Assembly (NCBI GenBank): GCA_008501735.1
Contig: QQUF01000036.1
Location: 1-61,891 of the forward strand
Reading direction: 5' to 3'
Length of the DNA: 61,891 bases
Source: Calditrichota bacterium
GTDB lineage: Bacteria > CLD3
In this document: positions 1 to 61,891 of the stretch, one piece after another
How the letters are laid out: each line of letters starts with the position of its first letter
Numbering within the stretch: the first letter of the stretch is position 1
Program-made: the position numbers and the translations under genes
Notes under the pieces: generated by a model
Database searches by the model: none
The model's input: the letters and a program-made list of their open reading frames with translations, nothing else
What the model was told of the DNA's origin: nothing

Positions 1-106
1 GTTCTTTTAGATGTTTTTCAATGTGTTGGTCAACGGCTGTGTTAAGGAAAAACCCAAGAATCATTGGAGCAGGTCCATTGATTGTCATTGAAACAGGAGT
101 CGTTGG
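1..106 (-). pseudogene. icmF: icmF continuation beyond an in-frame TAA
   Basis: Reading the minus strand past the TAA at 107-109 without changing frame gives 35 more codons, to the window edge, that belong to the same mutase domain. They begin [20 protein letters not shown], the segment that follows FDLC in fused isobutyryl/methylmalonyl-CoA mutases. The frame is intact on both sides, so this is a nonsense codon, not a frameshift. The family commonly has a small residue at the stop position; a Ser TCA codon would need only one C-to-A change to become TAA. It could be a true mutation or an assembly/sequencing error; the sequence alone cannot tell. Confidence 0.8.
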
Positions 107-2161
107 TTAACACAAATCAAAACCGCAGTAAAGTTTTTTCATATCGTCAAGAGTACAAATCGAAACGCCTGAATTCCCAATTTTACCGTAAATGTCAGGT
201 CGGTAATCTGGGTCTTCTCCGTAAAGAGTTACGGAATCAAAAGCAGTCGAAAGTCTTGCTGCTGGCTGACCTTTTGAAACGTAATGGAATCTTGCGTTAG
301 TTCTTTCAGGAGTTCCTTCTCCAGCGAACATTCTTGTTGGGTCTTCACCTTTGCGTTTGAAAGGAAAAACTCCAGCTGTGAACGGAAATTGTCCTGGAAC
401 GTTTTCAAGCAATATCCATTTTAAAATATCTCCTAAATCTTTGTAATTGGGCAAAGAAACTTTTGGAATTTGAATGTGAGAAAGAGATTCTGTGAAAAGT
501 TCAGTAACGATTTCTTTATCTCTAATTTTTGTTACCAATTTGTCTTGTCTGTAAAGCCCTTTGAATGATTCCCAATTGTCTAATTTCTTTTTGAATTCTG
601 GTCTAAGTTTGAGTTCAAAATGTTCAATAATATTATCAATTTCAGTGAGAGTAGAGTCTGAAAAATTAATTTTACCAACTGTTACAGATGAAGTTTGGTC
701 GTCTTCAGAAATTACAAAAGATTGGATTTTAGATTTTCCTAAATCACCTTTTTCGATAATTTCCTTAACTCCATAAAGTTGGTAAAGTCTGCTTGCAAAA
801 TCTGCTTGTTCCTCTACAAATTTACGGTAGTCTTTGTTGTTTTGAGAAATTTCAGAAAGGTAACGAACTCTTTCAGGTGCAATTATGAATTTTTTGCGAG
901 AATCTTCTTCGTGCCAATTTAAATACGACTCAAAACTTGAGCCTGTTTTTTTGTTCAAGGCTTCAATTAATTTTATGTAAAAATTATCTGTTCCTGGGTC
1001 GTTAAATTGACTTGCAATTGTTCCGTAAACAGGAAGTTGTTCGTCTGGAGTTTCCCAAAGTTGACGACTTCGTTTGTACTGCTTGCGAACATCACGAATT
1101 GCGTCTAAAGCACCTCTTTTGTCGAATTTGTTTAAAACAATTAAATCTGCGTAATCAATCATATCTATTTTTTCGAGTTGTGTTGCTGCACCGTAATCAG
1201 AAGTCATTACGTAAACGTAAACATCAGAAATGTCAACGATTTCGGAATCCGACTGACCAATTCCGGAAGTCTCAACAATTATCAAATCAAAGTCTGCATT
1301 TTTGAGAAATTTTACTGCGTCGTTAATTGCTTGTGAAGTTGCAAAATTTGAACGGCGAGTTGCGAGTGAACGCATATAAATTCTATCGTTATGAATCGAA
1401 TTCATTCTAATTCTATCGCCAAGCAAAGCTCCACCAGTTTTTCTTTTACTTGGGTCGATTGAAATAATTGCTAAAGTTTTGTCAGTTGAATCAGCTAAAA
1501 ATCGTCTTACAATTTCGTCAACGAGAGAAGATTTTCCTGCACCGCCAGTTCCCGTAATTCCAAGGACAGGAATTACTTTTTGAGTTTTATTTTTGGGCTT
1601 AAATGCAACTTCCCGATTTTCGGAAGTTTCTTTTTCGATGAATGAAATTGCTTTTGCAATTGTAGGAACTCTTTTTCCATTTTCACCAATCTCAATTTTG
1701 TCTAAATCTAATTCTTTAGCAATTGGGTAATCACATTCTCTCATCATCAAATTTATCATTCCTTGAAGCCCCAAATCCTTACCGTCGTTTGGTGAGAAAA
1801 TTCTTGTGATTCCGTATTTGTGTAAATCTTCAATTTCTTCTGGAACAATCACACCTCCGCCACCACCGAAGATTTTTATGTGAGAAGCATTTTTTTCTTT
1901 TAACAAGTCGAACATATATTTGAAGTATTCGATGTGTCCACCTTGATAAGAAGAAATTGCAATTCCTTGTACGTCTTCTTGAATCGCACAATCAACAATT
2001 TCGGCGACAGAGCGATTGTGTCCAAGGTGAATAACTTCGACACCACTTGCCTGTAAAATTCTTCTCATAATATTTATAGAAGCGTCGTGTCCGTCGAAAA
2101 GTGAAGCAGCAGTTACAAATCGAATCTTATTTTTAGGTTCGTAAGGTGTAGTTTCTTGCAT
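107..2161 (-). CDS. icmF: Fused acyl-CoA mutase IcmF (B12 domain, G-protein chaperone, start of mutase domain), prematurely stopped
   Basis: Adenosylcobalamin-dependent isobutyryl-CoA mutase fused to its MeaB-like GTPase. Domain order seen: B12-binding domain (residues 12-140) with the DGHDAS cobalamin His motif at 23-28; P-loop GTPase (about 195-420) with GTGGAGKSS at 204-212, [10 protein letters not shown] and the NKFD base-recognition motif; then the start of the mutase TIM barrel, with TAGVFPFKR and [11 protein letters not shown]. The Phe in FPF sits where methylmalonyl-CoA mutase has Tyr, which favours an isobutyryl/pivalyl-type substrate. The open frame ends after FDLC at 684 residues, whereas the family is usually about 1,080-1,150. 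The same frame continues beyond the stop (see 1-106). The ATG is preceded by GGAG. As written, the protein lacks most of its catalytic barrel. A fused 2-oxoacid dehydrogenase E1 at 54-56 kb could feed the same valine-type pathway (inference). Confidence 0.92.
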
Positions 2162-2291
2162 TTATTTTTACTCCGAAGTTTTTATTTTATAAAGATTTGA
2201 GAGTGTTCAAATTGGTAATTTTTGGAAAAATACAGCCTACTAATTTACGAATAAATTCCTTTTTTTCAAAATAAGTACATCTAGGCTAATT

Positions 2292-3299
2292 TTACTCTTC
2301 CATACAAAAGTAAATTTTTTCTTCTGAAAGGTTGTGTCGGATGCAAAGTTGTTTGATTTTGTTCAGCATCCAAAGTCTTTGTGGTTTGTTGTAACGGGTT
2401 TTGTTGTCGAAACTTTTGATAAATTCTGAGGCGTGAATTTCACTTTCAGGATAATTTTTTTGGACTTCAAAGTAAACGTCTTTTGTAAATCTTACTACTC
2501 CAAGTGAAATGTAAACAATCTGACTTTCAGGAACATTTTCGGCAATTTTTGAAATCATTTCTTCGTATTGTTTATCAAAATTTTCTTCAAAAATTATTGG
2601 GTCGAAGTGTAGTCCGATTTTAAAGCCTTTTTTCGCCAAATTTGAAACTGCTTTAATTCTTGAGTCGAAGGTTGGAGTTTGTAAATCATATTTTTTTGTT
2701 TGTTCTTGTGGACTCAAACTAAAAGAAATCACAACATTTTCGAGCGGTTCTAAATTTTCAATTTGTTTGATGTTGACAGATTTTGTACGGAATTCTAAAA
2801 AAGCATTTGGCAAATTTTTGAAAAGCTCAAAGTAAGAAGGAACTTCTTGAGTAATGTTTGCAAGTGCAAAAGAATCGCTAAATTCTCCAGCGTGAAACCA
2901 AACTTTCGTGTTTGCGTGAACTTCGCAAAGTCTTTTCATTTCTTCTTGGATTTCTTCGTGGTTTACAAAAAGAACAATGTCTGGTGAATTAAAATATCCT
3001 TGCAAGTAACAGTACTGACATTCGTAAATGCAATTGTAAGAATGAATAAAATAGTAGTGTGGAAACTCACTTGAAAAACCGTAAGCATTTGGTGCTTCTT
3101 TGATTAATTGACCTTCCTTTCTTCCGATGAAAAGATTCAGGTTTGTTCTTTTTTGTAAGTAAGGTTTCTTAACTTTCTCAAAAATATTTTCAATTTTATC
3201 AATCAAAATCGTTTCAGGGTTTTTTAATGCTTCAAGAATTTTTAGTGTGTACAAGTTTTCTTTGACTTGTTTTTCGACAAAAACTTTTTCAAAAAGCAT
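2292..3299 (-). CDS. Spore-photoproduct-lyase-like radical SAM protein lacking the catalytic Cys
   Basis: Radical SAM protein of the SplB family (335 residues, close to the roughly 340 of true spore photoproduct lyases). The 4Fe-4S motif is C90-IYE-C94-QY-C97, followed by YLQ as in SplB. The segment that reads ASCTSD in the lyases reads AGEFSD here (137-142), so the conserved H-atom-donor Cys (C140/C141 in characterised enzymes) is replaced by Glu139. Later SplB-like landmarks are present (FSLSP, SRIKAVSNLAKKGFKIGLHF). The start codon abuts the stop of the upstream nucleosidase-like gene, so the two are probably co-transcribed. Nothing in this window suggests sporulation. A true thymine-dimer repair role is doubtful; the actual substrate is unknown. 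Confidence 0.85.
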   Translation of the reverse strand: MLFEKVFVEKQVKENLYTLKILEALKNPETILIDKIENIFEKVKKPYLQKRTNLNLFIGRKEGQLIKEAPNAYGFSSEFPHYYFIHSYNCIYECQYCYLQGYFNSPDIVLFVNHEEIQEEMKRLCEVHANTKVWFHAGEFSDSFALANITQEVPSYFELFKNLPNAFLEFRTKSVNIKQIENLEPLENVVISFSLSPQEQTKKYDLQTPTFDSRIKAVSNLAKKGFKIGLHFDPIIFEENFDKQYEEMISKIAENVPESQIVYISLGVVRFTKDVYFEVQKNYPESEIHASEFIKSFDNKTRYNKPQRLWMLNKIKQLCIRHNLSEEKIYFCMEE

Positions 3300-4325
3300 T
3301 TAAAATTCTCCGTTCAAAATTTTAATTACTTTTTCGTATTCAAAATTTGCAAGTGCAATTTTTAGTTTTTCTAAGTTCTTCTTATTTTCAATTTTTGCGT
3401 TCAAAGTAAAAATATCATTTTCAAAATCTTTTGCAAATTTTACACTGCAATTGGCTTCTTTTAAAGGCTTTATTAGTTCATTGAGTTTTGTTTGTAGGGT
3501 AGAGCTGAAAGGGTTTAAAAGAGAATTTAATTTTTCAAGGAGTAAATTTGTTCGTTCTTTTGGTTTTGAAGATTTTTCTCCAATTGCTTTTAAATCAATG
3601 TTTTGTAGGATTTCAGTTTCGTTTTTCTGAAGTTTTATATTTAGACTTTTTAAAGTATTAGAATAAATTTTTTCTTGTGTAGTTGTGAAGTAAAATCCCA
3701 CTGGAAACTTATTCCTTAGTGGCAAAAGCTCATTTTTAACTTCGAGGTTTTGGTAAAAATCGAAAAGTTTTGTGCTAAAAAAGTCAGCTTTCTCCTGAAT
3801 ATCAAAACATTGAGTTGAGTTTCCTGCCAAGTCTGAAACGATTTTGTAAGAACGAAATGGGATTTTGAACAATTTGCAAACTGAACCAATCGCCCAAAGT
3901 TCTCTGTCAACCAAATCGGCAAAGTGAGAAAGTGTATCTGCTTTCTCATCGGAAAGGATTCTTTCAAGTGAACTAATGCAGTCAATTTTAGCACTTTCGT
4001 CAGTCGTCGAAAAAGAATTGAATTCAGTAGTTTTGCTCAGGTTTTGTGCGTAAGAAGTGCGGATTGAATAAATTTTGTCCAACTCAATTTTTGTCGAAAG
4101 CGAACCTGCAACTCCAAAATTCAAAATTTCAGAAATTTTGCCGTAAAAAAATCCACAAACAGCCGAAAGCCTTTGAGTCGTTTCTTGCAAACCTTCACCA
4201 CAAATTAGCAAAAGTAAATTTTCATCTTGAAAAACATTTTGAAAATTAATGTTTACAGGCTTGAAATTGAATTTTTCAAAAAATGCTTTTGCTTCAGTTC
4301 TGTGTGCAAAAACCAATAATTTCAT
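3300..4325 (-). CDS. Nucleoside phosphorylase/MTA-SAH nucleosidase-like protein with C-terminal extension
   Basis: The N-terminal ~195 residues resemble the PNP/UDP phosphorylase and MTA/SAH nucleosidase fold. FGVAGSL (70-76) matches the family's Gly-rich purine-site loop. VDRELWA with Glu142 corresponds to the ribose-binding VEMEATA Glu. IVSDLAG with Asp165 corresponds to the catalytic Asp of SDVAD. Residues ~195-341 form a Lys/Glu/Leu-rich, mostly helical-looking extension absent from ordinary nucleosidases (about 230 residues); I do not recognise it. The gene directly precedes the SplB-like gene with no gap and is divergent from mtnA, so a role in removing 5'-deoxyadenosine or methylthioadenosine is plausible but inferred. 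Confidence 0.72.
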   Translation of the reverse strand: MKLLVFAHRTEAKAFFEKFNFKPVNINFQNVFQDENLLLLICGEGLQETTQRLSAVCGFFYGKISEILNFGVAGSLSTKIELDKIYSIRTSYAQNLSKTTEFNSFSTTDESAKIDCISSLERILSDEKADTLSHFADLVDRELWAIGSVCKLFKIPFRSYKIVSDLAGNSTQCFDIQEKADFFSTKLFDFYQNLEVKNELLPLRNKFPVGFYFTTTQEKIYSNTLKSLNIKLQKNETEILQNIDLKAIGEKSSKPKERTNLLLEKLNSLLNPFSSTLQTKLNELIKPLKEANCSVKFAKDFENDIFTLNAKIENKKNLEKLKIALANFEYEKVIKILNGEF

Positions 4326-4363
4326 TTTAATGACTAAAAATTAATGAATATTTTTAACTAACT

Positions 4364-4371
4364 TATTTTTG
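4364..4371 (+). promoter_or_regulatory. Possible Bacteroidota-type -7 element for mtnA
   Basis: TATTTTTG matches the TAnnTTTG -7 consensus of Bacteroidota-type promoters, about 100 bases before the mtnA GTG. No clear -33 TTG was found, and the region is AT-rich enough for a chance match. Confidence 0.25.
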
Positions 4372-4474
4372 CAAATTTAACGATTCAGACTTCTCTTAAA
4401 AAGAACTTTGAATTGAATTCTCAAAAAGGTAAATTTTAAGCCGTTTAAAACTAAAGAAAGTAAGCAAATTAGAA

Positions 4475-5527
4475 GTGAAAAATTACGCAACTGTTGAGTG
4501 GGAAAATGATTCTATGAAAATCATTGCTCAAACAAAACTTCCTGTTGAATTTAAATACCTTGAAATTACAGACTTTGAAGACGCTTGCGATGCGATTAAA
4601 CGCCTCGAAGTTCGTGGAGCTCCTGCGATTGGAATTGCTGGAGGATTTTCTCTTTACCTTGGAATGAGAAATTTTGAAGGCACTTTAGACGAGTTCAAAA
4701 ATGAATTCAAAAGTGTCGCAAAAATTTTAAATGAAACTCGTCCAACTGCTGTGAATTTATTTTGGGCAATTGACAGAATTTCAAAAATTGTTGCAAATTT
4801 TGAAGGAAATGTTACTGAATTAAAAAGCAAAATTTTGGCAGAAGCAGAAAAGATTTTAGCTGAAGACAAAGAGATTTGTAGAAGAATGGGAGCAAATGGT
4901 CAAGTACTTCTTAAAGACGGAATGACAGTTTTAACTCATTGTAACGCAGGCGGTTTAGCAACTGCTGATTACGGAACTGCACTCGGAGTAATTTTTTCCG
5001 CAGTCGAAAATGGTAAAAATATTAAAGTTTTTGCTGACGAAACAAGACCACTTTTGCAAGGTGCAAGGCTCACAACTTGGGAACTTACTCAAAGAAATAT
5101 TCCAACGACTTTGATTACAGATTCGATGGCGGCGTTTTCGATGGCTCAAGGAAAAATCGATGCTGTAATTGTTGGAGCCGACAGAATTGCTTCAAACGGA
5201 GACACAGCAAACAAAATCGGAACTTACAATCTTGGCGTGCTTTGCAAACACCACAAAATCCCACTTTACATTGCAGCACCAATCTCAACTTTTGATTTCT
5301 CAATCGAAAATGGGAGCCAAATTCCAATTGAAGAAAGACAAGCCGAAGAAGTAAAATCATTTTCAGGTAAGCAAACTGCTCCAAATGCAGTAAGTGTTTA
5401 TAATCCCGCTTTTGATGTTACGCCAAATGAATTAATTTCGGCAATCATTACAGAAGAACAAATTTTCAAATTTCCCTTTGAAGACTTAAAGAATTTTAGA
5501 AAAAATCACATAGGAGCAACAAAATGA
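4475..5527 (+). CDS. mtnA: S-methyl-5-thioribose-1-phosphate isomerase MtnA
   Basis: Converts methylthioribose-1-phosphate to methylthioribulose-1-phosphate in methionine salvage; members also isomerise 5-deoxyribose-1-phosphate from 5'-deoxyadenosine. The length of 350 residues is normal. Seen: EVRGAPAIGIAGGF near 45-58, THCNAGG with the catalytic Cys156, and GADRIASNGDTANKIGTY with the catalytic Asp236. The start is GTG at 4475; no better ATG lies upstream in frame. The stop overlaps the next gene's ATG by 4 bases (ATGA), so translation of the TPR protein is probably coupled. Other methionine-salvage genes (mtnB, mtnC, mtnD, mtnK) are not in the window. Confidence 0.95.
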   Translation: MKNYATVEWENDSMKIIAQTKLPVEFKYLEITDFEDACDAIKRLEVRGAPAIGIAGGFSLYLGMRNFEGTLDEFKNEFKSVAKILNETRPTAVNLFWAIDRISKIVANFEGNVTELKSKILAEAEKILAEDKEICRRMGANGQVLLKDGMTVLTHCNAGGLATADYGTALGVIFSAVENGKNIKVFADETRPLLQGARLTTWELTQRNIPTTLITDSMAAFSMAQGKIDAVIVGADRIASNGDTANKIGTYNLGVLCKHHKIPLYIAAPISTFDFSIENGSQIPIEERQAEEVKSFSGKQTAPNAVSVYNPAFDVTPNELISAIITEEQIFKFPFEDLKNFRKNHIGATK

Positions 5528-6819
5528 ACATTCAAATCAAAAAAGCCTTTTCACTTTTAATAGTAATAGCAATTGGCTTACAAATCTCAAATGTTTTTGC
5601 AGGAAGTGTTGAAATTAGGACAGCAGAACTTAGAATTTCTGAAAAAAATTATGTTTACGCTGATTCAATTCTTCAAATTCACTTAGCTGAAAAACCAAAC
5701 GACCCAGAAGGACTTTACTTACTAGGTTTGGTAAAATTTGGAAAATACATTGATTTTTCAAAAGGATACGAATCTCAAGGCGAACTTGGAAAAAATTTAA
5801 AAGCATTAGATGAAAAAATTAAATCCATTGATGACAAAACTGAAAAACGCTCTGCAATGCTTGAAAAACAAACTCTAATTTTTGATACAAAACTTAAAGA
5901 TGATTCTTATTGGGCAAAACATTGGGAATTACTTGGTGCAGCAGAAAAAAGCTTTAAAGCCGCTTTAGAAAATAAACCAAAGAAAAGTATGAGTAAGAAA
6001 ATTAAAGAAGAAAGAGAAAAAATTTATTTAGAATCTGCCCGTTCAGGTGGTTTCTTTTTGAGAAATGCTGCAACTTCAAATGATGGAAATGAACAAAAAA
6101 AATTCTTTGCTGAGGCTTTCAAACATTACTCTGTTTCAAAGAGTATCGACCAAGAGAAGTTTGATAAAAGCTTCGGTACAACTTATAACTATGCAATTAT
6201 TGCTGAACAAACTGACCAAAAAGGATTAGCTAAAGAATATTACTCTAAATCTGTTGAGAACACTAAAAAGGAAGATGACAGGTCTAAAGTTCTTTCTAAA
6301 CTTGCACTTTATGACATTGAAGACGAAAAATTTGATGATGCTGTAAAAAAATTAGAGTCAGTTTTCAAAACTAATGAATCAGATGTTGATGTAATTAATA
6401 ACTTGGCTTTTTGTTATCAGAAGTTAGATAAAAAAGATAAAGCTGATGAAATGAAGCAAAAACTTTTGGAACTTGATCCAGAAGGTTCAATCGGAATTGT
6501 TCAAGAACAAGGAACAGCTTGCTTGGAGCAAGAAGAATACGATTGTGCAATTGAAAAATTTGAAAAGGTTTTAGCAAAAGAACCAGATAATGCACCAGTT
6601 GTAAATAACATCGGTTTTGCATTTTTGAAAAGAGGCAATGACGGAGATGACAGAAAAGCATTTGACGCATTTAAAAAATACACTGAACTCAAACCTGACG
6701 ATTGTCAAGGCTGGGCAAATCTTGCAATTGCTGCAAGAGATGTTAAAGAAACCAAAGTTCAGATTGAATGTGCAAAAGCAATGACGAAATTAGAGTGTAA
6801 CAAGAAAAAAGCCAATTAG
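5524..6819 (+). CDS. Exported TPR-repeat protein
   Basis: 431 residues with a clear N-terminal signal peptide (Lys at 5-6, a hydrophobic run 9-22, likely cleavage after NVFA). The body is helical and rich in TPR signatures: LPDPEG-like helices at the N-terminus, then consecutive 34-residue units from about residue 215 onward (for example the NNLAFCYQKLDKKDKADE and NNIGFAFLKRG segments). Two Cys (EQGTACLEQEEYDCAIEKF) and further Cys near the C-terminus could form disulfides in the periplasm. It probably acts as a periplasmic scaffold; no specific partner is indicated. It overlaps mtnA by 4 bases, but a functional link is not obvious. Confidence 0.8.
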   Translation: MNIQIKKAFSLLIVIAIGLQISNVFAGSVEIRTAELRISEKNYVYADSILQIHLAEKPNDPEGLYLLGLVKFGKYIDFSKGYESQGELGKNLKALDEKIKSIDDKTEKRSAMLEKQTLIFDTKLKDDSYWAKHWELLGAAEKSFKAALENKPKKSMSKKIKEEREKIYLESARSGGFFLRNAATSNDGNEQKKFFAEAFKHYSVSKSIDQEKFDKSFGTTYNYAIIAEQTDQKGLAKEYYSKSVENTKKEDDRSKVLSKLALYDIEDEKFDDAVKKLESVFKTNESDVDVINNLAFCYQKLDKKDKADEMKQKLLELDPEGSIGIVQEQGTACLEQEEYDCAIEKFEKVLAKEPDNAPVVNNIGFAFLKRGNDGDDRKAFDAFKKYTELKPDDCQGWANLAIAARDVKETKVQIECAKAMTKLECNKKKAN

Positions 6820-6830
6820 GTTTAAAACAA

Positions 6831-6858
6831 AAAAGCCGAACTTTAAAGTTCGGCTTTT
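6831..6858. terminator. Bidirectional Rho-independent terminator
   Basis: A perfect 28-base palindrome whose 14-base arms start AAAAGCCGAACTTT. It gives a GC-centred stem flanked by A on one side and T on the other, so it can end transcription from both strands. It lies exactly between the convergent TPR gene and tryptophan dioxygenase gene. Confidence 0.88.
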
Positions 6859-6865
6859 CTGTTTC

Positions 6866-7987
6866 CTACATAAAAACTGTTCTTGATTCCCATAAAGTTG
6901 GGAAACCTTGATTTGTAAATTTAGCTTTTTCTGGGTCAAGAATATCGTTTAAATATTTAATTCCTCCTCCTCCAGTTCCTTGTCTTGAACCAATCATCTT
7001 TTCTACAAAACTCATATGGTATTGTCTCCAAATCAAAATTGCTTCGTCTAGTTCCAAGCAACTTTGAAATAATTCAAAAAGTTGGAAACTGATAGATGGG
7101 TTTTCCAAAATCAAAGACGCATTAATTGTTTCGATATTTTTAGTCGCAAAACTCTTAACTCTTTCCTCATTATTTGCTCTTATTTCTTCAAATTCTTCTG
7201 CGTTTAAAATTGAATAAATTATGTCTCTAAAATTGTAAAAATCTCTTCTACGTGCAAGTCTGTGAATTTCTTCCAATGGTAAAGAGGTAACAAAACTTAA
7301 CATTTTGCTTCTCATTGGTGTTTTTTCAGTTGGTTTTAAACAGTCATTTGGTAATTCGTCAGATTCAACTCCGTTTTGAGGTTTAAATTTTGATTCGTGT
7401 AATTCACGTAAACCGAGCATCAACTCAACTTCACGGAATTGTGAAGAACCAAAACCAGAAGCTGGGTCAAGTCTAAAACGAAATTCTAAAAATTGTTTGG
7501 GAGTCATTGTCGCTAAATTGTCGTAAAAAGGAAGGCAGTTTTTCAAAACCAAAACACTTCTTTTAAGTCTTTGAATCCAAGTGTTCAAGTTTTCTTCGGT
7601 AAACCAAGAAAGCGATATTTTAGCTTCGGGCTCGTAAAAATATCCGTTTACCTTATTTTTATCTGAAAGCCTTTTAGCCAATTCCACTTTAGGAATCTTT
7701 CCATTATTTTGATAAATAATGGAAACTGCTTCGTTGATTACACTTTCTAAATCGTGAATAATTTGAGCAAACCAAATTTCAAATGCTTGATGAGTTCTTA
7801 TAAAAAGAACTTCTTCGTGACACCAAGGCTTTTCTGTGGGCCAAGTTTTGCCAGGTTTCCAATTTACTTTTTTGGCACTTGGCCAAGTCGCTACATCTTT
7901 TCCTTCAGGAACTTCTTCCGGAATCCTCAATGATTCACGGAGAGTTTTAACATTTATGTAATCTGAGTAAAGTAATTTTTTAGGCAT
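6866..7987 (-). CDS. kynA: Tryptophan 2,3-dioxygenase family protein
   Basis: Haem dioxygenase opening the indole ring of L-tryptophan to N-formylkynurenine. Family landmarks: CHEEVLFIRTHQAFEIWF (about 56-73), equivalent to the HxEHLFIxxHQxxELWF distal-site segment; DPASGFGSSQFREVE, equivalent to SPASGFQSxQFR; and near the C-terminus WRQYHMSFVEKMIGSRQGTGG, equivalent to the proximal-His helix and the GTGG substrate loop. At 373 residues it is longer than the roughly 280 of proteobacterial enzymes and carries extra N-terminal and mid-protein segments, like a divergent FCB-type subfamily. The gene follows trpS by 14 bases on the same strand; both proteins use tryptophan. Confidence 0.87.
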   Translation of the reverse strand: MPKKLLYSDYINVKTLRESLRIPEEVPEGKDVATWPSAKKVNWKPGKTWPTEKPWCHEEVLFIRTHQAFEIWFAQIIHDLESVINEAVSIIYQNNGKIPKVELAKRLSDKNKVNGYFYEPEAKISLSWFTEENLNTWIQRLKRSVLVLKNCLPFYDNLATMTPKQFLEFRFRLDPASGFGSSQFREVELMLGLRELHESKFKPQNGVESDELPNDCLKPTEKTPMRSKMLSFVTSLPLEEIHRLARRRDFYNFRDIIYSILNAEEFEEIRANNEERVKSFATKNIETINASLILENPSISFQLFELFQSCLELDEAILIWRQYHMSFVEKMIGSRQGTGGGGIKYLNDILDPEKAKFTNQGFPTLWESRTVFM

Positions 7988-8001
7988 TATCTTTCCAAAA
8001 T

Positions 8002-8976
8002 TTATTTTAAGCCTGTTGCTTCTAAAGCTCTGTTTAAAGTTTCTCTTGCGATTACACGTGCTTTCTTTCCACCCTCAATCAAGACATCTTCAATGTAATC
8101 TGGTGATTTTAAAAGTTCTTTTCGTTTTTCTCTGAAAGGTTCAAAATATTCGTTTATTTCGTCCAAAAGTGCTTTTTTAGCGTGTCCGAAACCATAATTT
8201 CCTGCACGATAATTTTCAGCCATTTCATTTATTTTTTCTTCTGAAGCGACTAATTTATAAATTGAGAAAATATTACAGGTATCAGGATCTTTGGGGGCTT
8301 CCAAAGGTTTTGAACTTGTAACAATGCTCATCACTTTTTTCTTTAGAGTTTTTCCTTCGTCAAAAACAAAAATCCCGTTTCCGTAAGATTTGCTCATTTT
8401 CGCACCATCTATTCCAGGAACTAAAGGAGTCGAACTCAATTTGTAGTTAGGAACTACAAAAGTTTCACCATAAATATTATTGAATCTTTGGGCAATATCG
8501 CGAGTGATTTCAATGTGTTGAATTTGGTCTTTTCCAACTGGAACAGTCGTTGAATCGTAAGCAAGAATGTCCGATGACATTAAAACAGGATAGGTGAAAA
8601 GCCCAGCATTTGGAGTCATTCCTTTGGCAATTTTATCTTTGTAGGAAACAGCTTTTTGTAAAAGTCCCATAGGAGTTACTGTGAGTAGTAACCAAGTTAA
8701 TTCTGTTAGTTCAGGAACGTCGCTTTGACGAAAAAGAGTAGAGTTGTTTGGGTCTAAACCACAAGCTAAGTAAGTTACAGCGACTTCTTTGGTTAGATTT
8801 TTGAGTTTTTCTTTATCATTAATTGTGGTAAGAGAGTGGTAATTTGCAATGAAATAAAGTGAATTTGCTCCGAATTGATTTTCGATGTGTTGTTTTATTG
8901 CACCAAAATAATTACCAAGATGAGGTTCTCCAGTCGGTTGAATTCCTGAGAGAAATCTTTTGGTTTCCTTTGACAT
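8002..8976 (-). CDS. trpS: Tryptophan-tRNA ligase
   Basis: Class I aminoacyl-tRNA synthetase charging tRNA-Trp. The length of 324 residues is typical. Residues 9-23 read LSGIQPTGEPHLGNY, with the PTGxxHLGN form of the HIGH motif, and AKMSKSYGN near residue 195 is the KMSKS loop. VPVGKDQIQHIEITRDIA is the conserved tryptophan/ATP-site segment. It is first in a two-gene unit with the tryptophan dioxygenase. No leader peptide, T-box or trp attenuator was recognised in the 104 bases upstream. Confidence 0.97.
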   Translation of the reverse strand: MSKETKRFLSGIQPTGEPHLGNYFGAIKQHIENQFGANSLYFIANYHSLTTINDKEKLKNLTKEVAVTYLACGLDPNNSTLFRQSDVPELTELTWLLLTVTPMGLLQKAVSYKDKIAKGMTPNAGLFTYPVLMSSDILAYDSTTVPVGKDQIQHIEITRDIAQRFNNIYGETFVVPNYKLSSTPLVPGIDGAKMSKSYGNGIFVFDEGKTLKKKVMSIVTSSKPLEAPKDPDTCNIFSIYKLVASEEKINEMAENYRAGNYGFGHAKKALLDEINEYFEPFREKRKELLKSPDYIEDVLIEGGKKARVIARETLNRALEATGLK

Positions 8977-9080
8977 AACTATCTAAATATCCATTTTTTA
9001 TTAAATTTTTCTATCTTTTAAGAATTTTAAAGTTACTTTCCAATTTAACTCTTTGCAAGTTTAAATTTAGAAATTGAAAA

Positions 9081-10412
9081 TTGTCTGAACGTAAAAAAAT
9101 AACAATTGTTGGTGGTGGGTTTGCTGGTGTAAATTCTGCAATTCTACTGTCAGAAAAAGGTTTTGACGTAACTTTGGTTGAAAGCAGAAAATTCCTTGGC
9201 GGAAGGGTAAATTCTTTTCAAAAAGGTGAGGATTTTTTCGACAACGGACAACATTTGATGCTTGCGTGCTATGAGGAAACTTTGAAGCTTTTTGAGAAAC
9301 TCGGCACGACTCATTTACTAAAATTTTATTCAAAGTTAGAAATTGATTTTTACAACTCACAAACTGCTTTAAAAAATACCTTAAGTTGTCCCAAATTGCC
9401 TGCTCCGTTTCATTTGGTAAGCGGAATTCTTGGAATCTCTAATTTGGATTTCCAAACAAAATTCAGAATGCTTCTTTCAGGGATTGGTCTTTTGAGAAAG
9501 AATAAAAATTTAGATGAAATTTCGATTTCCCAATGGCTTCAAGAGAATTTTCAGAATCAAAAATCAATTGAACTGTTTTGGAAACCGATTGCTTCTGCGA
9601 TAATGAATTTTCCAATCGAAAAATCTTCAGCCTTAGTTTGGGAAAATGTTTTGAAAACGGCATTTTTTAACTGTTATGAAAATACACTTTGGGTTCTTCC
9701 AAAGACAAATTACCAAGCACTTTTTTACAAACCTGCTTTAGGATTACTTGAGAAACTAAATTGTAAAGTTCTTTTGCGGAAACCTGTTTATAAAATTTCA
9801 AAGAAGAATGAAAAGTTTGAGATAGATTTAAAGGGGAAGGCAAAATTAGAGTCAGACTTATTACTTCTAACTATTCCAAATTGGAAAATTGCGTCAATCT
9901 TGAGTGAAGAACTTTTGGAAAATTCATTTTTCCAAAATATTCGAGAACTTAAGCATTCAAGTATTTTAGATGCAACCTTAATTTTCGAAAAACCTTTGTG
10001 GGAAAAAGATTTTTGTGCCTTCTACGGCGGGTTTTTACAATGGGCTTTTAACAAAAGAAGAATTTGGAATTTGAAAAGTGGAGATAGAATTTCAATTACT
10101 TTTAGCCATAGTCAAGACTTAGGGAAAATCTCAAATGAAGAAGTTATAAAAAAAAGTTTGGTAGAATTAAGAAATTGTTTTCCAGAATTAATCGATAATA
10201 AACTTTTGGATTTTGTTATCGTTCGAGAAAATAAAGCAACTTTCTCACCATTTTTAGGGCAAAATGAATTTAGGCTTTCACAAAAAACACCAATCGAAAA
10301 CTTATTTCTTGCTGGAGATTGGACTAACACTGGATTTCCTTCAACAATTGAAGGAGCGGTTGTGAGTGGTAGTAAAGCAGTTCAAGAAATTCTAAAAAGC
10401 CAAAAAAAATAA
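9081..10412 (+). CDS. hpnE: HpnE-like FAD-dependent hydroxysqualene dehydroxylase / desaturase
   Basis: 443-residue flavin amine-oxidase-family protein. The N-terminal dinucleotide fold VGGGFAGVNSAILLSEKGF (10-28) ends in an acidic residue (VES), and LGGRVNSF follows. The C-terminus has LAGDWTNTGFPSTIEGAV, the characteristic FAD-binding end of HpnE-type squalene/phytoene-associated dehydrogenases. The TTG at 9081 is the only workable start, because TGA stands in frame two codons upstream. HpnC and HpnD, the usual partners for squalene synthesis, are not in the window. A carotenoid desaturase of the CrtI family is the alternative. Confidence 0.82.
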   Translation: MSERKKITIVGGGFAGVNSAILLSEKGFDVTLVESRKFLGGRVNSFQKGEDFFDNGQHLMLACYEETLKLFEKLGTTHLLKFYSKLEIDFYNSQTALKNTLSCPKLPAPFHLVSGILGISNLDFQTKFRMLLSGIGLLRKNKNLDEISISQWLQENFQNQKSIELFWKPIASAIMNFPIEKSSALVWENVLKTAFFNCYENTLWVLPKTNYQALFYKPALGLLEKLNCKVLLRKPVYKISKKNEKFEIDLKGKAKLESDLLLLTIPNWKIASILSEELLENSFFQNIRELKHSSILDATLIFEKPLWEKDFCAFYGGFLQWAFNKRRIWNLKSGDRISITFSHSQDLGKISNEEVIKKSLVELRNCFPELIDNKLLDFVIVRENKATFSPFLGQNEFRLSQKTPIENLFLAGDWTNTGFPSTIEGAVVSGSKAVQEILKSQKK

Positions 10413-10574
10413 AAAAAATTAGTAAAAGTGTCCTAAATCAATTTAAATGAAAAAAATATATTTAATTTGTTAGAAACTTTTATGAAATATTTCTTAGTTA
10501 ATTTTGTATTAGTCTTTAGTAAGAGAGAAGTTTTTTGAAAAAGTTTAATAATCCAAAATTGATTGGGTATCAAA

Positions 10575-10904
10575 ATGAAAACGAGTAATTTAGTTTGTGA
10601 TTTTTGCGGAACAAGTTTTGACAAGTTTAACCAAACAAAAAAGTTAGGTTGTGAAAATTGTTACTACTCATTTAGTGGTACAAATGAATTGGGATTTCTT
10701 AATAAAATTTTAAATGAGAATTTTAGGACTAACAATTCTCCAAAAACTCAAATCAAAAAAACTGATTCCTTACTCAAATCAAATACCTTGTCTTTAGAAG
10801 AAGAAATAAAATTCTTGGAATTAAGGCTTGACTCTGCGATTAAATTAGAAGATTATGAAGAAGCAGCAAGAATTCGTGACTCAATTAAAGAGCTTAAAAT
10901 TTAA
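10575..10904 (+). CDS. McsA-like zinc-finger/UVR-domain protein
   Basis: 109 residues from the ATG at 10575; the frame extends to a TTG at 10563 but the ATG fits the family better. Two CxxC pairs (CDFC and CENC, about 20 residues apart) form a likely zinc finger. The C-terminus is a UVR motif (LEEEIKFLELRLDSAIKLED, then YEEAARIRDSIKEL), the UvrB/UvrC-interaction type found in McsA, the activator of protein-arginine kinase McsB. The usual neighbours mcsB, clpC and ctsR are not in the window, so its partner is unknown. A strong hairpin terminator follows. Confidence 0.8.
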   Translation: MKTSNLVCDFCGTSFDKFNQTKKLGCENCYYSFSGTNELGFLNKILNENFRTNNSPKTQIKKTDSLLKSNTLSLEEEIKFLELRLDSAIKLEDYEEAARIRDSIKELKI

Positions 10905-10963
10905 ATCGTAAACTTGAAAATATTCCCTTCTAAAGTTCTCTTATGTAAAAAATAATTTTATTT

Positions 10964-10994
10964 AAGGCTTCATTTTTTTATGAAGCCTTTTTTA
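10964..10994 (+). terminator. Rho-independent terminator after the McsA-like gene
   Basis: Ten-base arms AAGGCTTCAT / ATGAAGCCTT with a T-rich loop, followed by a T run. It separates the McsA-like gene from the FMN reductase operon. Confidence 0.88.
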
Positions 10995-11037
10995 TACGTA
11001 TCTATCTAATCTTAAAATTCTCAATTTGTTACTAAAT

Positions 11038-11081
11038 AATAATATAAATAGTTATTTATATTATTTGTTGTGTAGACAAAT
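11038..11081. promoter_or_regulatory. Palindromic leader region, possible MarR operator
   Basis: There is a 12-base perfect inverted repeat (arms AATAATATAAAT / ATTTATATTATT, 4-base spacer, 11038-11065). A second one overlaps it (ATTTGT-n7-ACAAAT, 11063-11081). A further TTGT-n4-ACAA lies at 11083-11094. TTGT/ACAA half-sites fit MarR-family operators in general, and a MarR gene is third in the operon that follows. Binding is inferred, not shown. Confidence 0.45.
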
Positions 11082-11102
11082 ATTGTTGATACAAAATAAA
11101 TG

Positions 11103-11131
11103 TTGACAAATAAAGTTTTCGTCCTTAAATT
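11103..11131 (+). promoter_or_regulatory. Possible sigma70-like promoter of the FMN reductase operon
   Basis: A perfect TTGACA at 11103-11108 is followed after 17 bases by TAAATT (4/6 match to TATAAT), about 40 bases before the ATG. It lies immediately downstream of the palindromes, where a repressor could block it. The AT-rich context allows a chance match. Confidence 0.4.
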
Positions 11132-11168
11132 TACTACCGTCAAAATAAAAAAGACGAAAGTAGAAAAA

Positions 11169-11696
11169 ATGAATTACATAATTTTTAGTTGTAGTTTAAA
11201 CCCAAATAGTAAAAGTTATATTTTAGCCAAAACTACTTATGAGGTTCTTAAAGAACAAAATCACAATGTTGAATTAATCGACTTAAGGAATTTTGAATTA
11301 CCATTTTGCAATGGAACAGATATTCCTAAGAGTCACCCAAACGTTAGAATGTTACAAGGTAAAATTGAAACTGCTGACGGGATTTTAATTGCAGTTCCGA
11401 TTTACAATTTCGATATAAATTCAGCTTTAAAAAACTTAGTTGAGTTAACTGGTAGAGTGTGGTCAGAAAAAACTTTAGGATTTTTATGTTCAGCTGGAGG
11501 ATTTGCAAGTTATATGTCAGTAATGTCTTTCGCAAATTCTATGATGCTTGATTTCAGATGTTTAATAATTCCGAGAATTGTTTATGCAACAGGTTCGGCA
11601 TTTGAGAATGGAGTTGTGGTTGACCAAACGATTTTGGAAAGAATAGACCAATTAGTTAGAAGATTTACAAATGTTACAATAGCTCTAAAAGATTAA
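11169..11696 (+). CDS. NADPH-dependent FMN reductase-like flavoprotein
   Basis: 176 residues from the ATG at 11169. The frame stays open to 11100, but the upstream part is Lys-rich, low-complexity and overlaps the likely promoter. Flavodoxin-like fold: the N-terminal strand IIFSCSLNPNSKSYILA is the FMN-phosphate loop (SLNPNSKS in place of SxRxxSxN), PIYNFDINSALKNLVE matches the PEYNxxxxGxLKNxxD isoalloxazine segment, and a Gly-rich SAGGFASYMS segment follows. Such enzymes reduce quinones, azo compounds or FMN using NAD(P)H. It is the first gene of a unit with pirin, MarR and YceI genes, a combination suggesting response to quinone/electrophile or oxidative stress (inference). Confidence 0.82.
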   Translation: MNYIIFSCSLNPNSKSYILAKTTYEVLKEQNHNVELIDLRNFELPFCNGTDIPKSHPNVRMLQGKIETADGILIAVPIYNFDINSALKNLVELTGRVWSEKTLGFLCSAGGFASYMSVMSFANSMMLDFRCLIIPRIVYATGSAFENGVVVDQTILERIDQLVRRFTNVTIALKD

Positions 11697-11713
11697 TTTT
11701 AAGGATTAAGAAG

Positions 11714-12424
11714 ATGAAAAAAATAATTCATAAAGCGGACTCTAGAGGTTACGCAAATCATATTTGGTTAGAAGCTCGACACACTTTTAGTTTCGCTAGT
11801 TACTACAATCCTGAAAGAACTCATTTCGGTAAATTACGAGTTTTAAATGATGACATTATTGCACCTAAAATGGGATTTGGAACTCATCCTCACGACAATA
11901 TGGAAATTGTAACAATTCCACTTCGAGGAGCGTTGGAACACAAAGATAGTATGGGAAATTCCTCTGTAATTCGCCAAAGTGAAGTTCAAATTATGTCTGC
12001 TGGAACAGGAATTTTACATTCAGAATTCAATCACTCACCTGATGAAGAAATTAATTTGCTTCAAATTTGGGTTTTCCCGAAAGAACGAGATATAAAGCCT
12101 CGTTATGACCAAAAAGTTTTTGACTCCTCTAATCGAGTTAACAAATTCCAAACTGTAGTTTCTGCGAAAAAAGAGGACAAAGAAGCAGTTTGGATTAATC
12201 AAGACGCTTATTTCTCTTTAGGAAATTTTGATAAAAATTTGGAATCGGAATACAAAATCCAACACAAAGGTAATGGTGCTTATCTTTTTGTGATTGAAGG
12301 AAAAGTCGAAGTTGATGGCGAAATCTTAGAAAAAAGAGATGGAATAGAACTAACAGATTTGGAATCAGTAAAATTTAATAATTTAGATAAAACAGAAATT
12401 TTAATAATTGAAGTTCCAACTTAA
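11714..12424 (+). CDS. Pirin family protein (YhhW-like)
   Basis: Bicupin of the pirin family, 236 residues as is usual. The N-terminal cupin contains the metal-binding signature GTHPHDNMEIVT (His-x-His) and GTGILHSEFN with the later His and Glu ligands. The opening segment (RGYANHIWLEARHTFSFASY) is highly typical of YhhW-like pirins, some of which have quercetin 2,3-dioxygenase activity. It lies 17 bases after the FMN reductase gene and 13 bases before the MarR gene. A cytosolic metalloenzyme or redox sensor is likely; the natural substrate is unknown. Confidence 0.93.
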   Translation: MKKIIHKADSRGYANHIWLEARHTFSFASYYNPERTHFGKLRVLNDDIIAPKMGFGTHPHDNMEIVTIPLRGALEHKDSMGNSSVIRQSEVQIMSAGTGILHSEFNHSPDEEINLLQIWVFPKERDIKPRYDQKVFDSSNRVNKFQTVVSAKKEDKEAVWINQDAYFSLGNFDKNLESEYKIQHKGNGAYLFVIEGKVEVDGEILEKRDGIELTDLESVKFNNLDKTEILIIEVPT

Positions 12425-12437
12425 TTAGGTGTAAAAA

Positions 12438-12929
12438 ATGTCATTGAAAGATGAAATTAAACAAACAAAAGAATTTAGTTCTAAGTCTGAAGAATTGCTA
12501 ATCGGGCTTCTCTTTACTGCTGATAGAATCAAAAAGGCTATGGAAGACGATTTCAAAGAATTTGGTTTGACTCAGCAACAATACAATATTTTACGAATTT
12601 TGCGAGGTTCCAAAGGAACAGGGCTTCCAACAATGGAAATTGCAAATAGAATGATTAATAAAGCTCCAAACGTTACTAGGATTGTCGATAGATTGATTGA
12701 TAAAGGTTTTGTTTGCCGTGAAGATTCACTAACAGATAGAAGACAAGTTGTTGTTTGTATTTCTGAAACTGGGCTAAAAGCTCTTGGTGAACTTGACGAG
12801 CCAATAAATAAAAGGAATAAAGAAATCTTAAATGACTTAAATCAAAATGAAATTAACGAATTGATAAATAATTTAGAAAATGTAAGATTAAGTATTAACA
12901 ATTACCAAATTAACAAAAAGGCGAAATGA
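12438..12929 (+). CDS. MarR family transcriptional regulator
   Basis: 163 residues with a winged helix-turn-helix. The helix FKEFGLTQQQYNILRILRG leads to the recognition region (IANRMINKAPNVTRIVDRLI) and the wing carries DRRQVVVCISETG, the usual DxRxxxVxLT form. Dimerisation helices lie at both ends. As the third gene of the FMN reductase/pirin/YceI unit, it probably represses its own operon through the palindromes near 11.04-11.09 kb. One Cys lies in the DNA-binding domain (FVCRED) and one in the wing (VVCIS); either could sense oxidants, but this is inference. It overlaps yceI by 4 bases. Confidence 0.93.
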   Translation: MSLKDEIKQTKEFSSKSEELLIGLLFTADRIKKAMEDDFKEFGLTQQQYNILRILRGSKGTGLPTMEIANRMINKAPNVTRIVDRLIDKGFVCREDSLTDRRQVVVCISETGLKALGELDEPINKRNKEILNDLNQNEINELINNLENVRLSINNYQINKKAK

Positions 12930-13576
12930 AAATGAATTCATTAAAAAACAAAATTTACTCACTTGCTTTCGGAACAGGTTTACTTTTCGCATCTTTTGCA
13001 CAAGCAGAGATGAACAATTTTAACTTTGCAGCAGGTGGAGACAGAAATGTTGTAAAATACGAATCTGATGCTCCAATTGAGAATATTGTTGGAATTACAG
13101 GAAAAGCTAGTGGCGATATTTCGATTGACCCAATGAATTTAAATGGAAAAATTTCAGGTCAGGTTACTGTTGACGTAGCTTCTTTCAACAGTGGAATTGA
13201 GTTAAGAGACGAGCATTTTAGAGACAATTACTTGCACACAGAAAAGTATCCAACAGCGACTTTCACTTTTAATAAAATTGTGAAAAGTGATAAAAAGGCT
13301 GTCAAAAAAGGTGAATCTGTAAAAGTAACAATTGCTGGAACTATGATGATGCACGGAATGAAAAAAGATATGGAAATTCAGACTACAATCACTTATTTGA
13401 ATGCAATCAAAGAACTTGAAGGTTATGGTTATAAAGGTGATTTGTTAGTAATTAAAAGTGACTTTAATATCAAACTTGCTGATTTTGGAATTGAAAGACC
13501 AGAGTTTTTGATGTTAAAACTTGCTGATGAAATTAACATTGATGTTGTTGTAACTGGCGGAACAGAATCCAAGTAA
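12926..13576 (+). CDS. YceI family exported lipid-binding protein
   Basis: 216 residues with an N-terminal signal peptide (residues 1-27, hydrophobic core about 12-24, cleavage probably after AQA). The mature part has YceI features: GKASGDISIDPMNLNGKISG, the acidic/His segment SGIELRDEHFRDNYLHTEKY, and TATFTF. These form the lipocalin-like barrel that binds polyisoprenoid lipids such as ubiquinone precursors in characterised members. Its ATG overlaps the MarR stop by 4 bases, so it belongs to the same operon. A periplasmic isoprenoid-binding role fits with a quinone-linked stress operon. Confidence 0.92.
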   Translation: MKMNSLKNKIYSLAFGTGLLFASFAQAEMNNFNFAAGGDRNVVKYESDAPIENIVGITGKASGDISIDPMNLNGKISGQVTVDVASFNSGIELRDEHFRDNYLHTEKYPTATFTFNKIVKSDKKAVKKGESVKVTIAGTMMMHGMKKDMEIQTTITYLNAIKELEGYGYKGDLLVIKSDFNIKLADFGIERPEFLMLKLADEINIDVVVTGGTESK

Positions 13577-13590
13577 AGTTTGAATATTTT

Positions 13591-13628
13591 ACTGAGTGTC
13601 TGACTATTTTGTCAGGCTCTCAGTTCTT
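13591..13628 (+). terminator. Terminator after yceI
   Basis: Nested hairpin with outer arms ACTGAG / CTCAGT and inner arms CTGAC / GTCAG, followed by a T run. It overlaps the last codons of the convergent MFS gene. Confidence 0.75.
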
Positions 13629-14829
13629 TTTCAACTTTCGAAGCTCTTTCATAAAAAATGTAACTTACAAAAGACACAATTCCGAAAAATATACCACAAA
13701 AAACTAAAGCAAATCTCAAAGAATACCAACTTACCAAATATCCCAAAAGCGGTGAAAGAACCGCAAAAAATAATCTCACTAAAAGACTTTTCATTGAAAG
13801 TATTGTTGCTCTGCGGTCAGATGGAACAAGCAAATTTATGTAATAAGCAGTAATTGGCTGATTCATTCCTCTTGTGAATTGAATAAGAATTGCGAATCCT
13901 AATCCCCAAATTCCAGCTTCAACTCCTCCAAGTAAAACAAACCCTAAAAGGCAAATAAAAGGTAAGAGTTGTAAAAGTTTTTTATCACCAATTAATTCTT
14001 CTATTTGATGGCTGTATTTCGACGTAATTCCAACAACCAAATTGTAAAACCCCCAAACAACTCCGAAGTAAACTAAATCTAAACCAACTTCTTTGAAAAA
14101 TGGTTGGAAATACCAAACAGCAGTTAAAGTTGCAGTTGAAAGTGAAGCTCCATAAAGTAAAAGCCATTTTAATTTCGGTGAACCGCTAACAGAAAATTTA
14201 GCGATTTCTTTGAATGCATTAATATGTCCTTTAGATTTGTCAATTTGAATTCTTTGAGGTTCTTTCAAAGTAAAAGAAATAATTGCACCAACTCCAAAAA
14301 CAGCAGCATTAATTAAAAAGACTGTTTCGTAACTAAAAGTGTCAGCTAAAATTGCACCAAGAACTGATGCAATTGTTTCTGCAATCGAACTCCAAAAGAC
14401 TACAGAACCTTCCATTTTTTTGTAATCGCTTGTTTCTCCAAGTTCTTTTAATGTATCAAAGAGTAGAGCAGAATCGCTTCCAGATTTGAAAGACATTCCG
14501 ATTCCCAAAGCTATTTCAATTAATAAACATTGCCAAAAATTTTCGGCTCCAGCGTACAATGCTAAGAAAATTGCTCCGAAAGCAAATCCCAAAATTATAC
14601 TTTTTTTCCTTCCAAGAACATCTGCAAAAAAGCCAGAAGGGACTTCCCAAAGTGCAACTGTAATTGAAAAAACTCCTTGAATTAGAAAAAAATCAGCAAT
14701 CGAAATTCCCTTACTTTGCCAAAAAAGAGTGATAAAAGGAATTATTAACAAAAACATACTGACAAATCTTAATGCAGCAATTTTTGCAATGTTTTGGTGA
14801 AGCAATTTCCTTCTGTTTGAACTACTCAT
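13612..14829 (-). CDS. MFS transporter
   Basis: 405 residues with about 12 hydrophobic segments. The loop between helices 2 and 3 reads PSGFFADVLGRKKSI, the classical MFS signature (G-x-x-x-D-x-x-G-R-R/K), and the first half contains GIGMSFKSGSDSALLFDTL, found in drug/metabolite MFS proteins of unknown substrate. The second half is linked by a charged loop (KEPQRIQIDKSKGH). The gene is convergent with yceI and has a candidate -7 element 23 bases upstream. The substrate cannot be read from the sequence; it need not belong to the neighbouring stress operon. Confidence 0.88.
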   Translation of the reverse strand: MSSSNRRKLLHQNIAKIAALRFVSMFLLIIPFITLFWQSKGISIADFFLIQGVFSITVALWEVPSGFFADVLGRKKSIILGFAFGAIFLALYAGAENFWQCLLIEIALGIGMSFKSGSDSALLFDTLKELGETSDYKKMEGSVVFWSSIAETIASVLGAILADTFSYETVFLINAAVFGVGAIISFTLKEPQRIQIDKSKGHINAFKEIAKFSVSGSPKLKWLLLYGASLSTATLTAVWYFQPFFKEVGLDLVYFGVVWGFYNLVVGITSKYSHQIEELIGDKKLLQLLPFICLLGFVLLGGVEAGIWGLGFAILIQFTRGMNQPITAYYINLLVPSDRRATILSMKSLLVRLFFAVLSPLLGYLVSWYSLRFALVFCGIFFGIVSFVSYIFYERASKVEKELRA

Positions 14830-14851
14830 TTTTACTAATTGATACCTTTAA

Positions 14852-14859
14852 CAAAATTA
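14852..14859 (-). promoter_or_regulatory. Candidate -7 element of the MFS gene
   Basis: The minus strand reads TAATTTTG, a full match to the Bacteroidota-type TAnnTTTG -7 element, 23 bases before the MFS start codon. No convincing -33 TTG was identified. Confidence 0.35.
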
Positions 14860-14914
14860 TTTATCTTCGGTGCTTTGAAAATCGAGAAATCAAATTAACT
14901 AAGGAATTCAACAA

Positions 14915-15445
14915 ATGAAAAGAGTATTAACTCTAATTTTATTTTTCTCATTTTTAGTAATCGGTTGTGGCGATAAAAAAGCCGATTCAACTACTTCTAC
15001 TGAGGGTCAAAACTTGACACCTGAACAAAAAATTGAGGAAGCAACAAAACTTGTTGGAGCAAATAAATCAACTCAAGCTATTGTTCTTTTGACAGAAGTT
15101 ATGGGAAATAATCCGAGTGAAGAGAACGGAGCGAATGCAGCATTTGCTTTAGGAAAAATTTACAGAGAGCAAAACAAACCAAATCAAGCTGTAAAATACT
15201 ACAAAACTTTAGTAGAAAAATATCCTAAAAGCGATAAAGTTAAAGAAGGGATTTTTATGCTTGGTTATCTTCACGCAAATGCTTTAGATGACAAGGATAA
15301 AGCAACACATTTTTACGAAGAATTTTTGAAAAACTATCCAGATGACGAACTTGCAGCTTCTGTAAAGTTTGAATTGGATTACTTAGGCAAAAATATTCAA
15401 GACATTGATTTGTTTAAAGACAGTCAAAAATCGTCTGGAAAATAA
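14915..15445 (+). CDS. TPR-containing lipoprotein
   Basis: 176 residues beginning with a lipoprotein signal peptide: hydrophobic core 5-17, then a lipobox ending LVIGC with Cys18 followed by Gly-Asp. A Ser/Thr/Gly-rich linker precedes TPR units (about 50-160): AAFALGKIYREQNKPNQAVKY and a BamD/YbgF-like YPKSDKVKEGIFMLGYL. It resembles the tol-pal/BamD class of outer-membrane-associated TPR lipoproteins but is shorter. It stands 19 bases before a MoxR ATPase gene; TPR proteins also accompany MoxR in Bat-type operons, so a link is possible. Confidence 0.85.
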   Translation: MKRVLTLILFFSFLVIGCGDKKADSTTSTEGQNLTPEQKIEEATKLVGANKSTQAIVLLTEVMGNNPSEENGANAAFALGKIYREQNKPNQAVKYYKTLVEKYPKSDKVKEGIFMLGYLHANALDDKDKATHFYEEFLKNYPDDELAASVKFELDYLGKNIQDIDLFKDSQKSSGK

Positions 15446-15464
15446 TTAAACTCTTGGGAAATAA

Positions 15465-16454
15465 ATGAATAGCACAATTGAAGATTTAAATAAAATAATT
15501 TACGAAAAAAGTGAGTTTATCACTCGCTTAACAGATGAGATTGGAAAAGTAATTGTCGGGCAAAAATATATGGTTGAAAGAATTCTTCTTGGAATTCTTG
15601 CTGATGGGCATATTTTACTTGAAGGAGTTCCAGGACTTGCAAAAACAATGACGATTAATACTGTTTCAAATACGATTTCTACAAAATTTCAAAGAATACA
15701 GTTTACTCCAGACTTACTCCCAGCGGATTTGATTGGAACTTTAATTTACAGCCAACAAAAAGGTGAATTTGAAGTTAAAAAAGGACCAATTTTTGCGAAT
15801 CTGATTTTGGCAGATGAGATTAACCGTTCTCCTTCAAAAGTCCAAAGTGCTTTGCTTGAAGCGATGATGGAAAGACAAGTTACAATTGGCGACCAAACTT
15901 ACAAATTAGATGCTCCTTTTTTGGTAATGGCAACGCAAAATCCAGTTGAGCAAGAAGGAACTTATCCACTTCCAGAAGCACAAGTTGACCGTTTTATGCT
16001 CAAAGTTCAAGTAACTTATCCCAAAAAAGAAGAAGAACTTTTAGTTCTAAGAAGAATGAGTACAGGAAAATTTGAACAAGCAAAATCAGTTGTTGAAATT
16101 GACGAAATTGTTAAAGCTCGTGAAATTGTTAAAGAAATTTATATGGACGAAAAAATCGAAAATTACATTCTTGACATTGTTCACGCAACTCGCGAACCTG
16201 CACGTTACGGACTTCCACAACTTGAAGATTTAATTGAATTTGGAGCTTCTCCACGTGCTTCAATTAATCTTGCAATGGCAGGAAGAGCCTTTGCATTTTT
16301 GAAAAGAAGAGGTTACGTAATTCCTGAAGACATTCGTTCGATTGCAATGGATATTTTGAGACACAGAGTTATTTTGACTTACGAAGCAGAAGCGGAAGAA
16401 ATGACAAGCGAAGACATCGTAACACAAATTTTAAATAAAATCGAAGTTCCTTAA
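15465..16454 (+). CDS. MoxR family AAA+ ATPase
   Basis: 329-residue MoxR/RavA-type ATPase. Walker A is GVPGLAKT at 54-61 (the MoxR form with Ala before Lys). Walker B and the following sensor region read LADEINRSPSKVQSALLEAM, and MATQNPVEQEGTYPLPEAQ with DRFM is diagnostic of the family, as is GASPRASINL in the C-terminal lid. MoxR proteins act as chaperones that assemble or activate partner proteins, usually DUF58 and VWA-domain proteins encoded next to them. Here those partners are absent: a TPR lipoprotein lies upstream and a SemiSWEET gene 4 bases downstream. Confidence 0.95.
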   Translation: MNSTIEDLNKIIYEKSEFITRLTDEIGKVIVGQKYMVERILLGILADGHILLEGVPGLAKTMTINTVSNTISTKFQRIQFTPDLLPADLIGTLIYSQQKGEFEVKKGPIFANLILADEINRSPSKVQSALLEAMMERQVTIGDQTYKLDAPFLVMATQNPVEQEGTYPLPEAQVDRFMLKVQVTYPKKEEELLVLRRMSTGKFEQAKSVVEIDEIVKAREIVKEIYMDEKIENYILDIVHATREPARYGLPQLEDLIEFGASPRASINLAMAGRAFAFLKRRGYVIPEDIRSIAMDILRHRVILTYEAEAEEMTSEDIVTQILNKIEVP

Positions 16455-16457
16455 TCA

Positions 16458-16712
16458 GTGGAACTCGTAACAATTATTGGTTCTGTGGCAGGAATTCTAA
16501 CGACTTTTGCATTCTTGCCACAAGCAATAAAAACTTGGAAAACCAAGTCCACAAAAGACATTTCTTTAGTAATGTTTTCCTCATTAAATATTGGAGTTTT
16601 ACTTTGGCTGATTTATGGAATTATGCTTGATGAATACCCAATAATTTTAGCAAATTTGGTAACTTTGATTTTTTCTTTACCAATCCTTTGGCTCAAAATT
16701 AAATACAAATGA
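16458..16712 (+). CDS. SemiSWEET-type sugar transporter
   Basis: 84 residues with three transmembrane helices, the size and topology of bacterial SemiSWEETs, which dimerise to form the transport path. The first helix ends in the PQ motif FLPQAIKTWKTKSTKDIS, and the Asn in the third helix (ILANLVTLI) is in the expected place for substrate binding. Transported sugar is probably a mono- or disaccharide; specificity cannot be read. The start is GTG at 16458, 4 bases after the MoxR stop, so it is likely co-transcribed. Confidence 0.9.
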   Translation: MELVTIIGSVAGILTTFAFLPQAIKTWKTKSTKDISLVMFSSLNIGVLLWLIYGIMLDEYPIILANLVTLIFSLPILWLKIKYK

Positions 16713-16749
16713 TTTCAGTGAACAGTGAAACTTTGCATAGCAAAAATTC

Positions 16750-17634
16750 TTAATTCTTCCAATCTTCGAGTTGCTCAGAAATTGTCTTAACAGATGCTTC
16801 ATCGAAGTTTTTTCCGCCGTGACCAACATTTGGAGCAATTTCCATACTTCCAGAAGGCATTTTGTTCACAAGCTCTTCTGCCATTCTTGGGTTAATTAAT
16901 CCGTCGCTTCCACCAAGCATTAAATGATATTTTCTCGGAGATTCGATTTTGTGTGCAGAGTGGAGCGGATTCATTTTTCCCATAAATTTAATGTTTCCGT
17001 GACCAATCATTCCCAAAACTCGATTTCCAAAATCTTGATTCACGAAAGACCAAGTTGCTAACATTGTTCCAAAACTCACGCCGATTAGGGCGATTTTATT
17101 TTTATCAATTTTGAATTTAGTAGGCAAAATGTGTTCAACCAAATTGGTTAAGTCCTCGTTTACGATGTCGAAACAATCTTTTATCCAATATTTATGATAA
17201 CCTGAATCCTTGAGTCTCTTTTCAATTTTAGGAAGGATTACAACTTTTCCATCGTTTATGTTTCTGCTTCCTCCAAAAGGTGCATCAATTCCGACCCAAG
17301 CAAAACCCATTTCAAGAATCGGCTTGATTTGGTAAAAGCTAAATTGGATTGGAGCACCAATTCCTTGCAATGAAATTACTAACGGAACCTCTTTCTCAGA
17401 GTCAGGAGTTGCAGAATAAAAATCGTAATTTACTAATTTTTTATCAAGTTCCTTAATTCCTGTCCATTCCCGTTTGTGTTTTACTCTAAATTGTTTAAGT
17501 TCAAAACTCCACCATTCTTGTGAAGAGATTTGTTTAATTTTTAGATTTTTATTTGTTTTTATTTGTTCAAGTTTATTTTGCATTTTAGAATCTCTCTTTA
17601 AAATTTTGGCGGAATAAAAGCAAATTATTTTCAT
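16750..17634 (-). CDS. Alpha/beta hydrolase of unknown substrate
   Basis: 294 residues. The nucleophile elbow GVSFGT (Ser in G-x-S-x-G form), the acid-bearing LGGSDGLINP and the C-terminal NVGHGG give a complete Ser-Asp-His set in the correct order. The oxyanion region is probably LQGIGAP. No signal peptide is obvious; the first 17 residues are basic, and a start at the internal Met18 (17583), preceded by a purine-rich stretch, is equally possible. The gene is convergent with SemiSWEET and divergent from the radical SAM gene. It resembles uncharacterised esterases/dienelactone hydrolase-like proteins; the substrate is unknown. Confidence 0.75.
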   Translation of the reverse strand: MKIICFYSAKILKRDSKMQNKLEQIKTNKNLKIKQISSQEWWSFELKQFRVKHKREWTGIKELDKKLVNYDFYSATPDSEKEVPLVISLQGIGAPIQFSFYQIKPILEMGFAWVGIDAPFGGSRNINDGKVVILPKIEKRLKDSGYHKYWIKDCFDIVNEDLTNLVEHILPTKFKIDKNKIALIGVSFGTMLATWSFVNQDFGNRVLGMIGHGNIKFMGKMNPLHSAHKIESPRKYHLMLGGSDGLINPRMAEELVNKMPSGSMEIAPNVGHGGKNFDEASVKTISEQLEDWKN

Positions 17635-17686
17635 TGTGGCAGATTATTTTTAAGAAAAATTTTGATTAATTTTAAAAGCACAGTTT

Positions 17687-19093
17687 ATGCGTAAAAAAGT
17701 AGTTCTTTACAACCCTAAAGCAGTTTTTTGGACAATGCCTTTAGCTTTGATTGCGATTGGTTCGGCTCTTGACCCAAAAGAGTTTGAAGTTGTAATTGTT
17801 GACGGAAGGTTAGAATCTTACGAAAAATTACAAGCAGAATTAAAGGACGCAATCTGTCTTGGAATCACAGTTCTCACTGGAGCTCCTTTAAACGATGCTT
17901 TGGAAGTTAGTCGGAAAGTCAAAAGTGAATTCCAGAAAATTCCGATAATTTGGGGAGGTTGGCATTCTTCACTTTTCCCCGAAATGTGTGCAAAGGAAAA
18001 GTCGGTTGACGTTGCCGTAATTGGACAAGGTGAGACGATTTTTCGGGAGTTAGTAAAGAATATTTCTGAAAATAAATCTTTAGAAAAAATTGACGGAATT
18101 TGTTTTGAAAAAGATGGACAAACTATTAAAAATCCTGCTCCAAAGGTTTTAAACATCAATGAATTCCCAAAACAAAATTATGAATTGATAGACGTTCCAA
18201 AATACTATGCTTTGAAAAATCAGAAACAATTTGACTACATTTCTTCACAAGGTTGCCGTTTTCGTTGTAGTTTTTGTGCTGACCCAGCAGTTTATAACAG
18301 AAATTGGTTTGGACTTGAACCTGAAAGAATGATTGAAGAATTAGAATTTTGGTGGAAAAAACACAGGTTTGACGACTTAGCTTTCCAAGACGAGACATTT
18401 TTTACTTATGGAAAAAGAGTAGAGCAAATTGCAGAAAAGATTTTGGAAAGAAATTTGAAATTTACTTGGTTCGGAACTTTGCGAGCTGACCAAGGCAGAA
18501 TTATTGACGAAAAAATTTTTGAACTTTGCAAAAAATCTGGTTTGAGAAAAGTGATGATTGGTTTGGAAGCTGGCGACAAGGATACTTTGAAATTTATTCA
18601 AAAAGACATCAAAATCGAAGATATGTGGTTTACAGCTGAAAAGTTGATAAAAAACAAAATTGGTGCAATTATCAATGTGATTTTGGGTTTCCCGAATGAA
18701 TCGGAGAAGAGTATTCGCGAGACTTTGAGAGTAGCAAAAGAAATGAGAAAAATGAGTAGTGATTTTGAACTTTCGATTTTCTATTTCAAACCATACCCGG
18801 GTAATGCGATTGCCGATTTACTAAGGCTTCAAAATTACAAATTTCCTAAAGATTTGGAGGAGTGGGCAAAGTTTGATTATATCGGAAGTTCAAATGAGTG
18901 GATTGACGAAAGCCTTAAAAATGAAATTGAAAACTTTAAATTCTACCAAAAATTTGCTTACAACAAATCTATAAACCCAGTTCGATTTGCACTAAAACAA
19001 GTCTCTAAGAAACGAGTCGAAAATAATTTCTATAATTTACCCTTTGAAAAGAAAATCATAGAAACTTTGAAGCCAAGTGTGAAACTGTCTTAG
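17687..19093 (+). CDS. B12-binding-domain radical SAM protein
   Basis: 468 residues. The N-terminal ~150 residues form a cobalamin-binding Rossmann-type domain (PLALIAIGSALDP, then IIWGGWHSSLFPE) without the full DxHxxG His. The radical SAM core follows, with cluster motif GCRFRCSFCADP (CxxxCxxC), the DETFF glutamate strand and the GLEAGDKDTLKFIQKD segment typical of BchE/YgiQ-like elongator-fold radical SAM proteins. This class includes Mg-protoporphyrin cyclase BchE, methyltransferases of lipids or hopanoids, and many unassigned enzymes. No flanking gene identifies the substrate, although hpnE 7 kb upstream makes a hopanoid-modifying role conceivable (weak inference). Confidence 0.88.
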   Translation: MRKKVVLYNPKAVFWTMPLALIAIGSALDPKEFEVVIVDGRLESYEKLQAELKDAICLGITVLTGAPLNDALEVSRKVKSEFQKIPIIWGGWHSSLFPEMCAKEKSVDVAVIGQGETIFRELVKNISENKSLEKIDGICFEKDGQTIKNPAPKVLNINEFPKQNYELIDVPKYYALKNQKQFDYISSQGCRFRCSFCADPAVYNRNWFGLEPERMIEELEFWWKKHRFDDLAFQDETFFTYGKRVEQIAEKILERNLKFTWFGTLRADQGRIIDEKIFELCKKSGLRKVMIGLEAGDKDTLKFIQKDIKIEDMWFTAEKLIKNKIGAIINVILGFPNESEKSIRETLRVAKEMRKMSSDFELSIFYFKPYPGNAIADLLRLQNYKFPKDLEEWAKFDYIGSSNEWIDESLKNEIENFKFYQKFAYNKSINPVRFALKQVSKKRVENNFYNLPFEKKIIETLKPSVKLS

Positions 19094-19110
19094 TTGTTTT
19101 AAGCTAATTA

Positions 19111-19130
19111 GAGACACTTCCGTGCGTCTC
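19111..19130. terminator. Weak hairpin between convergent genes
   Basis: GAGACAC and GTGCGTCTC can pair with a one-base bulge between the convergent radical SAM and 15-residue-repeat genes. There is no strong T tract, so the call is tentative. Confidence 0.35.
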
Positions 19131-19139
19131 AAAATATTC

Positions 19140-20153
19140 TTAAAAGTGTGCGTTTACAAAAGGCAAAATTCTTGCCCAAATTGGATTGTTTCCTGCGTAA
19201 TTAAAAAGTCCGAGTTGGACTCCATTTAAATTTTTTGCAAGATTTACAATTCCGATTGAAATTCCATTAAACTGATTTTTTGTGTCATTGTAAGAACTGA
19301 CTGCAAGACCTGAAAAATCTTCTGTCTTATTAGTTCCAAGTGCTAAGGAAATTCCTTTGAATTTATTCGCACCGATTCCAAGTAAAGCGAAGGAAAATCC
19401 TGTAATTTCATTAGCACCAACTCCGACTCCTGTCAAAGTTATTCCTTTTACATTGTTTGCCCCGATTCCTAAACCTGCAACAACTAAACCTGCAACATCA
19501 TTTGCACCAATTCCCAAACCTGCTAAATGAATTCCTGTTAAATTCTGAACTCCCATTCCTAAGCCATTAAAACTAAAACCTGATACATTTTCTGCTCCCA
19601 TTCCAAGTCCATTTATGAAAATTCCCTTCATATTTTCACCCGCCATTCCGATTCCGTTAAAAGAAATTGCTCTTACTTTTTCTGCTGCTGTTCCGATTAG
19701 TGCAAAAGAAAATCCATTTAATTCTTCGACTGCTAAACCAATTCCGCCGATTGCAATACCGTTTATTTTTTCTCCTGCCAAGCCAACTCCGCCAATTGCG
19801 ATTCCATTTAACTCTTTCTCAACACTCATTCCAACTAAACCAATTCCAAGCCCATTAATACTTTTTGCCTGATTTCCGACTAAACCGAAATTGATTCCAT
19901 TGTATTCTGCGTCTTTGTTGACTTGTGGTCGCCAGATTGAAAAATTAAATCCATTGATTTGTTTAACCTCTTTATCGCACCAATTTATTCTTACGCCAGT
20001 GTGCTCTTGAGAATTTCCAATACTTAGACCAACTTTTTTAATTCTGATGTTTAGTGCTGCGTGAGAAACTTCTTCTTTTGAACTTTTTTCGTTTGCGAAA
20101 ATTTGGGTTGAAAAATTAAAAAGAATTGCTAAAAATAATAACTTTGAAATCAT
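19140..20153 (-). CDS. Exported 15-residue-repeat surface protein (LA_2272-like)
   Basis: 337 residues: signal peptide (1-20, likely cleavage after IFA), a short lead-in, then about 14-15 consecutive units of exactly 15 residues from about residue 88 to 325. Representative units are INGIAIGGIGLAVEE, MKGIFINGLGMGAEN and VAGLVVAGLGIGAND. The consensus is h-x-G-h-x-h-x-G-h-G-h-x-x-x-N/E. Two short strands per unit separated by Gly suggest a beta-solenoid. The pattern recalls the LA_2272-type surface repeat proteins of Leptospira and FCB bacteria. No T9SS tail is present. It is 33 bases downstream of the cyclase gene on the same strand. Its function is unknown; adhesion or surface structure is a guess. 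Confidence 0.8.
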   Translation of the reverse strand: MISKLLFLAILFNFSTQIFANEKSSKEEVSHAALNIRIKKVGLSIGNSQEHTGVRINWCDKEVKQINGFNFSIWRPQVNKDAEYNGINFGLVGNQAKSINGLGIGLVGMSVEKELNGIAIGGVGLAGEKINGIAIGGIGLAVEELNGFSFALIGTAAEKVRAISFNGIGMAGENMKGIFINGLGMGAENVSGFSFNGLGMGVQNLTGIHLAGLGIGANDVAGLVVAGLGIGANNVKGITLTGVGVGANEITGFSFALLGIGANKFKGISLALGTNKTEDFSGLAVSSYNDTKNQFNGISIGIVNLAKNLNGVQLGLFNYAGNNPIWARILPFVNAHF

Positions 20154-20186
20154 ATTGATTTCTCCTAAAAGTGTTAATCTTAAAAT

Positions 20187-23100
20187 TTAGTTTTCAAGTT
20201 CTTGTATCGTTGTTTTAAGTAAAAAGTTCGGATTATTCTTACTTAAAATCTTGTACTGTTCAAGAGCAATTTTTCTAAATTTTTCAGTTAAAGTTTGGTC
20301 TTTTTTTCTTTTGAAGGATAAAAATAATAAATGGTTTAATTCGGCTTTTATGTTAAGAGAGTCAGACTCTTCTGTAATTTTAAGAATGTTTCTGAGTGCT
20401 TTTTCAGATTCAGAATTATCTTTGTTAAATTTGGCAAAGTCCTCAAAAATTTCAAAAAATTCTTTACAGAAATCGGAATTCATACTTTTTAATTGTAAAA
20501 GTGAGTTTTTGCATAGAGTTTCTAACTCTTTAAATTCATTTCTTCTAAAATATATTCTAAGTGCAATTTGATGTAATTCAATTTGCCCATTAAAATAGCC
20601 TGACTTTTTATGTAGTGCTAAGGCTTTTTGGTAATATTTTATTGAATTATCCAAATCCTCTTTCAAAAAATAAACACTGCAAAAATTAGTGTAGGAAACA
20701 GCCAAGCCTTTGAAATCTCCAAGTTTCTCATTAATTTTTAAATGCTTTTCGTGAACTTTTAATGCTTCATCGTATTCACCAAGAGACTCGTGTAAAATTC
20801 CAATACTTGGTAAAACAGAAGCAAGAACTCTTTGATTACCAGTAATTCTCATCAAAGACTCAAATTCTTCGTATTTTTCTTTAGCGATTTCAAACTTTCC
20901 ATTGAAAGTATAAGCTGTTCCGATTCCTCTTAATGCTGCTCCGATTCCATACAAATTATCATTTTTCTTAGCGACTTCTAAAGATTTCTCATAAAATTTA
21001 ATAGCTTTATTATCTTCTTTTTTATCCATACAAATCTGTGCAGAAAGCCAATAAGCATTCATTAAAAATAAACTTAGTTTTTCTTTCTTAGAAAACGTTA
21101 TAAGTGTTTCAAGTGATTTTTGGAGTTCTTTCTTTTTGCCCAAATGGTAATAAACTAACCCTAATTTTGACAAAATTTCTGCATAGGATTCATCGTAGGC
21201 TTTTTGAGATATTTTTTCGCTTAGCAACTTTTCTAAAATTTTAAACGCTTCAGGATAATTTCCTCGAAGAATAAAACCCTGTGCATTGAAAAATTTAGAT
21301 TTAAGTATTCTTTCAGAGTTTCTGGCTTCAATTGATAATTTTAAACACAAATCTATGACTTTATTTGCAATATCCCATTTGCCAAGATTCGATAAAATTT
21401 CAAAAATCTTAAAGTTCGTATCAATTTTCATTAGAGTTTTATCTTTTTGATTTTCAATCAACTTTAAAAGTTTTTCATAAAACTCTAACGCTTTGTTGTT
21501 CTCGTAAGTTTCTGTTGAAAAATCTCCTGCTAATTCTAAGAATTTAATCAAAGGTTCTTTTTCGTCGGCTTGTTCAAAATGAAAAACTAAGTCAGTGTAA
21601 CGATTTTTGTCATTGGGAAATAATTCTAAAATGGACTCTGCAGCGAGTTTGTGTAAAGTTTTGAGACGAGAATAAACTTGCATTTCATAAACTGAATCCC
21701 GCAAAAGTGCGTGCCTGAATAAATATTTTAATTCTGAAATTGCCGACCAAATTTTTTGTTCTTCACACGATTCCAAGTAAATCGACTTTTCTTGAGGCAA
21801 CTTATAGGTTTTGAGCATTCTAAAAAGAACTTCAGTTTCAAACTCACGACCGAGAACACAGGCATTTTGCACAGTTTCTTTTAAATCATTTGAAAGCCTG
21901 TCAATTCGAGCAGTAATTACATTTTTAACTGAAAGAGGCAGTTCAAACTCAGAATTAATTAAGTTCCAAACACCATCTTGAAGGGTAATAAATTTATTCT
22001 CTTTTAAGTAAAGTGTGATTTGCTCAAGGTAAAACGGATTTCCTTGAGTCTTCTCATAAATGAAATTTACAAGTTTCCTGTTAATTTTAGAGCCGAGTAG
22101 AGCGGTAATAAATTCTTGTGCAAATTCTTTTGAAATTTCGTTTAGAGACAGTTCTTTAGTGGAAATATCTAAATCTAAAACTGGTTTAGAGCCGTCATCA
22201 TTAAATCTACTTGAAGCCAAAAAATGAATTGGAAAACCTTTAATCTCTTTTTCAAATTTTTTTAAAAAATCAATTGAACTTTCATCAATCCAATGAGAAT
22301 CTTCCAAAATTAAAATAATTGGCTTTTTTTGACTAATTGCTTTAAAAAAATTAATTAGTGCTAAAACTGTGTTCTCGTGCCTGTTTTTGGAATTTAATTT
22401 CTCATACAAAGAATCTTTTTCCAAAATTCCAATCAGAGCAGCAAGGATTGATTTTGTCCGAATTAATTCAGCTTTAATTTCGTCTAAATTAGTTTGCTCA
22501 ATTAAGTCATTGTAAATTTTATCAAAATTTTTCTGCTTCATTACTGAAGCATCTTTTTCGTTTTGTAAAAAATAATTTTTGAGAAAATAGGTGAAAGGGT
22601 TTAGGCTTTTTTTCAAAATCTCATCGCATTGTAAGAAGCAGAAATCAATTTCTACAAGAGAGTTTTTAACCTCGCTAATTAGTTTGCTTTTTCCAATTCC
22701 AGCATCGCCAAAGACATAAAGTAAAACATTAACTTCCTCTTTTAATGCAGTTCCAAGCGAGTCTTTTATGAAAAGTAATTCTTTATTCCTTCCAATTAAC
22801 TTTCCTTGAAATTCCTCAACTTTTAATTTCTTGCTAATTAATTCAAAAGTTTGAATTTTCTCAGATTTGCCTTTGTAATAAATTTCACCAAGAGGTTCAA
22901 AATCGTAATTTTTTTCTAAGTTTTGTTTTACACTTTTTCCCACCAGAATTTGATTCCAAGAGGCTTTCGACATAAAACGAGTTGCTTGATTTGTTGCATT
23001 TCCAAGACAAGTAAAATCACTGTGCAGAGTTCCACCGTTAAAACCTGTGTAAGAAATTCCGTAAGTCAAACCTGCTTTTATCTCACCAAACTTTTGAGAA

Positions 23101-23963
23101 AAGATTTTAAGTTCCAATAAATACGAAACTGCTCTTTCTAAGTCATTCTCGTGTGATTTTGGTGAACCCCAAAAAGCAAAGATTGTGTTCCCTTTGTCTC
23201 CTTCGGTAACGCAATTCAAAAAACCATCAAATTTATTTACAGTGCTTCCAACTTGCTCAATAAATTCTTTGAACAGACTTTTGTCTTTTAATTTGAAGTT
23301 CGCAAAAGTAACTACATTCTTACGAAACTCACCTGACTCTGCAAAATTCAAGACTTCTTTCGGATAAAAAATATTTTGTGATTTTAGTGGTACAAGTTGT
23401 TTTGTTTGCTGTTTTTTAAGAGAGTTAGAAGTTTTTGCTAAGTCTGTACTGTAAGTGATTTTCCCAACTTCTGAGTCCTCAAAAACTTTTGCACAATTTT
23501 TGAAAGTTGTACCAAAAAAGCAGAATGACTTTTGATTTCCATTGTCAAAAATCAACCATTCCAAAGTTCCATCTGAAACAACCATTTTGGCAAAAAAATT
23601 GAAATCTCCAAACTTAGTTTCCAAGACATTGTGTATTTGGAAGAATGAAAGAATTTCTTCCGCAGAGTGTTTTACAAACGGTAAAATGTTCTCAGCTTCT
23701 CCTTCAAAAAAGGCAGTAAAAGCATCGCCTTCAAAATTTGTTACAAAACCACCATTTTGGTAAACTGATTCAATTGCCTTGTCGAAGTAGAATTTTAAAG
23801 TAGAGGAGAGTAACTCTTTCCCTTCGTTACCAAACTTCGCTAAAGTTTCTGTAAGCGAGGTAAAACCAGAAATATCAATAAAAATTGCAATTCCAGTTGT
23901 GGTACCACTAAAATTATTTTCAGAATATTTTTGAGAAATGAAATTAGGAACTAAGTTTCGCAT
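20187..23963 (-). CDS. Soluble-adenylyl-cyclase-like protein: two cyclase domains, P-loop ATPase, TPR array
   Basis: 1,258 residues. C1 cyclase domain (about 22-175) has FIDISGFTSL with metal-binding Asp30 and FEGDAF with Asp80. C2 domain (about 215-378) lacks the metal Asp but has DKG with Lys257, Thr318, and GNATNQATR with Asn325 and Arg329. These match the adenine-selecting Lys/Thr and the transition-state Asn/Arg that C2 supplies in mammalian soluble adenylyl cyclase, so one complete ATP-cyclising site is predicted. An NTPase module follows with GDAGIGKS at 419-426 and a LILEDSHW Walker B, then a winged-helix-like segment and a long TPR array (about 790-1250). Domain order equals that of ADCY10. 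The sAC bicarbonate-site Lys before the second Asp is Asn76 here. It lies 28 bases after the helicase gene. No signal peptide or membrane helix is evident, so it is probably cytosolic. Confidence 0.9.
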   Translation of the reverse strand: MRNLVPNFISQKYSENNFSGTTTGIAIFIDISGFTSLTETLAKFGNEGKELLSSTLKFYFDKAIESVYQNGGFVTNFEGDAFTAFFEGEAENILPFVKHSAEEILSFFQIHNVLETKFGDFNFFAKMVVSDGTLEWLIFDNGNQKSFCFFGTTFKNCAKVFEDSEVGKITYSTDLAKTSNSLKKQQTKQLVPLKSQNIFYPKEVLNFAESGEFRKNVVTFANFKLKDKSLFKEFIEQVGSTVNKFDGFLNCVTEGDKGNTIFAFWGSPKSHENDLERAVSYLLELKIFSQKFGEIKAGLTYGISYTGFNGGTLHSDFTCLGNATNQATRFMSKASWNQILVGKSVKQNLEKNYDFEPLGEIYYKGKSEKIQTFELISKKLKVEEFQGKLIGRNKELLFIKDSLGTALKEEVNVLLYVFGDAGIGKSKLISEVKNSLVEIDFCFLQCDEILKKSLNPFTYFLKNYFLQNEKDASVMKQKNFDKIYNDLIEQTNLDEIKAELIRTKSILAALIGILEKDSLYEKLNSKNRHENTVLALINFFKAISQKKPIILILEDSHWIDESSIDFLKKFEKEIKGFPIHFLASSRFNDDGSKPVLDLDISTKELSLNEISKEFAQEFITALLGSKINRKLVNFIYEKTQGNPFYLEQITLYLKENKFITLQDGVWNLINSEFELPLSVKNVITARIDRLSNDLKETVQNACVLGREFETEVLFRMLKTYKLPQEKSIYLESCEEQKIWSAISELKYLFRHALLRDSVYEMQVYSRLKTLHKLAAESILELFPNDKNRYTDLVFHFEQADEKEPLIKFLELAGDFSTETYENNKALEFYEKLLKLIENQKDKTLMKIDTNFKIFEILSNLGKWDIANKVIDLCLKLSIEARNSERILKSKFFNAQGFILRGNYPEAFKILEKLLSEKISQKAYDESYAEILSKLGLVYYHLGKKKELQKSLETLITFSKKEKLSLFLMNAYWLSAQICMDKKEDNKAIKFYEKSLEVAKKNDNLYGIGAALRGIGTAYTFNGKFEIAKEKYEEFESLMRITGNQRVLASVLPSIGILHESLGEYDEALKVHEKHLKINEKLGDFKGLAVSYTNFCSVYFLKEDLDNSIKYYQKALALHKKSGYFNGQIELHQIALRIYFRRNEFKELETLCKNSLLQLKSMNSDFCKEFFEIFEDFAKFNKDNSESEKALRNILKITEESDSLNIKAELNHLLFLSFKRKKDQTLTEKFRKIALEQYKILSKNNPNFLLKTTIQELEN

Positions 23964-23991
23964 TTTGTTTAATTTTATTTCTTAATTTTAA

Positions 23992-26784
23992 TTAGAAAAA
24001 ATTCCCCAATTCTTGCCTGAAATGCTCTAAATCATTTGTTTTAATCATTTCCATTGGTAAATCTGCAATGAATTTTCTGCCGTAGTTTTTCTTTGCAATT
24101 CTTGTGTCTGCAACGATTACAATTCCTTTGTCCGTTTTCGAGCGGATTAAACGCCCAAAACCTTGACGGAATTTTACAATGGCTTCCGGTAAGTAATATT
24201 CAGCAAAACTGTTTCCACCTTCATTTGCAATTTTGTCCATTTTCGCTTTTACGATAGGTTCATCAGGAACTTCAAAAGGCAATTTAGCGATAATTACAAT
24301 TGATAAAGTTGTTCCTGAAATGTCAACTCCTTCCCAGAAACTGTCAGTTCCGATTAAAACAGAATTTTCAATTTCGCGGAATCTTGAGACTAACATTGTT
24401 CGATTTCCGTCTTTGCCTTGAACAAGTAAAGTGCGTTTCTGAGACTGCATTTCCTCTTTGAGTCCGTCAGCAAAATAATTCAATTGAGCGTAAGAAGTGC
24501 AAAGAATTAAACAACCTTTGTCCAAAGTTTTCAGAGTTGCCGAAATCATTCTTAAAGTTTCTGAATTAAATTCTTGGAAATTTGGAGGTGGCAAAAATGT
24601 TGGAACAATGAGCTTACAATTTTTTTCAAAATCAAAAGGTGAGTCGTATTTTGAAGTCGCGACTTTTTCAGATAAAACTAAATCAAGTCCGACTCTTTTT
24701 CTAAAATATTCAAACTTTTTGTCTCCCGCAGAAAGTGTTGCGGAAGTGAAAACGAGCGTTTGTAAGTTCTCATAAATATTTTTTTGTAAAAGTTCCGAAA
24801 CGTCCAAAGGAACAGAGAAAAATCTTGTGTCAACGCTGTTTGTTTTGACAGGAAGTTCAAACCAATAAACAAATTCAGGGTCGTAGTTTTCGACTAAAGC
24901 GAGCAGATTTTCAAGAATTGCGATTGATTCTGTTAAGCAGGATTTTAGCTCTTGAAGCAAATCTTCTTTGTCTGTTAAAGTTTCTTCTTTAGTGTCTGAA
25001 ATTATCAAACCAAGCGTTTGCAAAGCATCGTTTAGTGCTGCAACTTCATTTCTCAAAGATTTGTAAGGCTCAAAAACATTTTCCCAAATCGGCGAATTGT
25101 CTTTGTAAGTGAGTTTTACGCCCCATTTTTGATTTTTGTAGTTTGGAACTTCTGCTTGAAGTTCTTTTGTTAAGTCTGAAAAGAAGTTCATTGACTTAAT
25201 TTTTACGCTGTCAACAAGTTTGGAAAGAGAATCGGTTTCGCGAGTGATTAGGGTTTTTGCATCGGACTTTAAATTATTTGAACGCCCAATTTGTGTGCGA
25301 ATACTAACAACTAAACCCGTCTCAAAAGCCTCATTAAAGTGGATTTTGTTTAAAAGGCTTTTGATTGCCCAAACACTCATTTCTGTTCCAAAATATTTGA
25401 TTGCAGTTTTTTCAAAAGAATGTGCTTCGTCGATTATCAAATTTTCGTATTTCCCAAAAACATTGTTTTCGGAAAGCAAATCCGAAAAAAGAAGAGAGTG
25501 GTTTACCAAAACCAGATTTGCGGTTTTTGCTTCGTTTCGGACTCGACTAATGAAGCATTTTTGAGGGTGTTTACAGTTCGCCATATTGCAGTAACCAGAT
25601 TCGGAAGCTAATTTTCCCCAAAGGTTTTTGTAAGCCTCAGAATTGAACGCTTGGTTTTCTGCAATGTCTCCAGTTTTGGTTTCTTCGAACCAGACAAGTA
25701 GTTTTAAAAGCTGTTGTTTATCTTCGGTTGTGAATTTTTTATTTGAAGCGTTTAGAATCGCATTCCACTTTGTCAGGCACAAATAATTGTTTCTTCCTTT
25801 GAGCAAAACTGCTTTGAAAGGAAGTTTGAAGATTCTTTGTAAAGTTGGAATGTCTTTGAAAAATAACTGCTCTTGGAGATTTTTAGTTCTTGTGGAAATC
25901 ACGACTTTTTCAAGTGCTTCTGAATTTTTCATTGTCCAAAAAACAGAAGGAACGAGGTAAGCCATTGATTTTCCTGTTCCAGTTTGAGCTTCTGCAACGA
26001 GAAATCTTGAATCGTTGAAGGCTTCACAAATGTCGTTTACCAAAGAGGCTTGTTCTTCACGGCTTTCAAAATTATCAAATTGTTCAGAGAAAAGTCCGTT
26101 TGGCTGGAAAATTTCAACAATTTTACTTGTTTTAAGAGGTCTTAACCTTCCTGTTTGCCCACTAATCAAAGGCTTTGAATTTTCACCTACAACATTGTTT
26201 GTTTGTGAAAACCCTAAGGTTGATTTTATTGAGTCTTGTCCGATGTGTTTTACTTTTGTGTCTAAAAGTGCTTGGAAGAGTTGTGAAAATTCAGATTCGG
26301 AGTGCATTCCCAGAGCAGATAATTTTTGAGCAAAAGCAATTGGTCGTGCAAAAAGTAACTCTAAAGATTTTTCAAAAACTTCAAACGAATTTTGTGCAAG
26401 ATTTTTATTCGGAAGAAGGTTAAAGGTTTCTGTTAAATCTTCAATTTCATAGGACTGTAAGAATGGATTAGCGATTTTAGTAAGTTCAGAAGAATCCCAA
26501 AAATGAGGAGCTTCTAAGTCTTCGATTAACAACCTTACTTCATTTTCAAGACCGTTTTCAAATGAAAAAATTATTGGGGATTTTCCGATAAGGTCATTCA
26601 AATGTTTTGGAACTTTTCTGAAAACTGCTGAAGTGATTCCTTTGTCAGAGTAGAGGATTTCGCCATTTTCGATTATTGTAAAATCTAATAATTTATTGAA
26701 CTGTCCTTTAAGCCGAGACAAGTGAATTGCAAGAAGAACTTTGGAATTTAATCTATCGAGAATTTCTTTTAACATTTTTGACAA
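23992..26784 (-). CDS. DinG/XPD-family DNA helicase with divergent N-terminal domain
   Basis: 930-residue superfamily 2 helicase. Seen: AQTGTGKSMAYLVP (motif I), LIIDEAHSFEK (DEAH, motif II), four Cys in the region from LLKGRNNYLC to CKHPQKCF consistent with an Fe-S cluster domain, SATLSAGDKKF (motif III), IGTDSFWEGVDISG (motif V) and RQGFGRLIRS (motif VI). The first ~230 residues occupy the place of the DinG 3'-5' exonuclease domain of Firmicutes-type proteins. They contain related-looking pieces (IIFSFENGLENEVRLL), but I do not see the DEDD catalytic acids, so the nuclease is probably lost. The gene begins a three-gene minus-strand set with the cyclase and the repeat protein. Confidence 0.9.
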   Translation of the reverse strand: MSKMLKEILDRLNSKVLLAIHLSRLKGQFNKLLDFTIIENGEILYSDKGITSAVFRKVPKHLNDLIGKSPIIFSFENGLENEVRLLIEDLEAPHFWDSSELTKIANPFLQSYEIEDLTETFNLLPNKNLAQNSFEVFEKSLELLFARPIAFAQKLSALGMHSESEFSQLFQALLDTKVKHIGQDSIKSTLGFSQTNNVVGENSKPLISGQTGRLRPLKTSKIVEIFQPNGLFSEQFDNFESREEQASLVNDICEAFNDSRFLVAEAQTGTGKSMAYLVPSVFWTMKNSEALEKVVISTRTKNLQEQLFFKDIPTLQRIFKLPFKAVLLKGRNNYLCLTKWNAILNASNKKFTTEDKQQLLKLLVWFEETKTGDIAENQAFNSEAYKNLWGKLASESGYCNMANCKHPQKCFISRVRNEAKTANLVLVNHSLLFSDLLSENNVFGKYENLIIDEAHSFEKTAIKYFGTEMSVWAIKSLLNKIHFNEAFETGLVVSIRTQIGRSNNLKSDAKTLITRETDSLSKLVDSVKIKSMNFFSDLTKELQAEVPNYKNQKWGVKLTYKDNSPIWENVFEPYKSLRNEVAALNDALQTLGLIISDTKEETLTDKEDLLQELKSCLTESIAILENLLALVENYDPEFVYWFELPVKTNSVDTRFFSVPLDVSELLQKNIYENLQTLVFTSATLSAGDKKFEYFRKRVGLDLVLSEKVATSKYDSPFDFEKNCKLIVPTFLPPPNFQEFNSETLRMISATLKTLDKGCLILCTSYAQLNYFADGLKEEMQSQKRTLLVQGKDGNRTMLVSRFREIENSVLIGTDSFWEGVDISGTTLSIVIIAKLPFEVPDEPIVKAKMDKIANEGGNSFAEYYLPEAIVKFRQGFGRLIRSKTDKGIVIVADTRIAKKNYGRKFIADLPMEMIKTNDLEHFRQELGNFF

Positions 26785-26906
26785 AATTTAGATTGTTGGT
26801 GAAAGTCAGGTTAAAATAATTTATTTTTTCAAAGTGTTTTCAGATTTTTAAATTTATTTTAAAAGAAACGCAAAATGTAGAGACACAAGGCTTTGCATCT
26901 ATTTTA

Positions 26907-27575
26907 ATGAAAGAGGCAGTTTTGTCAAAAGACCCGTTTTTAACACTTATTTCAAAAATTAAAGCAAAACGTAAAAGATTAATTTCTTATAAATCTTTAG
27001 TTCTTGCAGTTAATGGTTTGCCAAAATGTGGCTCAACAACTTTTTCTAAAAAACTTTGTAAAACTTTAGAAAAAGATGGTATGAAAACTGTTTTGGTTCA
27101 AGTCAACGATTTTCAACTGCCTTACCAAATGCGTTATTCTCCGAATTTATCGGAGCCTAAAAATTATTACAAAAATAATTTCAACTTTTTGATGATTTTT
27201 GAAAAATTAGTAAAGCCAAGTAAAACAGAAAAAGATTATTCTATTGATTTGCCAATTTTTAATACTTTTGCAGAAAGTTATGATACTCGAAAGAAATTTT
27301 ATTTTCCTAAAAATACGGTTTTAATTATTGAAGGTCCTTTTCTTTTGCAGAAGAGCTTTTTGAAAAATTTTGACTACTCGGTTTTCTTGAAAATTTCTGA
27401 AGAAGAGTCTATTAAAAGGTTTAATGCGACTGAAACCGCAATCTTTGGTAAAGAAGTTTATCAAAATTTTGAGAAAATTTACAAACCTGCTCAAGAAATT
27501 TATTTTAAAGAACAAAACCCTGAACAAAATGCAAAAATGGTTATTGAAAATGAAACACTTCAAAATTTTAGTTAG
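26907..27575 (+). CDS. Uridine-kinase-like P-loop protein with altered Walker A
   Basis: 222 residues resembling the uridine kinase / phosphoribulokinase fold. The beta1 strand LAVNG is followed by LPKCGSTTFSKKL, then a conserved-looking VNDFQLPYQMR (the D-x-F segment after the second strand) and a late VLIIEGPFLL (Walker B/IEG as in uridine kinases). The P-loop reads GLPKCGSTT: the invariant Lys of GxxxxGK[ST] is Ser, with a Lys two places earlier. ATP binding may be altered or lost. Forms a plus-strand group with the following HAD gene (8-base gap). Function unknown. Confidence 0.65.
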   Translation: MKEAVLSKDPFLTLISKIKAKRKRLISYKSLVLAVNGLPKCGSTTFSKKLCKTLEKDGMKTVLVQVNDFQLPYQMRYSPNLSEPKNYYKNNFNFLMIFEKLVKPSKTEKDYSIDLPIFNTFAESYDTRKKFYFPKNTVLIIEGPFLLQKSFLKNFDYSVFLKISEEESIKRFNATETAIFGKEVYQNFEKIYKPAQEIYFKEQNPEQNAKMVIENETLQNFS

Positions 27576-27583
27576 GATAAGAT

Positions 27584-28312
27584 TTGAAACAGATTAAAGC
27601 GATTTCTTTTGACTTTTGGGAAACCTTAGTAAGTGGAAAACACAATGCGGTAGGAAGAGTAGAGCATAGACTTAATAAACTAAATGAAATTCTAAGTAAA
27701 TATCGAAACTTTACTATTGAAGAAATTAAGAATGCTTACGACGAAAGTTCAAATATTTTTACAAAAGTTTGGATTAATGATTACAAAACCTTGTGTGCTG
27801 AAGAAAGTATTAAAATAATTCTTGAACTTTTAGAATTAGACATTAGCCAAAAGCATTTTGACGAATTGGTTTATGAATTTGAATATTCTCTTTTAGATTT
27901 TCCACCAAAACTATTTTCAGAATTAGTTGATTTATTGCCGAAATTGAAAGAAAGATTCCCCTTAGCAATAATTTGCGACACAGGTTATTCAAGTGGTAAA
28001 GTTTTACGAGAGTTTTTAGAAAGAGAAAAAGTGTTGTCAAATTTTTCAACTTTTGTTTTTTCTAACGAAGTTTTGTCTTCAAAGCCAAATGCCAAGAATT
28101 ATGAGATTGTTTGTGAGAGCTTTGGGATTCAAACTAATGAACTTCTTCACATTGGAGATAATCAAAGAAGTGACATTGCTGGAATTCAAAATGTTGGTGG
28201 AACAGGATTCCTTTTTGCAGAAACAAATAGAAAGTGGGTTGAAGGCACAACTGCCGAAGTAATTTTGAATTCTTGGAATGAGTTTGAAAGTGCTTTAGAA
28301 AAATACCTTTAG
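27584..28312 (+). CDS. HAD-superfamily hydrolase
   Basis: 242 residues. Motif I is FDFWETL: the nucleophile Asp is present, but the usual general-acid Asp two residues later is Trp, as in a haloacid-dehalogenase-like subgroup. Motif II is ICDTGYS, motif III the Lys in SSKPNAKNYE, and motif IV GDNQRSDIAG. All ligands for Mg and phosphate are therefore present except the general acid. The start is TTG at 27584. It lies 8 bases after the uridine-kinase-like gene and 62 bases before another P-loop protein. Probable small-molecule phosphatase or dehalogenase; substrate unknown. Confidence 0.82.
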   Translation: MKQIKAISFDFWETLVSGKHNAVGRVEHRLNKLNEILSKYRNFTIEEIKNAYDESSNIFTKVWINDYKTLCAEESIKIILELLELDISQKHFDELVYEFEYSLLDFPPKLFSELVDLLPKLKERFPLAIICDTGYSSGKVLREFLEREKVLSNFSTFVFSNEVLSSKPNAKNYEIVCESFGIQTNELLHIGDNQRSDIAGIQNVGGTGFLFAETNRKWVEGTTAEVILNSWNEFESALEKYL

Positions 28313-28374
28313 GAAAAATAAAATAATAGAAATTTTTTATTTTTCATTGTCGTTTGGAGATTTGATAGAAACTA

Positions 28375-28992
28375 ATGGAAAAACGAATGAACCCTAAAAT
28401 CATTCTTGAAGGGACAGAATACACTTTCAAGACTGCAATTTCAATTTTATTAAATGAACACCCAAAAATTGTTGGAGAAAGAAAAATTAGCAGGAATCAT
28501 TCTCCAACTCTTACAACAGAATGGAATGCTTTTACACATTTTGAACAAGGCAAAGGGGTAATTAATTTTTCTGAAGATGAGCTTCAAAAAGCAATTAATC
28601 TTTATAAAACTTGGTTGGAATTGATTAAAGTTCAAAATGATAGATTTTGGGTGATTGATGGATTTCATTTGGCTACAAAGGTTTACCAAAAAATTTACAA
28701 TAGTTTTGATTTTGACATAAAATGGATTGAGGAAAAACTCAAGGAAAGTGAGTTTAAATTAGTTCTTTGTAAGAGAGAAGAAAGCTCATTCCTAAGGGCA
28801 ATTGAGGAAAATGAGAATTTAAATGAGAGAGAAAGGCAAATCAAAATTTCTAATCTTAAAAGAGAACAGGTTACTTTTGAAGAAGAATTTGAAAAGTCAA
28901 CTTTAGAAAAGATTATTGTTGATGTTACACACGGTAATTTTAAAAAATCTTCAAATGAAATCGCAAATTGGATTTTAGAATTTCAAACTTAA
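28375..28992 (+). CDS. Thymidylate-kinase-like protein with deviant P-loop
   Basis: 205 residues. The N-terminal strand and loop read IILEGTEYTFKT, which resembles the EGxxGxGKST P-loop of thymidylate/deoxynucleoside kinases with Phe in place of the Gly before Lys-Thr. WVIDGFHL about 85 residues later looks like a Walker B/DR-type strand, and a Lys/Glu-rich helical lid follows (LCKREESSFLRAI). The Lys and Thr needed for phosphate contact remain, so nucleotide binding is possible. The next Met, at codon 5 (28387), is an alternative start. The family is not recognised with certainty. Confidence 0.6.
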   Translation: MEKRMNPKIILEGTEYTFKTAISILLNEHPKIVGERKISRNHSPTLTTEWNAFTHFEQGKGVINFSEDELQKAINLYKTWLELIKVQNDRFWVIDGFHLATKVYQKIYNSFDFDIKWIEEKLKESEFKLVLCKREESSFLRAIEENENLNERERQIKISNLKREQVTFEEEFEKSTLEKIIVDVTHGNFKKSSNEIANWILEFQT

Positions 28993-29081
28993 ATTCAAAA
29001 AATTCTTAATTCTTTAATTAACATTTATCAATAAAAAAATTCTTTCTTATCTTTCCGAAAATTAAAAATCAGCAGGTCAAA

Positions 29082-30458
29082 ATGTTCGGAAAAATTAGAA
29101 AATTACACTTTGTAGGAATCGGTGGAATCGGAATGTCAGGAATTGCAGAGTTGCTTTTGCAAAGAGGCTACGAAATCAGTGGTTCTGATATGAAACTTTC
29201 GCCAATAACTGAAAGGTTAGTTTCTCTCGGAGCAATAATTTCACAAGGTCATTCACAAGAAAATGTAAAAAATGCTGAAGTCGTTGTTTACTCGTCAGCA
29301 GTCAAAGAAGATAATTCTGAGTTAGTTTGTGCTAGAGAAAATTTCATTCCTACAATAAAAAGAGCAGAAATGCTTGGTGAGTTGATGAGGATGAAATTCG
29401 GGATAGGAGTTGCTGGAACTCACGGAAAAACAACAACTACTTCGATGATGGGAATGATTTTGACTAAAGGTGGATTTGACCCGACAGTAATTGTTGGTGG
29501 AATTTTGAAAAATCTTGGTTCAAACTCGCAAGCTGGCGATAGTCAATACATCGTTGTGGAAGCTGATGAGTTTGACAGAACATTTTTATCTCTAACTCCT
29601 TCGATTGCAATAATTACAACTTTAGAAGCTGAACATTTAGATTGTTACACGGATTTAGATGACATCAAAGGTGCTTTTGTAGAATTTGCAAACAAAGTTC
29701 CTTTTTATGGTTCCGTTATTGCTTGTCTTGATGAACCTTCTGTCCAAGACATTTTACCTCGAATAAAAAAACGAAGAATTACCTACGGAACTTCTGCACA
29801 AGCCGATTACCAAATTGTTAATCCAAAATACGACGGAAATATTTCTGAGTATTTTGTCAAATTTGAAGATAAGATTTTGGGTAAGGTCAAAGTTTCAGTC
29901 CCTGGACTTCACAACATTAAAAATTCACTTGCTGGAATTGTAGCAGCAATTGAATTGGGACTTTCTTTTGAAGATGCGGCTAAAAATCTTGAGTCATTCA
30001 ATGGAGTTATCAGAAGATTCGAGATAAAAGATGAAGTTAATGGAATAACAATTGTTGACGATTACGCTCATCACCCAACAGAAATTGAAGCAACTTTGCT
30101 CGGTGCAAGAAATGGTTGGTCTGATAAACGAATTGTAGGTGTTTTTCAGCCTCATCTTTATTCAAGGACAAGAGATTTTGCCTCAGAATTTGGAAGAGCA
30201 TTTTTGCTTTCAGACGTTTTGGTGGTAACAGACGTTTATCCTGCAAGGGAAAAACCAATTGAAGGAATTACTGGAGAATTGGTTGCTTTGAGAGCAAAAG
30301 AGTATGGACACAAAAAAGTTCATTACATTCAAGACAAAGAAAGTTTACCCAATTTTTTAAGTAACTTTGCAAAAGAAAATGACATTGTAATTACGATGGG
30401 AGCAGGAGACATTTGGAAAGCTGGAATGGGTTTAATTGAAAAATTAAAAGAAAAATAA
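29082..30458 (+). CDS. murC: UDP-N-acetylmuramate--L-alanine ligase MurC
   Basis: 458-residue Mur ligase adding L-Ala to UDP-MurNAc. N-terminal Rossmann domain with HFVGIGGIGMSGIAELL (9-25), central ATPase with GVAGTHGKTTTTSM, EADEFDRTFL, and C-terminal domain with DDYAHHPTEI, all diagnostic of MurC. First gene of the dcw-type run murC-murB-ftsQ-ftsA-(methyltransferase)-ftsZ. Only 6 bases separate it from murB. Confidence 0.97.
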   Translation: MFGKIRKLHFVGIGGIGMSGIAELLLQRGYEISGSDMKLSPITERLVSLGAIISQGHSQENVKNAEVVVYSSAVKEDNSELVCARENFIPTIKRAEMLGELMRMKFGIGVAGTHGKTTTTSMMGMILTKGGFDPTVIVGGILKNLGSNSQAGDSQYIVVEADEFDRTFLSLTPSIAIITTLEAEHLDCYTDLDDIKGAFVEFANKVPFYGSVIACLDEPSVQDILPRIKKRRITYGTSAQADYQIVNPKYDGNISEYFVKFEDKILGKVKVSVPGLHNIKNSLAGIVAAIELGLSFEDAAKNLESFNGVIRRFEIKDEVNGITIVDDYAHHPTEIEATLLGARNGWSDKRIVGVFQPHLYSRTRDFASEFGRAFLLSDVLVVTDVYPAREKPIEGITGELVALRAKEYGHKKVHYIQDKESLPNFLSNFAKENDIVITMGAGDIWKAGMGLIEKLKEK

Positions 30459-30464
30459 CTCTAA

Positions 30465-31394
30465 ATGAATATCGAAAAAGAACTAAAAAAATTCTTTCAA
30501 GGACAAATTCTTAAAAATGAACCTCTAAAAAATCATACTTCTCTTCAAGTTGGTGGTCCAGCGGATTTTTATCTTTATCCAAAAGATGAAAAAGACCTAA
30601 GCAACCTCATCAAATTTATAAATCAAAACAAAGTCCATCATTTCTTTATTGGAACAGGAAGAAATATTTTAATCTCTGATATTGGGATTCGTGGAATAGT
30701 AATTGATTTGAGTAAGACATTTGACAAAATAGAAATTTTAAATCTTGACGAAATTATCTTAAAAGTTGGCTCTGGAGTAACTCTTAAAGAATTGATTGAT
30801 TTTTGCATCGAAAATTCTTTTGGCGGAATGGAAAAAATGTCTGGAATTCCTTCTTCGGTTGGTGGAGCTTACAGAATGAATGCTGGAGCTTTTGGAACAG
30901 AAATAGCTGATTGCACAATTTCTGTAACATTAATGGATAAGTTTGGAGAAGTAAAGACATACCCAAACGAAGAATTAGGATTTGAGTATAGAAAATCTAA
31001 AATTCAGGATATTGTCCTTTACGGAACTTTACAATTTCAAAAATCTAACAGAGTAGAGTTAGAAGAGATCAAAAAAGAAATCCTCAAAAAACGCAATTCA
31101 AAGCAACCTTTAGAATATCCGTCAGCAGGAAGTTTTTTCAAAAAAACAAAAGATGGAATTCCAGCTGGAATTTTAATAGAAAAATGTGGATTAAAAGGCA
31201 AAACAATTGGTGGAGCTTTGGTGACAGAAAAACACGCTAATTTTATTGTTAATGCTGGAAATGCAAAAGCATCTGAAATCTTGGCACTTCTTAGGTTTGT
31301 CCAAACGGAAGTTTACAAAAACTTTGGTGTAAAATTAGAAAACGAAGTAAAATTAATAGGTTTTTCTGATGGAGAACTCGCAGAACCCTACTAA
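30465..31394 (+). CDS. murB: UDP-N-acetylenolpyruvoylglucosamine reductase MurB
   Basis: FAD-dependent reductase making UDP-MurNAc, 309 residues. NHTSLQVGGPADFYLYP opens the FAD domain, IGTGRNILISD is the FAD pyrophosphate loop, and MSGIPSSVGGAYRMNAGAFG is the conserved flavin site. PSAGSFFK carries the catalytic Ser, and the C-terminus has KHANFIVNAGNAKA and the LENEV acid. The compact form without the E. coli insertion indicates a type II MurB. Its 3' end overlaps ftsQ by 26 bases. Confidence 0.97.
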   Translation: MNIEKELKKFFQGQILKNEPLKNHTSLQVGGPADFYLYPKDEKDLSNLIKFINQNKVHHFFIGTGRNILISDIGIRGIVIDLSKTFDKIEILNLDEIILKVGSGVTLKELIDFCIENSFGGMEKMSGIPSSVGGAYRMNAGAFGTEIADCTISVTLMDKFGEVKTYPNEELGFEYRKSKIQDIVLYGTLQFQKSNRVELEEIKKEILKKRNSKQPLEYPSAGSFFKKTKDGIPAGILIEKCGLKGKTIGGALVTEKHANFIVNAGNAKASEILALLRFVQTEVYKNFGVKLENEVKLIGFSDGELAEPY

Positions 31395-32157
31395 AAAATA
31401 TCGTCGACCTTCTGTTAGAATTGCTAGAGTTATAGTTTTTTTAGCGATAATCGGGATTCCTTTTTATTTTGCTTGGGATTGGGTGAAAGAGGGGGAAGTT
31501 TTTGTAGTTGAAAATGTTGTCATTCGTGGGAATAATATTTTTTCTGAGCAGGAACTTTTAGACTCTTTACAGATTCCTATTGGTGAAAAGATGTTTGCAA
31601 TTAACACCGATGATTTTAGAGAGAAGTTGGAAATAAACCCATTTTTTGAAGAAGTTAGTGTTGTCAGAAGTCTTCCCAAAACGATAACAATTATATTACA
31701 AGAAAAGAGTTTTTTAGCTTGGTTTATTAATAAAAATACAAAATACTTAATCGATAAAAATGGTGATGTGTTGCCACAAATTAAGCCAAATCAGATACTT
31801 AACCTTCCTGTAATAAGTTTTGTAAATACTTTACAAAATAATTCTAAAATTGATAGCCTTTCACAAAATAATTATTTACTTTTAGCTGTAAAGTTTTTAC
31901 AAAACGTTAATTTGCGAAAAGATTTCGTTACTGATATTATTTCAGAAGTAAAAATTATTTCAAATGAAAAAATTGAAGTTTACTTAACATCTTCTGATGT
32001 AAAAGTAATCTTTGGAAAAGATGATTTTCAAGAAAAGTTAGAATATCTTAGTTCCTTTCTTAAAGAAATTGATTCGAAAGATAAATTAGATTCTCTTGAA
32101 ATCATTGATTTAAGCTATAAAAATCAAATTATCACTAAAAAATCGCCCCAAAAATAA
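31369..32157 (+). CDS. ftsQ: Cell division protein FtsQ/DivIB
   Basis: 262 residues with a short basic cytoplasmic tail, one transmembrane helix (about 18-37) and a periplasmic POTRA domain (VVENVVIRGNNIFSEQELL, about 47-110). NPFFEEVSVVRSLPKTITI and the following beta-rich domain are typical of FtsQ. It bridges early and late divisome proteins. The start lies inside murB in another frame. Identity also rests on its place between murB and ftsA. Confidence 0.9.
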   Translation: MENSQNPTKKYRRPSVRIARVIVFLAIIGIPFYFAWDWVKEGEVFVVENVVIRGNNIFSEQELLDSLQIPIGEKMFAINTDDFREKLEINPFFEEVSVVRSLPKTITIILQEKSFLAWFINKNTKYLIDKNGDVLPQIKPNQILNLPVISFVNTLQNNSKIDSLSQNNYLLLAVKFLQNVNLRKDFVTDIISEVKIISNEKIEVYLTSSDVKVIFGKDDFQEKLEYLSSFLKEIDSKDKLDSLEIIDLSYKNQIITKKSPQK

Positions 32158-32169
32158 AAAGCTAATTTT

Positions 32170-33531
32170 ATGAAAAAAAATACAATAGTTGGATTAGACA
32201 TAGGAACAACAAAGATTTGTGCAATTGTTGCCGAAGTTTATCCTGAAGGTCCTCCCAAAATCATTGGAATTGGTCATTCTGTTTCAGAAGGCTTACATCA
32301 AGGTGTAGTTGTAAATTTAGAAGCGACAATCAAATCAATTACAAGTGCTGTTAATGAAGCTCAAAATATGGCAGCAGTTGCTGTTACTGATGTTTACGTC
32401 GGAATCGCAGGAGAGCATATTAAAAGTACAAATTCGCCAGGTGTAATTGGTATTTCCAATCCTGATTTAGAAATTAAGAAAAAAGACATAGAAAGAGTTA
32501 TTGAGGCAGCAAGGAATTCTGTTAAACTTCCAAACGACAGGCAAATTATCCATTCCATTCCGCAAACATTTGTAGTTGACGAGCAAACAGGAATTAAAGA
32601 CCCAACAGGAATGTACGGTTCAAGACTCGAAGCAGATGTTCATTTTGTTACAGGAGCAATTACTTACGTTAAAAATCTAGGCAGAAGCGTTGAAAGAGCA
32701 GGTTTGAACGTTAAAGGGTTTGTTCTTGAACCTTTAGCTTCTAGTAATTCAATTCTAACAGATGACGAAAAGAAACTCGGCGTTGTCATTTTGGATATTG
32801 GAGGAGGAACTTCCGATATTGCTATTTTTACAGAAGGTTCGATTAGATTTACAAAAGCAGTTGCCTTAGCAGGTGAAATAGTTACTCAGGACATTTCAAA
32901 AGTGTTAGGTATTTCTTACGACCAAGCTGAATTGGCAAAAAGAAAATTTGGTGTTGCCGACAAGAGGTTAATTACTGAAGATGAATTAATTGAAATTCCA
33001 GGGTTAAACAACAGACCGACAAAAACAATTAGTCGTTACGAACTTGCAATGATTATTGAATCAAGAATGAGAGAGTTATTTGAATTTGCTTTAGAGTCAA
33101 TGAAAACATCATCTTATTTCGATTACTTGCCAGCTGGATTAGTTCTAACTGGAGGAGGTTCTTTACTTTCTGGAATCGAAAATATTGCAAAAGAAATTTT
33201 CAATCTTGATGTTGTAATTGGCAAACCACAAAAGTTTACTGGGCTTTCAGACGTTGCTAAAAGTCCAATTTACGCTACTGGAGTGGGTTTAGTTCTTTAT
33301 GGAAACAGTTTTGAGCAGATCAATCAAAGTTTCAAAAATTTTGATGTTTCTAAAACTCAAGAAACTGTTAATACATCAAAAACAAATACTTCAGCAAAGA
33401 ATCAAAATCTAAATTCAGTCCAAAATAAAGAACCCCAAAAAACTGAAACCAAAAAAGATGACCCAATAGATAAAATGAAAATAGAAGACTTTAAAACTAG
33501 AATGGTAAAATGGTTTCAAGAGTTCTTCTAA
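32170..33531 (+). CDS. ftsA: Cell division protein FtsA
   Basis: Actin-fold membrane tether for FtsZ, 453 residues. Phosphate-1 motif GLDIGTTKICAIV at the N-terminus, the 1C-domain region (GIAGEHIKS and SPGVIGI), VVILDIGGGTSDIAIF (phosphate-2) and VLTGGGSLLSGIE (adenosine motif) are all present. A Ser/Thr/Lys/Asn-rich linker ends in an amphipathic C-terminal helix (FKTRMVKWFQEFF) that would bind the inner membrane. One base separates it from the methyltransferase gene. Confidence 0.97.
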   Translation: MKKNTIVGLDIGTTKICAIVAEVYPEGPPKIIGIGHSVSEGLHQGVVVNLEATIKSITSAVNEAQNMAAVAVTDVYVGIAGEHIKSTNSPGVIGISNPDLEIKKKDIERVIEAARNSVKLPNDRQIIHSIPQTFVVDEQTGIKDPTGMYGSRLEADVHFVTGAITYVKNLGRSVERAGLNVKGFVLEPLASSNSILTDDEKKLGVVILDIGGGTSDIAIFTEGSIRFTKAVALAGEIVTQDISKVLGISYDQAELAKRKFGVADKRLITEDELIEIPGLNNRPTKTISRYELAMIIESRMRELFEFALESMKTSSYFDYLPAGLVLTGGGSLLSGIENIAKEIFNLDVVIGKPQKFTGLSDVAKSPIYATGVGLVLYGNSFEQINQSFKNFDVSKTQETVNTSKTNTSAKNQNLNSVQNKEPQKTETKKDDPIDKMKIEDFKTRMVKWFQEFF

Positions 33532-33532
33532 A

Positions 33533-34108
33533 ATGTTATGGGATTTTAAAGCGAAGTTTTATGATAAGGGAAGAAATTCATTTTTCTTGTCTTGGATTTT
33601 AAGAAAAGAAAATGAGGTTGTAACACAATTATTACCAAGTAATATCTTGGAAGAGAGAAGAATATTAGATGTCGGAACAGGAACAGGTAATATCCCTTCT
33701 TTGTTAATAAACCCTCAAATAACTATCGGAATCGATATTTCTTATGGGATGTTGCAAAGGGCAAAAAGTAATCATAGAAATTTATTTGTAATTAATTGTA
33801 ATATTGTAAAAATTCCTCTTGCAATTGGCGTAATTGATGTTGTATTTTGTGTGGGAGTTTTGGAGTATTTTTCTGATTTTAAAACCCTTTTTTCTGAAAT
33901 CAGTCAAGTCCTCCAAAATGACGGACTTTTTTATCTAACCTATTCCCAAAAAAATCTACCAAATTTTTTAAGGAATATTTTAGGTGAAAAGATTCATTTT
34001 GTTCAAGAAAATGAAATAATCCAAGAACTACAAAGCTATGGATTTCAATTAGTGAAAAAAAATAAAACATTCATTCAAACTCAATTACTTTTTAGACGGG
34101 GAATTTAA
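33533..34108 (+). CDS. Class I SAM-dependent methyltransferase inserted between ftsA and ftsZ
   Basis: 191 residues. Motif I RILDVGTGTGNIPSLL, the acidic end of strand 2 in IGIDISYGML, and a motif IV-like DVVFCVGVLEYF give a normal AdoMet-binding Rossmann fold of the UbiE/BioC type. The gene is squeezed between ftsA (1 base) and ftsZ (0 bases), so it must be co-expressed with them. Substrate is unknown: a small molecule, lipid or protein are all possible, and a division-related role is only inferred from position. Confidence 0.85.
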   Translation: MLWDFKAKFYDKGRNSFFLSWILRKENEVVTQLLPSNILEERRILDVGTGTGNIPSLLINPQITIGIDISYGMLQRAKSNHRNLFVINCNIVKIPLAIGVIDVVFCVGVLEYFSDFKTLFSEISQVLQNDGLFYLTYSQKNLPNFLRNILGEKIHFVQENEIIQELQSYGFQLVKKNKTFIQTQLLFRRGI

Positions 34109-35365
34109 ATGGCAATTACTATCGACAACAATGCCTTAACACCTTCACAAGGTGCTGTAATCAAAGTAATCGGTGTTGGCGGTGCAGGTGGAAACGCTGT
34201 CAATACAATGATTGACTCAGGTCTTTCTGGAGTAGAATTTATTGCTGCAAACACAGACATTCAAGCTCTTAACGTGAATAAGGCTGATGTCCATGTTCAA
34301 ATCGGAAAAAAAGAAACTGAAGGTCTTGGAGCTGGAGCTGACCCAAGTGTTGGAGAAACCTCAGTCCTTGAAGATTCTGATTTGATAAAGGAAGCAATCG
34401 GAAAACCTCATATGGTTTTTGTTACAGCTGGAATGGGAGGCGGAACTGGAACTGGAGCTGCTCCTGTTGTCGCGAAAATGGCAATGGAAACAAATGCACT
34501 TACAGTAGGAATTGTAACTAAGCCTTTCAAATTTGAAGGCAATAGAAGAATGAAATCTGCTGAAGAAGGTATTGCTAAATTACGAAATAATGTTGATACT
34601 TTAATTGTTATTCCTAATCAGAAATTGATGGAAATTAACAAAGGTTCACTTACTCTTCAAAATGCTTTTACTATGGCTGATAATGTTCTACTTCAAGCGA
34701 CTAAAGGTATTTCTGACATCATCAAAGGAACTGGTTTAATTAATGTGGATTTTGCAGATGTGAAATCAATTATGACAACTTCTGGCGATGCGATAATGGG
34801 AATTGGTGAAGCTTCAGGAGAAGGAAGAGCAACTCAAGCTGCTGATAGTGCAATTTCTAGTCCTCTACTTGAAGAGTATTCTTTGCAAGGTGCAAAAGGT
34901 ATTCTTATTAACATTACGGCAAGTTCAAATATTTTAATGTCAGAAATTGATGAAGCTACAGAATATATTCGTGCAAAAACTCAAACTGACGATGCAAATG
35001 TAATTTTTGGTGTAGTTCTTGATGAATCTTTAGAAGAAAAAATTCAAATCACTGTTATTGCTACTGGTTTTAATAAAGAAGAAGAAATTGTTGACGAAAT
35101 TCCAAGTGATGTAAATACTCAACATTTTGACGACGTTCCTGTTCAGCAACCTAAAAGAGAACGAATTGTGCACAAATTACACGGCGATTCAGTAAATCCT
35201 AATCACGATTCAAGAATGGGTGGGATTTCCGCGAAATATGAAGAAAAGGGCGAAAACTCTTTCAATCCAGAAACTTATAGAACTGGAATTAATGCCGTTC
35301 CTAATTTAGGAACTGACAAAGGAAATCTGAGTCAACCGACTTTCTTAAGAAGAAAATACAATTAA
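34109..35365 (+). CDS. ftsZ: Cell division GTPase FtsZ
   Basis: Tubulin-like GTPase forming the Z-ring, 418 residues. GVGGAGGNAVNTMI near the N-terminus, the tubulin signature MGGGTGTGAAPVVA, the NTDIQAL segment and the T7-loop region VDFADVKSIM are all present. The GTPase core ends about residue 320, followed by a charged linker. The usual short FtsA-binding C-terminal peptide (DIPxFLRxR-like) may be represented by PTFLRRKYN at the very end. It is followed by a terminator shared with the convergent signalling operon. Confidence 0.98.
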   Translation: MAITIDNNALTPSQGAVIKVIGVGGAGGNAVNTMIDSGLSGVEFIAANTDIQALNVNKADVHVQIGKKETEGLGAGADPSVGETSVLEDSDLIKEAIGKPHMVFVTAGMGGGTGTGAAPVVAKMAMETNALTVGIVTKPFKFEGNRRMKSAEEGIAKLRNNVDTLIVIPNQKLMEINKGSLTLQNAFTMADNVLLQATKGISDIIKGTGLINVDFADVKSIMTTSGDAIMGIGEASGEGRATQAADSAISSPLLEEYSLQGAKGILINITASSNILMSEIDEATEYIRAKTQTDDANVIFGVVLDESLEEKIQITVIATGFNKEEEIVDEIPSDVNTQHFDDVPVQQPKRERIVHKLHGDSVNPNHDSRMGGISAKYEEKGENSFNPETYRTGINAVPNLGTDKGNLSQPTFLRRKYN

Positions 35366-35371
35366 AACTTT

Positions 35372-35399
35372 AAAGGCTCGGATAATTCGAGCCTTTTTT
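35372..35399 (+). terminator. Terminator after ftsZ (possibly bidirectional)
   Basis: Arms AAAGGCTCG / CGAGCCTTT with a 7-base loop and a six-T run on the plus strand. It sits between convergent ftsZ and the CheR-like gene; the minus-strand side has a weaker T-rich tail. Confidence 0.85.
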
Positions 35400-36219
35400 A
35401 TTTCTTTTGAAAAATGTTTGTCCCTTTTTTGAGTTCAGACATTTTTAATTCTTTTACAAAATTCTTGTAATCACTTCCTGGTTCTAAACACAGAATTCCA
35501 TTTGGATTTAAACTTTCCTGAAATACTGAAATAGCTCTTTCTCTCAAGTCTTCATTAAAATTCTGTAAAATATTCAGGCAAACTATCAAATCAGTTTCGC
35601 TAAAAACCCCGTCGGTTGTTAAGTTATGGTCAGCAAAAACAATATTTCTTAATGAATGTTTGATTACTGCCGAATTGTTCAAAACAGTATAGTATTTAGA
35701 GAATTTTTCTTTGCCACCTGAAAGCCTATAAAAGTCTTCAAATTCATTGATTATTTCTAAAGAATAAATTCCTTCACGTGCCTTAGAAAGAACTAAGTCA
35801 TTAAAGTCCGTTGCATAAATTTGGCTTCTTTTAAGTAAATCTTCTTCTGCTAACAAAATCGAAAAGGTATAAACATTCTCGCCTGTTGAACAACCAACAA
35901 ACCAAATTTTGAAAAAAGTCTTCTCTTTTAAAATTGGATTCACAATTTTTTTGAAATTTTGATAAAAAATTGGATTTGGGAAATTATTGCTAGGGTGGCT
36001 TGTTAGGTCAGCTAAGACAATTTCAAAGAAATCTTTGTCGTAAAGAATTTTGTGCTGCATTTCACTAAAAGATTTGAAGTTAGAATTTTTGAGCCTTGCT
36101 TGAAATTTATCTTGAAGCAGTTCAGGCAAAAATTCCCGTAGATCGTAACCATATTTATGGAAAATTGCATCAATTAGGAGTTTGATTTCAATATCAATAT
36201 TTTTTATCGTTTTGTGCAT
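35398..36219 (-). CDS. Divergent CheR-like methyltransferase
   Basis: 273 residues with the CheR layout: a small N-terminal helical domain (about 1-70), then an AdoMet fold with VGCSTGENVYTFSILL equivalent to the CheR motif CSTGEEPYSLAM, ATDFNDLVLSKAREGIY (the acid after strand 2 plus the typical CheR helix) and DLIVCLNILQNFN in place of DLIxCRNVLIYF. The CheR FFRD segment near the domain junction is changed to NFPNP, losing the Arg normally involved in binding. It may bind AdoMet without methylating a chemoreceptor; no MCP or CheB gene is nearby. Last gene of the five-gene signalling operon, 34 bases after the hybrid kinase gene. Confidence 0.75.
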   Translation of the reverse strand: MHKTIKNIDIEIKLLIDAIFHKYGYDLREFLPELLQDKFQARLKNSNFKSFSEMQHKILYDKDFFEIVLADLTSHPSNNFPNPIFYQNFKKIVNPILKEKTFFKIWFVGCSTGENVYTFSILLAEEDLLKRSQIYATDFNDLVLSKAREGIYSLEIINEFEDFYRLSGGKEKFSKYYTVLNNSAVIKHSLRNIVFADHNLTTDGVFSETDLIVCLNILQNFNEDLRERAISVFQESLNPNGILCLEPGSDYKNFVKELKMSELKKGTNIFQKK

Positions 36220-36253
36220 AATTTTACAAGCTCAGTTTGAATTCAATTTTTAT

Positions 36254-39200
36254 TTATTGGTAAAGCCACACTCTTAATTGGGCTAGTAATTTGTCTTCAT
36301 CTAAAGGTTTGGATAAGTAATCGTTTGCTCCAGCATTTAGGCACTTTTTTCTGTCTCCTTGCATAGCTTTTGCTGTTAGAGCAATTATGGGTAAATTTTT
36401 GAATTTTTCAATATTGCGAATTTCGTGCATCGCTTCAAAACCGTTCATATTTGGCATCATTATGTCCATCAAAATTAAATCTATCTCATCAGGATTCAGA
36501 CTAAGTGCTTTTAGACATTCTTTACCATCGTGAGCAGTTGTAACTCTCAAATCGTGTTCTTGTAAAATACTAGAAGTCGCAAGAATGTTTCTCATATCAT
36601 CGTCAACTAAAAGAATGTGCTTACCTTTAATGACATTAGTTTCTTCATTCAATTTGTTTACAATCTTTCTCTTTGCCTCTGAAAGGTTCTCTTCCTTTCT
36701 GTGCAGGAGTAAAGAAGAAATATTAAGTAATTGTTCAGAAGTTATTGTTACTTTAACAGGAAAATTATTCTCGTAAATTCTGATTTCTTCTTCATCTAAG
36801 TCTGCTTGCGAATTAAAAATTATTGGAACTTCTAATCGTTCAACTGATTGTTTCAGAAATCCCAAGAAGTCGATTCCTGACATATCCTCCAAATGATTGT
36901 CCAAAATTATACAATCAAAATTTTCGACATTTATAATTTTTACAAAATCTACTGAATTGGCAACTGTTGCAATCCTCAAATCGTCGCCTTGAACTAATTC
37001 TGCGATTCGATTTTGTGACTCTTTACTTTTTGAAGCGATGAGTAAGCTCTTATTTTCTTTATTAAAGAACTCAAGAACTTTGTCAAAAATCTCGTTTATT
37101 CCTACTGAATCAACAGGTTTTGTTATACAACCTATTGCACCGCTTTTAATTGCTTCAAAGTTTGAAATTTTGTTTGAAAGCATAAAAACAGGAATGTGCC
37201 TTGTTTTGTTGTTTTCCTTGAGCCTAAACAAAACGCTTTTCCCGTTAATTTCAGGTAAGTCTTGAAGCAAAATTATTGCACTCGGTTTGTAGAAATCAGC
37301 CATTTGTAGGCAAGTATTTCCATTGTCCGCAAGAAGAACTTTCATTCCTTTGTTGTGTGCTTTATCCGAAAGAATCTTTGTTGTAACTGGGTCTGTTTCG
37401 ATTATTAAAACAACTTTATCTTTTTCTGAAATTACTTTTCTATCATCAATTATCGCTTCTATTGTTTTTGGTGGGGCAATATTTATTTTTGAGATTTTCT
37501 CACCAATTGAATTTGGGGCATTCTTGGTTTTAATCTCAATTTTGTTTTCAGGTAACGATTCATTGTCTTCAACTTTCAAAATTTCAGGGATATAAAGCGT
37601 AAAAGTGCTTCCACTTCCAATTTCACTTACCAAATTAATTTCGCCTTGAAGCAATTTGGCAAATTCTTTGGAAATTGAAAGACCTAAACCAGTGCCTCCG
37701 TATTTTCTGCTTGTGCTTCCATCTTCTTGTTGGAATGCGTCAAAGATCATTTTTTGTTTTTCTTTAGCAATACCTTTTCCAGTATCAATTACGGAAAATC
37801 CAATTGTTTCTTCAAGATTCAAAATCCTTGATTCAAAGTTCTTATAAGGTTTGTGAATTTTGAAGGTAATCTGACCGCCAACAGGAGTGAATTTCATTGC
37901 GTTGGAAATGAAATTTTTGATAATTTGTTCAACTCTTTGTCTGTCGGTGTATAATTCTTGGTTTAGTTCTTCGTCAATTTCAATTGCAAAATTTATACCT
38001 TTGTCTTCGACTACGTGTTTGAAGTTCGTTTTGATATAATCTGAAAATTCAACTAATTTTACGTTTTCGACGTGAATTTCTATTTTGCCAGCTTCGACTT
38101 TTGAAAGGTCTAATACTTCATTAATTAAGTTTAATAAATCATTTCCAGCAGAGTAAATCGTTTTTGCAAATTCCATTTGTTTGATTGTTAAGTTGCCTTT
38201 TTTGTTATTAGAAAGCAATTTTGATAGAATCAGAATGCTGTTCAATGGAGTTCGCAATTCGTGAGACATATTTGCAAGAAACTCTGATTTATATTTACTA
38301 CTCATTTCAAGAGCTTTTGCTTTTTCCTCAAGTTCTGCTTGAGCAAATTTAAGTTCTTGATTTTTAATTTTTATGTTCTCTTTTTGTTTCTCTAAAGCAC
38401 GAGTTTTCTCTTCTAAAGCAAGATTGATCTCACGCAATTCCTCTTGGTTTGATTGAAGCCTTTCTTCTGATTCTTTCAAAATTCTTGCTTGTTCTTCTAA
38501 TTCGTCATTCGTAACTCTAAGGACTTCTTGTTGGGATTGCAGTTTGTGTGCTTGTTGCTGAGTTTTTCCTAAAAGTTCTGCCATTTGGTCGCGAGATTTT
38601 GCAGAGTAGAACGAAATCCCGATGTTTTCAACAACTAAGTCTAAAAATTGTTTTTTAACCTCAGTTATTTCTTCAAAAGAAGCTAATTCAATGATTCCAA
38701 GTAGCTCATCTTCGTGTAAAAATGGAACAACAATAATATTTAGTGGTGAACCTTCACCTATTCCAGTATTAATTTTTAAAAAATTGTATGGAACATTTGA
38801 GATAGAAAGAGTTTTTTTGTCGGCAGCAGATTGTCCAACCAAACCTTCACCAAACTGAAAGATTGGAGGGTTTTCTTTATCAAAATTAAATGAAAAACTG
38901 TTTATCATTTTTAAATGTTCTTCATCACGAATGTAAATTGCTCCAATTGGACATCCTAAATATCTTGTCAAAAAATCTAACACATTCTTTGCAAGTGTAG
39001 CAATTTCAGGATTTCCACGAAGTTTATTATTTAGTTCAGCTTGTCCTTCGTTGAGCCAATTCTGTTTTAATAATTTTTTTGATGATGTAGTTAGATTTTT
39101 TTGAAGTTGAACCAAAGCAGAGCCTAATGAATCTTTTGAACTTCGGATTTCAATTTGTTTATCAAAATTACCGCTTCCAATTAAAGTTGCCATTTCCGCT

Positions 39201-39985
39201 AAATTTCTGTTAGACTCAACTAATGTTGAAAGAACGTTTGCTAAGTCAGCAATCTCGTCATTTGACTTAACTTTAAATTCAACATCGTTATCACCTTCTG
39301 CAAATTTCTTTGCTTGTCTTTGCATTTCAGTAAGAGGATTTGTTATACTTCGCGAAAGGAATGCACTAACAAGCATTGCAAGTAATAAAATCCCAATTCC
39401 ATAAATTGAAAGCATCATAAATCTTGATTTTAAAGCATCATTTAGAGTTACAATTGAGTAGTCTAACTGCAAAACTCCAACAACAGATTTATCTTCTCCT
39501 TTAATAGGTACAAAAGCTGAAATCCATTCACCGTAATCGTCTTGGTATCTTGGAGTAATTACAGGAATATTTTCTTGAAAAGCTTTTTGGAGTAGGGGAG
39601 TCATTTTATATTTATGACCAATGAAGGGTTTATTGTTTGTCATTACAGTAAATTTTGCAAAATCAGGACTACCAGAAGGAGTTAAAATGTAGATTTCAGT
39701 TGAAAGATTATTTTCAGCTTTAACCTTCCTTAAGGTGCTTCTAAGTTGTAAAAATTCTTGTGAAGCTGGATTCTGGGAACTTTCTACAATTTTAATTTTA
39801 CTTGGTTGAATCGCTAATGTTGTTGTTTTTGCAATTCCAAGAAGTTCTTTTCCAAGACTTGACTCCAATTCTGCAGAAGTGAGTTTATAGTCAATTACAA
39901 GCACTATAATTATGCTTAAGAACAACAGCGAAAAAATTATGTAACTAATTTTTTGAGAAAGACTTGAAAACCAACTTCGATTCAT
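36254..39985 (-). CDS. Membrane hybrid histidine kinase with HAMP, GAF and three receiver domains
   Basis: 1,243 residues. TM1 about 13-31, an extracytoplasmic single-Cache-like sensor about 32-188, TM2 about 189-210, HAMP about 211-263, a second HAMP-like linker, GAF about 320-460, a long coiled coil 465-565, HisKA with the phospho-acceptor in MSHELRTPLNS (His575), HATPase with DTGKGI and GTGLGLSI (to about 803). Then three receiver domains follow: REC1 (about 856-970) appears to lack the phospho-Asp at the usual position (ILLQDLPEING), REC2 (about 985-1095) has ILDNHLEDMSG, and REC3 (about 1120-1240) is canonical with LMDIMMPNMNG (Asp1174) and a final Lys in SKP. The REC3 closely resembles the receiver of the next upstream gene, implying duplication. 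Fourth gene of the 35.4-45.3 kb operon. Confidence 0.93.
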   Translation of the reverse strand: MNRSWFSSLSQKISYIIFSLLFLSIIIVLVIDYKLTSAELESSLGKELLGIAKTTTLAIQPSKIKIVESSQNPASQEFLQLRSTLRKVKAENNLSTEIYILTPSGSPDFAKFTVMTNNKPFIGHKYKMTPLLQKAFQENIPVITPRYQDDYGEWISAFVPIKGEDKSVVGVLQLDYSIVTLNDALKSRFMMLSIYGIGILLLAMLVSAFLSRSITNPLTEMQRQAKKFAEGDNDVEFKVKSNDEIADLANVLSTLVESNRNLAEMATLIGSGNFDKQIEIRSSKDSLGSALVQLQKNLTTSSKKLLKQNWLNEGQAELNNKLRGNPEIATLAKNVLDFLTRYLGCPIGAIYIRDEEHLKMINSFSFNFDKENPPIFQFGEGLVGQSAADKKTLSISNVPYNFLKINTGIGEGSPLNIIVVPFLHEDELLGIIELASFEEITEVKKQFLDLVVENIGISFYSAKSRDQMAELLGKTQQQAHKLQSQQEVLRVTNDELEEQARILKESEERLQSNQEELREINLALEEKTRALEKQKENIKIKNQELKFAQAELEEKAKALEMSSKYKSEFLANMSHELRTPLNSILILSKLLSNNKKGNLTIKQMEFAKTIYSAGNDLLNLINEVLDLSKVEAGKIEIHVENVKLVEFSDYIKTNFKHVVEDKGINFAIEIDEELNQELYTDRQRVEQIIKNFISNAMKFTPVGGQITFKIHKPYKNFESRILNLEETIGFSVIDTGKGIAKEKQKMIFDAFQQEDGSTSRKYGGTGLGLSISKEFAKLLQGEINLVSEIGSGSTFTLYIPEILKVEDNESLPENKIEIKTKNAPNSIGEKISKINIAPPKTIEAIIDDRKVISEKDKVVLIIETDPVTTKILSDKAHNKGMKVLLADNGNTCLQMADFYKPSAIILLQDLPEINGKSVLFRLKENNKTRHIPVFMLSNKISNFEAIKSGAIGCITKPVDSVGINEIFDKVLEFFNKENKSLLIASKSKESQNRIAELVQGDDLRIATVANSVDFVKIINVENFDCIILDNHLEDMSGIDFLGFLKQSVERLEVPIIFNSQADLDEEEIRIYENNFPVKVTITSEQLLNISSLLLHRKEENLSEAKRKIVNKLNEETNVIKGKHILLVDDDMRNILATSSILQEHDLRVTTAHDGKECLKALSLNPDEIDLILMDIMMPNMNGFEAMHEIRNIEKFKNLPIIALTAKAMQGDRKKCLNAGANDYLSKPLDEDKLLAQLRVWLYQ

Positions 39986-40062
39986 TTTTTTACCTAAAAG
40001 TGACTAATTATTGATAGTAATTGTTACCTGTTTCAAAAATTCTTTTTACAATTTATAGAATT

Positions 40063-41166
40063 CTATTTAATCCATTTTTTGATTAACGCAATTAACTCAT
40101 CTGGGTCAATCGGTTTGCTTAAATAATCGTTTGCACCCGAATCAATACACTTTTGTCTGTCTTCTGCCATTGATTTTGCTGTTAACGCAATAATAGGTAA
40201 TTTCTGAAATCGTTGCATTTTTCTAATTTCAGTCATTGCTTCATATCCGTCCATTTCAGGCATCATTATGTCCATCAGAATCATATCGAAGTTTTCTTCT
40301 TCTTTGAGTTTTTCTAAGCACTCAATACCACTTTTGGCAATTTCGGTTTCAATTTCTTCCTCTTCTAAAATGCTAACAGTTGAAAAAAGATTTAGAGGAT
40401 CATCATCAACAAGTAGAATTTTTTTGCCCTCCAAAGATATTTCAATTCCTTCTAAATTCGGGAGAAGAGTTTCAACTTGAACTTTTGGTTCAGATTGAGT
40501 TTCTACTATTTTAGGCTTTTCAATTTCTATTTTGTCAACCTTAGGAACTTCAACTTTTGTCTCAATAATTTCTAAAGTTTCTTCAATTTTGGGTTCTTCA
40601 ACTTTAGGTTCATTAATTGGTTCAATCGAAAGCTTTTCAATTTTAGGTTCTTCAACTTTTATCTCAGGTTTAGGTTCTTCAATTGGTTCAAGAATAATCT
40701 TTTCAGGTTTAGGCTCTTCAACTTTAATTTCAATTTTAGGCTCTTCAACTTTTAATTCAATTGTTGAGTCTTTTTCAATTTCAGTTTCTTCCACTGTTGG
40801 TGGAGGAGTTTCAATTTTGATTTCTTTCGTCATTTCTGCACTCAAATCAACAATTTTTGATTTGGACTCTTCCTTTATAACAGGAGTTTCTACTGCATTT
40901 TCAACTTTTGGAGGCTCATTAGCTTTTGGTTGAGTTTTAACAGGCTCGATTTTAGGAAAATTAGATTTTTCCTCAAGTTGTGAAACTGTTTTTTTAACTT
41001 CTACAGTCTTTTTCTCATCGGGTGTAGTTGTAGTTGGCGTTTTTTTTGTTTTTTGGTTTTTAGGTAGTTTAATTTCATTTTTTTGCGATGCTTTTTTCTT
41101 CTGGGAAAGAACTAAAATTATTATTACAGCACAAACTACGCCTAAGAAAATTGTTGAATTATCCAT
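40063..41166 (-). CDS. Membrane-anchored response regulator with E/K/P-rich stalk
   Basis: 367 residues of unusual design: an N-terminal hydrophobic helix (about 5-20) with Lys-rich flank; a ~210-residue low-complexity linker dominated by Glu, Lys, Pro, Ile and Val, with repeated EEPKIE-type units (about 125-215); then a canonical receiver domain (about 245-367) with LLVDDDPLN acids, phospho-Asp299 in LMDIMMPEMDG, LTAKSM and YLSKP. There is no output domain after the receiver. The receiver tail (LPIIALTAKSMAEDRQKC) is nearly the same as in REC3 of the adjacent kinase. It probably receives phosphate at the inner face of the membrane. Third gene of the five-gene operon. Confidence 0.88.
   Translation of the reverse strand: MDNSTIFLGVVCAVIIILVLSQKKKASQKNEIKLPKNQKTKKTPTTTTPDEKKTVEVKKTVSQLEEKSNFPKIEPVKTQPKANEPPKVENAVETPVIKEESKSKIVDLSAEMTKEIKIETPPPTVEETEIEKDSTIELKVEEPKIEIKVEEPKPEKIILEPIEEPKPEIKVEEPKIEKLSIEPINEPKVEEPKIEETLEIIETKVEVPKVDKIEIEKPKIVETQSEPKVQVETLLPNLEGIEISLEGKKILLVDDDPLNLFSTVSILEEEEIETEIAKSGIECLEKLKEEENFDMILMDIMMPEMDGYEAMTEIRKMQRFQKLPIIALTAKSMAEDRQKCIDSGANDYLSKPIDPDELIALIKKWIK
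40570..40770 (-). repeat. Low-complexity E/K/P repeat tract inside the stalk gene
   Basis: On the plus strand, GGTTCTTCAA/GGCTCTTCAA followed by CTTTT recurs at irregular short spacing. On the coding strand this encodes repeated EEPKIE/EEPKPE units. Both register and length are likely to vary between related strains. Confidence 0.7.
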
Positions 41167-41194
41167 TTATTTGAGTCCTTATTTTTTCAAAATA

Positions 41195-43288
41195 TTAATA
41201 GCCATCGTTCTTTCCGAGAACGTAACCTTTTTCATAACCTTTAGTATTTCCTTCTTCAAAGCCGTCTTTGAAGCCTTTTTCATAACCAATTTTTTTACCG
41301 TTTAAAATTCCTTTGGTTTTACCGTCTGCCAAACCTTCTTTGAATCCAATTTTCTCACCTTCCTTGAATCCACGTTCATTTGCTTCTTCAAAGGAAACAG
41401 ACTCGATATTTTGGATTAAGTCTGTTAGTTCAGATTTAATCATTTCATTGGCTTTTTTGACAAAAGGATAAAGTTTGTTGTGGTCAAAATTATTTGGAAC
41501 GATTTCAAAAACTTTGACTACGTTTTCAAAGTTTTCATTTAAAAGTAGTTGTTCAATTAGTTCTTCAAAATATGAGTCTAATTTTTCAAAATAATTTTCG
41601 ATGAGCCAAGTTTCAGATTCCAATACTTGAATAATTGGTTCATAAATACCCATTTGAGATTTTTCTTTCCAATCATTTAAATATGTTTCAAGCAATTTTT
41701 CCTTGAGTTGAACAGGTTTTTCTTTATTTGTTAATTCTAATAAGATTGAATTGAACTCTTCAATTTTGTTCGATTTTGAAAAGTATGGAAAAATATTTAG
41801 TATGTACTCCAATACTTCATCTTTAAAATCAGTTAAAATCCAATTTTGGGTATTTATTGCTTTTTGAAAGGAATCAAAATTTTGGTTTGCTAATTCTTTC
41901 TCCCATTTAATAAAGTAGTAATTTAAAAGTCTTTTTTGCGATTCAGGATTGTTTGGTTCAATCGCTAAAAGTTTTTCTAAAACTCCAAAATTTGATGGCT
42001 CTTTTTGGGAATATTCTAATAAAAAGTTAAGAAAATCCTTTTTCACTTTTTCAGGTTTCAAGGAATAAGCTTTTTCATAAAAATTCAAAATTCGTTCATC
42101 GCTACCAAATTTTCCTTTTTGGTAAACTATTGCGAGTAGTTGAAATGCTTCAAAATTATCAGGATTTTGTTGTACGACTTTAAGGAAGTTTTTCTTTGCT
42201 TCTTGGTAGTCTTCATTTTCAAATTGAATTTTTCCCAAATCCAAATACATCGAAATTAATTTTTGGAATTTTACAAGTTCACTTTTTAAAGCATCTTTTT
42301 CAAACTCAGATTCCGCCCATTTGTTAAATAATGGAATTCTTAAATTGAATTCATTTTTAGACTGTTTCTTGATGATATTTAATTTGGTCAAGTTGTCTAA
42401 GATTGTTTGAGCTTTAATCTCCATAGCTTTTGGAAGAATTTTATCAAGTTCTTCTTTTAAGGTTTTGAAATCTGTTTTTCCACCACCTAAAATCTGATCT
42501 GCTATAATAAAAAGGAAAGTTTTCTCAGAAGCATTCAACTCGTTGTGAAACCAAAATAATTCGTCTTTGAGACCCTTGATTACAGCAATCAAATTTTTAT
42601 CAACTTCATTTTTGGAAATTGAATTAATTCCCTTAATCTTTGAGTGATTAAAAAGGTACTCACCTATTTTTTCAGAAATAAAAGGATGTCCTTCGGTTAA
42701 TGAAAAAATGCGATTTATAGCATCTGGAGTGAATTTTGGGTTCGAAAAAGTTTTTAAAAATTTGCTTACATCTTCAAAATTTAAGTATTGCAAATGAACG
42801 AATTCAGAATTCTTTCTAAAAGAAGGATTGAGCGAGTTTAAAGAATCTTCGGAAAAAGAAGAGCTTAAAATAAATTTTATTTTTGGGTTTTTACTCGCCA
42901 ATTCTGTCAACTCGTTAAAGAGTTTTTCTTCGTTCTGTGGAATGAAAAAATTATCTAAAAACAAAGTTAATTTTTCGTCTAATCCACTAAAAGAATACTC
43001 TTTGTGAGTTAATTTTATAACATCAGAAATTTCTTTAAGTAATTCTGCTGTTCTGAAATCATTTTTAAAATCAAAATCGAAGTAAAAAGGTTTGATTCCT
43101 TTTTGTGGATTTTCGACTAAGTTTTTTAGAAGAAAAGTTTTACCGCATTTATTTTCACCAAATAAAACTAGAGTATTGTTTTCAGTCTCTTTAGTAAGAA
43201 AATTTGAGATTTTATTTTTTACCTCAATCTGACTTTTAAACAATTCAATTTCATTTGTTTGAGTTTCGAGAGTTTCAAATTCTTGCAT
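41195..43288 (-). CDS. P-loop NTPase / TPR protein with C-terminal Gly-X3 array (paralogue A)
   Basis: 697 residues: STAND/ORC-like NTPase with Walker A GENKCGKT (44-51), Walker B-like LFLDNF (about 107-112) and sensor-like LSSSF. A winged-helix-like segment follows (about 245-335: LTKLNIIKKQSKNEFNLRI), then TPR units (FENEDYQEAKKNFLKVVQQN, NFEAFQLLAIVYQKGKFG) and a helical region. The last ~60 residues are 15 uninterrupted Gly-X-X-X tetrads, with aromatic or charged fill (IGYEKGFKDGFEEGNTKGYE). The Gly periodicity of four resembles the deca-GX3 motif of Yae1/Lto1 and the N-terminal repeats of FliH. Second gene of the operon and clear paralogue of the gene upstream. No signal peptide; its function is not recognised. 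Confidence 0.82.
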   Translation of the reverse strand: MQEFETLETQTNEIELFKSQIEVKNKISNFLTKETENNTLVLFGENKCGKTFLLKNLVENPQKGIKPFYFDFDFKNDFRTAELLKEISDVIKLTHKEYSFSGLDEKLTLFLDNFFIPQNEEKLFNELTELASKNPKIKFILSSSFSEDSLNSLNPSFRKNSEFVHLQYLNFEDVSKFLKTFSNPKFTPDAINRIFSLTEGHPFISEKIGEYLFNHSKIKGINSISKNEVDKNLIAVIKGLKDELFWFHNELNASEKTFLFIIADQILGGGKTDFKTLKEELDKILPKAMEIKAQTILDNLTKLNIIKKQSKNEFNLRIPLFNKWAESEFEKDALKSELVKFQKLISMYLDLGKIQFENEDYQEAKKNFLKVVQQNPDNFEAFQLLAIVYQKGKFGSDERILNFYEKAYSLKPEKVKKDFLNFLLEYSQKEPSNFGVLEKLLAIEPNNPESQKRLLNYYFIKWEKELANQNFDSFQKAINTQNWILTDFKDEVLEYILNIFPYFSKSNKIEEFNSILLELTNKEKPVQLKEKLLETYLNDWKEKSQMGIYEPIIQVLESETWLIENYFEKLDSYFEELIEQLLLNENFENVVKVFEIVPNNFDHNKLYPFVKKANEMIKSELTDLIQNIESVSFEEANERGFKEGEKIGFKEGLADGKTKGILNGKKIGYEKGFKDGFEEGNTKGYEKGYVLGKNDGY

Positions 43289-43310
43289 AATTTTATCTTC
43301 GCTTTAAAAT

Positions 43311-45332
43311 TTAATGTCTTCTACTTTCGCTACGTCCTTGTTGGAAACCTTTTTTGTATCCGATGTCCATTCCTTTTGCCTTGCCTTTTTGCAAACCTTC
43401 GTTAAAGCCAGTTTGGTAGCCTTCTTTAACACCAATTTCGTAGCCTTCGCGTTCACCCAAATCCAAGCCTTTTGTAAGACCTTTTTGCTTCCCACTTTCA
43501 AAGCCTTTTTTATAACCTTTTTCTAATCCTTTGGCTTTACGTTTTTCAATTAAGTCTTTGATTTTATTATTTGAATTTTCGTTTGCAGCTTTTACAAATG
43601 GGTAAAAATTGTATGGGCTTAGAAATTCAGGAACAACGTCATACATTTTTATTATTAAATCGAACTTTTCAGATTTTAAAGAAGCGTCAAAGTAATCATT
43701 GAGCAGGTCATTAATTTCATCTTGGAAGTTTTCTTTAATCCAATCAGTTTCATTGACTGTTTTTGTAAAATTATCAAAGTGGAATGAGGAAAACTCTGTT
43801 TGCCAATTTGAAGAGTAGGAGTTGTAAAGTTGTTTTTGTGTTTGTAAGTCATTTGAATCTGTTGACAATATTTTTTCAAGAATTGGAATTAGTGAGTTAG
43901 AGTCAGATTTTTCATTCGAATTTATTTTTGATAAAAAATTATTTAACTCAGGCTTGAAGTTTTTTAAAATCCAATTCGATTCATCTAACTTTTTAGAAAG
44001 AGTTGTTGAAATTTCTTCAAAAGATTTTGGTTCTAAATTTTTAAATATCATTTCCAAAACTGATTTTTGGATAGTTTTGTCATTTGGGAAGTCTTGTGCA
44101 ATTTTTTCAAGTTTTTGGAATCTGACTTTGTCAGATAAAGAATTTATGAATTCTAGATAAATTTCTTTTGCTTGATGAGGGTTGCTTTTGTAAAGACTTT
44201 CAAAATAGTAAAGTTTGATTTCAGGTAAAGTGTTAGGATAAAACTTTAAAGCATTTACTAAATTAATTTTAGCTTCAAAATTTCCTGATTGCCTGTCCAA
44301 AACTTTTTTGAAATTTTCAACTGAATCTATGTAGTCTTCATTTTCAAATTGGATTAAACCAAGTTCCAAATGAATTTTTGTGAGTTTGAATTCTTTTTCA
44401 AAGTCTTTCTGAATATCCACACGAGTAATTTCTGAAAGTAGGAATTGGTTTAAAAATGGAATTGTAAAATTCAAATAATTTTCATTTTCTTCAACTAAAC
44501 CTAATGTTTGTAGTTCTGAAATTGCTTCTAAAACTTGGTTAGAGGTTAAGTTACCATTTAAAGCAGTAACTTCATCGCAAACTTTTTCGACAAGTTTGGT
44601 TTTGAGTTCAGTTGAAACAAGGAAATAAAGAACAGCTTTTTTTGTTGTATCAAATCTTTTCCAAATCCAATTCAAGGCACTTGAGTCATTTTCCAAAAAC
44701 TTGAGCAATTCTTTAGTTTGAATTTCTTTTGCAGAAGTTTTGGTAAAGTATTCAGCTAAGAGTTTTGTATAATAAATATTTCCATTAGTAAGTGAGTAAA
44801 GGAAGTTAGAATCAAGTTTTGGATAATTATCTTTGGTAAACTCAATTGTTTCATTTTCGGTAAAAAAGCCGAGATTCAAAACTTCATAATTTTCTAAATC
44901 TTCTAAAATAAAATTACCGAAACTGTTAAAAGGATTTAGGCTAATTACTAATTTCAAATTAGATTTATTCTCTATTTTTACAAAGTCTAAGAACTCAAAG
45001 AATTCATTCAAATTTTGGTTCTTAAGAGTCAAGCAGTCTAAAAATAGAAATAGGTCTTTTTTAAGTTCCTGTAATAACTTTGGAAGGGAAGTCTCACTTT
45101 TATGAAGAAAAGTTTTGTTGTCTAAAAGATTAACAATAATTGGAGAGTTTAACTTTGAATCTTTAAAGTTTGCAAAAGAGGTATTACTTAAAGCCAAAGA
45201 TGAGTTTCTTAAAAATGAAGTTTTACCAGAGAACTTATCACCTAAAACGAATAATATTTTCTTGGAATCATTAGCTATAAAATTCTCAAAAACTTTTTTG
45301 GCGTTTTGTCGAATTTGGAATTTATTGTTCAT
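43311..45332 (-). CDS. P-loop NTPase / TPR protein with C-terminal Gly-X3 array (paralogue B)
   Basis: 673 residues with the same plan as the next gene: P-loop GDKFSGKT (31-38), LFLFLDCLTL Walker B-like strand, LVISLNPF sensor-like strand, winged-helix-like segment ending LGLVEENENYLNFTI, TPR units starting FENEDYIDSVENFKKVLDRQ, and a longer helical region. The C-terminus has 17 consecutive Gly-X-X-X tetrads, for example KGYKKGFESGKQKGLTKGLD. The shared FENEDY TPR entry and common order show duplication. First gene of the five-gene operon; its upstream 169 bases hold the probable promoter. A frame-shadow in the Gly-X3 region gives no separate protein. Confidence 0.82.
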   Translation of the reverse strand: MNNKFQIRQNAKKVFENFIANDSKKILFVLGDKFSGKTSFLRNSSLALSNTSFANFKDSKLNSPIIVNLLDNKTFLHKSETSLPKLLQELKKDLFLFLDCLTLKNQNLNEFFEFLDFVKIENKSNLKLVISLNPFNSFGNFILEDLENYEVLNLGFFTENETIEFTKDNYPKLDSNFLYSLTNGNIYYTKLLAEYFTKTSAKEIQTKELLKFLENDSSALNWIWKRFDTTKKAVLYFLVSTELKTKLVEKVCDEVTALNGNLTSNQVLEAISELQTLGLVEENENYLNFTIPFLNQFLLSEITRVDIQKDFEKEFKLTKIHLELGLIQFENEDYIDSVENFKKVLDRQSGNFEAKINLVNALKFYPNTLPEIKLYYFESLYKSNPHQAKEIYLEFINSLSDKVRFQKLEKIAQDFPNDKTIQKSVLEMIFKNLEPKSFEEISTTLSKKLDESNWILKNFKPELNNFLSKINSNEKSDSNSLIPILEKILSTDSNDLQTQKQLYNSYSSNWQTEFSSFHFDNFTKTVNETDWIKENFQDEINDLLNDYFDASLKSEKFDLIIKMYDVVPEFLSPYNFYPFVKAANENSNNKIKDLIEKRKAKGLEKGYKKGFESGKQKGLTKGLDLGEREGYEIGVKEGYQTGFNEGLQKGKAKGMDIGYKKGFQQGRSESRRH

Positions 45333-45501
45333 CGTTTTTCCTTGTTGAGAATTCAGTTGTTAAAAAGTATAACACCATTAAACATAAAAAAATTTTGTGA
45401 AAATTAAACTTCTTTAACTTTTTTTTATTTTTTTTGAATTCTTAGGAAAATCGACAAAAAATTGTGATTTGGAGCACAGAATCTAATAGGGTTTAACAAA
45501 A

Positions 45502-48204
45502 TTAACGTAAGAGTACCATTTTTTTTACTTCAATATTTTTATTTGACTCTAATTTGTAAAAATAGATTCCATTTGAAACTAAATTATCATTTTTATCTGT
45601 ACCGTTCCAAGTTATTGAGTTGAAATTATATTCTAAATTATATTCTTTAATTTTTTGACCCAAAGAATTAAAAATTGTTAGTTTTCCAATTTCACCTTTT
45701 TCTAAACTAAATTCAATTTTTGTGGAAGGATTAAATGGATTTGGGTAGTTTTGATTTAAACTAAAGGTTGAGACCTTTGGTTTGAATTTCTCATCTTGGG
45801 CAGAAACTAAGTTATCCATTTTGTAAGCATAAACTGCTCCTGCTTTCAAACCACCAAAATCATGAGAAGGAGAACCCACAACAAGTAGTTCATCAGAAAT
45901 AGAAACTGAAGAACCGAATAAGTCATTCTTCTGCCCATCAAGAGCAATTAATTTTTCTTGAAAGTTCCAATTTGCTCCATTGAGTTTATAAATGTAAACA
46001 GAACCAGTTTGAAAATCGTTTTCATCATCTTTAGGTGAACCAATGACAAGAATATTATTATGGACAGCAATCGAAGTACCAAATTCGTCTAATGCTTGAG
46101 AATCGAAAGCAAACAATTTTTCTTGAAGGTTCCAATTTGATCCGTCAAAATGATATATATAAACAGCTCCACAATCTAAACCTTGACAAAACTCATCGTC
46201 TTTATTTGCACTAACAAAAGCAAAATTACTTGAAATTGCTACTGAAGCACCATAATTATCCGAATTATTAATATTGATTGGAGTTAAATCTTTTTGTAAT
46301 TCCCAAGAATTTATATTTTTCTTATAAATAGCTGCTCCACTAATATTATTTGAAACTCCAAAAATTGCATTTTTGCTATCAATGTCAATTTTAGTTTTAT
46401 TTGATGAAGTAATATTCCAAATAAAATCATCTTCATTAAAAGAATTCCATTGTCCATTTGTCCAATTATAAGAAACTATCTTTGAACTAATTCCAAAGTC
46501 AGTGTTACATAGTGCAATTATATCAGAATTATTTATAAATGAAGAATTAAGACGATTGAAAATTGGATAATTTACACCTGGAATTTCAAATAAAAATTGA
46601 TAACTACCATTTACTAGCTCATATAAATTATAACCATTTAACAAAAAATTTTCAGATAAATAGCCACCAAAAGAATTTATAGTTTTAGAAATATTATTGT
46701 TTTCAATCTGATAAATTTCTTTTCCTGTTGAGAATTTGCTTCCGAATGCATAAACATTTTCTCCAAGTCTTTGGTTTTCTTCATTTCCATTAATTTTGTG
46801 GAAGTCATTAGTTTTAGATTCACCTAAGAGAGTAATATGTAAGTCTAATCTATCTTCAATTTCAAATTTTACAAAATAACTTAAATCTCCAATAACACTT
46901 GGTATTACAAAAATCGATATTGTGTCTGTTTGAAAAAATTCAATACTTTGAGGATAGTTAGAAGTTAAATCGGTACTAGAAAAATCAATATCAAGAATTT
47001 CCAAAGAGTCAAGAAATAAATTTGTAATTGGAATGTTAATTTGGCTTTGAGTAGAAAAGCTAAAATCTAAAGAATCAAAAACATCAGTTTGAATTTGAAA
47101 ACTTTGTAATTCGTAAAAATCGAATAAATGTACTGCTCCACATTTTGAATAATTAAAATCAGTTTTTGGTGCAGAAATAATGATTTTATCATCAGATAAT
47201 GCAACATCTTGAGCAAAATTGAAACCTTCAATAACATTCTTTCCAATAATTTTTCGAATTTGTTTCCAACCAGTTGGGGTTTTGTTTAAACAATAAACTG
47301 AACCAAGTTCACCCTCAGCAGATAAATCGTCTCTGAATCCAATTAAAATTTTATCATCATCAATTTTTAATGAAGAAGCATAAGAATTTTCATCAAATTT
47401 CTTTTTGATTTCTAAAATGCTTTGTTTCTTCCAAGCATTATTATTTCTTGCATAAAATGATATGATTTTTTCTGAATAAACAACTAATTCTCCATCGTCA
47501 AAATCTATAAGTTTCCCAAATTGCAAATTTTCATTTTCAGAATTCATTTCGATCTTAGTTTCAGGAATCCAAAAAGGTCCAATTTGATAAAATGGGTAAA
47601 CTCCATTTTCAGAGCTTACAATAATAAAGTCGCCTGCAATTGTTACACTTTGACCAAAGTATCTATTTGAATAACTCAAATTATAGTCGTAAGCCCAAAG
47701 TTGACCTTGAGAATTCCAAAAGTTTCCATTCCTTTTGTAAACGAAAGCTAATCCTTTATTTGTACCAAATGAATAATCTAAATAAGCTCCAATGACAAGC
47801 AATGAATCACTAATATCAATTGTTTTTCCGAAATAAGTACTTTCTAATTGAGTTAATTTTTTATTCAGACTCCAAACACTTCCAATCTTTCTAAATATAT
47901 AAACAGTTTTTTGGAGATAAAATCCAAGGGCTGCGTAATCATCAAATATTTTTACTGTAACGGGTTTGTTATTCCCTTGTAAATCGTTTGGTTCTAATTT
48001 TTGTACAAAAACATAATTTCCAGACAAGTTTTTCTCATAAATTTCAGCAAAACCTTCATTAGTTCCTACAATAAGTAGATTCTCAAATGAATCTATTGAA
48101 ATACCAAAATTTTCATTCATTTCTGAACCGTAAATAATAGTTTCTTCAGCAATTAAGTTTTCAATTGCAAAAAGTAAAATTAAAATTGAAATAAATCGTC
48201 GCAT
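45502..48204 (-). CDS. T9SS-exported FG-GAP repeat protein
   Basis: 900 residues from the ATG at 48204. The frame extends to a TTG at 48219, but the ATG has an ideal GGAGG 8 bases upstream. Signal peptide 1-18. Repeats of the type FGTSIAVHNNILVIGSPKDD-x-n-GSVYIYKLNG are FG-GAP (beta-propeller/integrin-like) units at both ends of the protein. The C-terminal ~85 residues are a T9SS type A sorting domain (QNYPNPFNPSTKI, then GIYFYKLES and terminal KKMVLLR). Likely anchored or released at the cell surface; ligand unknown. Confidence 0.92.
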   Translation of the reverse strand: MRRFISILILLFAIENLIAEETIIYGSEMNENFGISIDSFENLLIVGTNEGFAEIYEKNLSGNYVFVQKLEPNDLQGNNKPVTVKIFDDYAALGFYLQKTVYIFRKIGSVWSLNKKLTQLESTYFGKTIDISDSLLVIGAYLDYSFGTNKGLAFVYKRNGNFWNSQGQLWAYDYNLSYSNRYFGQSVTIAGDFIIVSSENGVYPFYQIGPFWIPETKIEMNSENENLQFGKLIDFDDGELVVYSEKIISFYARNNNAWKKQSILEIKKKFDENSYASSLKIDDDKILIGFRDDLSAEGELGSVYCLNKTPTGWKQIRKIIGKNVIEGFNFAQDVALSDDKIIISAPKTDFNYSKCGAVHLFDFYELQSFQIQTDVFDSLDFSFSTQSQINIPITNLFLDSLEILDIDFSSTDLTSNYPQSIEFFQTDTISIFVIPSVIGDLSYFVKFEIEDRLDLHITLLGESKTNDFHKINGNEENQRLGENVYAFGSKFSTGKEIYQIENNNISKTINSFGGYLSENFLLNGYNLYELVNGSYQFLFEIPGVNYPIFNRLNSSFINNSDIIALCNTDFGISSKIVSYNWTNGQWNSFNEDDFIWNITSSNKTKIDIDSKNAIFGVSNNISGAAIYKKNINSWELQKDLTPININNSDNYGASVAISSNFAFVSANKDDEFCQGLDCGAVYIYHFDGSNWNLQEKLFAFDSQALDEFGTSIAVHNNILVIGSPKDDENDFQTGSVYIYKLNGANWNFQEKLIALDGQKNDLFGSSVSISDELLVVGSPSHDFGGLKAGAVYAYKMDNLVSAQDEKFKPKVSTFSLNQNYPNPFNPSTKIEFSLEKGEIGKLTIFNSLGQKIKEYNLEYNFNSITWNGTDKNDNLVSNGIYFYKLESNKNIEVKKMVLLR

Positions 48205-48212
48205 AACTGTTA

Positions 48213-48217
48213 CCTCC
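48213..48217 (-). promoter_or_regulatory. Strong Shine-Dalgarno that fixes the start of the FG-GAP gene
   Basis: GGAGG on the minus strand, 8 bases before the ATG at 48204. It overlaps the upstream TTG that would otherwise open the frame, so the ATG is the true start. Confidence 0.75.
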
Positions 48218-48318
48218 AATGAATTTTATTTTAAAAATCCAACAATGATGCCAATTTATTTAAGTCAAACTATTTCAATGCTTTAAAAATTGTCACCTAG
48301 AAGGGGAAAAGTGTATAC

Positions 48319-48350
48319 AAAAAAGGGGAAAGTCATAAAACCTTCCCCTT
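48319..48350 (-). terminator. Terminator after the metalloprotease gene
   Basis: Arms AAGGGGAA / TTCCCCTT (48323-48350), with a T6 run on the minus strand, 12 bases after the metalloprotease stop codon. Confidence 0.85.
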
Positions 48351-48361
48351 AAAATCTAAAC

Positions 48362-51300
48362 TTACTTTAAAAGTGTGAGCTTTTGAGTCTTTGTAAATTT
48401 GGGAGTAACAAATTTCAGAAAATAAACCCCAGAAGAAAGCTCATTTCCATTTTCATTTGTTCCGTTCCAAACAAAATCGTGATTCCCACTTGAAAGATTA
48501 CCTTCAAAAAGTGTTTTCACAAGTTCACCTTTAATATTAAAAATATTTAATGAAACTTTATGAAATTCACTTTTAGTTGGAATTTCGACTTGAATTGTAG
48601 TCGAAGGGTTAAATGGATTTGGGAAACTTGGATTTAAAACATATTCGTAAGTTAAAATTTCTTCTTCAAGCTCTAACAAACTTCCTGAAACAACTCTGTC
48701 TTTGTGGTCAGTAATTCTTCCTGAAAACTCTACATCTCTTAAGTAGTAAAAATAAGTTTTCCCAAATTCTGCTTTCTCATCAAACCAAGTGTAAACGGTG
48801 TTGTTACTGACATTGCCTTCACTTTTTAGATTTGGGTTTGAAATGTAAGAATCGACTTTTACAAAATCTTTAGAGTTGTTTTCACTTCTAAAAATTTCGA
48901 AACCTAAATTCTCAAACTCACTTTGAGTTTCCCAAACTAATTCAATTTTATCAGAATGATTAATTGCTTTAAAATGTGAAAGAATAATTGAAAGTGGTGT
49001 GTCATTTGCATCTTGGACAAAAAATGGAGAACAGCTTGGGGCAGTTCCACAAACTTCGTAATTACCATTCCCTAAATCAGTAATCACGTTATCAGGTAAA
49101 AATGAATTTTGATGAGCAATTCTTAAGTCAGTTGCAGGAGTTCCTGTGAATCCCGTTAACCAATCTGAACTTACAACAAAGCAAACAGTTACATTATTTT
49201 GCCCGTTACAATTCAAATCATAACTTGCCACAAAAGGAATACCAGATTCTGTTGAATTTACATTGGCTAAAGTAAAAGCAGTCGAACCGCCTTGAGTTGC
49301 AATTGAACCCAAATTTCCTCCTGCTCCATTAAAGTTTGTCCCTCCAGAATTATTTGTTGTAGGAGTTGCAACGACTGGAGAATCATTTGTATTAAATGTC
49401 GGGATTTCAGCGTTTGTTCTTTGACTTCCTTCTAAAATTGTTCCTGTTAAATAATTGATTTCGGTTCCACTTCCATTAAAAGCAAAAACATCGAAAAAGT
49501 AGTTAGTATTTGATGTCAATGTATTTTGAACGAAGAAAACGTCTGAACTTATAGAAACTATTTCTCCGTCTCCAATTGAGTTTCCGACTATGTAAGTTGT
49601 TCCGTCAGTAGGAATTCCCGTTGGTGAAGAATTTTCTTTTCTCAAAACTAAATAGCCTAAAATCGTTCCACTTCCAGCCGTAAAAGTTCCAACAAAAGAA
49701 TCTGTGTTTACACCTGCAAATTGTAAATTAGTAGCTTGGCTAACGGGTTCGGTTGCGAGAGTTTTTTCGCTTCCTTCAAGAGGTGAGGTTGTCAAAAAGT
49801 TTGAAGTTGCACCATTTCCATTAAAGGAAAATATGTCGTAGAAATATTCAGCATTTGAACTCAAACCAGTGTCAGTGAACGAATTTGAATTACCTAAGGC
49901 AACGACGGTTCCGTCTCCAATTGTGTTTCCAACAGAGTAAATTGTTCCGTCAATAGGAATTCCCGTTGGTGAAGAACTTTGTTTTCTTAAAACTAAATAA
50001 TTGTCAGGAGTTCCAGCAGCATTTGTAAAAGAGGCAGAAAGTGAAGTCGCTTCTCTTGTTATAAAAGTTAAACTTGTCGGCTGATTTGTTGGCTCATTAC
50101 TTCCTGTTGTTGTTCCATTTCCTTCGAGAGGAGAATCTTCTAAGTAATTAGTCGAAGTTCCGTTTCCATTGAAAGCAAAAATGTCGTAAAAGTAATTTGT
50201 GTTGAGAGTTAAACCTGTGTCAGAAAATGAGTTTGAGTTTCCAACTGCAACAACAGTCGCATCTCCGATTGTGTTTCCAACAGTGTAGGTTGTTGCATCA
50301 ACAGGAAATTCGTTTGCTGAAGAACCTTGTTTTCTTAGAACAATGTAACCGTCAGGAGAATCAGACGAAGCTGTGAAAGTTGCAGAAATTGAGTTTGCAG
50401 TTTGAGAATTTATGCTAAAATTTGTTGGTTGGTTTGTTGGTTGGAAATCAACAGTTGTCCAACCCATATCTTTAAAGAAACCAAGTGTGATGTTTCCTGG
50501 ACTGTGAATTGCTTCTGCTGTTCCGATTGCGTGAGTCATCAAAGAGTTTGCATTTCCTGCTGGATAAGTTGCGTCATTCCAATGTGAGTAACTTGAACCA
50601 CTGTCAAAAGAACCTGTCGGAACGTAAAGTTTTGGATTTGTTCCTCCGTGAGCAGAGACAGCGTTTGCTCCGTTTACAAACAAGTTGTCGCTAATTAATT
50701 CATTTCCGAGTGCAACAGAAGGGTTTGTGAAAGTTGTAATTGCAGTTCCAGCACCATTCTCGACAAACAAATCATAAATTGAAAATCTTAAAGGAGAGCC
50801 AAGACCAAGTTGTCCAGTTGTTGTTCCATTGTCTCTTGTTCCTGTTCCTGCAAAACCTAAACCGTGACAAAGTTCGTGAAGGACTACAGAAACAAAGTCA
50901 AATTGTCCTGAAGGAGTATTTCCATCAGTCCCAAAATACCAATTTGCAAAATTACTGTTAAAATTTGCATTAATGTCGTGATTTCCTGAACCTGTGAAAA
51001 TATCAGTTCCTGCAAGTTTGTTGGCTAAAGGAGCTGTGTAAAATGTGTTTGCAACAGGAGCATTTGTAAAATCTCTTACCAAATAATTTCCACCTGCCGA
51101 ACCTAAAACATTTGCACCAAGAACTTTAAATTCTGCTTCAACTTCAATTGTAACGGCAGAAGTGAGTTGAGAAGCCCAAATGTCAACCGCGTATTGAAAA
51201 GCGGTTTGTGCTTCTGCTGTAAACCCTGTGTAATTTACAGTGATTGTAGCAGTTTGAATTCCGTTTTGTCTTTTCTCCAAAAAGTCGCTTGGTGGTGGGA

Positions 51301-51454
51301 CAAAAGTAAACTTGTCTTCATACTCAGCGATTAAACCGCCACAAAGTTCAGTTGAACAAGATTTGTGAGTTAAGTGTTCTTGAGCAAAAGTGTTTGTGAG
51401 TAAAATTGATGAGAAAAATAGCGAAGAGGTGAGTAGTGGTAAATTTTTGGGCAT
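48362..51454 (-). CDS. T9SS-exported HExxH metalloprotease with three tandem fibronectin-like modules
   Basis: 1,030 residues with signal peptide (1-24). The catalytic domain (about 40-340) has VVLHELCHGLGF, a zincin HExxH motif followed by GxGF, and a later NSLMTHA segment reminiscent of the metzincin Met-turn; the third zinc ligand is not obvious. Three tandem ~115-residue modules (about 340-690) share the order LSASFT / YLVLRKQ / YSVGNTIGDGTVVALGNSN / YFYDIFSFNGNG. A further domain precedes a T9SS type A sorting domain (LNPSFPNPFNPSTTIQVEIP, GVYFLKF, terminal QKLTLLK). It is probably a cell-surface or secreted protease. Its own terminator follows. Confidence 0.9.
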   Translation of the reverse strand: MPKNLPLLTSSLFFSSILLTNTFAQEHLTHKSCSTELCGGLIAEYEDKFTFVPPPSDFLEKRQNGIQTATITVNYTGFTAEAQTAFQYAVDIWASQLTSAVTIEVEAEFKVLGANVLGSAGGNYLVRDFTNAPVANTFYTAPLANKLAGTDIFTGSGNHDINANFNSNFANWYFGTDGNTPSGQFDFVSVVLHELCHGLGFAGTGTRDNGTTTGQLGLGSPLRFSIYDLFVENGAGTAITTFTNPSVALGNELISDNLFVNGANAVSAHGGTNPKLYVPTGSFDSGSSYSHWNDATYPAGNANSLMTHAIGTAEAIHSPGNITLGFFKDMGWTTVDFQPTNQPTNFSINSQTANSISATFTASSDSPDGYIVLRKQGSSANEFPVDATTYTVGNTIGDATVVAVGNSNSFSDTGLTLNTNYFYDIFAFNGNGTSTNYLEDSPLEGNGTTTGSNEPTNQPTSLTFITREATSLSASFTNAAGTPDNYLVLRKQSSSPTGIPIDGTIYSVGNTIGDGTVVALGNSNSFTDTGLSSNAEYFYDIFSFNGNGATSNFLTTSPLEGSEKTLATEPVSQATNLQFAGVNTDSFVGTFTAGSGTILGYLVLRKENSSPTGIPTDGTTYIVGNSIGDGEIVSISSDVFFVQNTLTSNTNYFFDVFAFNGSGTEINYLTGTILEGSQRTNAEIPTFNTNDSPVVATPTTNNSGGTNFNGAGGNLGSIATQGGSTAFTLANVNSTESGIPFVASYDLNCNGQNNVTVCFVVSSDWLTGFTGTPATDLRIAHQNSFLPDNVITDLGNGNYEVCGTAPSCSPFFVQDANDTPLSIILSHFKAINHSDKIELVWETQSEFENLGFEIFRSENNSKDFVKVDSYISNPNLKSEGNVSNNTVYTWFDEKAEFGKTYFYYLRDVEFSGRITDHKDRVVSGSLLELEEEILTYEYVLNPSFPNPFNPSTTIQVEIPTKSEFHKVSLNIFNIKGELVKTLFEGNLSSGNHDFVWNGTNENGNELSSGVYFLKFVTPKFTKTQKLTLLK
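49420..50448 (-). repeat. Three tandem ~345-base modules within the metalloprotease gene
   Basis: Each copy encodes one ~115-residue beta-sandwich-like module with the conserved YxVGNxIGDxxxV and YFYDIFAFNGNG segments. Similarity is also clear at DNA level, so the copies arose by tandem duplication and may be prone to misassembly or copy-number change. Confidence 0.7.
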
Positions 51455-51627
51455 TTTCTAATCCTAACTAAAAATTAAATTGTATAAATTGTAACTAAAG
51501 AATTTTAAACTTAATCGAAGATTGGAAAAATATCCAATACGAAATAAAAATTCAACATCCTTGTCTTTTCGTTCAAATTAATTTACTTTTTAAATATTAA
51601 TTTTAAGGAAATTAAAGGAATCCTAAA

Positions 51628-53967
51628 GTGAAGTTAAAATTTTTCTCCATAGCAATTTTAATATCATTGTTTCAACTGTCTGAAGCAGTTAGTATAGAAT
51701 ATTCATCTTTTCTAGGTTCAAATGATATTGAAGAAGTTTTTAGTATTGATGTTTCAGATAACAATGAAATTGTTCTTTCTGGAACAGCATCATCAAGTAG
51801 TTTCCCAACTACATCAGGTTCTTTCGATCAGAGTTTTAATGGTGGAAATATAGATGTATTTGTAACCAAATTTGATTCAATAGGTAGTTCTTTAATTTTT
51901 TCTACTTTTATTGGCGGTACTAATAATGATTATGGTTACTCAATTGCCATTGAAGGAAATGGAAATACAATTGTTTCTGGCTTTACATCATCTATTGATT
52001 TTCCAATTCAATTAGCTATTGGTTATATAAACAGTGGAGCTGCTGATGCTTTCATAACTAAAATAAACCCAAATGGCTCAAACTTAATTATATCTTCTTA
52101 TTACGGGGGAGTAAGTATTGACCAAAGCATATGTATGAAAATTGATCAATTAGGAAATATAATTTTAGCTGGAAAAACAGTATCACTAGATTTTCCTACA
52201 TTAGCTGGGTATGACTCAACTCATAATGGGAATCAAGATGTTTTCATATCAAAATTCGATTCATTTTTTCAAACCTTATTACACTCAACATTTATAGGAG
52301 GAGCTGGTGATGACCGAGTTTATGACATTGCCTTAGATTCGTTTGAAAATATTTATTTAACAGGTCCAACTGATAAAGGGTTAAATGCACTTACTAATAC
52401 CTATCCTACAATTAATGCTTTTGACTCAACATATAATGGGTCGTGGGATGTTTTTGTTTCGAAGTTAAATTCTAGTGGATCCTCATTGTTGTATTCTACA
52501 TTTTTAGGTGGAAATACTGATGATATTTCAAGGGGAATTGTAGTTGATGAATTTGGTAGTGCAATTTTGACTGGTATGACACGTTCATTAGATTTTCCTT
52601 TAATTGGTGCCATTGATACGACTTTAAATAATAAATACGATGCATTCGTTTCAAAGCTTGTCCCAAGTGGAAATACTTTGGATTTTTCTACCTATTTGGG
52701 TGGTGCAGATGACGATTATGGCTTAAATATTAATTTACAAGAAAATGGTAAAGGAATAATTATAGGAAGAACTGAATCCACTGACTTTCCAGCAATAAAT
52801 GCTTATAATTCAAATTTAAATGGTGATTCAGACTTATTTATTTCTCAATTAGATTTAATAGGTGATTCATTAGAGTTTTCCACTTTTTTGGGAGGAAGTG
52901 ACGAAGAATCCCAAATGCAAATAGGAAAAGCGACAATTTATAAAAATGAAAGTCTTTACATTACTGCAAATACGGGATCCTTTGATTTTCCAACAACTAA
53001 TGGAGTTTATAATCAAACATATTCTGGAAATAGTGATATAGTCGTTTTCAGATTTGTAACAAATTATTCACCAATACTAATCAATCAAATACCTGATTTA
53101 ACTTTTGTGGAAGACAGTGGAAACAATCTAGTTCTTGCGGACTTAGATTCAAATTTCTTTGACCCAGACTCTTCCAATTTAACTTACACAATTTATACTT
53201 CAAGTAATGGAATCGAACCTTTCTTAGTCTCAAAATCTCTTTACATCTCAACTGTTCCTGATTCTGCAGGAGTTTTTTCTGTTGAGGTTACTGCAATTGA
53301 TACTGCTAACCAAAGTGTAACCGATACTTTTTTAGTAACTATTAATCCTGTAAATGATACACCTAATACATTTAATCTTATAAATCCAACTAATAATGAC
53401 ACTTTGATAAATTTAACAGACACAATTGAATTTGAATGGAATTCATCATATGACGTAGATAATACTAATCTTGTTTATGATTTAAAAATCTTTAATTCCA
53501 CGTATGATACGACTATCTCAAACATTGCAGATACTACTTTAAGTTTGCAAAATACATTTGAAGAGCTTTCAGATTTTCATTGGTTTGTTGAAGTAAGTGA
53601 TGGTGAATTTGTCGTTAGTAGTTCAGATACTTTTAAGTTTACAAACCCAATGGCTGTTAAACTTTCAAATTTTGAAAATCAAATTCCAGATTTATTCGTT
53701 TTACACCAAAATTACCCTAACCCTTTTAATCCTAAGACAAATATTAGGTTTGATTTACCAGAAAATTCTCAAGTGAAATTGAAAATTTATAATTTGTTGG
53801 GGCAAGAAGTAAGAACTTTGATTAATGAAGAAATGAGTGCAGGTTTCAAGTCAGTTATTTGGAATGGGAAAAATAATTCTGGAAATTTTATAAGTTCAGG
53901 AATATATGTTTATCAGATAATTACTGATAAACATATTAAGAGTAAAAAAATGCTCTTTTTAAAATAA
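51628..53967 (+). CDS. T9SS-exported SBBP-repeat protein (paralogue 1)
   Basis: 779 residues starting with GTG; signal peptide (1-20, cleavage near SEA). About seven to eight SBBP (beta-propeller) units follow, each with the pattern DVFVTKFDSIGSSLIFSTFIGGTNNDYGYSI / ITGxTxSxDFP; the motif is clear around residues 60, 115, 175, 245, 305, 360 and 415. A cadherin/Ig-like domain (VFSVEVTAIDTANQSVTDTF) precedes the T9SS sorting domain (LHQNYPNPFNPKTNIRFDLP, GIYVYQI, terminal KKMLFLK). Transcribed divergently from the metalloprotease gene. The ~173-base intergenic region holds the promoters for both. Confidence 0.9.
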   Translation: MKLKFFSIAILISLFQLSEAVSIEYSSFLGSNDIEEVFSIDVSDNNEIVLSGTASSSSFPTTSGSFDQSFNGGNIDVFVTKFDSIGSSLIFSTFIGGTNNDYGYSIAIEGNGNTIVSGFTSSIDFPIQLAIGYINSGAADAFITKINPNGSNLIISSYYGGVSIDQSICMKIDQLGNIILAGKTVSLDFPTLAGYDSTHNGNQDVFISKFDSFFQTLLHSTFIGGAGDDRVYDIALDSFENIYLTGPTDKGLNALTNTYPTINAFDSTYNGSWDVFVSKLNSSGSSLLYSTFLGGNTDDISRGIVVDEFGSAILTGMTRSLDFPLIGAIDTTLNNKYDAFVSKLVPSGNTLDFSTYLGGADDDYGLNINLQENGKGIIIGRTESTDFPAINAYNSNLNGDSDLFISQLDLIGDSLEFSTFLGGSDEESQMQIGKATIYKNESLYITANTGSFDFPTTNGVYNQTYSGNSDIVVFRFVTNYSPILINQIPDLTFVEDSGNNLVLADLDSNFFDPDSSNLTYTIYTSSNGIEPFLVSKSLYISTVPDSAGVFSVEVTAIDTANQSVTDTFLVTINPVNDTPNTFNLINPTNNDTLINLTDTIEFEWNSSYDVDNTNLVYDLKIFNSTYDTTISNIADTTLSLQNTFEELSDFHWFVEVSDGEFVVSSSDTFKFTNPMAVKLSNFENQIPDLFVLHQNYPNPFNPKTNIRFDLPENSQVKLKIYNLLGQEVRTLINEEMSAGFKSVIWNGKNNSGNFISSGIYVYQIITDKHIKSKKMLFLK

Positions 53968-54047
53968 CGCGAGTTTGAGAAATAATTTCTATAAAAAATT
54001 AAGCGTTACAACGGTTGGAAACCATAACACCGCAATTTTTCTCGAAC

Positions 54048-54091
54048 TCCCGAATAAATAATTAGTTTCAAAACTAATTATTTATTCGGGA
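54048..54091. terminator. Long 21-base inverted repeat, probable bidirectional terminator
   Basis: The arms run 54048-54068 and 54071-54091 and are perfectly complementary, separated by CA. The left arm starts TCCCGAATAAATAATTAG. It lies between the convergent SBBP and E1 genes. There is no strong flanking T tract, and the stem is AT-rich except for the CCCG base. A looser outer inverted repeat (GAGTTTGAGAAA near 53972 and TTTCTCGAACTC near 54037) encloses the upstream half of the spacer. Confidence 0.6.
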
Positions 54092-54098
54092 ACTAATT

Positions 54099-56123
54099 CT
54101 AAAATTCTAAAGTTTTCATCGCTACTTCGTGGATTCTGTCTTCGTTCACCAAAATTGCTTTTTCTAAAATTCTTGAAAAACCAACTGGTGAAAAGTTAGA
54201 ACCAACTCTTTCAACAGGAGCGTCTAAATCTTTGAAAGCTTGTGAGGAAACAATTGCAGCAAGTTCTCCTCCAAATCCACCAAAAACTTTGTCTTCTGTA
54301 ACTATCAAGCAGCGGTTTGTTCTTCTGACAGATTCCAAAATTGTTTCAGTGTCAAGTGGTTGGAGTGAACGCAAATCAATTACTTCGATTTCTGCACCAG
54401 TTTCTTCTGAAATCTTTTCAGCAACATTGAGTGAAAAATGAACTGTGTTTCCGTAAGTCAAAATTGTTAAGTCTTTGCCTTTACGCCTAATTCTTGCTTT
54501 ACCAAAAGGCACCGTAAAATCTTCAGGGAAAGTTGATTTTGCATAAATTTGGTTGTAAAGATGTTTCGGCTCCAAAAATAAATTTGGACCTTCTGAGTTC
54601 ATACAAGTTCTTAGTAAACCGTAAGCGTCAGAAGCTGTTGAAGGAACAACAATTCTTAATCCTGGGATTGTCGAAAAAGTTCCTTCCAAATTTTGCGAGT
54701 GATAAAGTCCTCCGCCAATGTAACCACCTGAAGCAAGTCTGATTGTAACGTTTGGAGAAAACTGTCCGTTTGTTCGCCAATATTCGTGAGAAAGTTCGAT
54801 AAGTTGTTCCATTGCGGGCCAAAAGTAATCTGCAAATTCTGCACCTTCGACGACAACTCGTATGTCTTTGTTGAAACGTGAAAAACCGTTTGCAGTTCCT
54901 GTAATGAAGTCTTCTGCGATTGGTCCGTTAAATACTCTTTCGATTCCAAACTCTTGTTGCATTCCTTTGGTAACGTTGAAAATTCCACCTTTTTCTTTGT
55001 AGGCAACGTCTTGACCCCAAATGTAAGTGTCAGGGTTTTTTCTAAATTCAAATTTTAAGGCTTCATTAATTCCTTCACGAAGAGTTTTGAGTTTTCCTTC
55101 TGTTTCTGGAGCAATTCCATCAGGATAATTTCCTTCGTAAACGTAGTTTGTAAAAACAAAATCATTTACAGAATCTGGAGTTGGTTCCTCTGAGTTATCA
55201 ACTTCTTCCTCTGCAATTCTGAATTCTTCTTGGTTTGCTTTTTCAATTTTTTCAAGGTCTTTTTCCGTGATTCCCATTTCCAAAATCTTTGCTCTGAATC
55301 TTGGGATTGGGTCTTGAGCCTTTGCGTCTGCAAGTTCTTTCTCATCTCTATAGAGTTTGTGGTTATCAGAATTTGAGTGAGCTCCAATTCTAACACATTT
55401 TGCATCAATGATTACAGCACCTTTGCCTGTTTTGATAAATTTTATCGCATCTTCAACTGCTTTAACACTATCAAAAATGTCAGTTCCGTCACAGTAAATT
55501 ATTTTTAGGTTAAGAAACCCTTCAAAATTTTTTCCTATTCTATCATTTGCCGTTTGGTCTGATTTGGGAACAGAAATTCCGTAGTCATTGTCTTGGAAAA
55601 CAAAAATTACAGGTAGCTTTTCTCGTGAAGCTCCATTGATTGCTTCGTAGCAGTAACCTTCTGAAACAGAAGATTCACCTTGACTGGAAAAAGAAATTCC
55701 GTCGTTTTTGTAAGTTTTAATTGCTCTTGCAACTCCAACTGCGTGTAAAGTGTGATTTCCTGTACAGGAAGAAACATTTTGTATCCCGATTTCAGGTTTT
55801 GCAAAATGATTGCTCATATGTCTTCCACCCGAAGCAACGTCATCTTTTTTGGAAGTTCCATTTAGAAGAAGTTCTTTCACTGTCATTCCAGCAGCTAAGC
55901 AAGTTGTCAAATCTCGGTAGTATGGGAAAAGGAAATCTTTGTTCGCTCTGAAAGCCATTCCAAGAGCTAATTGGATTCCGTCGTGTCCAGCATTTGGAGC
56001 GTGATAAGACCAACCTTTTGCTTTTCGTAAATAATTTGGAGCAACGTCGTCAATGATTCTACCTAAATGGAGAAATTTATACCATTTTAAAAGTGTTGTT
56101 TTTGAATATTTTTTTGTAGCCAT
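54099..56123 (-). CDS. Fused alpha-beta E1 component of a 2-oxoacid (probably branched-chain) dehydrogenase
   Basis: 674 residues: the alpha half (about 1-300) and the transketolase-like beta half (about 340-674) of the TPP-dependent E1 enzyme in one chain, as often in Bacteroidota. Alpha half: AGHDGIQLALGMAF, SGGRHMSNHF and the TPP/Mg segment QGESSVSEGYCYEAINGASR followed by FVFQDNDYGISVP. The usual GDG is GES here, with Glu in the Mg-ligand position. Beta half: IWGQDVAYKEKGGIF, FNGPIAEDFITGTANGF and VIDLRSLQPLDTETILESV. It decarboxylates 2-oxoacids for transfer to E2. The E2 and E3 genes are not in the window. Branched-chain rather than pyruvate substrate is inferred. Confidence 0.88.
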   Translation of the reverse strand: MATKKYSKTTLLKWYKFLHLGRIIDDVAPNYLRKAKGWSYHAPNAGHDGIQLALGMAFRANKDFLFPYYRDLTTCLAAGMTVKELLLNGTSKKDDVASGGRHMSNHFAKPEIGIQNVSSCTGNHTLHAVGVARAIKTYKNDGISFSSQGESSVSEGYCYEAINGASREKLPVIFVFQDNDYGISVPKSDQTANDRIGKNFEGFLNLKIIYCDGTDIFDSVKAVEDAIKFIKTGKGAVIIDAKCVRIGAHSNSDNHKLYRDEKELADAKAQDPIPRFRAKILEMGITEKDLEKIEKANQEEFRIAEEEVDNSEEPTPDSVNDFVFTNYVYEGNYPDGIAPETEGKLKTLREGINEALKFEFRKNPDTYIWGQDVAYKEKGGIFNVTKGMQQEFGIERVFNGPIAEDFITGTANGFSRFNKDIRVVVEGAEFADYFWPAMEQLIELSHEYWRTNGQFSPNVTIRLASGGYIGGGLYHSQNLEGTFSTIPGLRIVVPSTASDAYGLLRTCMNSEGPNLFLEPKHLYNQIYAKSTFPEDFTVPFGKARIRRKGKDLTILTYGNTVHFSLNVAEKISEETGAEIEVIDLRSLQPLDTETILESVRRTNRCLIVTEDKVFGGFGGELAAIVSSQAFKDLDAPVERVGSNFSPVGFSRILEKAILVNEDRIHEVAMKTLEF

Positions 56124-56159
56124 TTTTTTCCTTTTCTTTTTTCCATTTCTTCTTTTTTG

Positions 56160-57509
56160 TCAAACTTCAACTTTTTCTATATTTGCAAAATTAGGTAAAA
56201 TTTCCCCAAAAAGCGTTTTTGAAGAGGCTTTTTGAATGTGAACTTTTACCAAATCTCCAATCTTAACTTCTTCTGTAACAGGGAAAACCACGTTTAAATT
56301 TCCTTCTGTTCTAGCAAGGAAATCTTTCTCGGAACGCTCAGAAATTCCTTCTATTAGAACTTCGTGAACCATTCCAATTTCATTCTCATAAAGTTTCCAC
56401 TGAATGTTTTGTTGTTGCTCAACTAAACGCATAATTCTTGATTTTTTATCTGCTGCACTAACGTCGTCAGGAAACATTCTTTCTGCTGGAGTTCCTTTTC
56501 TTTCGGAATATTTAAACATATAAGCTGTGTGGAATTGACTTTTTTCCATTACTTCAAGTGTTTCCAAAAATTCTTCTTCTGTTTCTGTTGGGAATCCTAC
56601 AATCACATCTGTTGAGAGTTTGACATTCGGAATAATTCTTTTAGCATTTTCGATTAGTGTCAAAAACTCTTCTTTTGTATAAGTTCGGTTCATTTTTTCA
56701 AGAACCCTGTTGCTTCCTGCTTGAAGAGGAATTTGAACTTGGTTACAAATATTGTCTTTTTCAGCAATTAATTCTAAAAGTTCAATCGGGAAATCTTTCG
56801 GGTGAGGAGAAGTGAAGCGAAGTCTTTTGAGTCCTTCAATTTCAGAAACAGCTCTCATCAAATCTGTAAAAGTTTCGTTTGTAGTAGAATCTTTGTAAGA
56901 ATTTACATTTTGACCGAGTAGAGTGATTTGTTTGTAACCTTGAGCGACCAAATATTTTGCTTCTTCAACAATGTTTTCTACTGTTCGCGAACGTTCTCGA
57001 CCTCGTGTAAACGGCACTACGCAAAAAGTACAAAAATTGTCGCAACCTCGCATAATTGCAATCCAAGCGTTAACTCCATTTGGGTCTCTTTTGGGAATTA
57101 CGTCAGAGTAAGTTTCTTTTTCGGAAAGTGAGATTTCTGAAAGCTTAGTTGCACCTTCGCCATAAATTTCTTCAAGCATTTTAGGGAGAGTTTTATAGCC
57201 ATCAGGACCAACAACCAAATCAACTAACTTTCTTTTTTCTAAAAGTTCTTCTTTGAGGTTCTGAGCCATACAACCGAGAATGCCGATTATTAATTTTTTA
57301 TCTCTTTTTTTGTAGTGAGAAAGGTCGCCAAGCCTTCCGTAAATTCTCTGGTGAGCATTTTCACGAATTGCACAAGTATTTAATAAAATTGCGTTTGCAT
57401 CTTCAATATCGCGTGTAATTTCGTGAGTTCGGCTTTCTAAAATCGTAGTTACAATTTCAGAATCGTATTCATTCATTTGACAGCCGTAAGTCTCAATGTA
57501 AATTTTCAT
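56160..57509 (-). CDS. miaB: tRNA-2-methylthio-N6-dimethylallyladenosine synthase MiaB
   Basis: Methylthiotransferase acting on ms2i6A37 of tRNAs, 449 residues. N-terminal UPF0004 domain with the cluster Cys in YGCQMNEYDSE, LLNTCAIRENA and GCMAQ. Radical SAM cluster is RGCDNFCTFCVVPFTRGRER. GQNVNSY and the C-terminal TRAM domain follow. The start codon overlaps the hisS stop by one base (TAATG), so the two form an operon. Confidence 0.97.
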   Translation of the reverse strand: MKIYIETYGCQMNEYDSEIVTTILESRTHEITRDIEDANAILLNTCAIRENAHQRIYGRLGDLSHYKKRDKKLIIGILGCMAQNLKEELLEKRKLVDLVVGPDGYKTLPKMLEEIYGEGATKLSEISLSEKETYSDVIPKRDPNGVNAWIAIMRGCDNFCTFCVVPFTRGRERSRTVENIVEEAKYLVAQGYKQITLLGQNVNSYKDSTTNETFTDLMRAVSEIEGLKRLRFTSPHPKDFPIELLELIAEKDNICNQVQIPLQAGSNRVLEKMNRTYTKEEFLTLIENAKRIIPNVKLSTDVIVGFPTETEEEFLETLEVMEKSQFHTAYMFKYSERKGTPAERMFPDDVSAADKKSRIMRLVEQQQNIQWKLYENEIGMVHEVLIEGISERSEKDFLARTEGNLNVVFPVTEEVKIGDLVKVHIQKASSKTLFGEILPNFANIEKVEV

Positions 57510-58828
57510 TATAAACCTTTTAACTTTAACGTTAAAATTAAATCTTCTAACTTCACAGTTTCTTGCGAACCTTCTTTAAGATTTTTAACTGTAACGGTTT
57601 GATTTTCAATTTCTTCCTCTCCTATAACAATTACAAAAGGGATTTGTTTCTGGTCTGCAAACTTGAATTGCTTTGCCAATTTTTTCTGCTCAAAAGACAT
57701 TTCTGTGCAAATGTTCGCGTCTCTAAGCATTTGTGTAATTCTTAGAGATTCTTTCAAACTTTCATTTGAAAATAAAGTTACGTAAACTTTTGTGCGAGTA
57801 GAGGATTCTTCAAACATTCCAATTTGTTGCATTGCCGCAATAATTCTGTCCAAACCAACTGTTGTTCCAACTGCAGGGCTTTCTGTTCCACTAAAAAGGC
57901 TAATCATTTGGTCGTATCTTCCACCACCTGTCAAACTTCCAATGTTTGGGTAATCAAGTAAATTTGTTTCAAAAATTGTACCTGTGTAGTAGTCAAGTCC
58001 TCTTGCAAGAGTAACGTCAAAAGTAAAGTTTTCTGTTGGGACATTAAAAGTTTTTAAGTTTGCAAAAACTTCTTTAAGTTCTGAAATTCCTTTTTCAGCT
58101 GTTTCATTTCCTGTTAGAATCTTTTCCAACTCTTCAATTGAAATTTCAGCATTTTTTAAAATAGGTTCTAATTTAGAGATTGATTCTTGAGGAATTTCAT
58201 TTCTTAGCATTTCCGCTTTAACTTCTTCAAGTGAGATTTTGTCTAACTTGTCGATTGAACGGCAAACAGTTGCAGTTTCTGATTCGGGTAATCCGATAAA
58301 TTTTGTAATTCCTGTAAGAACTTTACGATTGTTAATTCTAATTCTGAAGTTTGGGATTTTGAGCGAAGTAAGAATTTCGTTTACCATTGTGAGAATTTCT
58401 GAATCTGCAAGCATTGAGTAAGTTCCGATAGTGTCAACATCGCATTGGTAAAATTCTCTGAATCTGCCTTGTTTAATTTGAGGTTTATCAGCTCTCCAAA
58501 CTGGTTGGATTTGGTAGCGTTTAAAAGGTCTAACCATATTTTTATTCATCGCAATTACGCGAGAAAGCGGTACTGTCAAATCGTATCGCAAAGCAGCTTC
58601 GTCGTTTGAGCCGACTTTGTAATTTAGTTTGTAAAGCAATTTGTCTGCTTCTTCGCCGTATTTTCCTGCCAAAACAGAAAGGTATTCAATAGCTGGAGTT
58701 TCGATTGGGGAAAAACCGTATTTGCGAAAAACTAACTTTATATTATCGATAATTTCTTCCCTTTTAATCATTTCATTGGGAAGTAAATCTTTTGTACCTC
58801 TAAAAATTCGAGGCTGAATTTTTGACAT
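57509..58828 (-). CDS. hisS: Histidine-tRNA ligase
   Basis: Class II aminoacyl-tRNA synthetase, 439 residues. RGTKDLLP and FSPIETPAIE open motif 1, RYDLTVPLSRVIA and FKRYQIQPVWRADKPQ form motif 2, LARGLDYYTGTIFE is the diagnostic HisRS histidine-binding loop, GGGRYDQMI follows, and VGTTVGLDRI is motif 3. First gene of the hisS-miaB unit. A TAACTTTG element lies 27 bases before the start. Confidence 0.97.
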   Translation of the reverse strand: MSKIQPRIFRGTKDLLPNEMIKREEIIDNIKLVFRKYGFSPIETPAIEYLSVLAGKYGEEADKLLYKLNYKVGSNDEAALRYDLTVPLSRVIAMNKNMVRPFKRYQIQPVWRADKPQIKQGRFREFYQCDVDTIGTYSMLADSEILTMVNEILTSLKIPNFRIRINNRKVLTGITKFIGLPESETATVCRSIDKLDKISLEEVKAEMLRNEIPQESISKLEPILKNAEISIEELEKILTGNETAEKGISELKEVFANLKTFNVPTENFTFDVTLARGLDYYTGTIFETNLLDYPNIGSLTGGGRYDQMISLFSGTESPAVGTTVGLDRIIAAMQQIGMFEESSTRTKVYVTLFSNESLKESLRITQMLRDANICTEMSFEQKKLAKQFKFADQKQIPFVIVIGEEEIENQTVTVKNLKEGSQETVKLEDLILTLKLKGL

Positions 58829-59092
58829 TTTTTTGACCTTAGTTTAAAAGAGAGCAAAGTTACAAATTTTTTCAATAATTTGAAAAGTTTTTCTAAAAAC
58901 TAAAATTTAAAGGGATTTGTTTCAATAGAGGAAAAAGTTTCCCATATGCACAATTGGCATGTTATCGATTTTATAAGTATAAATTATATTTGTATAATAG
59001 GGTTTTATAAAAATATAATTTTGAAAAGATATTTTTTAATAAGTAATCTGCAATAAATGAAAGTTAAAACAAAAGATTTTAAAGCTCTAATT
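58829..59092. other. 264-base intergenic region between hisS and the second SBBP gene
   Basis: AT-rich, no open frame with coding character. It holds the likely hisS promoter (58855-58862) and an imperfect palindrome ATGCACAATTGGCAT at 58946-58960 centred on CAATTG. It also holds a run of TATAAT-like sequence at 58981-59035. No clear terminator for the SBBP gene was found. Confidence 0.5.
58855..58862 (-). promoter_or_regulatory. Candidate -7 element of the hisS-miaB operon
   Basis: The minus strand reads TAACTTTG, a full match to TAnnTTTG, 27 bases before the hisS ATG. A -33 TTG at normal spacing was not clear. Confidence 0.4.
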
Positions 59093-61528
59093 TCATTTCA
59101 TTAAAACTAATTTTCTTGAAAATGAAACTCCATTACTTTTCAAGTTTGCAAAATAAATTCCACTACTAACTAATTCATTGTTTTGGTTAGTTCCATCCCA
59201 AGTAAATGCATTTGAACCAATTCGAGAGATACCATTAAAAATTTCTTTAATTATTCTACCTTTTATATCAAAAATTTTCAAAGAAACTTCAGCTTCTTTT
59301 TTTGCAAAAAACTTTATATTTGTGTTAGGATTAAACGGGTTTGGGTAATTCTGCTCCAAACTAAATCTATTTAAATTTATATCATCGGCAGTCTCAAAAC
59401 TGACATAGACTTCTTTATGGAACTTTCTTAAACCACTAAAACTAACATCAGCTAGTTTATAAATATATGTTTTATTAACGTCTTTGTTAAAATCAACAAA
59501 TTCATACTTTTGACCTTGAGAAGAAGTTCCTAGACCATTTAGTTCTGAATGAGTTTTAAAAGATGCAATTTTACTATAATCTTTTTCGACAGTTGTTTTA
59601 CTATATACTTCAAAACCTAAATTATCAATTTCGTTTTCAGTATTCCATATCAATTTTACATTATTACTGTTTGTAAATGCATTAAAATTTGAAATTTGAA
59701 CAGGTAATGCTAAATCATTAATACCTAAAGTAAACTCTGAAAAACTAGATACAGTTGCAATAAGTTCACTACCGTTAAATGTAGTTGGTAAGGAAGAAAA
59801 TAAACCTAATCCTTCATTGTCTCTTTTATAAATCGTAATAAAATCAGGATTTGAAATTCCAATATTTGGTAAAGAATTTATATCAATTTTTAAAGTTGCA
59901 GATGTAAAATTTAATCCTGAATTAGATATTACCCATCTAAAAGGAGAAACATTTTCAATAACTCCATTTGGCTCTGTTGAAAAGTTTTGAAAAAAGGTTA
60001 CTTCAATTTCACCAGAGTTTGTAATACCAGAAAAATCTATATTTAATGCTGTTTCGTTATCAGAATCACTAAAACTAAAAAGACCATCTGTTGATATATT
60101 TTGGGCAAAAATATCAGCGATTTGGTAATTAAATAATGCAATGTCTTCAATTCCGTTATAAGAATCATCAAATGCACCTGACGTAATAGGAAAATCATTA
60201 CCACTTTTAGCAACTATAAAAAATTTGTTATTTTTTAATACTGCTTGTTTACCATATGAAAACTGTTCCTCGTTAAGAGTTCCTCCTAAAAAAGTTGAGT
60301 TATTTATATTAGAGGTAGAAATATTTAACTCTAACATAAATAGATCTGAACCATTGTTTTTAGTATCTTCATATGCATTTACAATCGGAAAATCTGTCGA
60401 AGAAGTAATTCCTATAATATGAACATAATTGCTTTCGTCAACATTTATTGAATATCCCTTATCATTTGCAGAACCACCAATAAAGGAAGAATAAATTATA
60501 TTGTTTGTGTTTAAGTCAAAGCAGGTTACAAAGCAGTCGTTTGTTCCACCATTGTAACTAGAATTATTCGAATTAAATACAGGAAAATTACTAGATCTAG
60601 TTTCTCCAGTCAAATAAACGTTTCCATTTTTATCTAAAGTAATATCAGTCGCAATATCTAGTTTTGTTCCACCTAAATAAGTAGAAAATTCTAATGTTGA
60701 ACCATTAGAACTTATCTTAGATAAAAAAACATCAAAATTTCCATTCTTTGTATTGTCGTAAGCATTTTGAATTGGGAAATCAGATGATTTAGTATATCCT
60801 GTTAACAAAATATTATTTGCAATATCTATTGAAATCCCAAAACATTCTTCTGAGTCTGCTCCGCCTAAAAATGTTGTAAAAATATTACTAGATCCATTTG
60901 AGTTAATTTTACTTAAAAATATATCATAATCTCCATTATGGGCAGTATCAAAGCCATTTTGTGCAGGGAAATCGTTTGACTTTGTGTATCCAGAAAAAAG
61001 AATGTTCTCAGAAGAATCTAAAGAGACAGCGTTTGCTGCATCATCATCAGCTCCACCAAAATATGTTGAAAAACTTAAATTAGACCCTGTAGAATTTAGT
61101 TTAAGAATAAAAGCATCTATATTACCACCAGGGTTTGGATATAATGGGTTGTTTGTGGGGAAATCACTCGAAAAAGTTTCACCCGTTACGATTATTTCAT
61201 CTAAGGAGGTAATAATAAGATCTTTTCCAATCGAATAACCTACAGTTCCACCAATAAAAGTTGAAAAAAGTAAATTAGATGCACTAGAATCAAATTTAGT
61301 AACAAAAGTTACTTCTGAATTGCCACTTTTAGTTTGACTAAAAACACCTGAGGTAGTAGGAAAGTTACCTGAAAAAGTTAAACCTGTAAGAATACTTTCT
61401 TCGTTATTATTTACATCAATCCCATAACAAAATTCATTGTTAGATGTTCCCAAAAAAGTTGAAAAATTAATTGAACTACCATAAGCAACACCACTAATCA
61501 AACAAATAAAAAGTAATGATTTATACAT
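59093..61528 (-). CDS. T9SS-exported SBBP-repeat protein (paralogue 2)
   Basis: 811 residues; signal peptide 1-17 (cleavage near AYG). About eight SBBP-type beta-propeller repeats of ~55 residues (INFSTFLGTSNNEFCYGIDV, FSTYFGGADDDAANAVSLD and FTTFLGGADSEECFGISID), each ending in a TGxTxSxDFP turn. The region about 470-610 is a separate beta domain (VSPFRWVISNSGLNFTSATL). A linker module LPVQISNFNAFTNSNNVKLI, related to one in the metalloprotease, leads to the T9SS type A sorting domain (LEQNYPNPFNPNTNIKFFAK, GIYFANLKS, terminal RKLVLMK). Same architecture as the gene at 51.6 kb except for the middle domain. Confidence 0.9.
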   Translation of the reverse strand: MYKSLLFICLISGVAYGSSINFSTFLGTSNNEFCYGIDVNNNEESILTGLTFSGNFPTTSGVFSQTKSGNSEVTFVTKFDSSASNLLFSTFIGGTVGYSIGKDLIITSLDEIIVTGETFSSDFPTNNPLYPNPGGNIDAFILKLNSTGSNLSFSTYFGGADDDAANAVSLDSSENILFSGYTKSNDFPAQNGFDTAHNGDYDIFLSKINSNGSSNIFTTFLGGADSEECFGISIDIANNILLTGYTKSSDFPIQNAYDNTKNGNFDVFLSKISSNGSTLEFSTYLGGTKLDIATDITLDKNGNVYLTGETRSSNFPVFNSNNSSYNGGTNDCFVTCFDLNTNNIIYSSFIGGSANDKGYSINVDESNYVHIIGITSSTDFPIVNAYEDTKNNGSDLFMLELNISTSNINNSTFLGGTLNEEQFSYGKQAVLKNNKFFIVAKSGNDFPITSGAFDDSYNGIEDIALFNYQIADIFAQNISTDGLFSFSDSDNETALNIDFSGITNSGEIEVTFFQNFSTEPNGVIENVSPFRWVISNSGLNFTSATLKIDINSLPNIGISNPDFITIYKRDNEGLGLFSSLPTTFNGSELIATVSSFSEFTLGINDLALPVQISNFNAFTNSNNVKLIWNTENEIDNLGFEVYSKTTVEKDYSKIASFKTHSELNGLGTSSQGQKYEFVDFNKDVNKTYIYKLADVSFSGLRKFHKEVYVSFETADDINLNRFSLEQNYPNPFNPNTNIKFFAKKEAEVSLKIFDIKGRIIKEIFNGISRIGSNAFTWDGTNQNNELVSSGIYFANLKSNGVSFSRKLVLMK

Positions 61529-61626
61529 TGTATTCTTCCCTTAATTCAAATGCTATTCAATCTATAAGATTTTTTTAAAAAATATGGGAACTTTTGTCAA
61601 ATATCAAGATTTAATTATTTTAATAT

Positions 61627-61891
61627 CTAAATCGAGATTTTAAAATTCAAAAGGAAAGTCCAAGAGGAATTTTCTGTGTTGCCTGTTGATTCACCTTTGT
61701 TTTTATTTTTGGTGTAATCTAAAGAAGCTCCACTTGTGAATTTTTGGCTAACTGAGTAAGTTAATTTTGTTCCTGCCGAAACAGTTGAACGAGTCGTAGG
61801 TTTAGTAAATTTACTGTCATTAAAAAGGTCATTTATATTTGCAAAAAGAACATTCGAACCAGTGTTCTCAGCCGAATTTACGACAATGTTT
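61627..61891 (-). CDS. C-terminal fragment of a probable outer-membrane beta-barrel protein
   Basis: An open frame of 87 codons before a TAG at 61627-61629, cut by the window edge. It reads alternating polar/hydrophobic residues with many Ser, Thr and Asn (TRSTVSAGTKLTYSVSQKFT) and ends TFLLNFKISI, the alternating aromatic/hydrophobic terminal strand expected of outer-membrane barrels. It could be the end of SprA, the T9SS translocon pore, but the fragment is too short to decide. The next gene in the transcription direction is none; it lies 98 bases upstream of the SBBP gene start on the same strand. Confidence 0.55.
   Translation of the reverse strand, partial: NIVVNSAENTGSNVLFANINDLFNDSKFTKPTTRSTVSAGTKLTYSVSQKFTSGASLDYTKNKNKGESTGNTENSSWTFLLNFKISI

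Follow-up and report, generated by a model that had tools for sequence, protein, structure and literature searches.

Results

The window analysed here, a stretch of 61,891 nucleotides (contig QQUF01000036.1) from the genome assembly of a Calditrichota bacterium (GCA_008501735.1), carries on its minus strand a putative operon of five genes separated by gaps of 22, 28, 77 and 34 bp. The second gene (41195..43288, -) encodes a P-loop ATPase (AAA_14 by Pfam) with TPR repeats and a GxxxG-type tail, and the first (43311..45332, -) its paralogue, with 27% identity in the protein comparison. These are followed by the gene of a 367 aa protein made of a transmembrane helix, an E/K/P-rich linker and a receiver domain (40063..41166, -), hereafter TM-REC. 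The last two genes encode an RsbK-type hybrid histidine kinase (36254..39985, -) and, 34 bp downstream of it and in an RsbM-like position, a CheR-type methyltransferase (35398..36219, -; PF01739). A promoter scan returned 39 matches against 40.3 in shuffled sequences, and thus no excess. Convergent to the operon, at 29082-35365 (+), lie what we take to be genes for the cell wall and for division, ftsA and ftsZ among them. The gene at 34109-35365, presumably ftsZ, stands tail-to-tail with the 3' end of the kinase operon, from which it is separated by a terminator-like hairpin at 35372-35396. Elsewhere in the window are a 1258 aa protein with a nucleotide cyclase domain, an AAA ATPase domain and many TPRs (20187-23963, -) and, at 45502-53967, large, secreted-looking proteins ending in a YPNPFNPSTxI-type motif, which are presumably C-terminal sorting domains.

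The TM-REC reading frame is a real gene, with an AAGGA ribosome site 9-10 nt 5' of its ATG. Its N-terminal transmembrane helix spans residues ~4-21 (41104..41157, -) and is followed by a lysine-rich patch. The best 19-residue hydropathy windows begin at residues 3 and 4 (Kyte-Doolittle mean 2.48). This value was reached within the first 40 residues by 4 of 20,000 shuffled versions of the protein, which places the helix beyond chance for its composition; a value of 1.6 was reached by 346 of 20,000. With ~18 hydrophobic residues and no internal charge, the segment is long enough and uncharged, so that the membrane helix proposed in an earlier note on this DNA stands against the objection named there, that it might be too short or too charged. 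In a single-sequence AlphaFold model, which is informative for helix and coil only since its receiver part is poor (pLDDT below 50), residues 3-29 form a helix (pLDDT ~50-76) and the linker is entirely coil.

The linker comprises residues 23-244 (222 aa; 40435..41100, -), with 22% E, 19% K and 12% P over its whole length and 52% E+K+P in residues 31-240. Its EEPK motif derives from a 66-bp tandem repeat array (22 aa units; 40598..40748, -) present in 2.3 copies with 80% match. The E/K/P stalk with EEPK repeats is therefore as first described. A 133 aa reading frame antisense to the repeats (40532-40933, +) looks like a by-product of repeat composition rather than a gene. The receiver domain occupies residues 245-367 (40066..40434, -) and in the alignment keeps all five catalytic residues: D254, D255, D299, T329 and K351. 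The single Pfam domain in the protein is Response_reg (residues 250-362), which bears out the description of a C-terminal receiver without an output domain.

The charges around the helix are distributed unevenly: residues 1-5 contain no lysine or arginine, and residues 22-45 contain nine, against one aspartate or glutamate. According to the positive-inside rule the basic flank of a membrane helix lies on its cytosolic side. This pattern leads us to predict an N-out/C-in topology, in which the linker and the receiver are cytosolic, as is the kinase core. The stalk therefore makes better sense as a leash inside the cell than as a spacer on its surface. Its role in spanning a crowded surface, one of two suggestions made earlier, is disfavoured, and the other suggestion, that it sets the distance to the hybrid kinase, is plausible. 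Rough polymer estimates give the linker a root-mean-square reach of ~8-13 nm and a contour length of ~80 nm. In the kinase, 117 residues separate the end of the GAF domain from His575, which corresponds to at most 17.6 nm if they form one helix.

The reversed arrangement, in which the hydrophobic segment would be a signal anchor and the stalk would span the periplasm to display the receiver outside, has a precedent in TonB, whose periplasm-spanning stalk the E/K/P composition resembles. We regard it as very improbable: the basic residues all follow the helix, the sequence at C12 does not resemble a lipobox, and a complete phospho-receiver would be without a phosphodonor outside the cell. The layout also recalls ZipA, in which a short outside N-terminus, a transmembrane helix and a charged, proline-rich linker precede a cytosolic globular domain, and the operon does end tail-to-tail with ftsZ. 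A division-related tether is nonetheless scarcely to be expected. The globular domain of TM-REC is a receiver, Response_reg being the sole Pfam domain, and an FtsZ-binding domain is absent; the ftsZ gene and the operon are convergent with the terminator-like hairpin between them, and the corresponding 6.8-kb contig of the sister-family genome G001 carries no ftsZ.

The kinase has the order TM-sensor-TM-HAMP-GAF-helix-HisKA-HATPase-REC1-REC2-REC3, as assigned by Pfam, transmembrane prediction, the H-box and alignment. The Pfam order HAMP-GAF-HisKA-HATPase-REC is common to the window and Lysinibacillus kinases, the signalling helix being placed by position. The sensor gives a weak dCache_1 match below the cut-off and no CHASE3 match in Pfam, and CHASE3 is present in a related kinase (L034). 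Among the 76 related loci with a kinase in the reading frame set (out of 80 public-genome loci retrieved with the window kinase as query), 33 have CheR within 300 bases of it. Beyond CheR, a REC-PP2C regulator is found in one Lysinibacillus locus and a REC-GGDEF regulator in one Desulfobacteraceae locus. G001 has a related kinase and CheR on its 6.8-kb contig, which contains no TM-REC, the gene before the kinase being another hybrid kinase. By domain order and gene position, the window kinase and its CheR are the RsbK-RsbM arrangement as in Bacillus cereus.

A REC-PP2C (RsbY-like) gene is absent from the putative operon, and one is found elsewhere in the genome (C6). Together with the genome's four Hpt matches, of which three lie in reading frames of 108-126 aa, this would provide partners for a Spo0F-like relay, in which TM-REC would hand phosphoryl groups on to a histidine phosphotransfer protein. 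We consider such a relay improbable, as none of the Hpt matches nor the REC-PP2C gene lies in the window locus.

Two of the three receivers of the kinase are decayed. In REC1 a leucine replaces the phosphorylated aspartate, the sole case among 48 three-receiver kinases (47 D, 1 L; the set includes the window's own kinase and a few outside the RsbK type), and a threonine takes the second acidic position. REC2 keeps its aspartate and has the acidic pair replaced by S and K. REC3 and TM-REC both keep all five catalytic residues in the alignment; the receivers that apparently still work at this locus are therefore two, one built into the kinase and the other tethered. TM-REC is REC3-like and resembles neither REC1 nor REC2; it is therefore no simple substitute for the decayed domains.

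The closest receiver to that of TM-REC in its own genome is REC3 of the neighbouring kinase, at 54% identity (135 bits, the next 81). Identity is 58% to REC3 of the G001 kinase and 57% to a Desulfobacteraceae REC3 (L123/G021). We ranked 368 distinct receivers by similarity to TM-REC, in a collection retrieved with the kinase and the TM-REC receiver as queries, so that kinase receivers are over-represented in the ranking. Ranks 2-80 are taken by 79 matches, every one of them the terminal receiver of a reading frame of at least 429 aa. The HATPase G2 motif is present in 72 of these frames, and the other seven measure 429-1467 aa. The first free-standing receiver comes at rank 81, and the receivers of ordinary neighbouring response regulators are 34-42% identical. 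Whole-genome searches agree: among the 34, 24 and 21 matches listed, nearly all are large kinases. Judged by these similarities, the TM-REC receiver does belong with the terminal receivers of RsbK-type hybrid kinases. This kinship and the shared putative operon support the link to the adjacent hybrid kinase drawn in the earlier note.

That note had also called the TM-REC receiver and REC3 nearly identical and derived one from the other by local duplication. Near-identity, as stated, is ruled out by the 54% identity, with REC3s of other genomes outranking that of the neighbour. What stands is the terminal-receiver type; within that type, REC3s from other phyla are at least as close to TM-REC as the REC3 of its neighbour. 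A first tree contained long branches (REC1, REC2 and other rows from the same genome) and was rebuilt without these and without L057, L144 and L169. TM-REC does not group with REC3 of the adjacent kinase in the trees, although such a grouping is not rejected (p-AU 0.13 and 0.27). A recent local duplication of REC3 is thus neither supported nor rejected by the sequences.

The search for other proteins with an N-terminal transmembrane helix, a low-complexity linker and a C-terminal receiver beside hybrid kinases, which the earlier note had called for, found none in the genomes and loci described below. Full-length homologues of TM-REC were not found in nine genomes of the class and phylum, where a survey gave 339 matches at 1e-10; beyond those among them that were listed, 60 further stretches, chosen mostly for open frames of roughly 250-660 aa, were inspected. 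The transmembrane helix and linker alone matched, in the same nine genomes, only themselves and a low-complexity echo, interrupted by stops, in a different frame of that locus. In 19 stretches of the source genome (part of 57 matches there) none of 23 receiver reading frames has the transmembrane-linker-receiver architecture. From 399 distinct receiver reading frames across loci we took the 200 that are complete and lack an H-box motif; among those listed, the window protein is the only one with an N-terminal transmembrane helix and one C-terminal receiver without a kinase. Three others (L069, L080 and L082) have a transmembrane helix but are proteins of 652-761 aa with further regions, and are read as kinase-like by length. 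In 395 genomes each of the G009 and G021 phyla, none of the 24 and 21 matches listed extended beyond the receiver and its edge, with five candidates per genome scored at a cut-off of 1e-36, so that remote cases could be missed; for the 21 matches of the G021 phylum the reading frames were checked as well. One RsbK-type kinase (L286) has its last receiver in a separate overlapping frame of 146 aa; this may be a frameshift, a natural split being the alternative.

Soluble stand-alone receivers lie directly downstream of the kinase in seven of 105 related loci, with some genomes counted twice. In these loci (L019, L147, L156, L159, L161, L162 and L165) the stand-alone receiver is 45.8-50.9% identical to the terminal receiver of its own kinase and 37-50% identical to the receiver of TM-REC. 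Terminal-type receivers have therefore become free-standing next to such kinases at other loci as well. As a gene pair, a stand-alone receiver with an RsbK-type kinase is recurrent.

The two ATPase/TPR proteins keep the GxxxxGKT motif, and their C-terminal GxxxG-type repeats weakly match the FliH and Yae1 models; the structure model of the ATPase is poor (mean pLDDT 48). Outside the source genome their relatives amount to TPR-level matches, in five of the eight other genomes of the class, and both genes are missing, with TM-REC, from what was found in G001. These two proteins, rather than the kinase, could be the true partner of TM-REC. The kinase would then phosphorylate TM-REC as a tethered output regulator, and the phosphorylated receiver would bind a membrane-proximal target, most likely the co-encoded ATPases. 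This output role, the main rival to a kinase-facing one, is favoured by gene order (the ATPase genes precede that of TM-REC in the putative operon, with spacings of 22 and 28 bp), by the retained nucleotide-binding motif with the GxxxG-type tail, and by the shared pattern of occurrence. We consider it possible and on balance rather unlikely, given that the TM-REC receiver resembles kinase-terminal receivers and not those of output regulators.

Discussion

Our preferred reading is that TM-REC is a tethered, detached terminal-type receiver acting in trans on the adjacent kinase, as an acceptor, sink or brake; we give it a probability of about 0.55. The proposal starts from the anatomy of the protein, its charge pattern, the intact receiver residues, the kinship of the receiver, the gene neighbourhood and the decay of REC1 and REC2, and adds to these a predicted topology, a presumed partner, and putative phosphotransfer and inhibition. 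The soluble receivers beside related kinases and the trans-inhibition reported for Bacillus cereus also speak for it. Against it count the REC3-like character of the receiver when REC1 and REC2 are the decayed ones, the position of the gene upstream of the kinase, the G001 contig with kinase and CheR but no TM-REC, and the two ATPase genes in the putative operon. TM-REC would be anchored in the inner membrane, N-out and C-in, by its helix and would carry its receiver on a flexible cytosolic leash of ~220 residues. This receiver would accept phosphoryl groups from His575 of the kinase in competition with the built-in REC3. Alternatively or additionally, it may dock on the core and brake the kinase in trans. 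Methylation of the predicted signalling helix of the kinase by CheR might tune the contact between TM-REC and the kinase. The anchor would hold TM-REC in the membrane plane that it shares with the kinase, and the leash would let it reach the catalytic core, which may stand off the membrane on a helix of as much as ~17 nm. More tentatively, phosphoryl acceptance may have moved out of the hybrid kinase to a freed, anchored and repeat-leashed receiver that, as a tunable element acting in trans, sets the gain of the kinase.

In textbooks, response regulators are soluble messengers. A receiver held at the membrane next to a kinase with two decayed receivers would allow tests of how tether length and anchoring affect phosphotransfer specificity and kinase gain. 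It would also illustrate one route by which a domain can detach from a hybrid kinase and become independent. By title and abstract start, no membrane-anchored response regulator of this architecture was found in the open-access literature searched, and a trans-receiver of the membrane plane, if TM-REC is one, would be a kind of stand-alone receiver without a description found there. As far as sequence comparison goes, the parts of TM-REC are familiar and their combination is unusual, the anchored form being found, among the genomes and loci searched, only at this locus.

The closest known system is RsbK-RsbM-RsbY of Bacillus cereus, a hybrid kinase, a CheR-type methyltransferase and a REC-PP2C regulator, which resembles the window locus in the domain order of the kinase and in the adjacent CheR (PMC4574943). 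For that system it is reported that the kinase is inhibited by its own receiver, also when this is expressed in trans, and that methylation by RsbM strengthens the contact of the receiver with the S-helix (PMC4574943). The window kinase differs from RsbK in its three receivers, of which two are decayed, and in its sensor, which is weakly Cache-like instead of CHASE3. The window locus differs in being without a REC-PP2C gene and in having an additional, membrane-anchored receiver.

The seven soluble receivers share with TM-REC the free receiver without an output domain beside the same type of kinase. They differ in having neither anchor nor linker and in lying downstream of the kinase, whereas TM-REC lies upstream. 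These differences, with the 37-50% identity, suggest that the seven and TM-REC are probably separate detachments. Single-domain regulators of the CheY/Spo0F type likewise consist of one receiver with intact catalytic residues and no output domain. They are soluble, whereas TM-REC is membrane-anchored on a 222 aa linker. With N-out tethers of the ZipA type TM-REC is alike in layout, the receiver taking the place of the FtsZ-binding domain, and we claim no homology. Finally, the transmembrane phosphotransfer proteins predicted in plants (PMC12785465) are, like TM-REC, a case in which a phosphorelay module that is usually soluble is predicted to sit in the membrane, the module there being an HPt instead of a receiver.

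Follow-up and report, generated by a model that had tools for sequence, protein, structure and literature searches.

Paired glycine ladders on tandem NTPase-TPR proteins of predicted STAND type in a Calditrichota bacterium

Introduction

Why should two adjacent bacterial NTPases each end in a long run of glycines spaced every four residues, and might such tails join the two proteins to one another? The question is raised by genes A and B of a Calditrichota bacterium (assembly GCA_008501735.1, contig QQUF01000036.1), which lie in the window analyzed here, a stretch of 61,891 nucleotides. A first-pass annotation of this window had proposed that the two tails form a helical heteromer. In the eukaryotic protein Lto1, the deca-GX3 motif is required for Yae1-Lto1 binding, and changes to its glycines weaken that binding (PMC4523923). 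The survey of GxxxG ladders in FliH, which recorded ladders of m = 0-12, had no solved structure with a long GX3 ladder (Trost and Moore 2009, PMC2674601). In RpnS the helix that forms the dimer contains tetrad repeats, and the affinity between RpnS and RpnL is tuned by how many there are (PMC10327210). In the SMN YG zipper, two helices dimerize face to face through a glycine zipper, with tyrosines interdigitated with the glycines (PMC8287954).

Results

Genes A and B are intact open reading frames (Table 1) whose products, ending in NDGY and ESRRH, respectively, align over their full length with 27% identity (E = 7e-38). This bears out the annotation of A and B as paralogous NTPases with an NTPase-TPR body in duplicate, as we find two paralogous P-loop NTPase-TPR proteins encoded in tandem in a putative operon; the reported 15 and 17 uninterrupted Gly-X-X-X tetrads likewise agree with our residue counts.

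Table 1. Coordinates of the features discussed, in positions of the window
Feature	Position	Strand	Description
Gene A	41195..43288	-	Intact ORF, 697 aa; AAA_14/STAND-type NTPase, winged-helix-like region, TPR, helical repeats, GX3 tail (predicted)
Gene B	43311..45332	-	Intact ORF, 673 aa; degenerate STAND-type NTPase, winged-helix-like region, TPR/helical region, GX3 tail (predicted)
A Walker A	43136..43159	-	GENKCGKT, aa 44-51; sequence
B Walker A	45219..45242	-	GDKFSGKT, aa 31-38; sequence
A TPR and following helical region	41849..42268	-	aa 341-480; Pfam TPR hits, PDB TPR matches
A tail	41201..41371	-	aa 640-696; 15 glycines, every fourth residue; preceded in the same register by Ser632 and Ala636
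B tail	43335..43529	-	aa 602-666; 17 glycines, every fourth residue; Pfam Yae1_N 35.2 bits (cut-off 27.5)
Response regulator	40063..41166	-	Pfam Response_reg 6.7e-32; N-terminal transmembrane stretch, P/K/E-rich linker (seen in sequence), REC
Hybrid histidine kinase	36254..39985	-	Pfam: weak Cache hit, HAMP, GAF, HisKA, HATPase_c, three REC
CheR-type methyltransferase	35398..36219	-	Pfam CheR 2.2e-25; final gene of the run
Terminator-like hairpin	35372..35396		Between ftsZ and the convergent run; pattern scan, site count no higher than in shuffles

Both proteins carry a Walker A motif of the form GxxxxGK[ST]. Pfam recognized AAA_14 (E = 3.7e-10) and TPR_17 in A, and in B the tail alone scored above cut-off. 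A profile of the A and B bodies, run against 386 genomes, matched mostly TPR proteins, together with NTPase proteins such as L178, an NTPase-TPR protein of 1447 aa, and L179, an NTPase-TPR-FGE-sulfatase. When residues 1-400 of A and B were compared by hhalign with the NTPase and winged-helix portions of six such relatives, all STAND-type NTPases, the alignment spanned aa 15-336 of A with a probability of 98.3 and an E value of 2e-14. By this comparison A and B are predicted to be homologues of the STAND-type NTPases (AAA_16/ATPase_2/AAA_14 clade) over the NTPase and winged helix. The region at aa 220-340 is best termed winged-helix-like, a label drawn from its alignment with these relatives and from the general architecture of STAND proteins and not from a confident model; Foldseek with the full-length A model returned TPR and helical-repeat proteins alone, with poor scores.

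Common to the relatives are the motifs FxGR, GxxxxGKTS and GHP and a Walker B that ends in DE. In A and B the GR of the N-terminal FxGR, invariant in all six relatives, is missing (F-KSQIEVK and F-QIRQNAK, respectively), and the Walker B Asp is kept but the following acid is lost (LFLDN in A and LFLDC in B versus DE in the relatives). The GxP motif is present as GHP in A (aa 200-202) and its counterpart in B reads GNI. Judged by these motifs, A and B would not qualify as ordinary working STAND members and appear degenerate. Their heads probably bind nucleotide with slow or absent turnover; since the Walker A Lys and Walker B Asp are retained and the next acid and the GR are lost, a slow-turnover switch or scaffold would be expected rather than a motor.

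The regularity of the tails is far from what composition would produce, the longest every-fourth glycine run in 20,000 shuffles per protein being 4. A tandem repeat at the DNA level was ruled out, as the units are about half identical in bases (mean pairwise identity 51% in the A tail and 53% in the B tail), their non-glycine residues share 14-15% mean pairwise identity, and the ladder glycines are encoded by a mixture of GGT, GGA and GGC; across the whole 4.14 Mb genome, matches to an 8-unit GGN-N9 pattern are confined to genes A and B. All 15 glycines of the A tail are retained as glycine in B, compared with 4 of 16 glycines in the A body (Fisher p 1.6e-5; p 0.028 for the reverse comparison starting from the B glycines), whereas 8 of 51 non-glycine tail positions are identical between the two proteins. 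Ser632 and Ala636 of A align with Gly602 and Gly606 of B, so that both tails can be counted as small-residue ladders of 17 steps with identical length and endpoint. The spacing of this ladder is equally constant, with 80 residues separating a conserved Trp (W561 in A) from the first shared glycine in both proteins and an alignment that runs without indels between the W561 region and the final glycine common to both. As the glycines of A have all been kept in B while the X residues diverged and the codons are mixed, this points to purifying selection on the ladder itself, of which pattern and length are conserved and the intervening residues are not. The same observations make it scarcely credible that the tails have drifted into low complexity and lack a specific fold or partner, even though confidence in the AlphaFold2 (AF2) models is low and low-complexity ladders recur in unrelated proteins.

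In composition, an aromatic residue directly follows the glycine (position x1) in 50% of A units and 44% of B units, and almost every unit is different (unit diversity 0.86 and 0.94). FliH ladders have aromatic x1 in 50-71% of units and unit diversity of 0.9-1.0; nuclease ladders have repeated units and x1 aromatic fractions of about zero. By these measures the A and B ladders belong to the FliH-type class, aromatic and non-repetitive. Membership of FliH itself was rejected, as A and B have no PF02108 match and the genome has no FlhA; the FlhA family (PF00771) is absent from this genome and from eight relatives in the phylum and was found in four control genomes. The NCBIfam FliH model matches the tail alone, at best with 39.5 bits against a cut-off of 180. 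Membership of Yae1/Lto1 was likewise rejected. The PF09811 model, which scores B above its cut-off (Table 1) and A below it at 22.0 bits, also matches FliH, nucleases and secreted proteins, and indeed any GX3 ladder, so that the match in B indicates the repeat and not kinship. An Rpn-type tail was dismissed because composition and unit diversity are unlike and the nuclease domain is missing (no PF04754 match in A or B).

Ladders of this general kind proved to be fairly common. Yae1_N matches occurred in 17 of 290 genomes, matches to a profile built from both tails in 51 of 386, and matches to the same profile at a stricter cut-off in 37 of 291 genomes of another phylum; the owners examined were FliH, Transposase_31/Rpn-like nucleases, secreted proteins and others. 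FliH accounts for runs of 8-12 glycine units, and runs of 13-20 are reached by Rpn/Transposase_31-like nucleases and secreted proteins. The first-pass annotation had taken the A and B runs to be exceptional in length and had set them beside Yae1/Lto1 and FliH alone, a comparison that was too narrow: 15 and 17 units are long but not a record, and long ladders are not rare in bacteria. In the scan that it had suggested for such tails on P-loop NTPases, no other NTPase-TPR protein with a soluble ladder was found in the subset of matches examined. Among these tails just one further P-loop NTPase turned up, the NACHT protein L137, whose GLVxG run is hydrophobic and of membrane type. In the PDB, the sequence most similar to the tail was an NxxG stretch of low complexity (E 0.051), which was disregarded.

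Structure prediction offers some support for helical tails. AF2 modeled full-length A, with B as the sole other sequence, at a mean pLDDT of 49, with the tail helical in three pieces; the isolated A tail was modeled as a hairpin of two helices (2-28 and 32-61) at pLDDT 61, and the positions of the helix breaks disagree between the two models. Foldseek with the tail model found nothing significant. The expectation of helical tails was thus upheld in kind, at low confidence, and the isolated A tail forms a hairpin in place of one long helix. Taken together, paralogy, predicted helices, a conserved ladder, tandem placement in a putative operon and equal length make pairing of A with B reasonable, and it is the match in ladder length between two proteins encoded together that makes it our leading reading. 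Against it stand the low AF2 confidence, with only two sequences to draw on, the possibility that the A tail packs upon itself, the non-glycine tail residues, in which an A-B register signal was not significant (tetrad shuffle 4534/20000), and the failure of the searches described below to yield orthologues in which A and B occur together.

Two other arrangements have to be weighed on the same data. Each tail may homo-oligomerize (A-A and B-B) in the manner of FliH, the pair then representing plain duplication with divergent clients. FliH, whose ladders have the same composition as those of A and B, forms homodimers (PMC9114704), and the ladder is symmetric, its X residues marking no preference for A-B over A-A; the presumed co-expression of the tandem genes and a ladder length still identical after so long a divergence nevertheless fit a heteromer at least equally, and we regard homo-oligomers as possible, though unlikely. 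It is quite unlikely, in our estimation, that the ladder instead forms an intramolecular hairpin or three-helix cap, docking on the TPR solenoid or on a third partner such as the kinase or the linker of the response regulator and leaving A and B unjoined. The hairpin of the isolated A tail and the three helices of the full-length model would suit such a cap, but the breaks differ between these low-confidence models, and a hairpin would not need a strictly regular ladder lacking a Pro or Gly-Gly turn.

A and B head a run of five minus-strand genes, in the order B, A, response regulator, hybrid histidine kinase and CheR, which converges with ftsZ. The intergenic gaps are 22, 28, 77 and 34 bases, and the five genes would be transcribed as one unit, a putative operon. 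The neighbors of A and B are two-component and cell-division genes. The ftsZ neighborhood differs in the one genome of the same family (G001), in which no homologue of A was found. The G001 kinase with the best REC match (54% over REC) has no A or B adjoining it on its 6.8 kb contig, and a functional link between A/B and the kinase is unproven because this related hybrid kinase stands without them.

Anti-phage and conflict systems often contain STAND NTPases that have TPR sensors. A defense role for A and B, with tails that oligomerize upon sensing, would draw on this common build and on the anti-phage action of ladder-bearing Rpn proteins (PMC10327210). PADLOC gave no significant match (best E 0.0026, short and partial), no defense genes adjoin the pair and no effector domain was seen; we consider the role improbable and have set it aside on the PADLOC result and the gene context.

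No full-length relative of A or B came up when GTDB r220 contigs and IMG/VR were searched with two peptide patterns, nor by tblastn on plasmids and 60 genomes or with a profile on 386 genomes. As the neighboring FtsA likewise yielded no relative in GTDB r220 by this method, the failure to find A/B orthologues is weak evidence of their absence from a lineage that is barely sampled.

Discussion

Our analysis suggests, as the best explanation, that A and B are duplicates of one STAND-type NTPase that already bore a C-terminal glycine ladder, though as a whole reading this falls a little short of an even chance. We hold with similar reserve that helical zipper tails pair A with B and set two NTPase heads on one stalk. 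In such an arrangement each ladder would be an alpha-helix in which the every-fourth glycines form a groove lined by the aromatic or aliphatic residues that follow many of them. Two such helices could then pack backbone to backbone in a zipper of the FliH or SMN YG type. The most likely partners would be A and B, matched over their equal length of 17 steps to give a heteromer, with heads that may act as scaffold or switch and not as motor. The TPR surfaces might bind signaling partners, plausibly the adjoining membrane-anchored response regulator and hybrid kinase. In a fuller version, the two degenerate STAND NTPases would be associated with two-component proteins and joined into a heteromer by 17-step soluble glycine zippers, serving as a nucleotide-gated scaffold with a FliH-type ladder placed directly on the NTPase; this version we consider quite doubtful.

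Ladders and bodies of these types were each known already; what is new is a FliH-type ladder on a pair of proteins predicted to be degenerate STAND NTPase-TPR members. Long soluble GX3 ladders have scant structural precedent, and the A/B tandem, with glycines all kept and X residues diverged, offers a clean natural test of whether glycines alone specify pairing. FliH-type ladders evidently exist without flagella, here on a putative switch-type NTPase, so that Yae1_N or 'FliH' annotations based on the tail are unreliable.

Among known systems, the small eukaryotic CIA adaptors Yae1 and Lto1 (PF09811; Paul et al. 2015, PMC4523923) resemble A and B in being two distinct proteins with a GX3 run each, a run that in their case mediates the heteromer, but their runs count about 10 units and are not attached to an NTPase, and the C-terminal Trp of Lto1 is missing in A and B. 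The Rpn/Transposase_31 proteins (PMC10327210) likewise have a ladder of GX3-type tetrads near the C-terminus, in Rpn within the dimerization helix; they differ in being nucleases whose units are mostly near-identical, vary in number between strains and have aliphatic or charged x1. The STAND NTPase-winged helix-TPR proteins L178 and L179 match the body of A and B in domain order and by profile, although they retain FxGR, RRIGKTS, DE and GHP, and carry other C-terminal modules (FGE-sulfatase in L179) and no ladder. The SMN YG zipper (PMC8287954) is eukaryotic, limited to a GxxxGxxxG motif and free of any NTPase, but it is likewise a soluble glycine zipper with interdigitated aromatics and a face-to-face helix dimer. 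In FliH (PF02108; PMC2674601) the ladder precedes the FliH domain, and the protein that bears it is a regulator separate from the ATPase, whereas in A and B it forms the C-terminus of the NTPase itself and no FliH domain is present; FliH nonetheless shares with A and B the uninterrupted GX3 runs, the aromatics after glycine, the non-repetitive units and the link to an ATPase system.

Other genes of the window

The REC domain of the anchored response regulator shares 54% identity with the last REC domain of the adjoining hybrid histidine kinase, which suggests that the two are related by duplication. In the cell-division cluster, an additional small gene lies between ftsA and ftsZ, and its positional counterpart in the same-family genome G001, locus L116, resembles a methyltransferase in sequence. 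The 1258 aa protein is a separate fusion of the cyclase-STAND-TPR type. Several large proteins end in C-terminal sorting domains, which makes the presence of a type IX-like secretion system probable; FG-GAP, fn3 and SBBP repeats also occur in these proteins.

Features of the window and of two loci in other genomes
Feature	Location	Strand	Description
Cyclase-STAND-TPR protein	window 20187-23963	-	class III cyclase-like, AAA_16, TPR
Cell-division cluster	window 29082-35365	+	murC-murB-ftsQ-ftsA-ftsZ
Small gene	window 33533-34108		
Response regulator	window 40063-41166	-	N-terminal TM stretch as anchor; long P/K/E-rich linker
Large proteins	window 45502-53967, 59093-61528		Por_Secre_tail/FlgD_ig
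Ladder protein	L205:1438-3051		538 aa; N-terminal aromatic GX3 ladder, 16 units
NACHT NTPase	L137:1137-2870	-	hydrophobic GLVxG run of 14

Glycine ladders on other proteins

On the L205 protein, too, a FliH-type ladder was not expected; here it precedes a region that, judged by eye, resembles ThiF/E1. Three proteins of genome G263 (L078, L125 and L160), apparently secreted, carry 20-unit glycine ladders of non-identical units, and that of L125 contains an SH3_3 domain. Because the PF09811 (Yae1_N) model exceeds its threshold on the ladders of FliH, nucleases and secreted proteins from bacteria (e.g., L123, L127 and L133), Yae1-like annotations of bacterial proteins that derive from a match to this family are unreliable. 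The repeat of the NACHT NTPase resembles a transmembrane glycine zipper.
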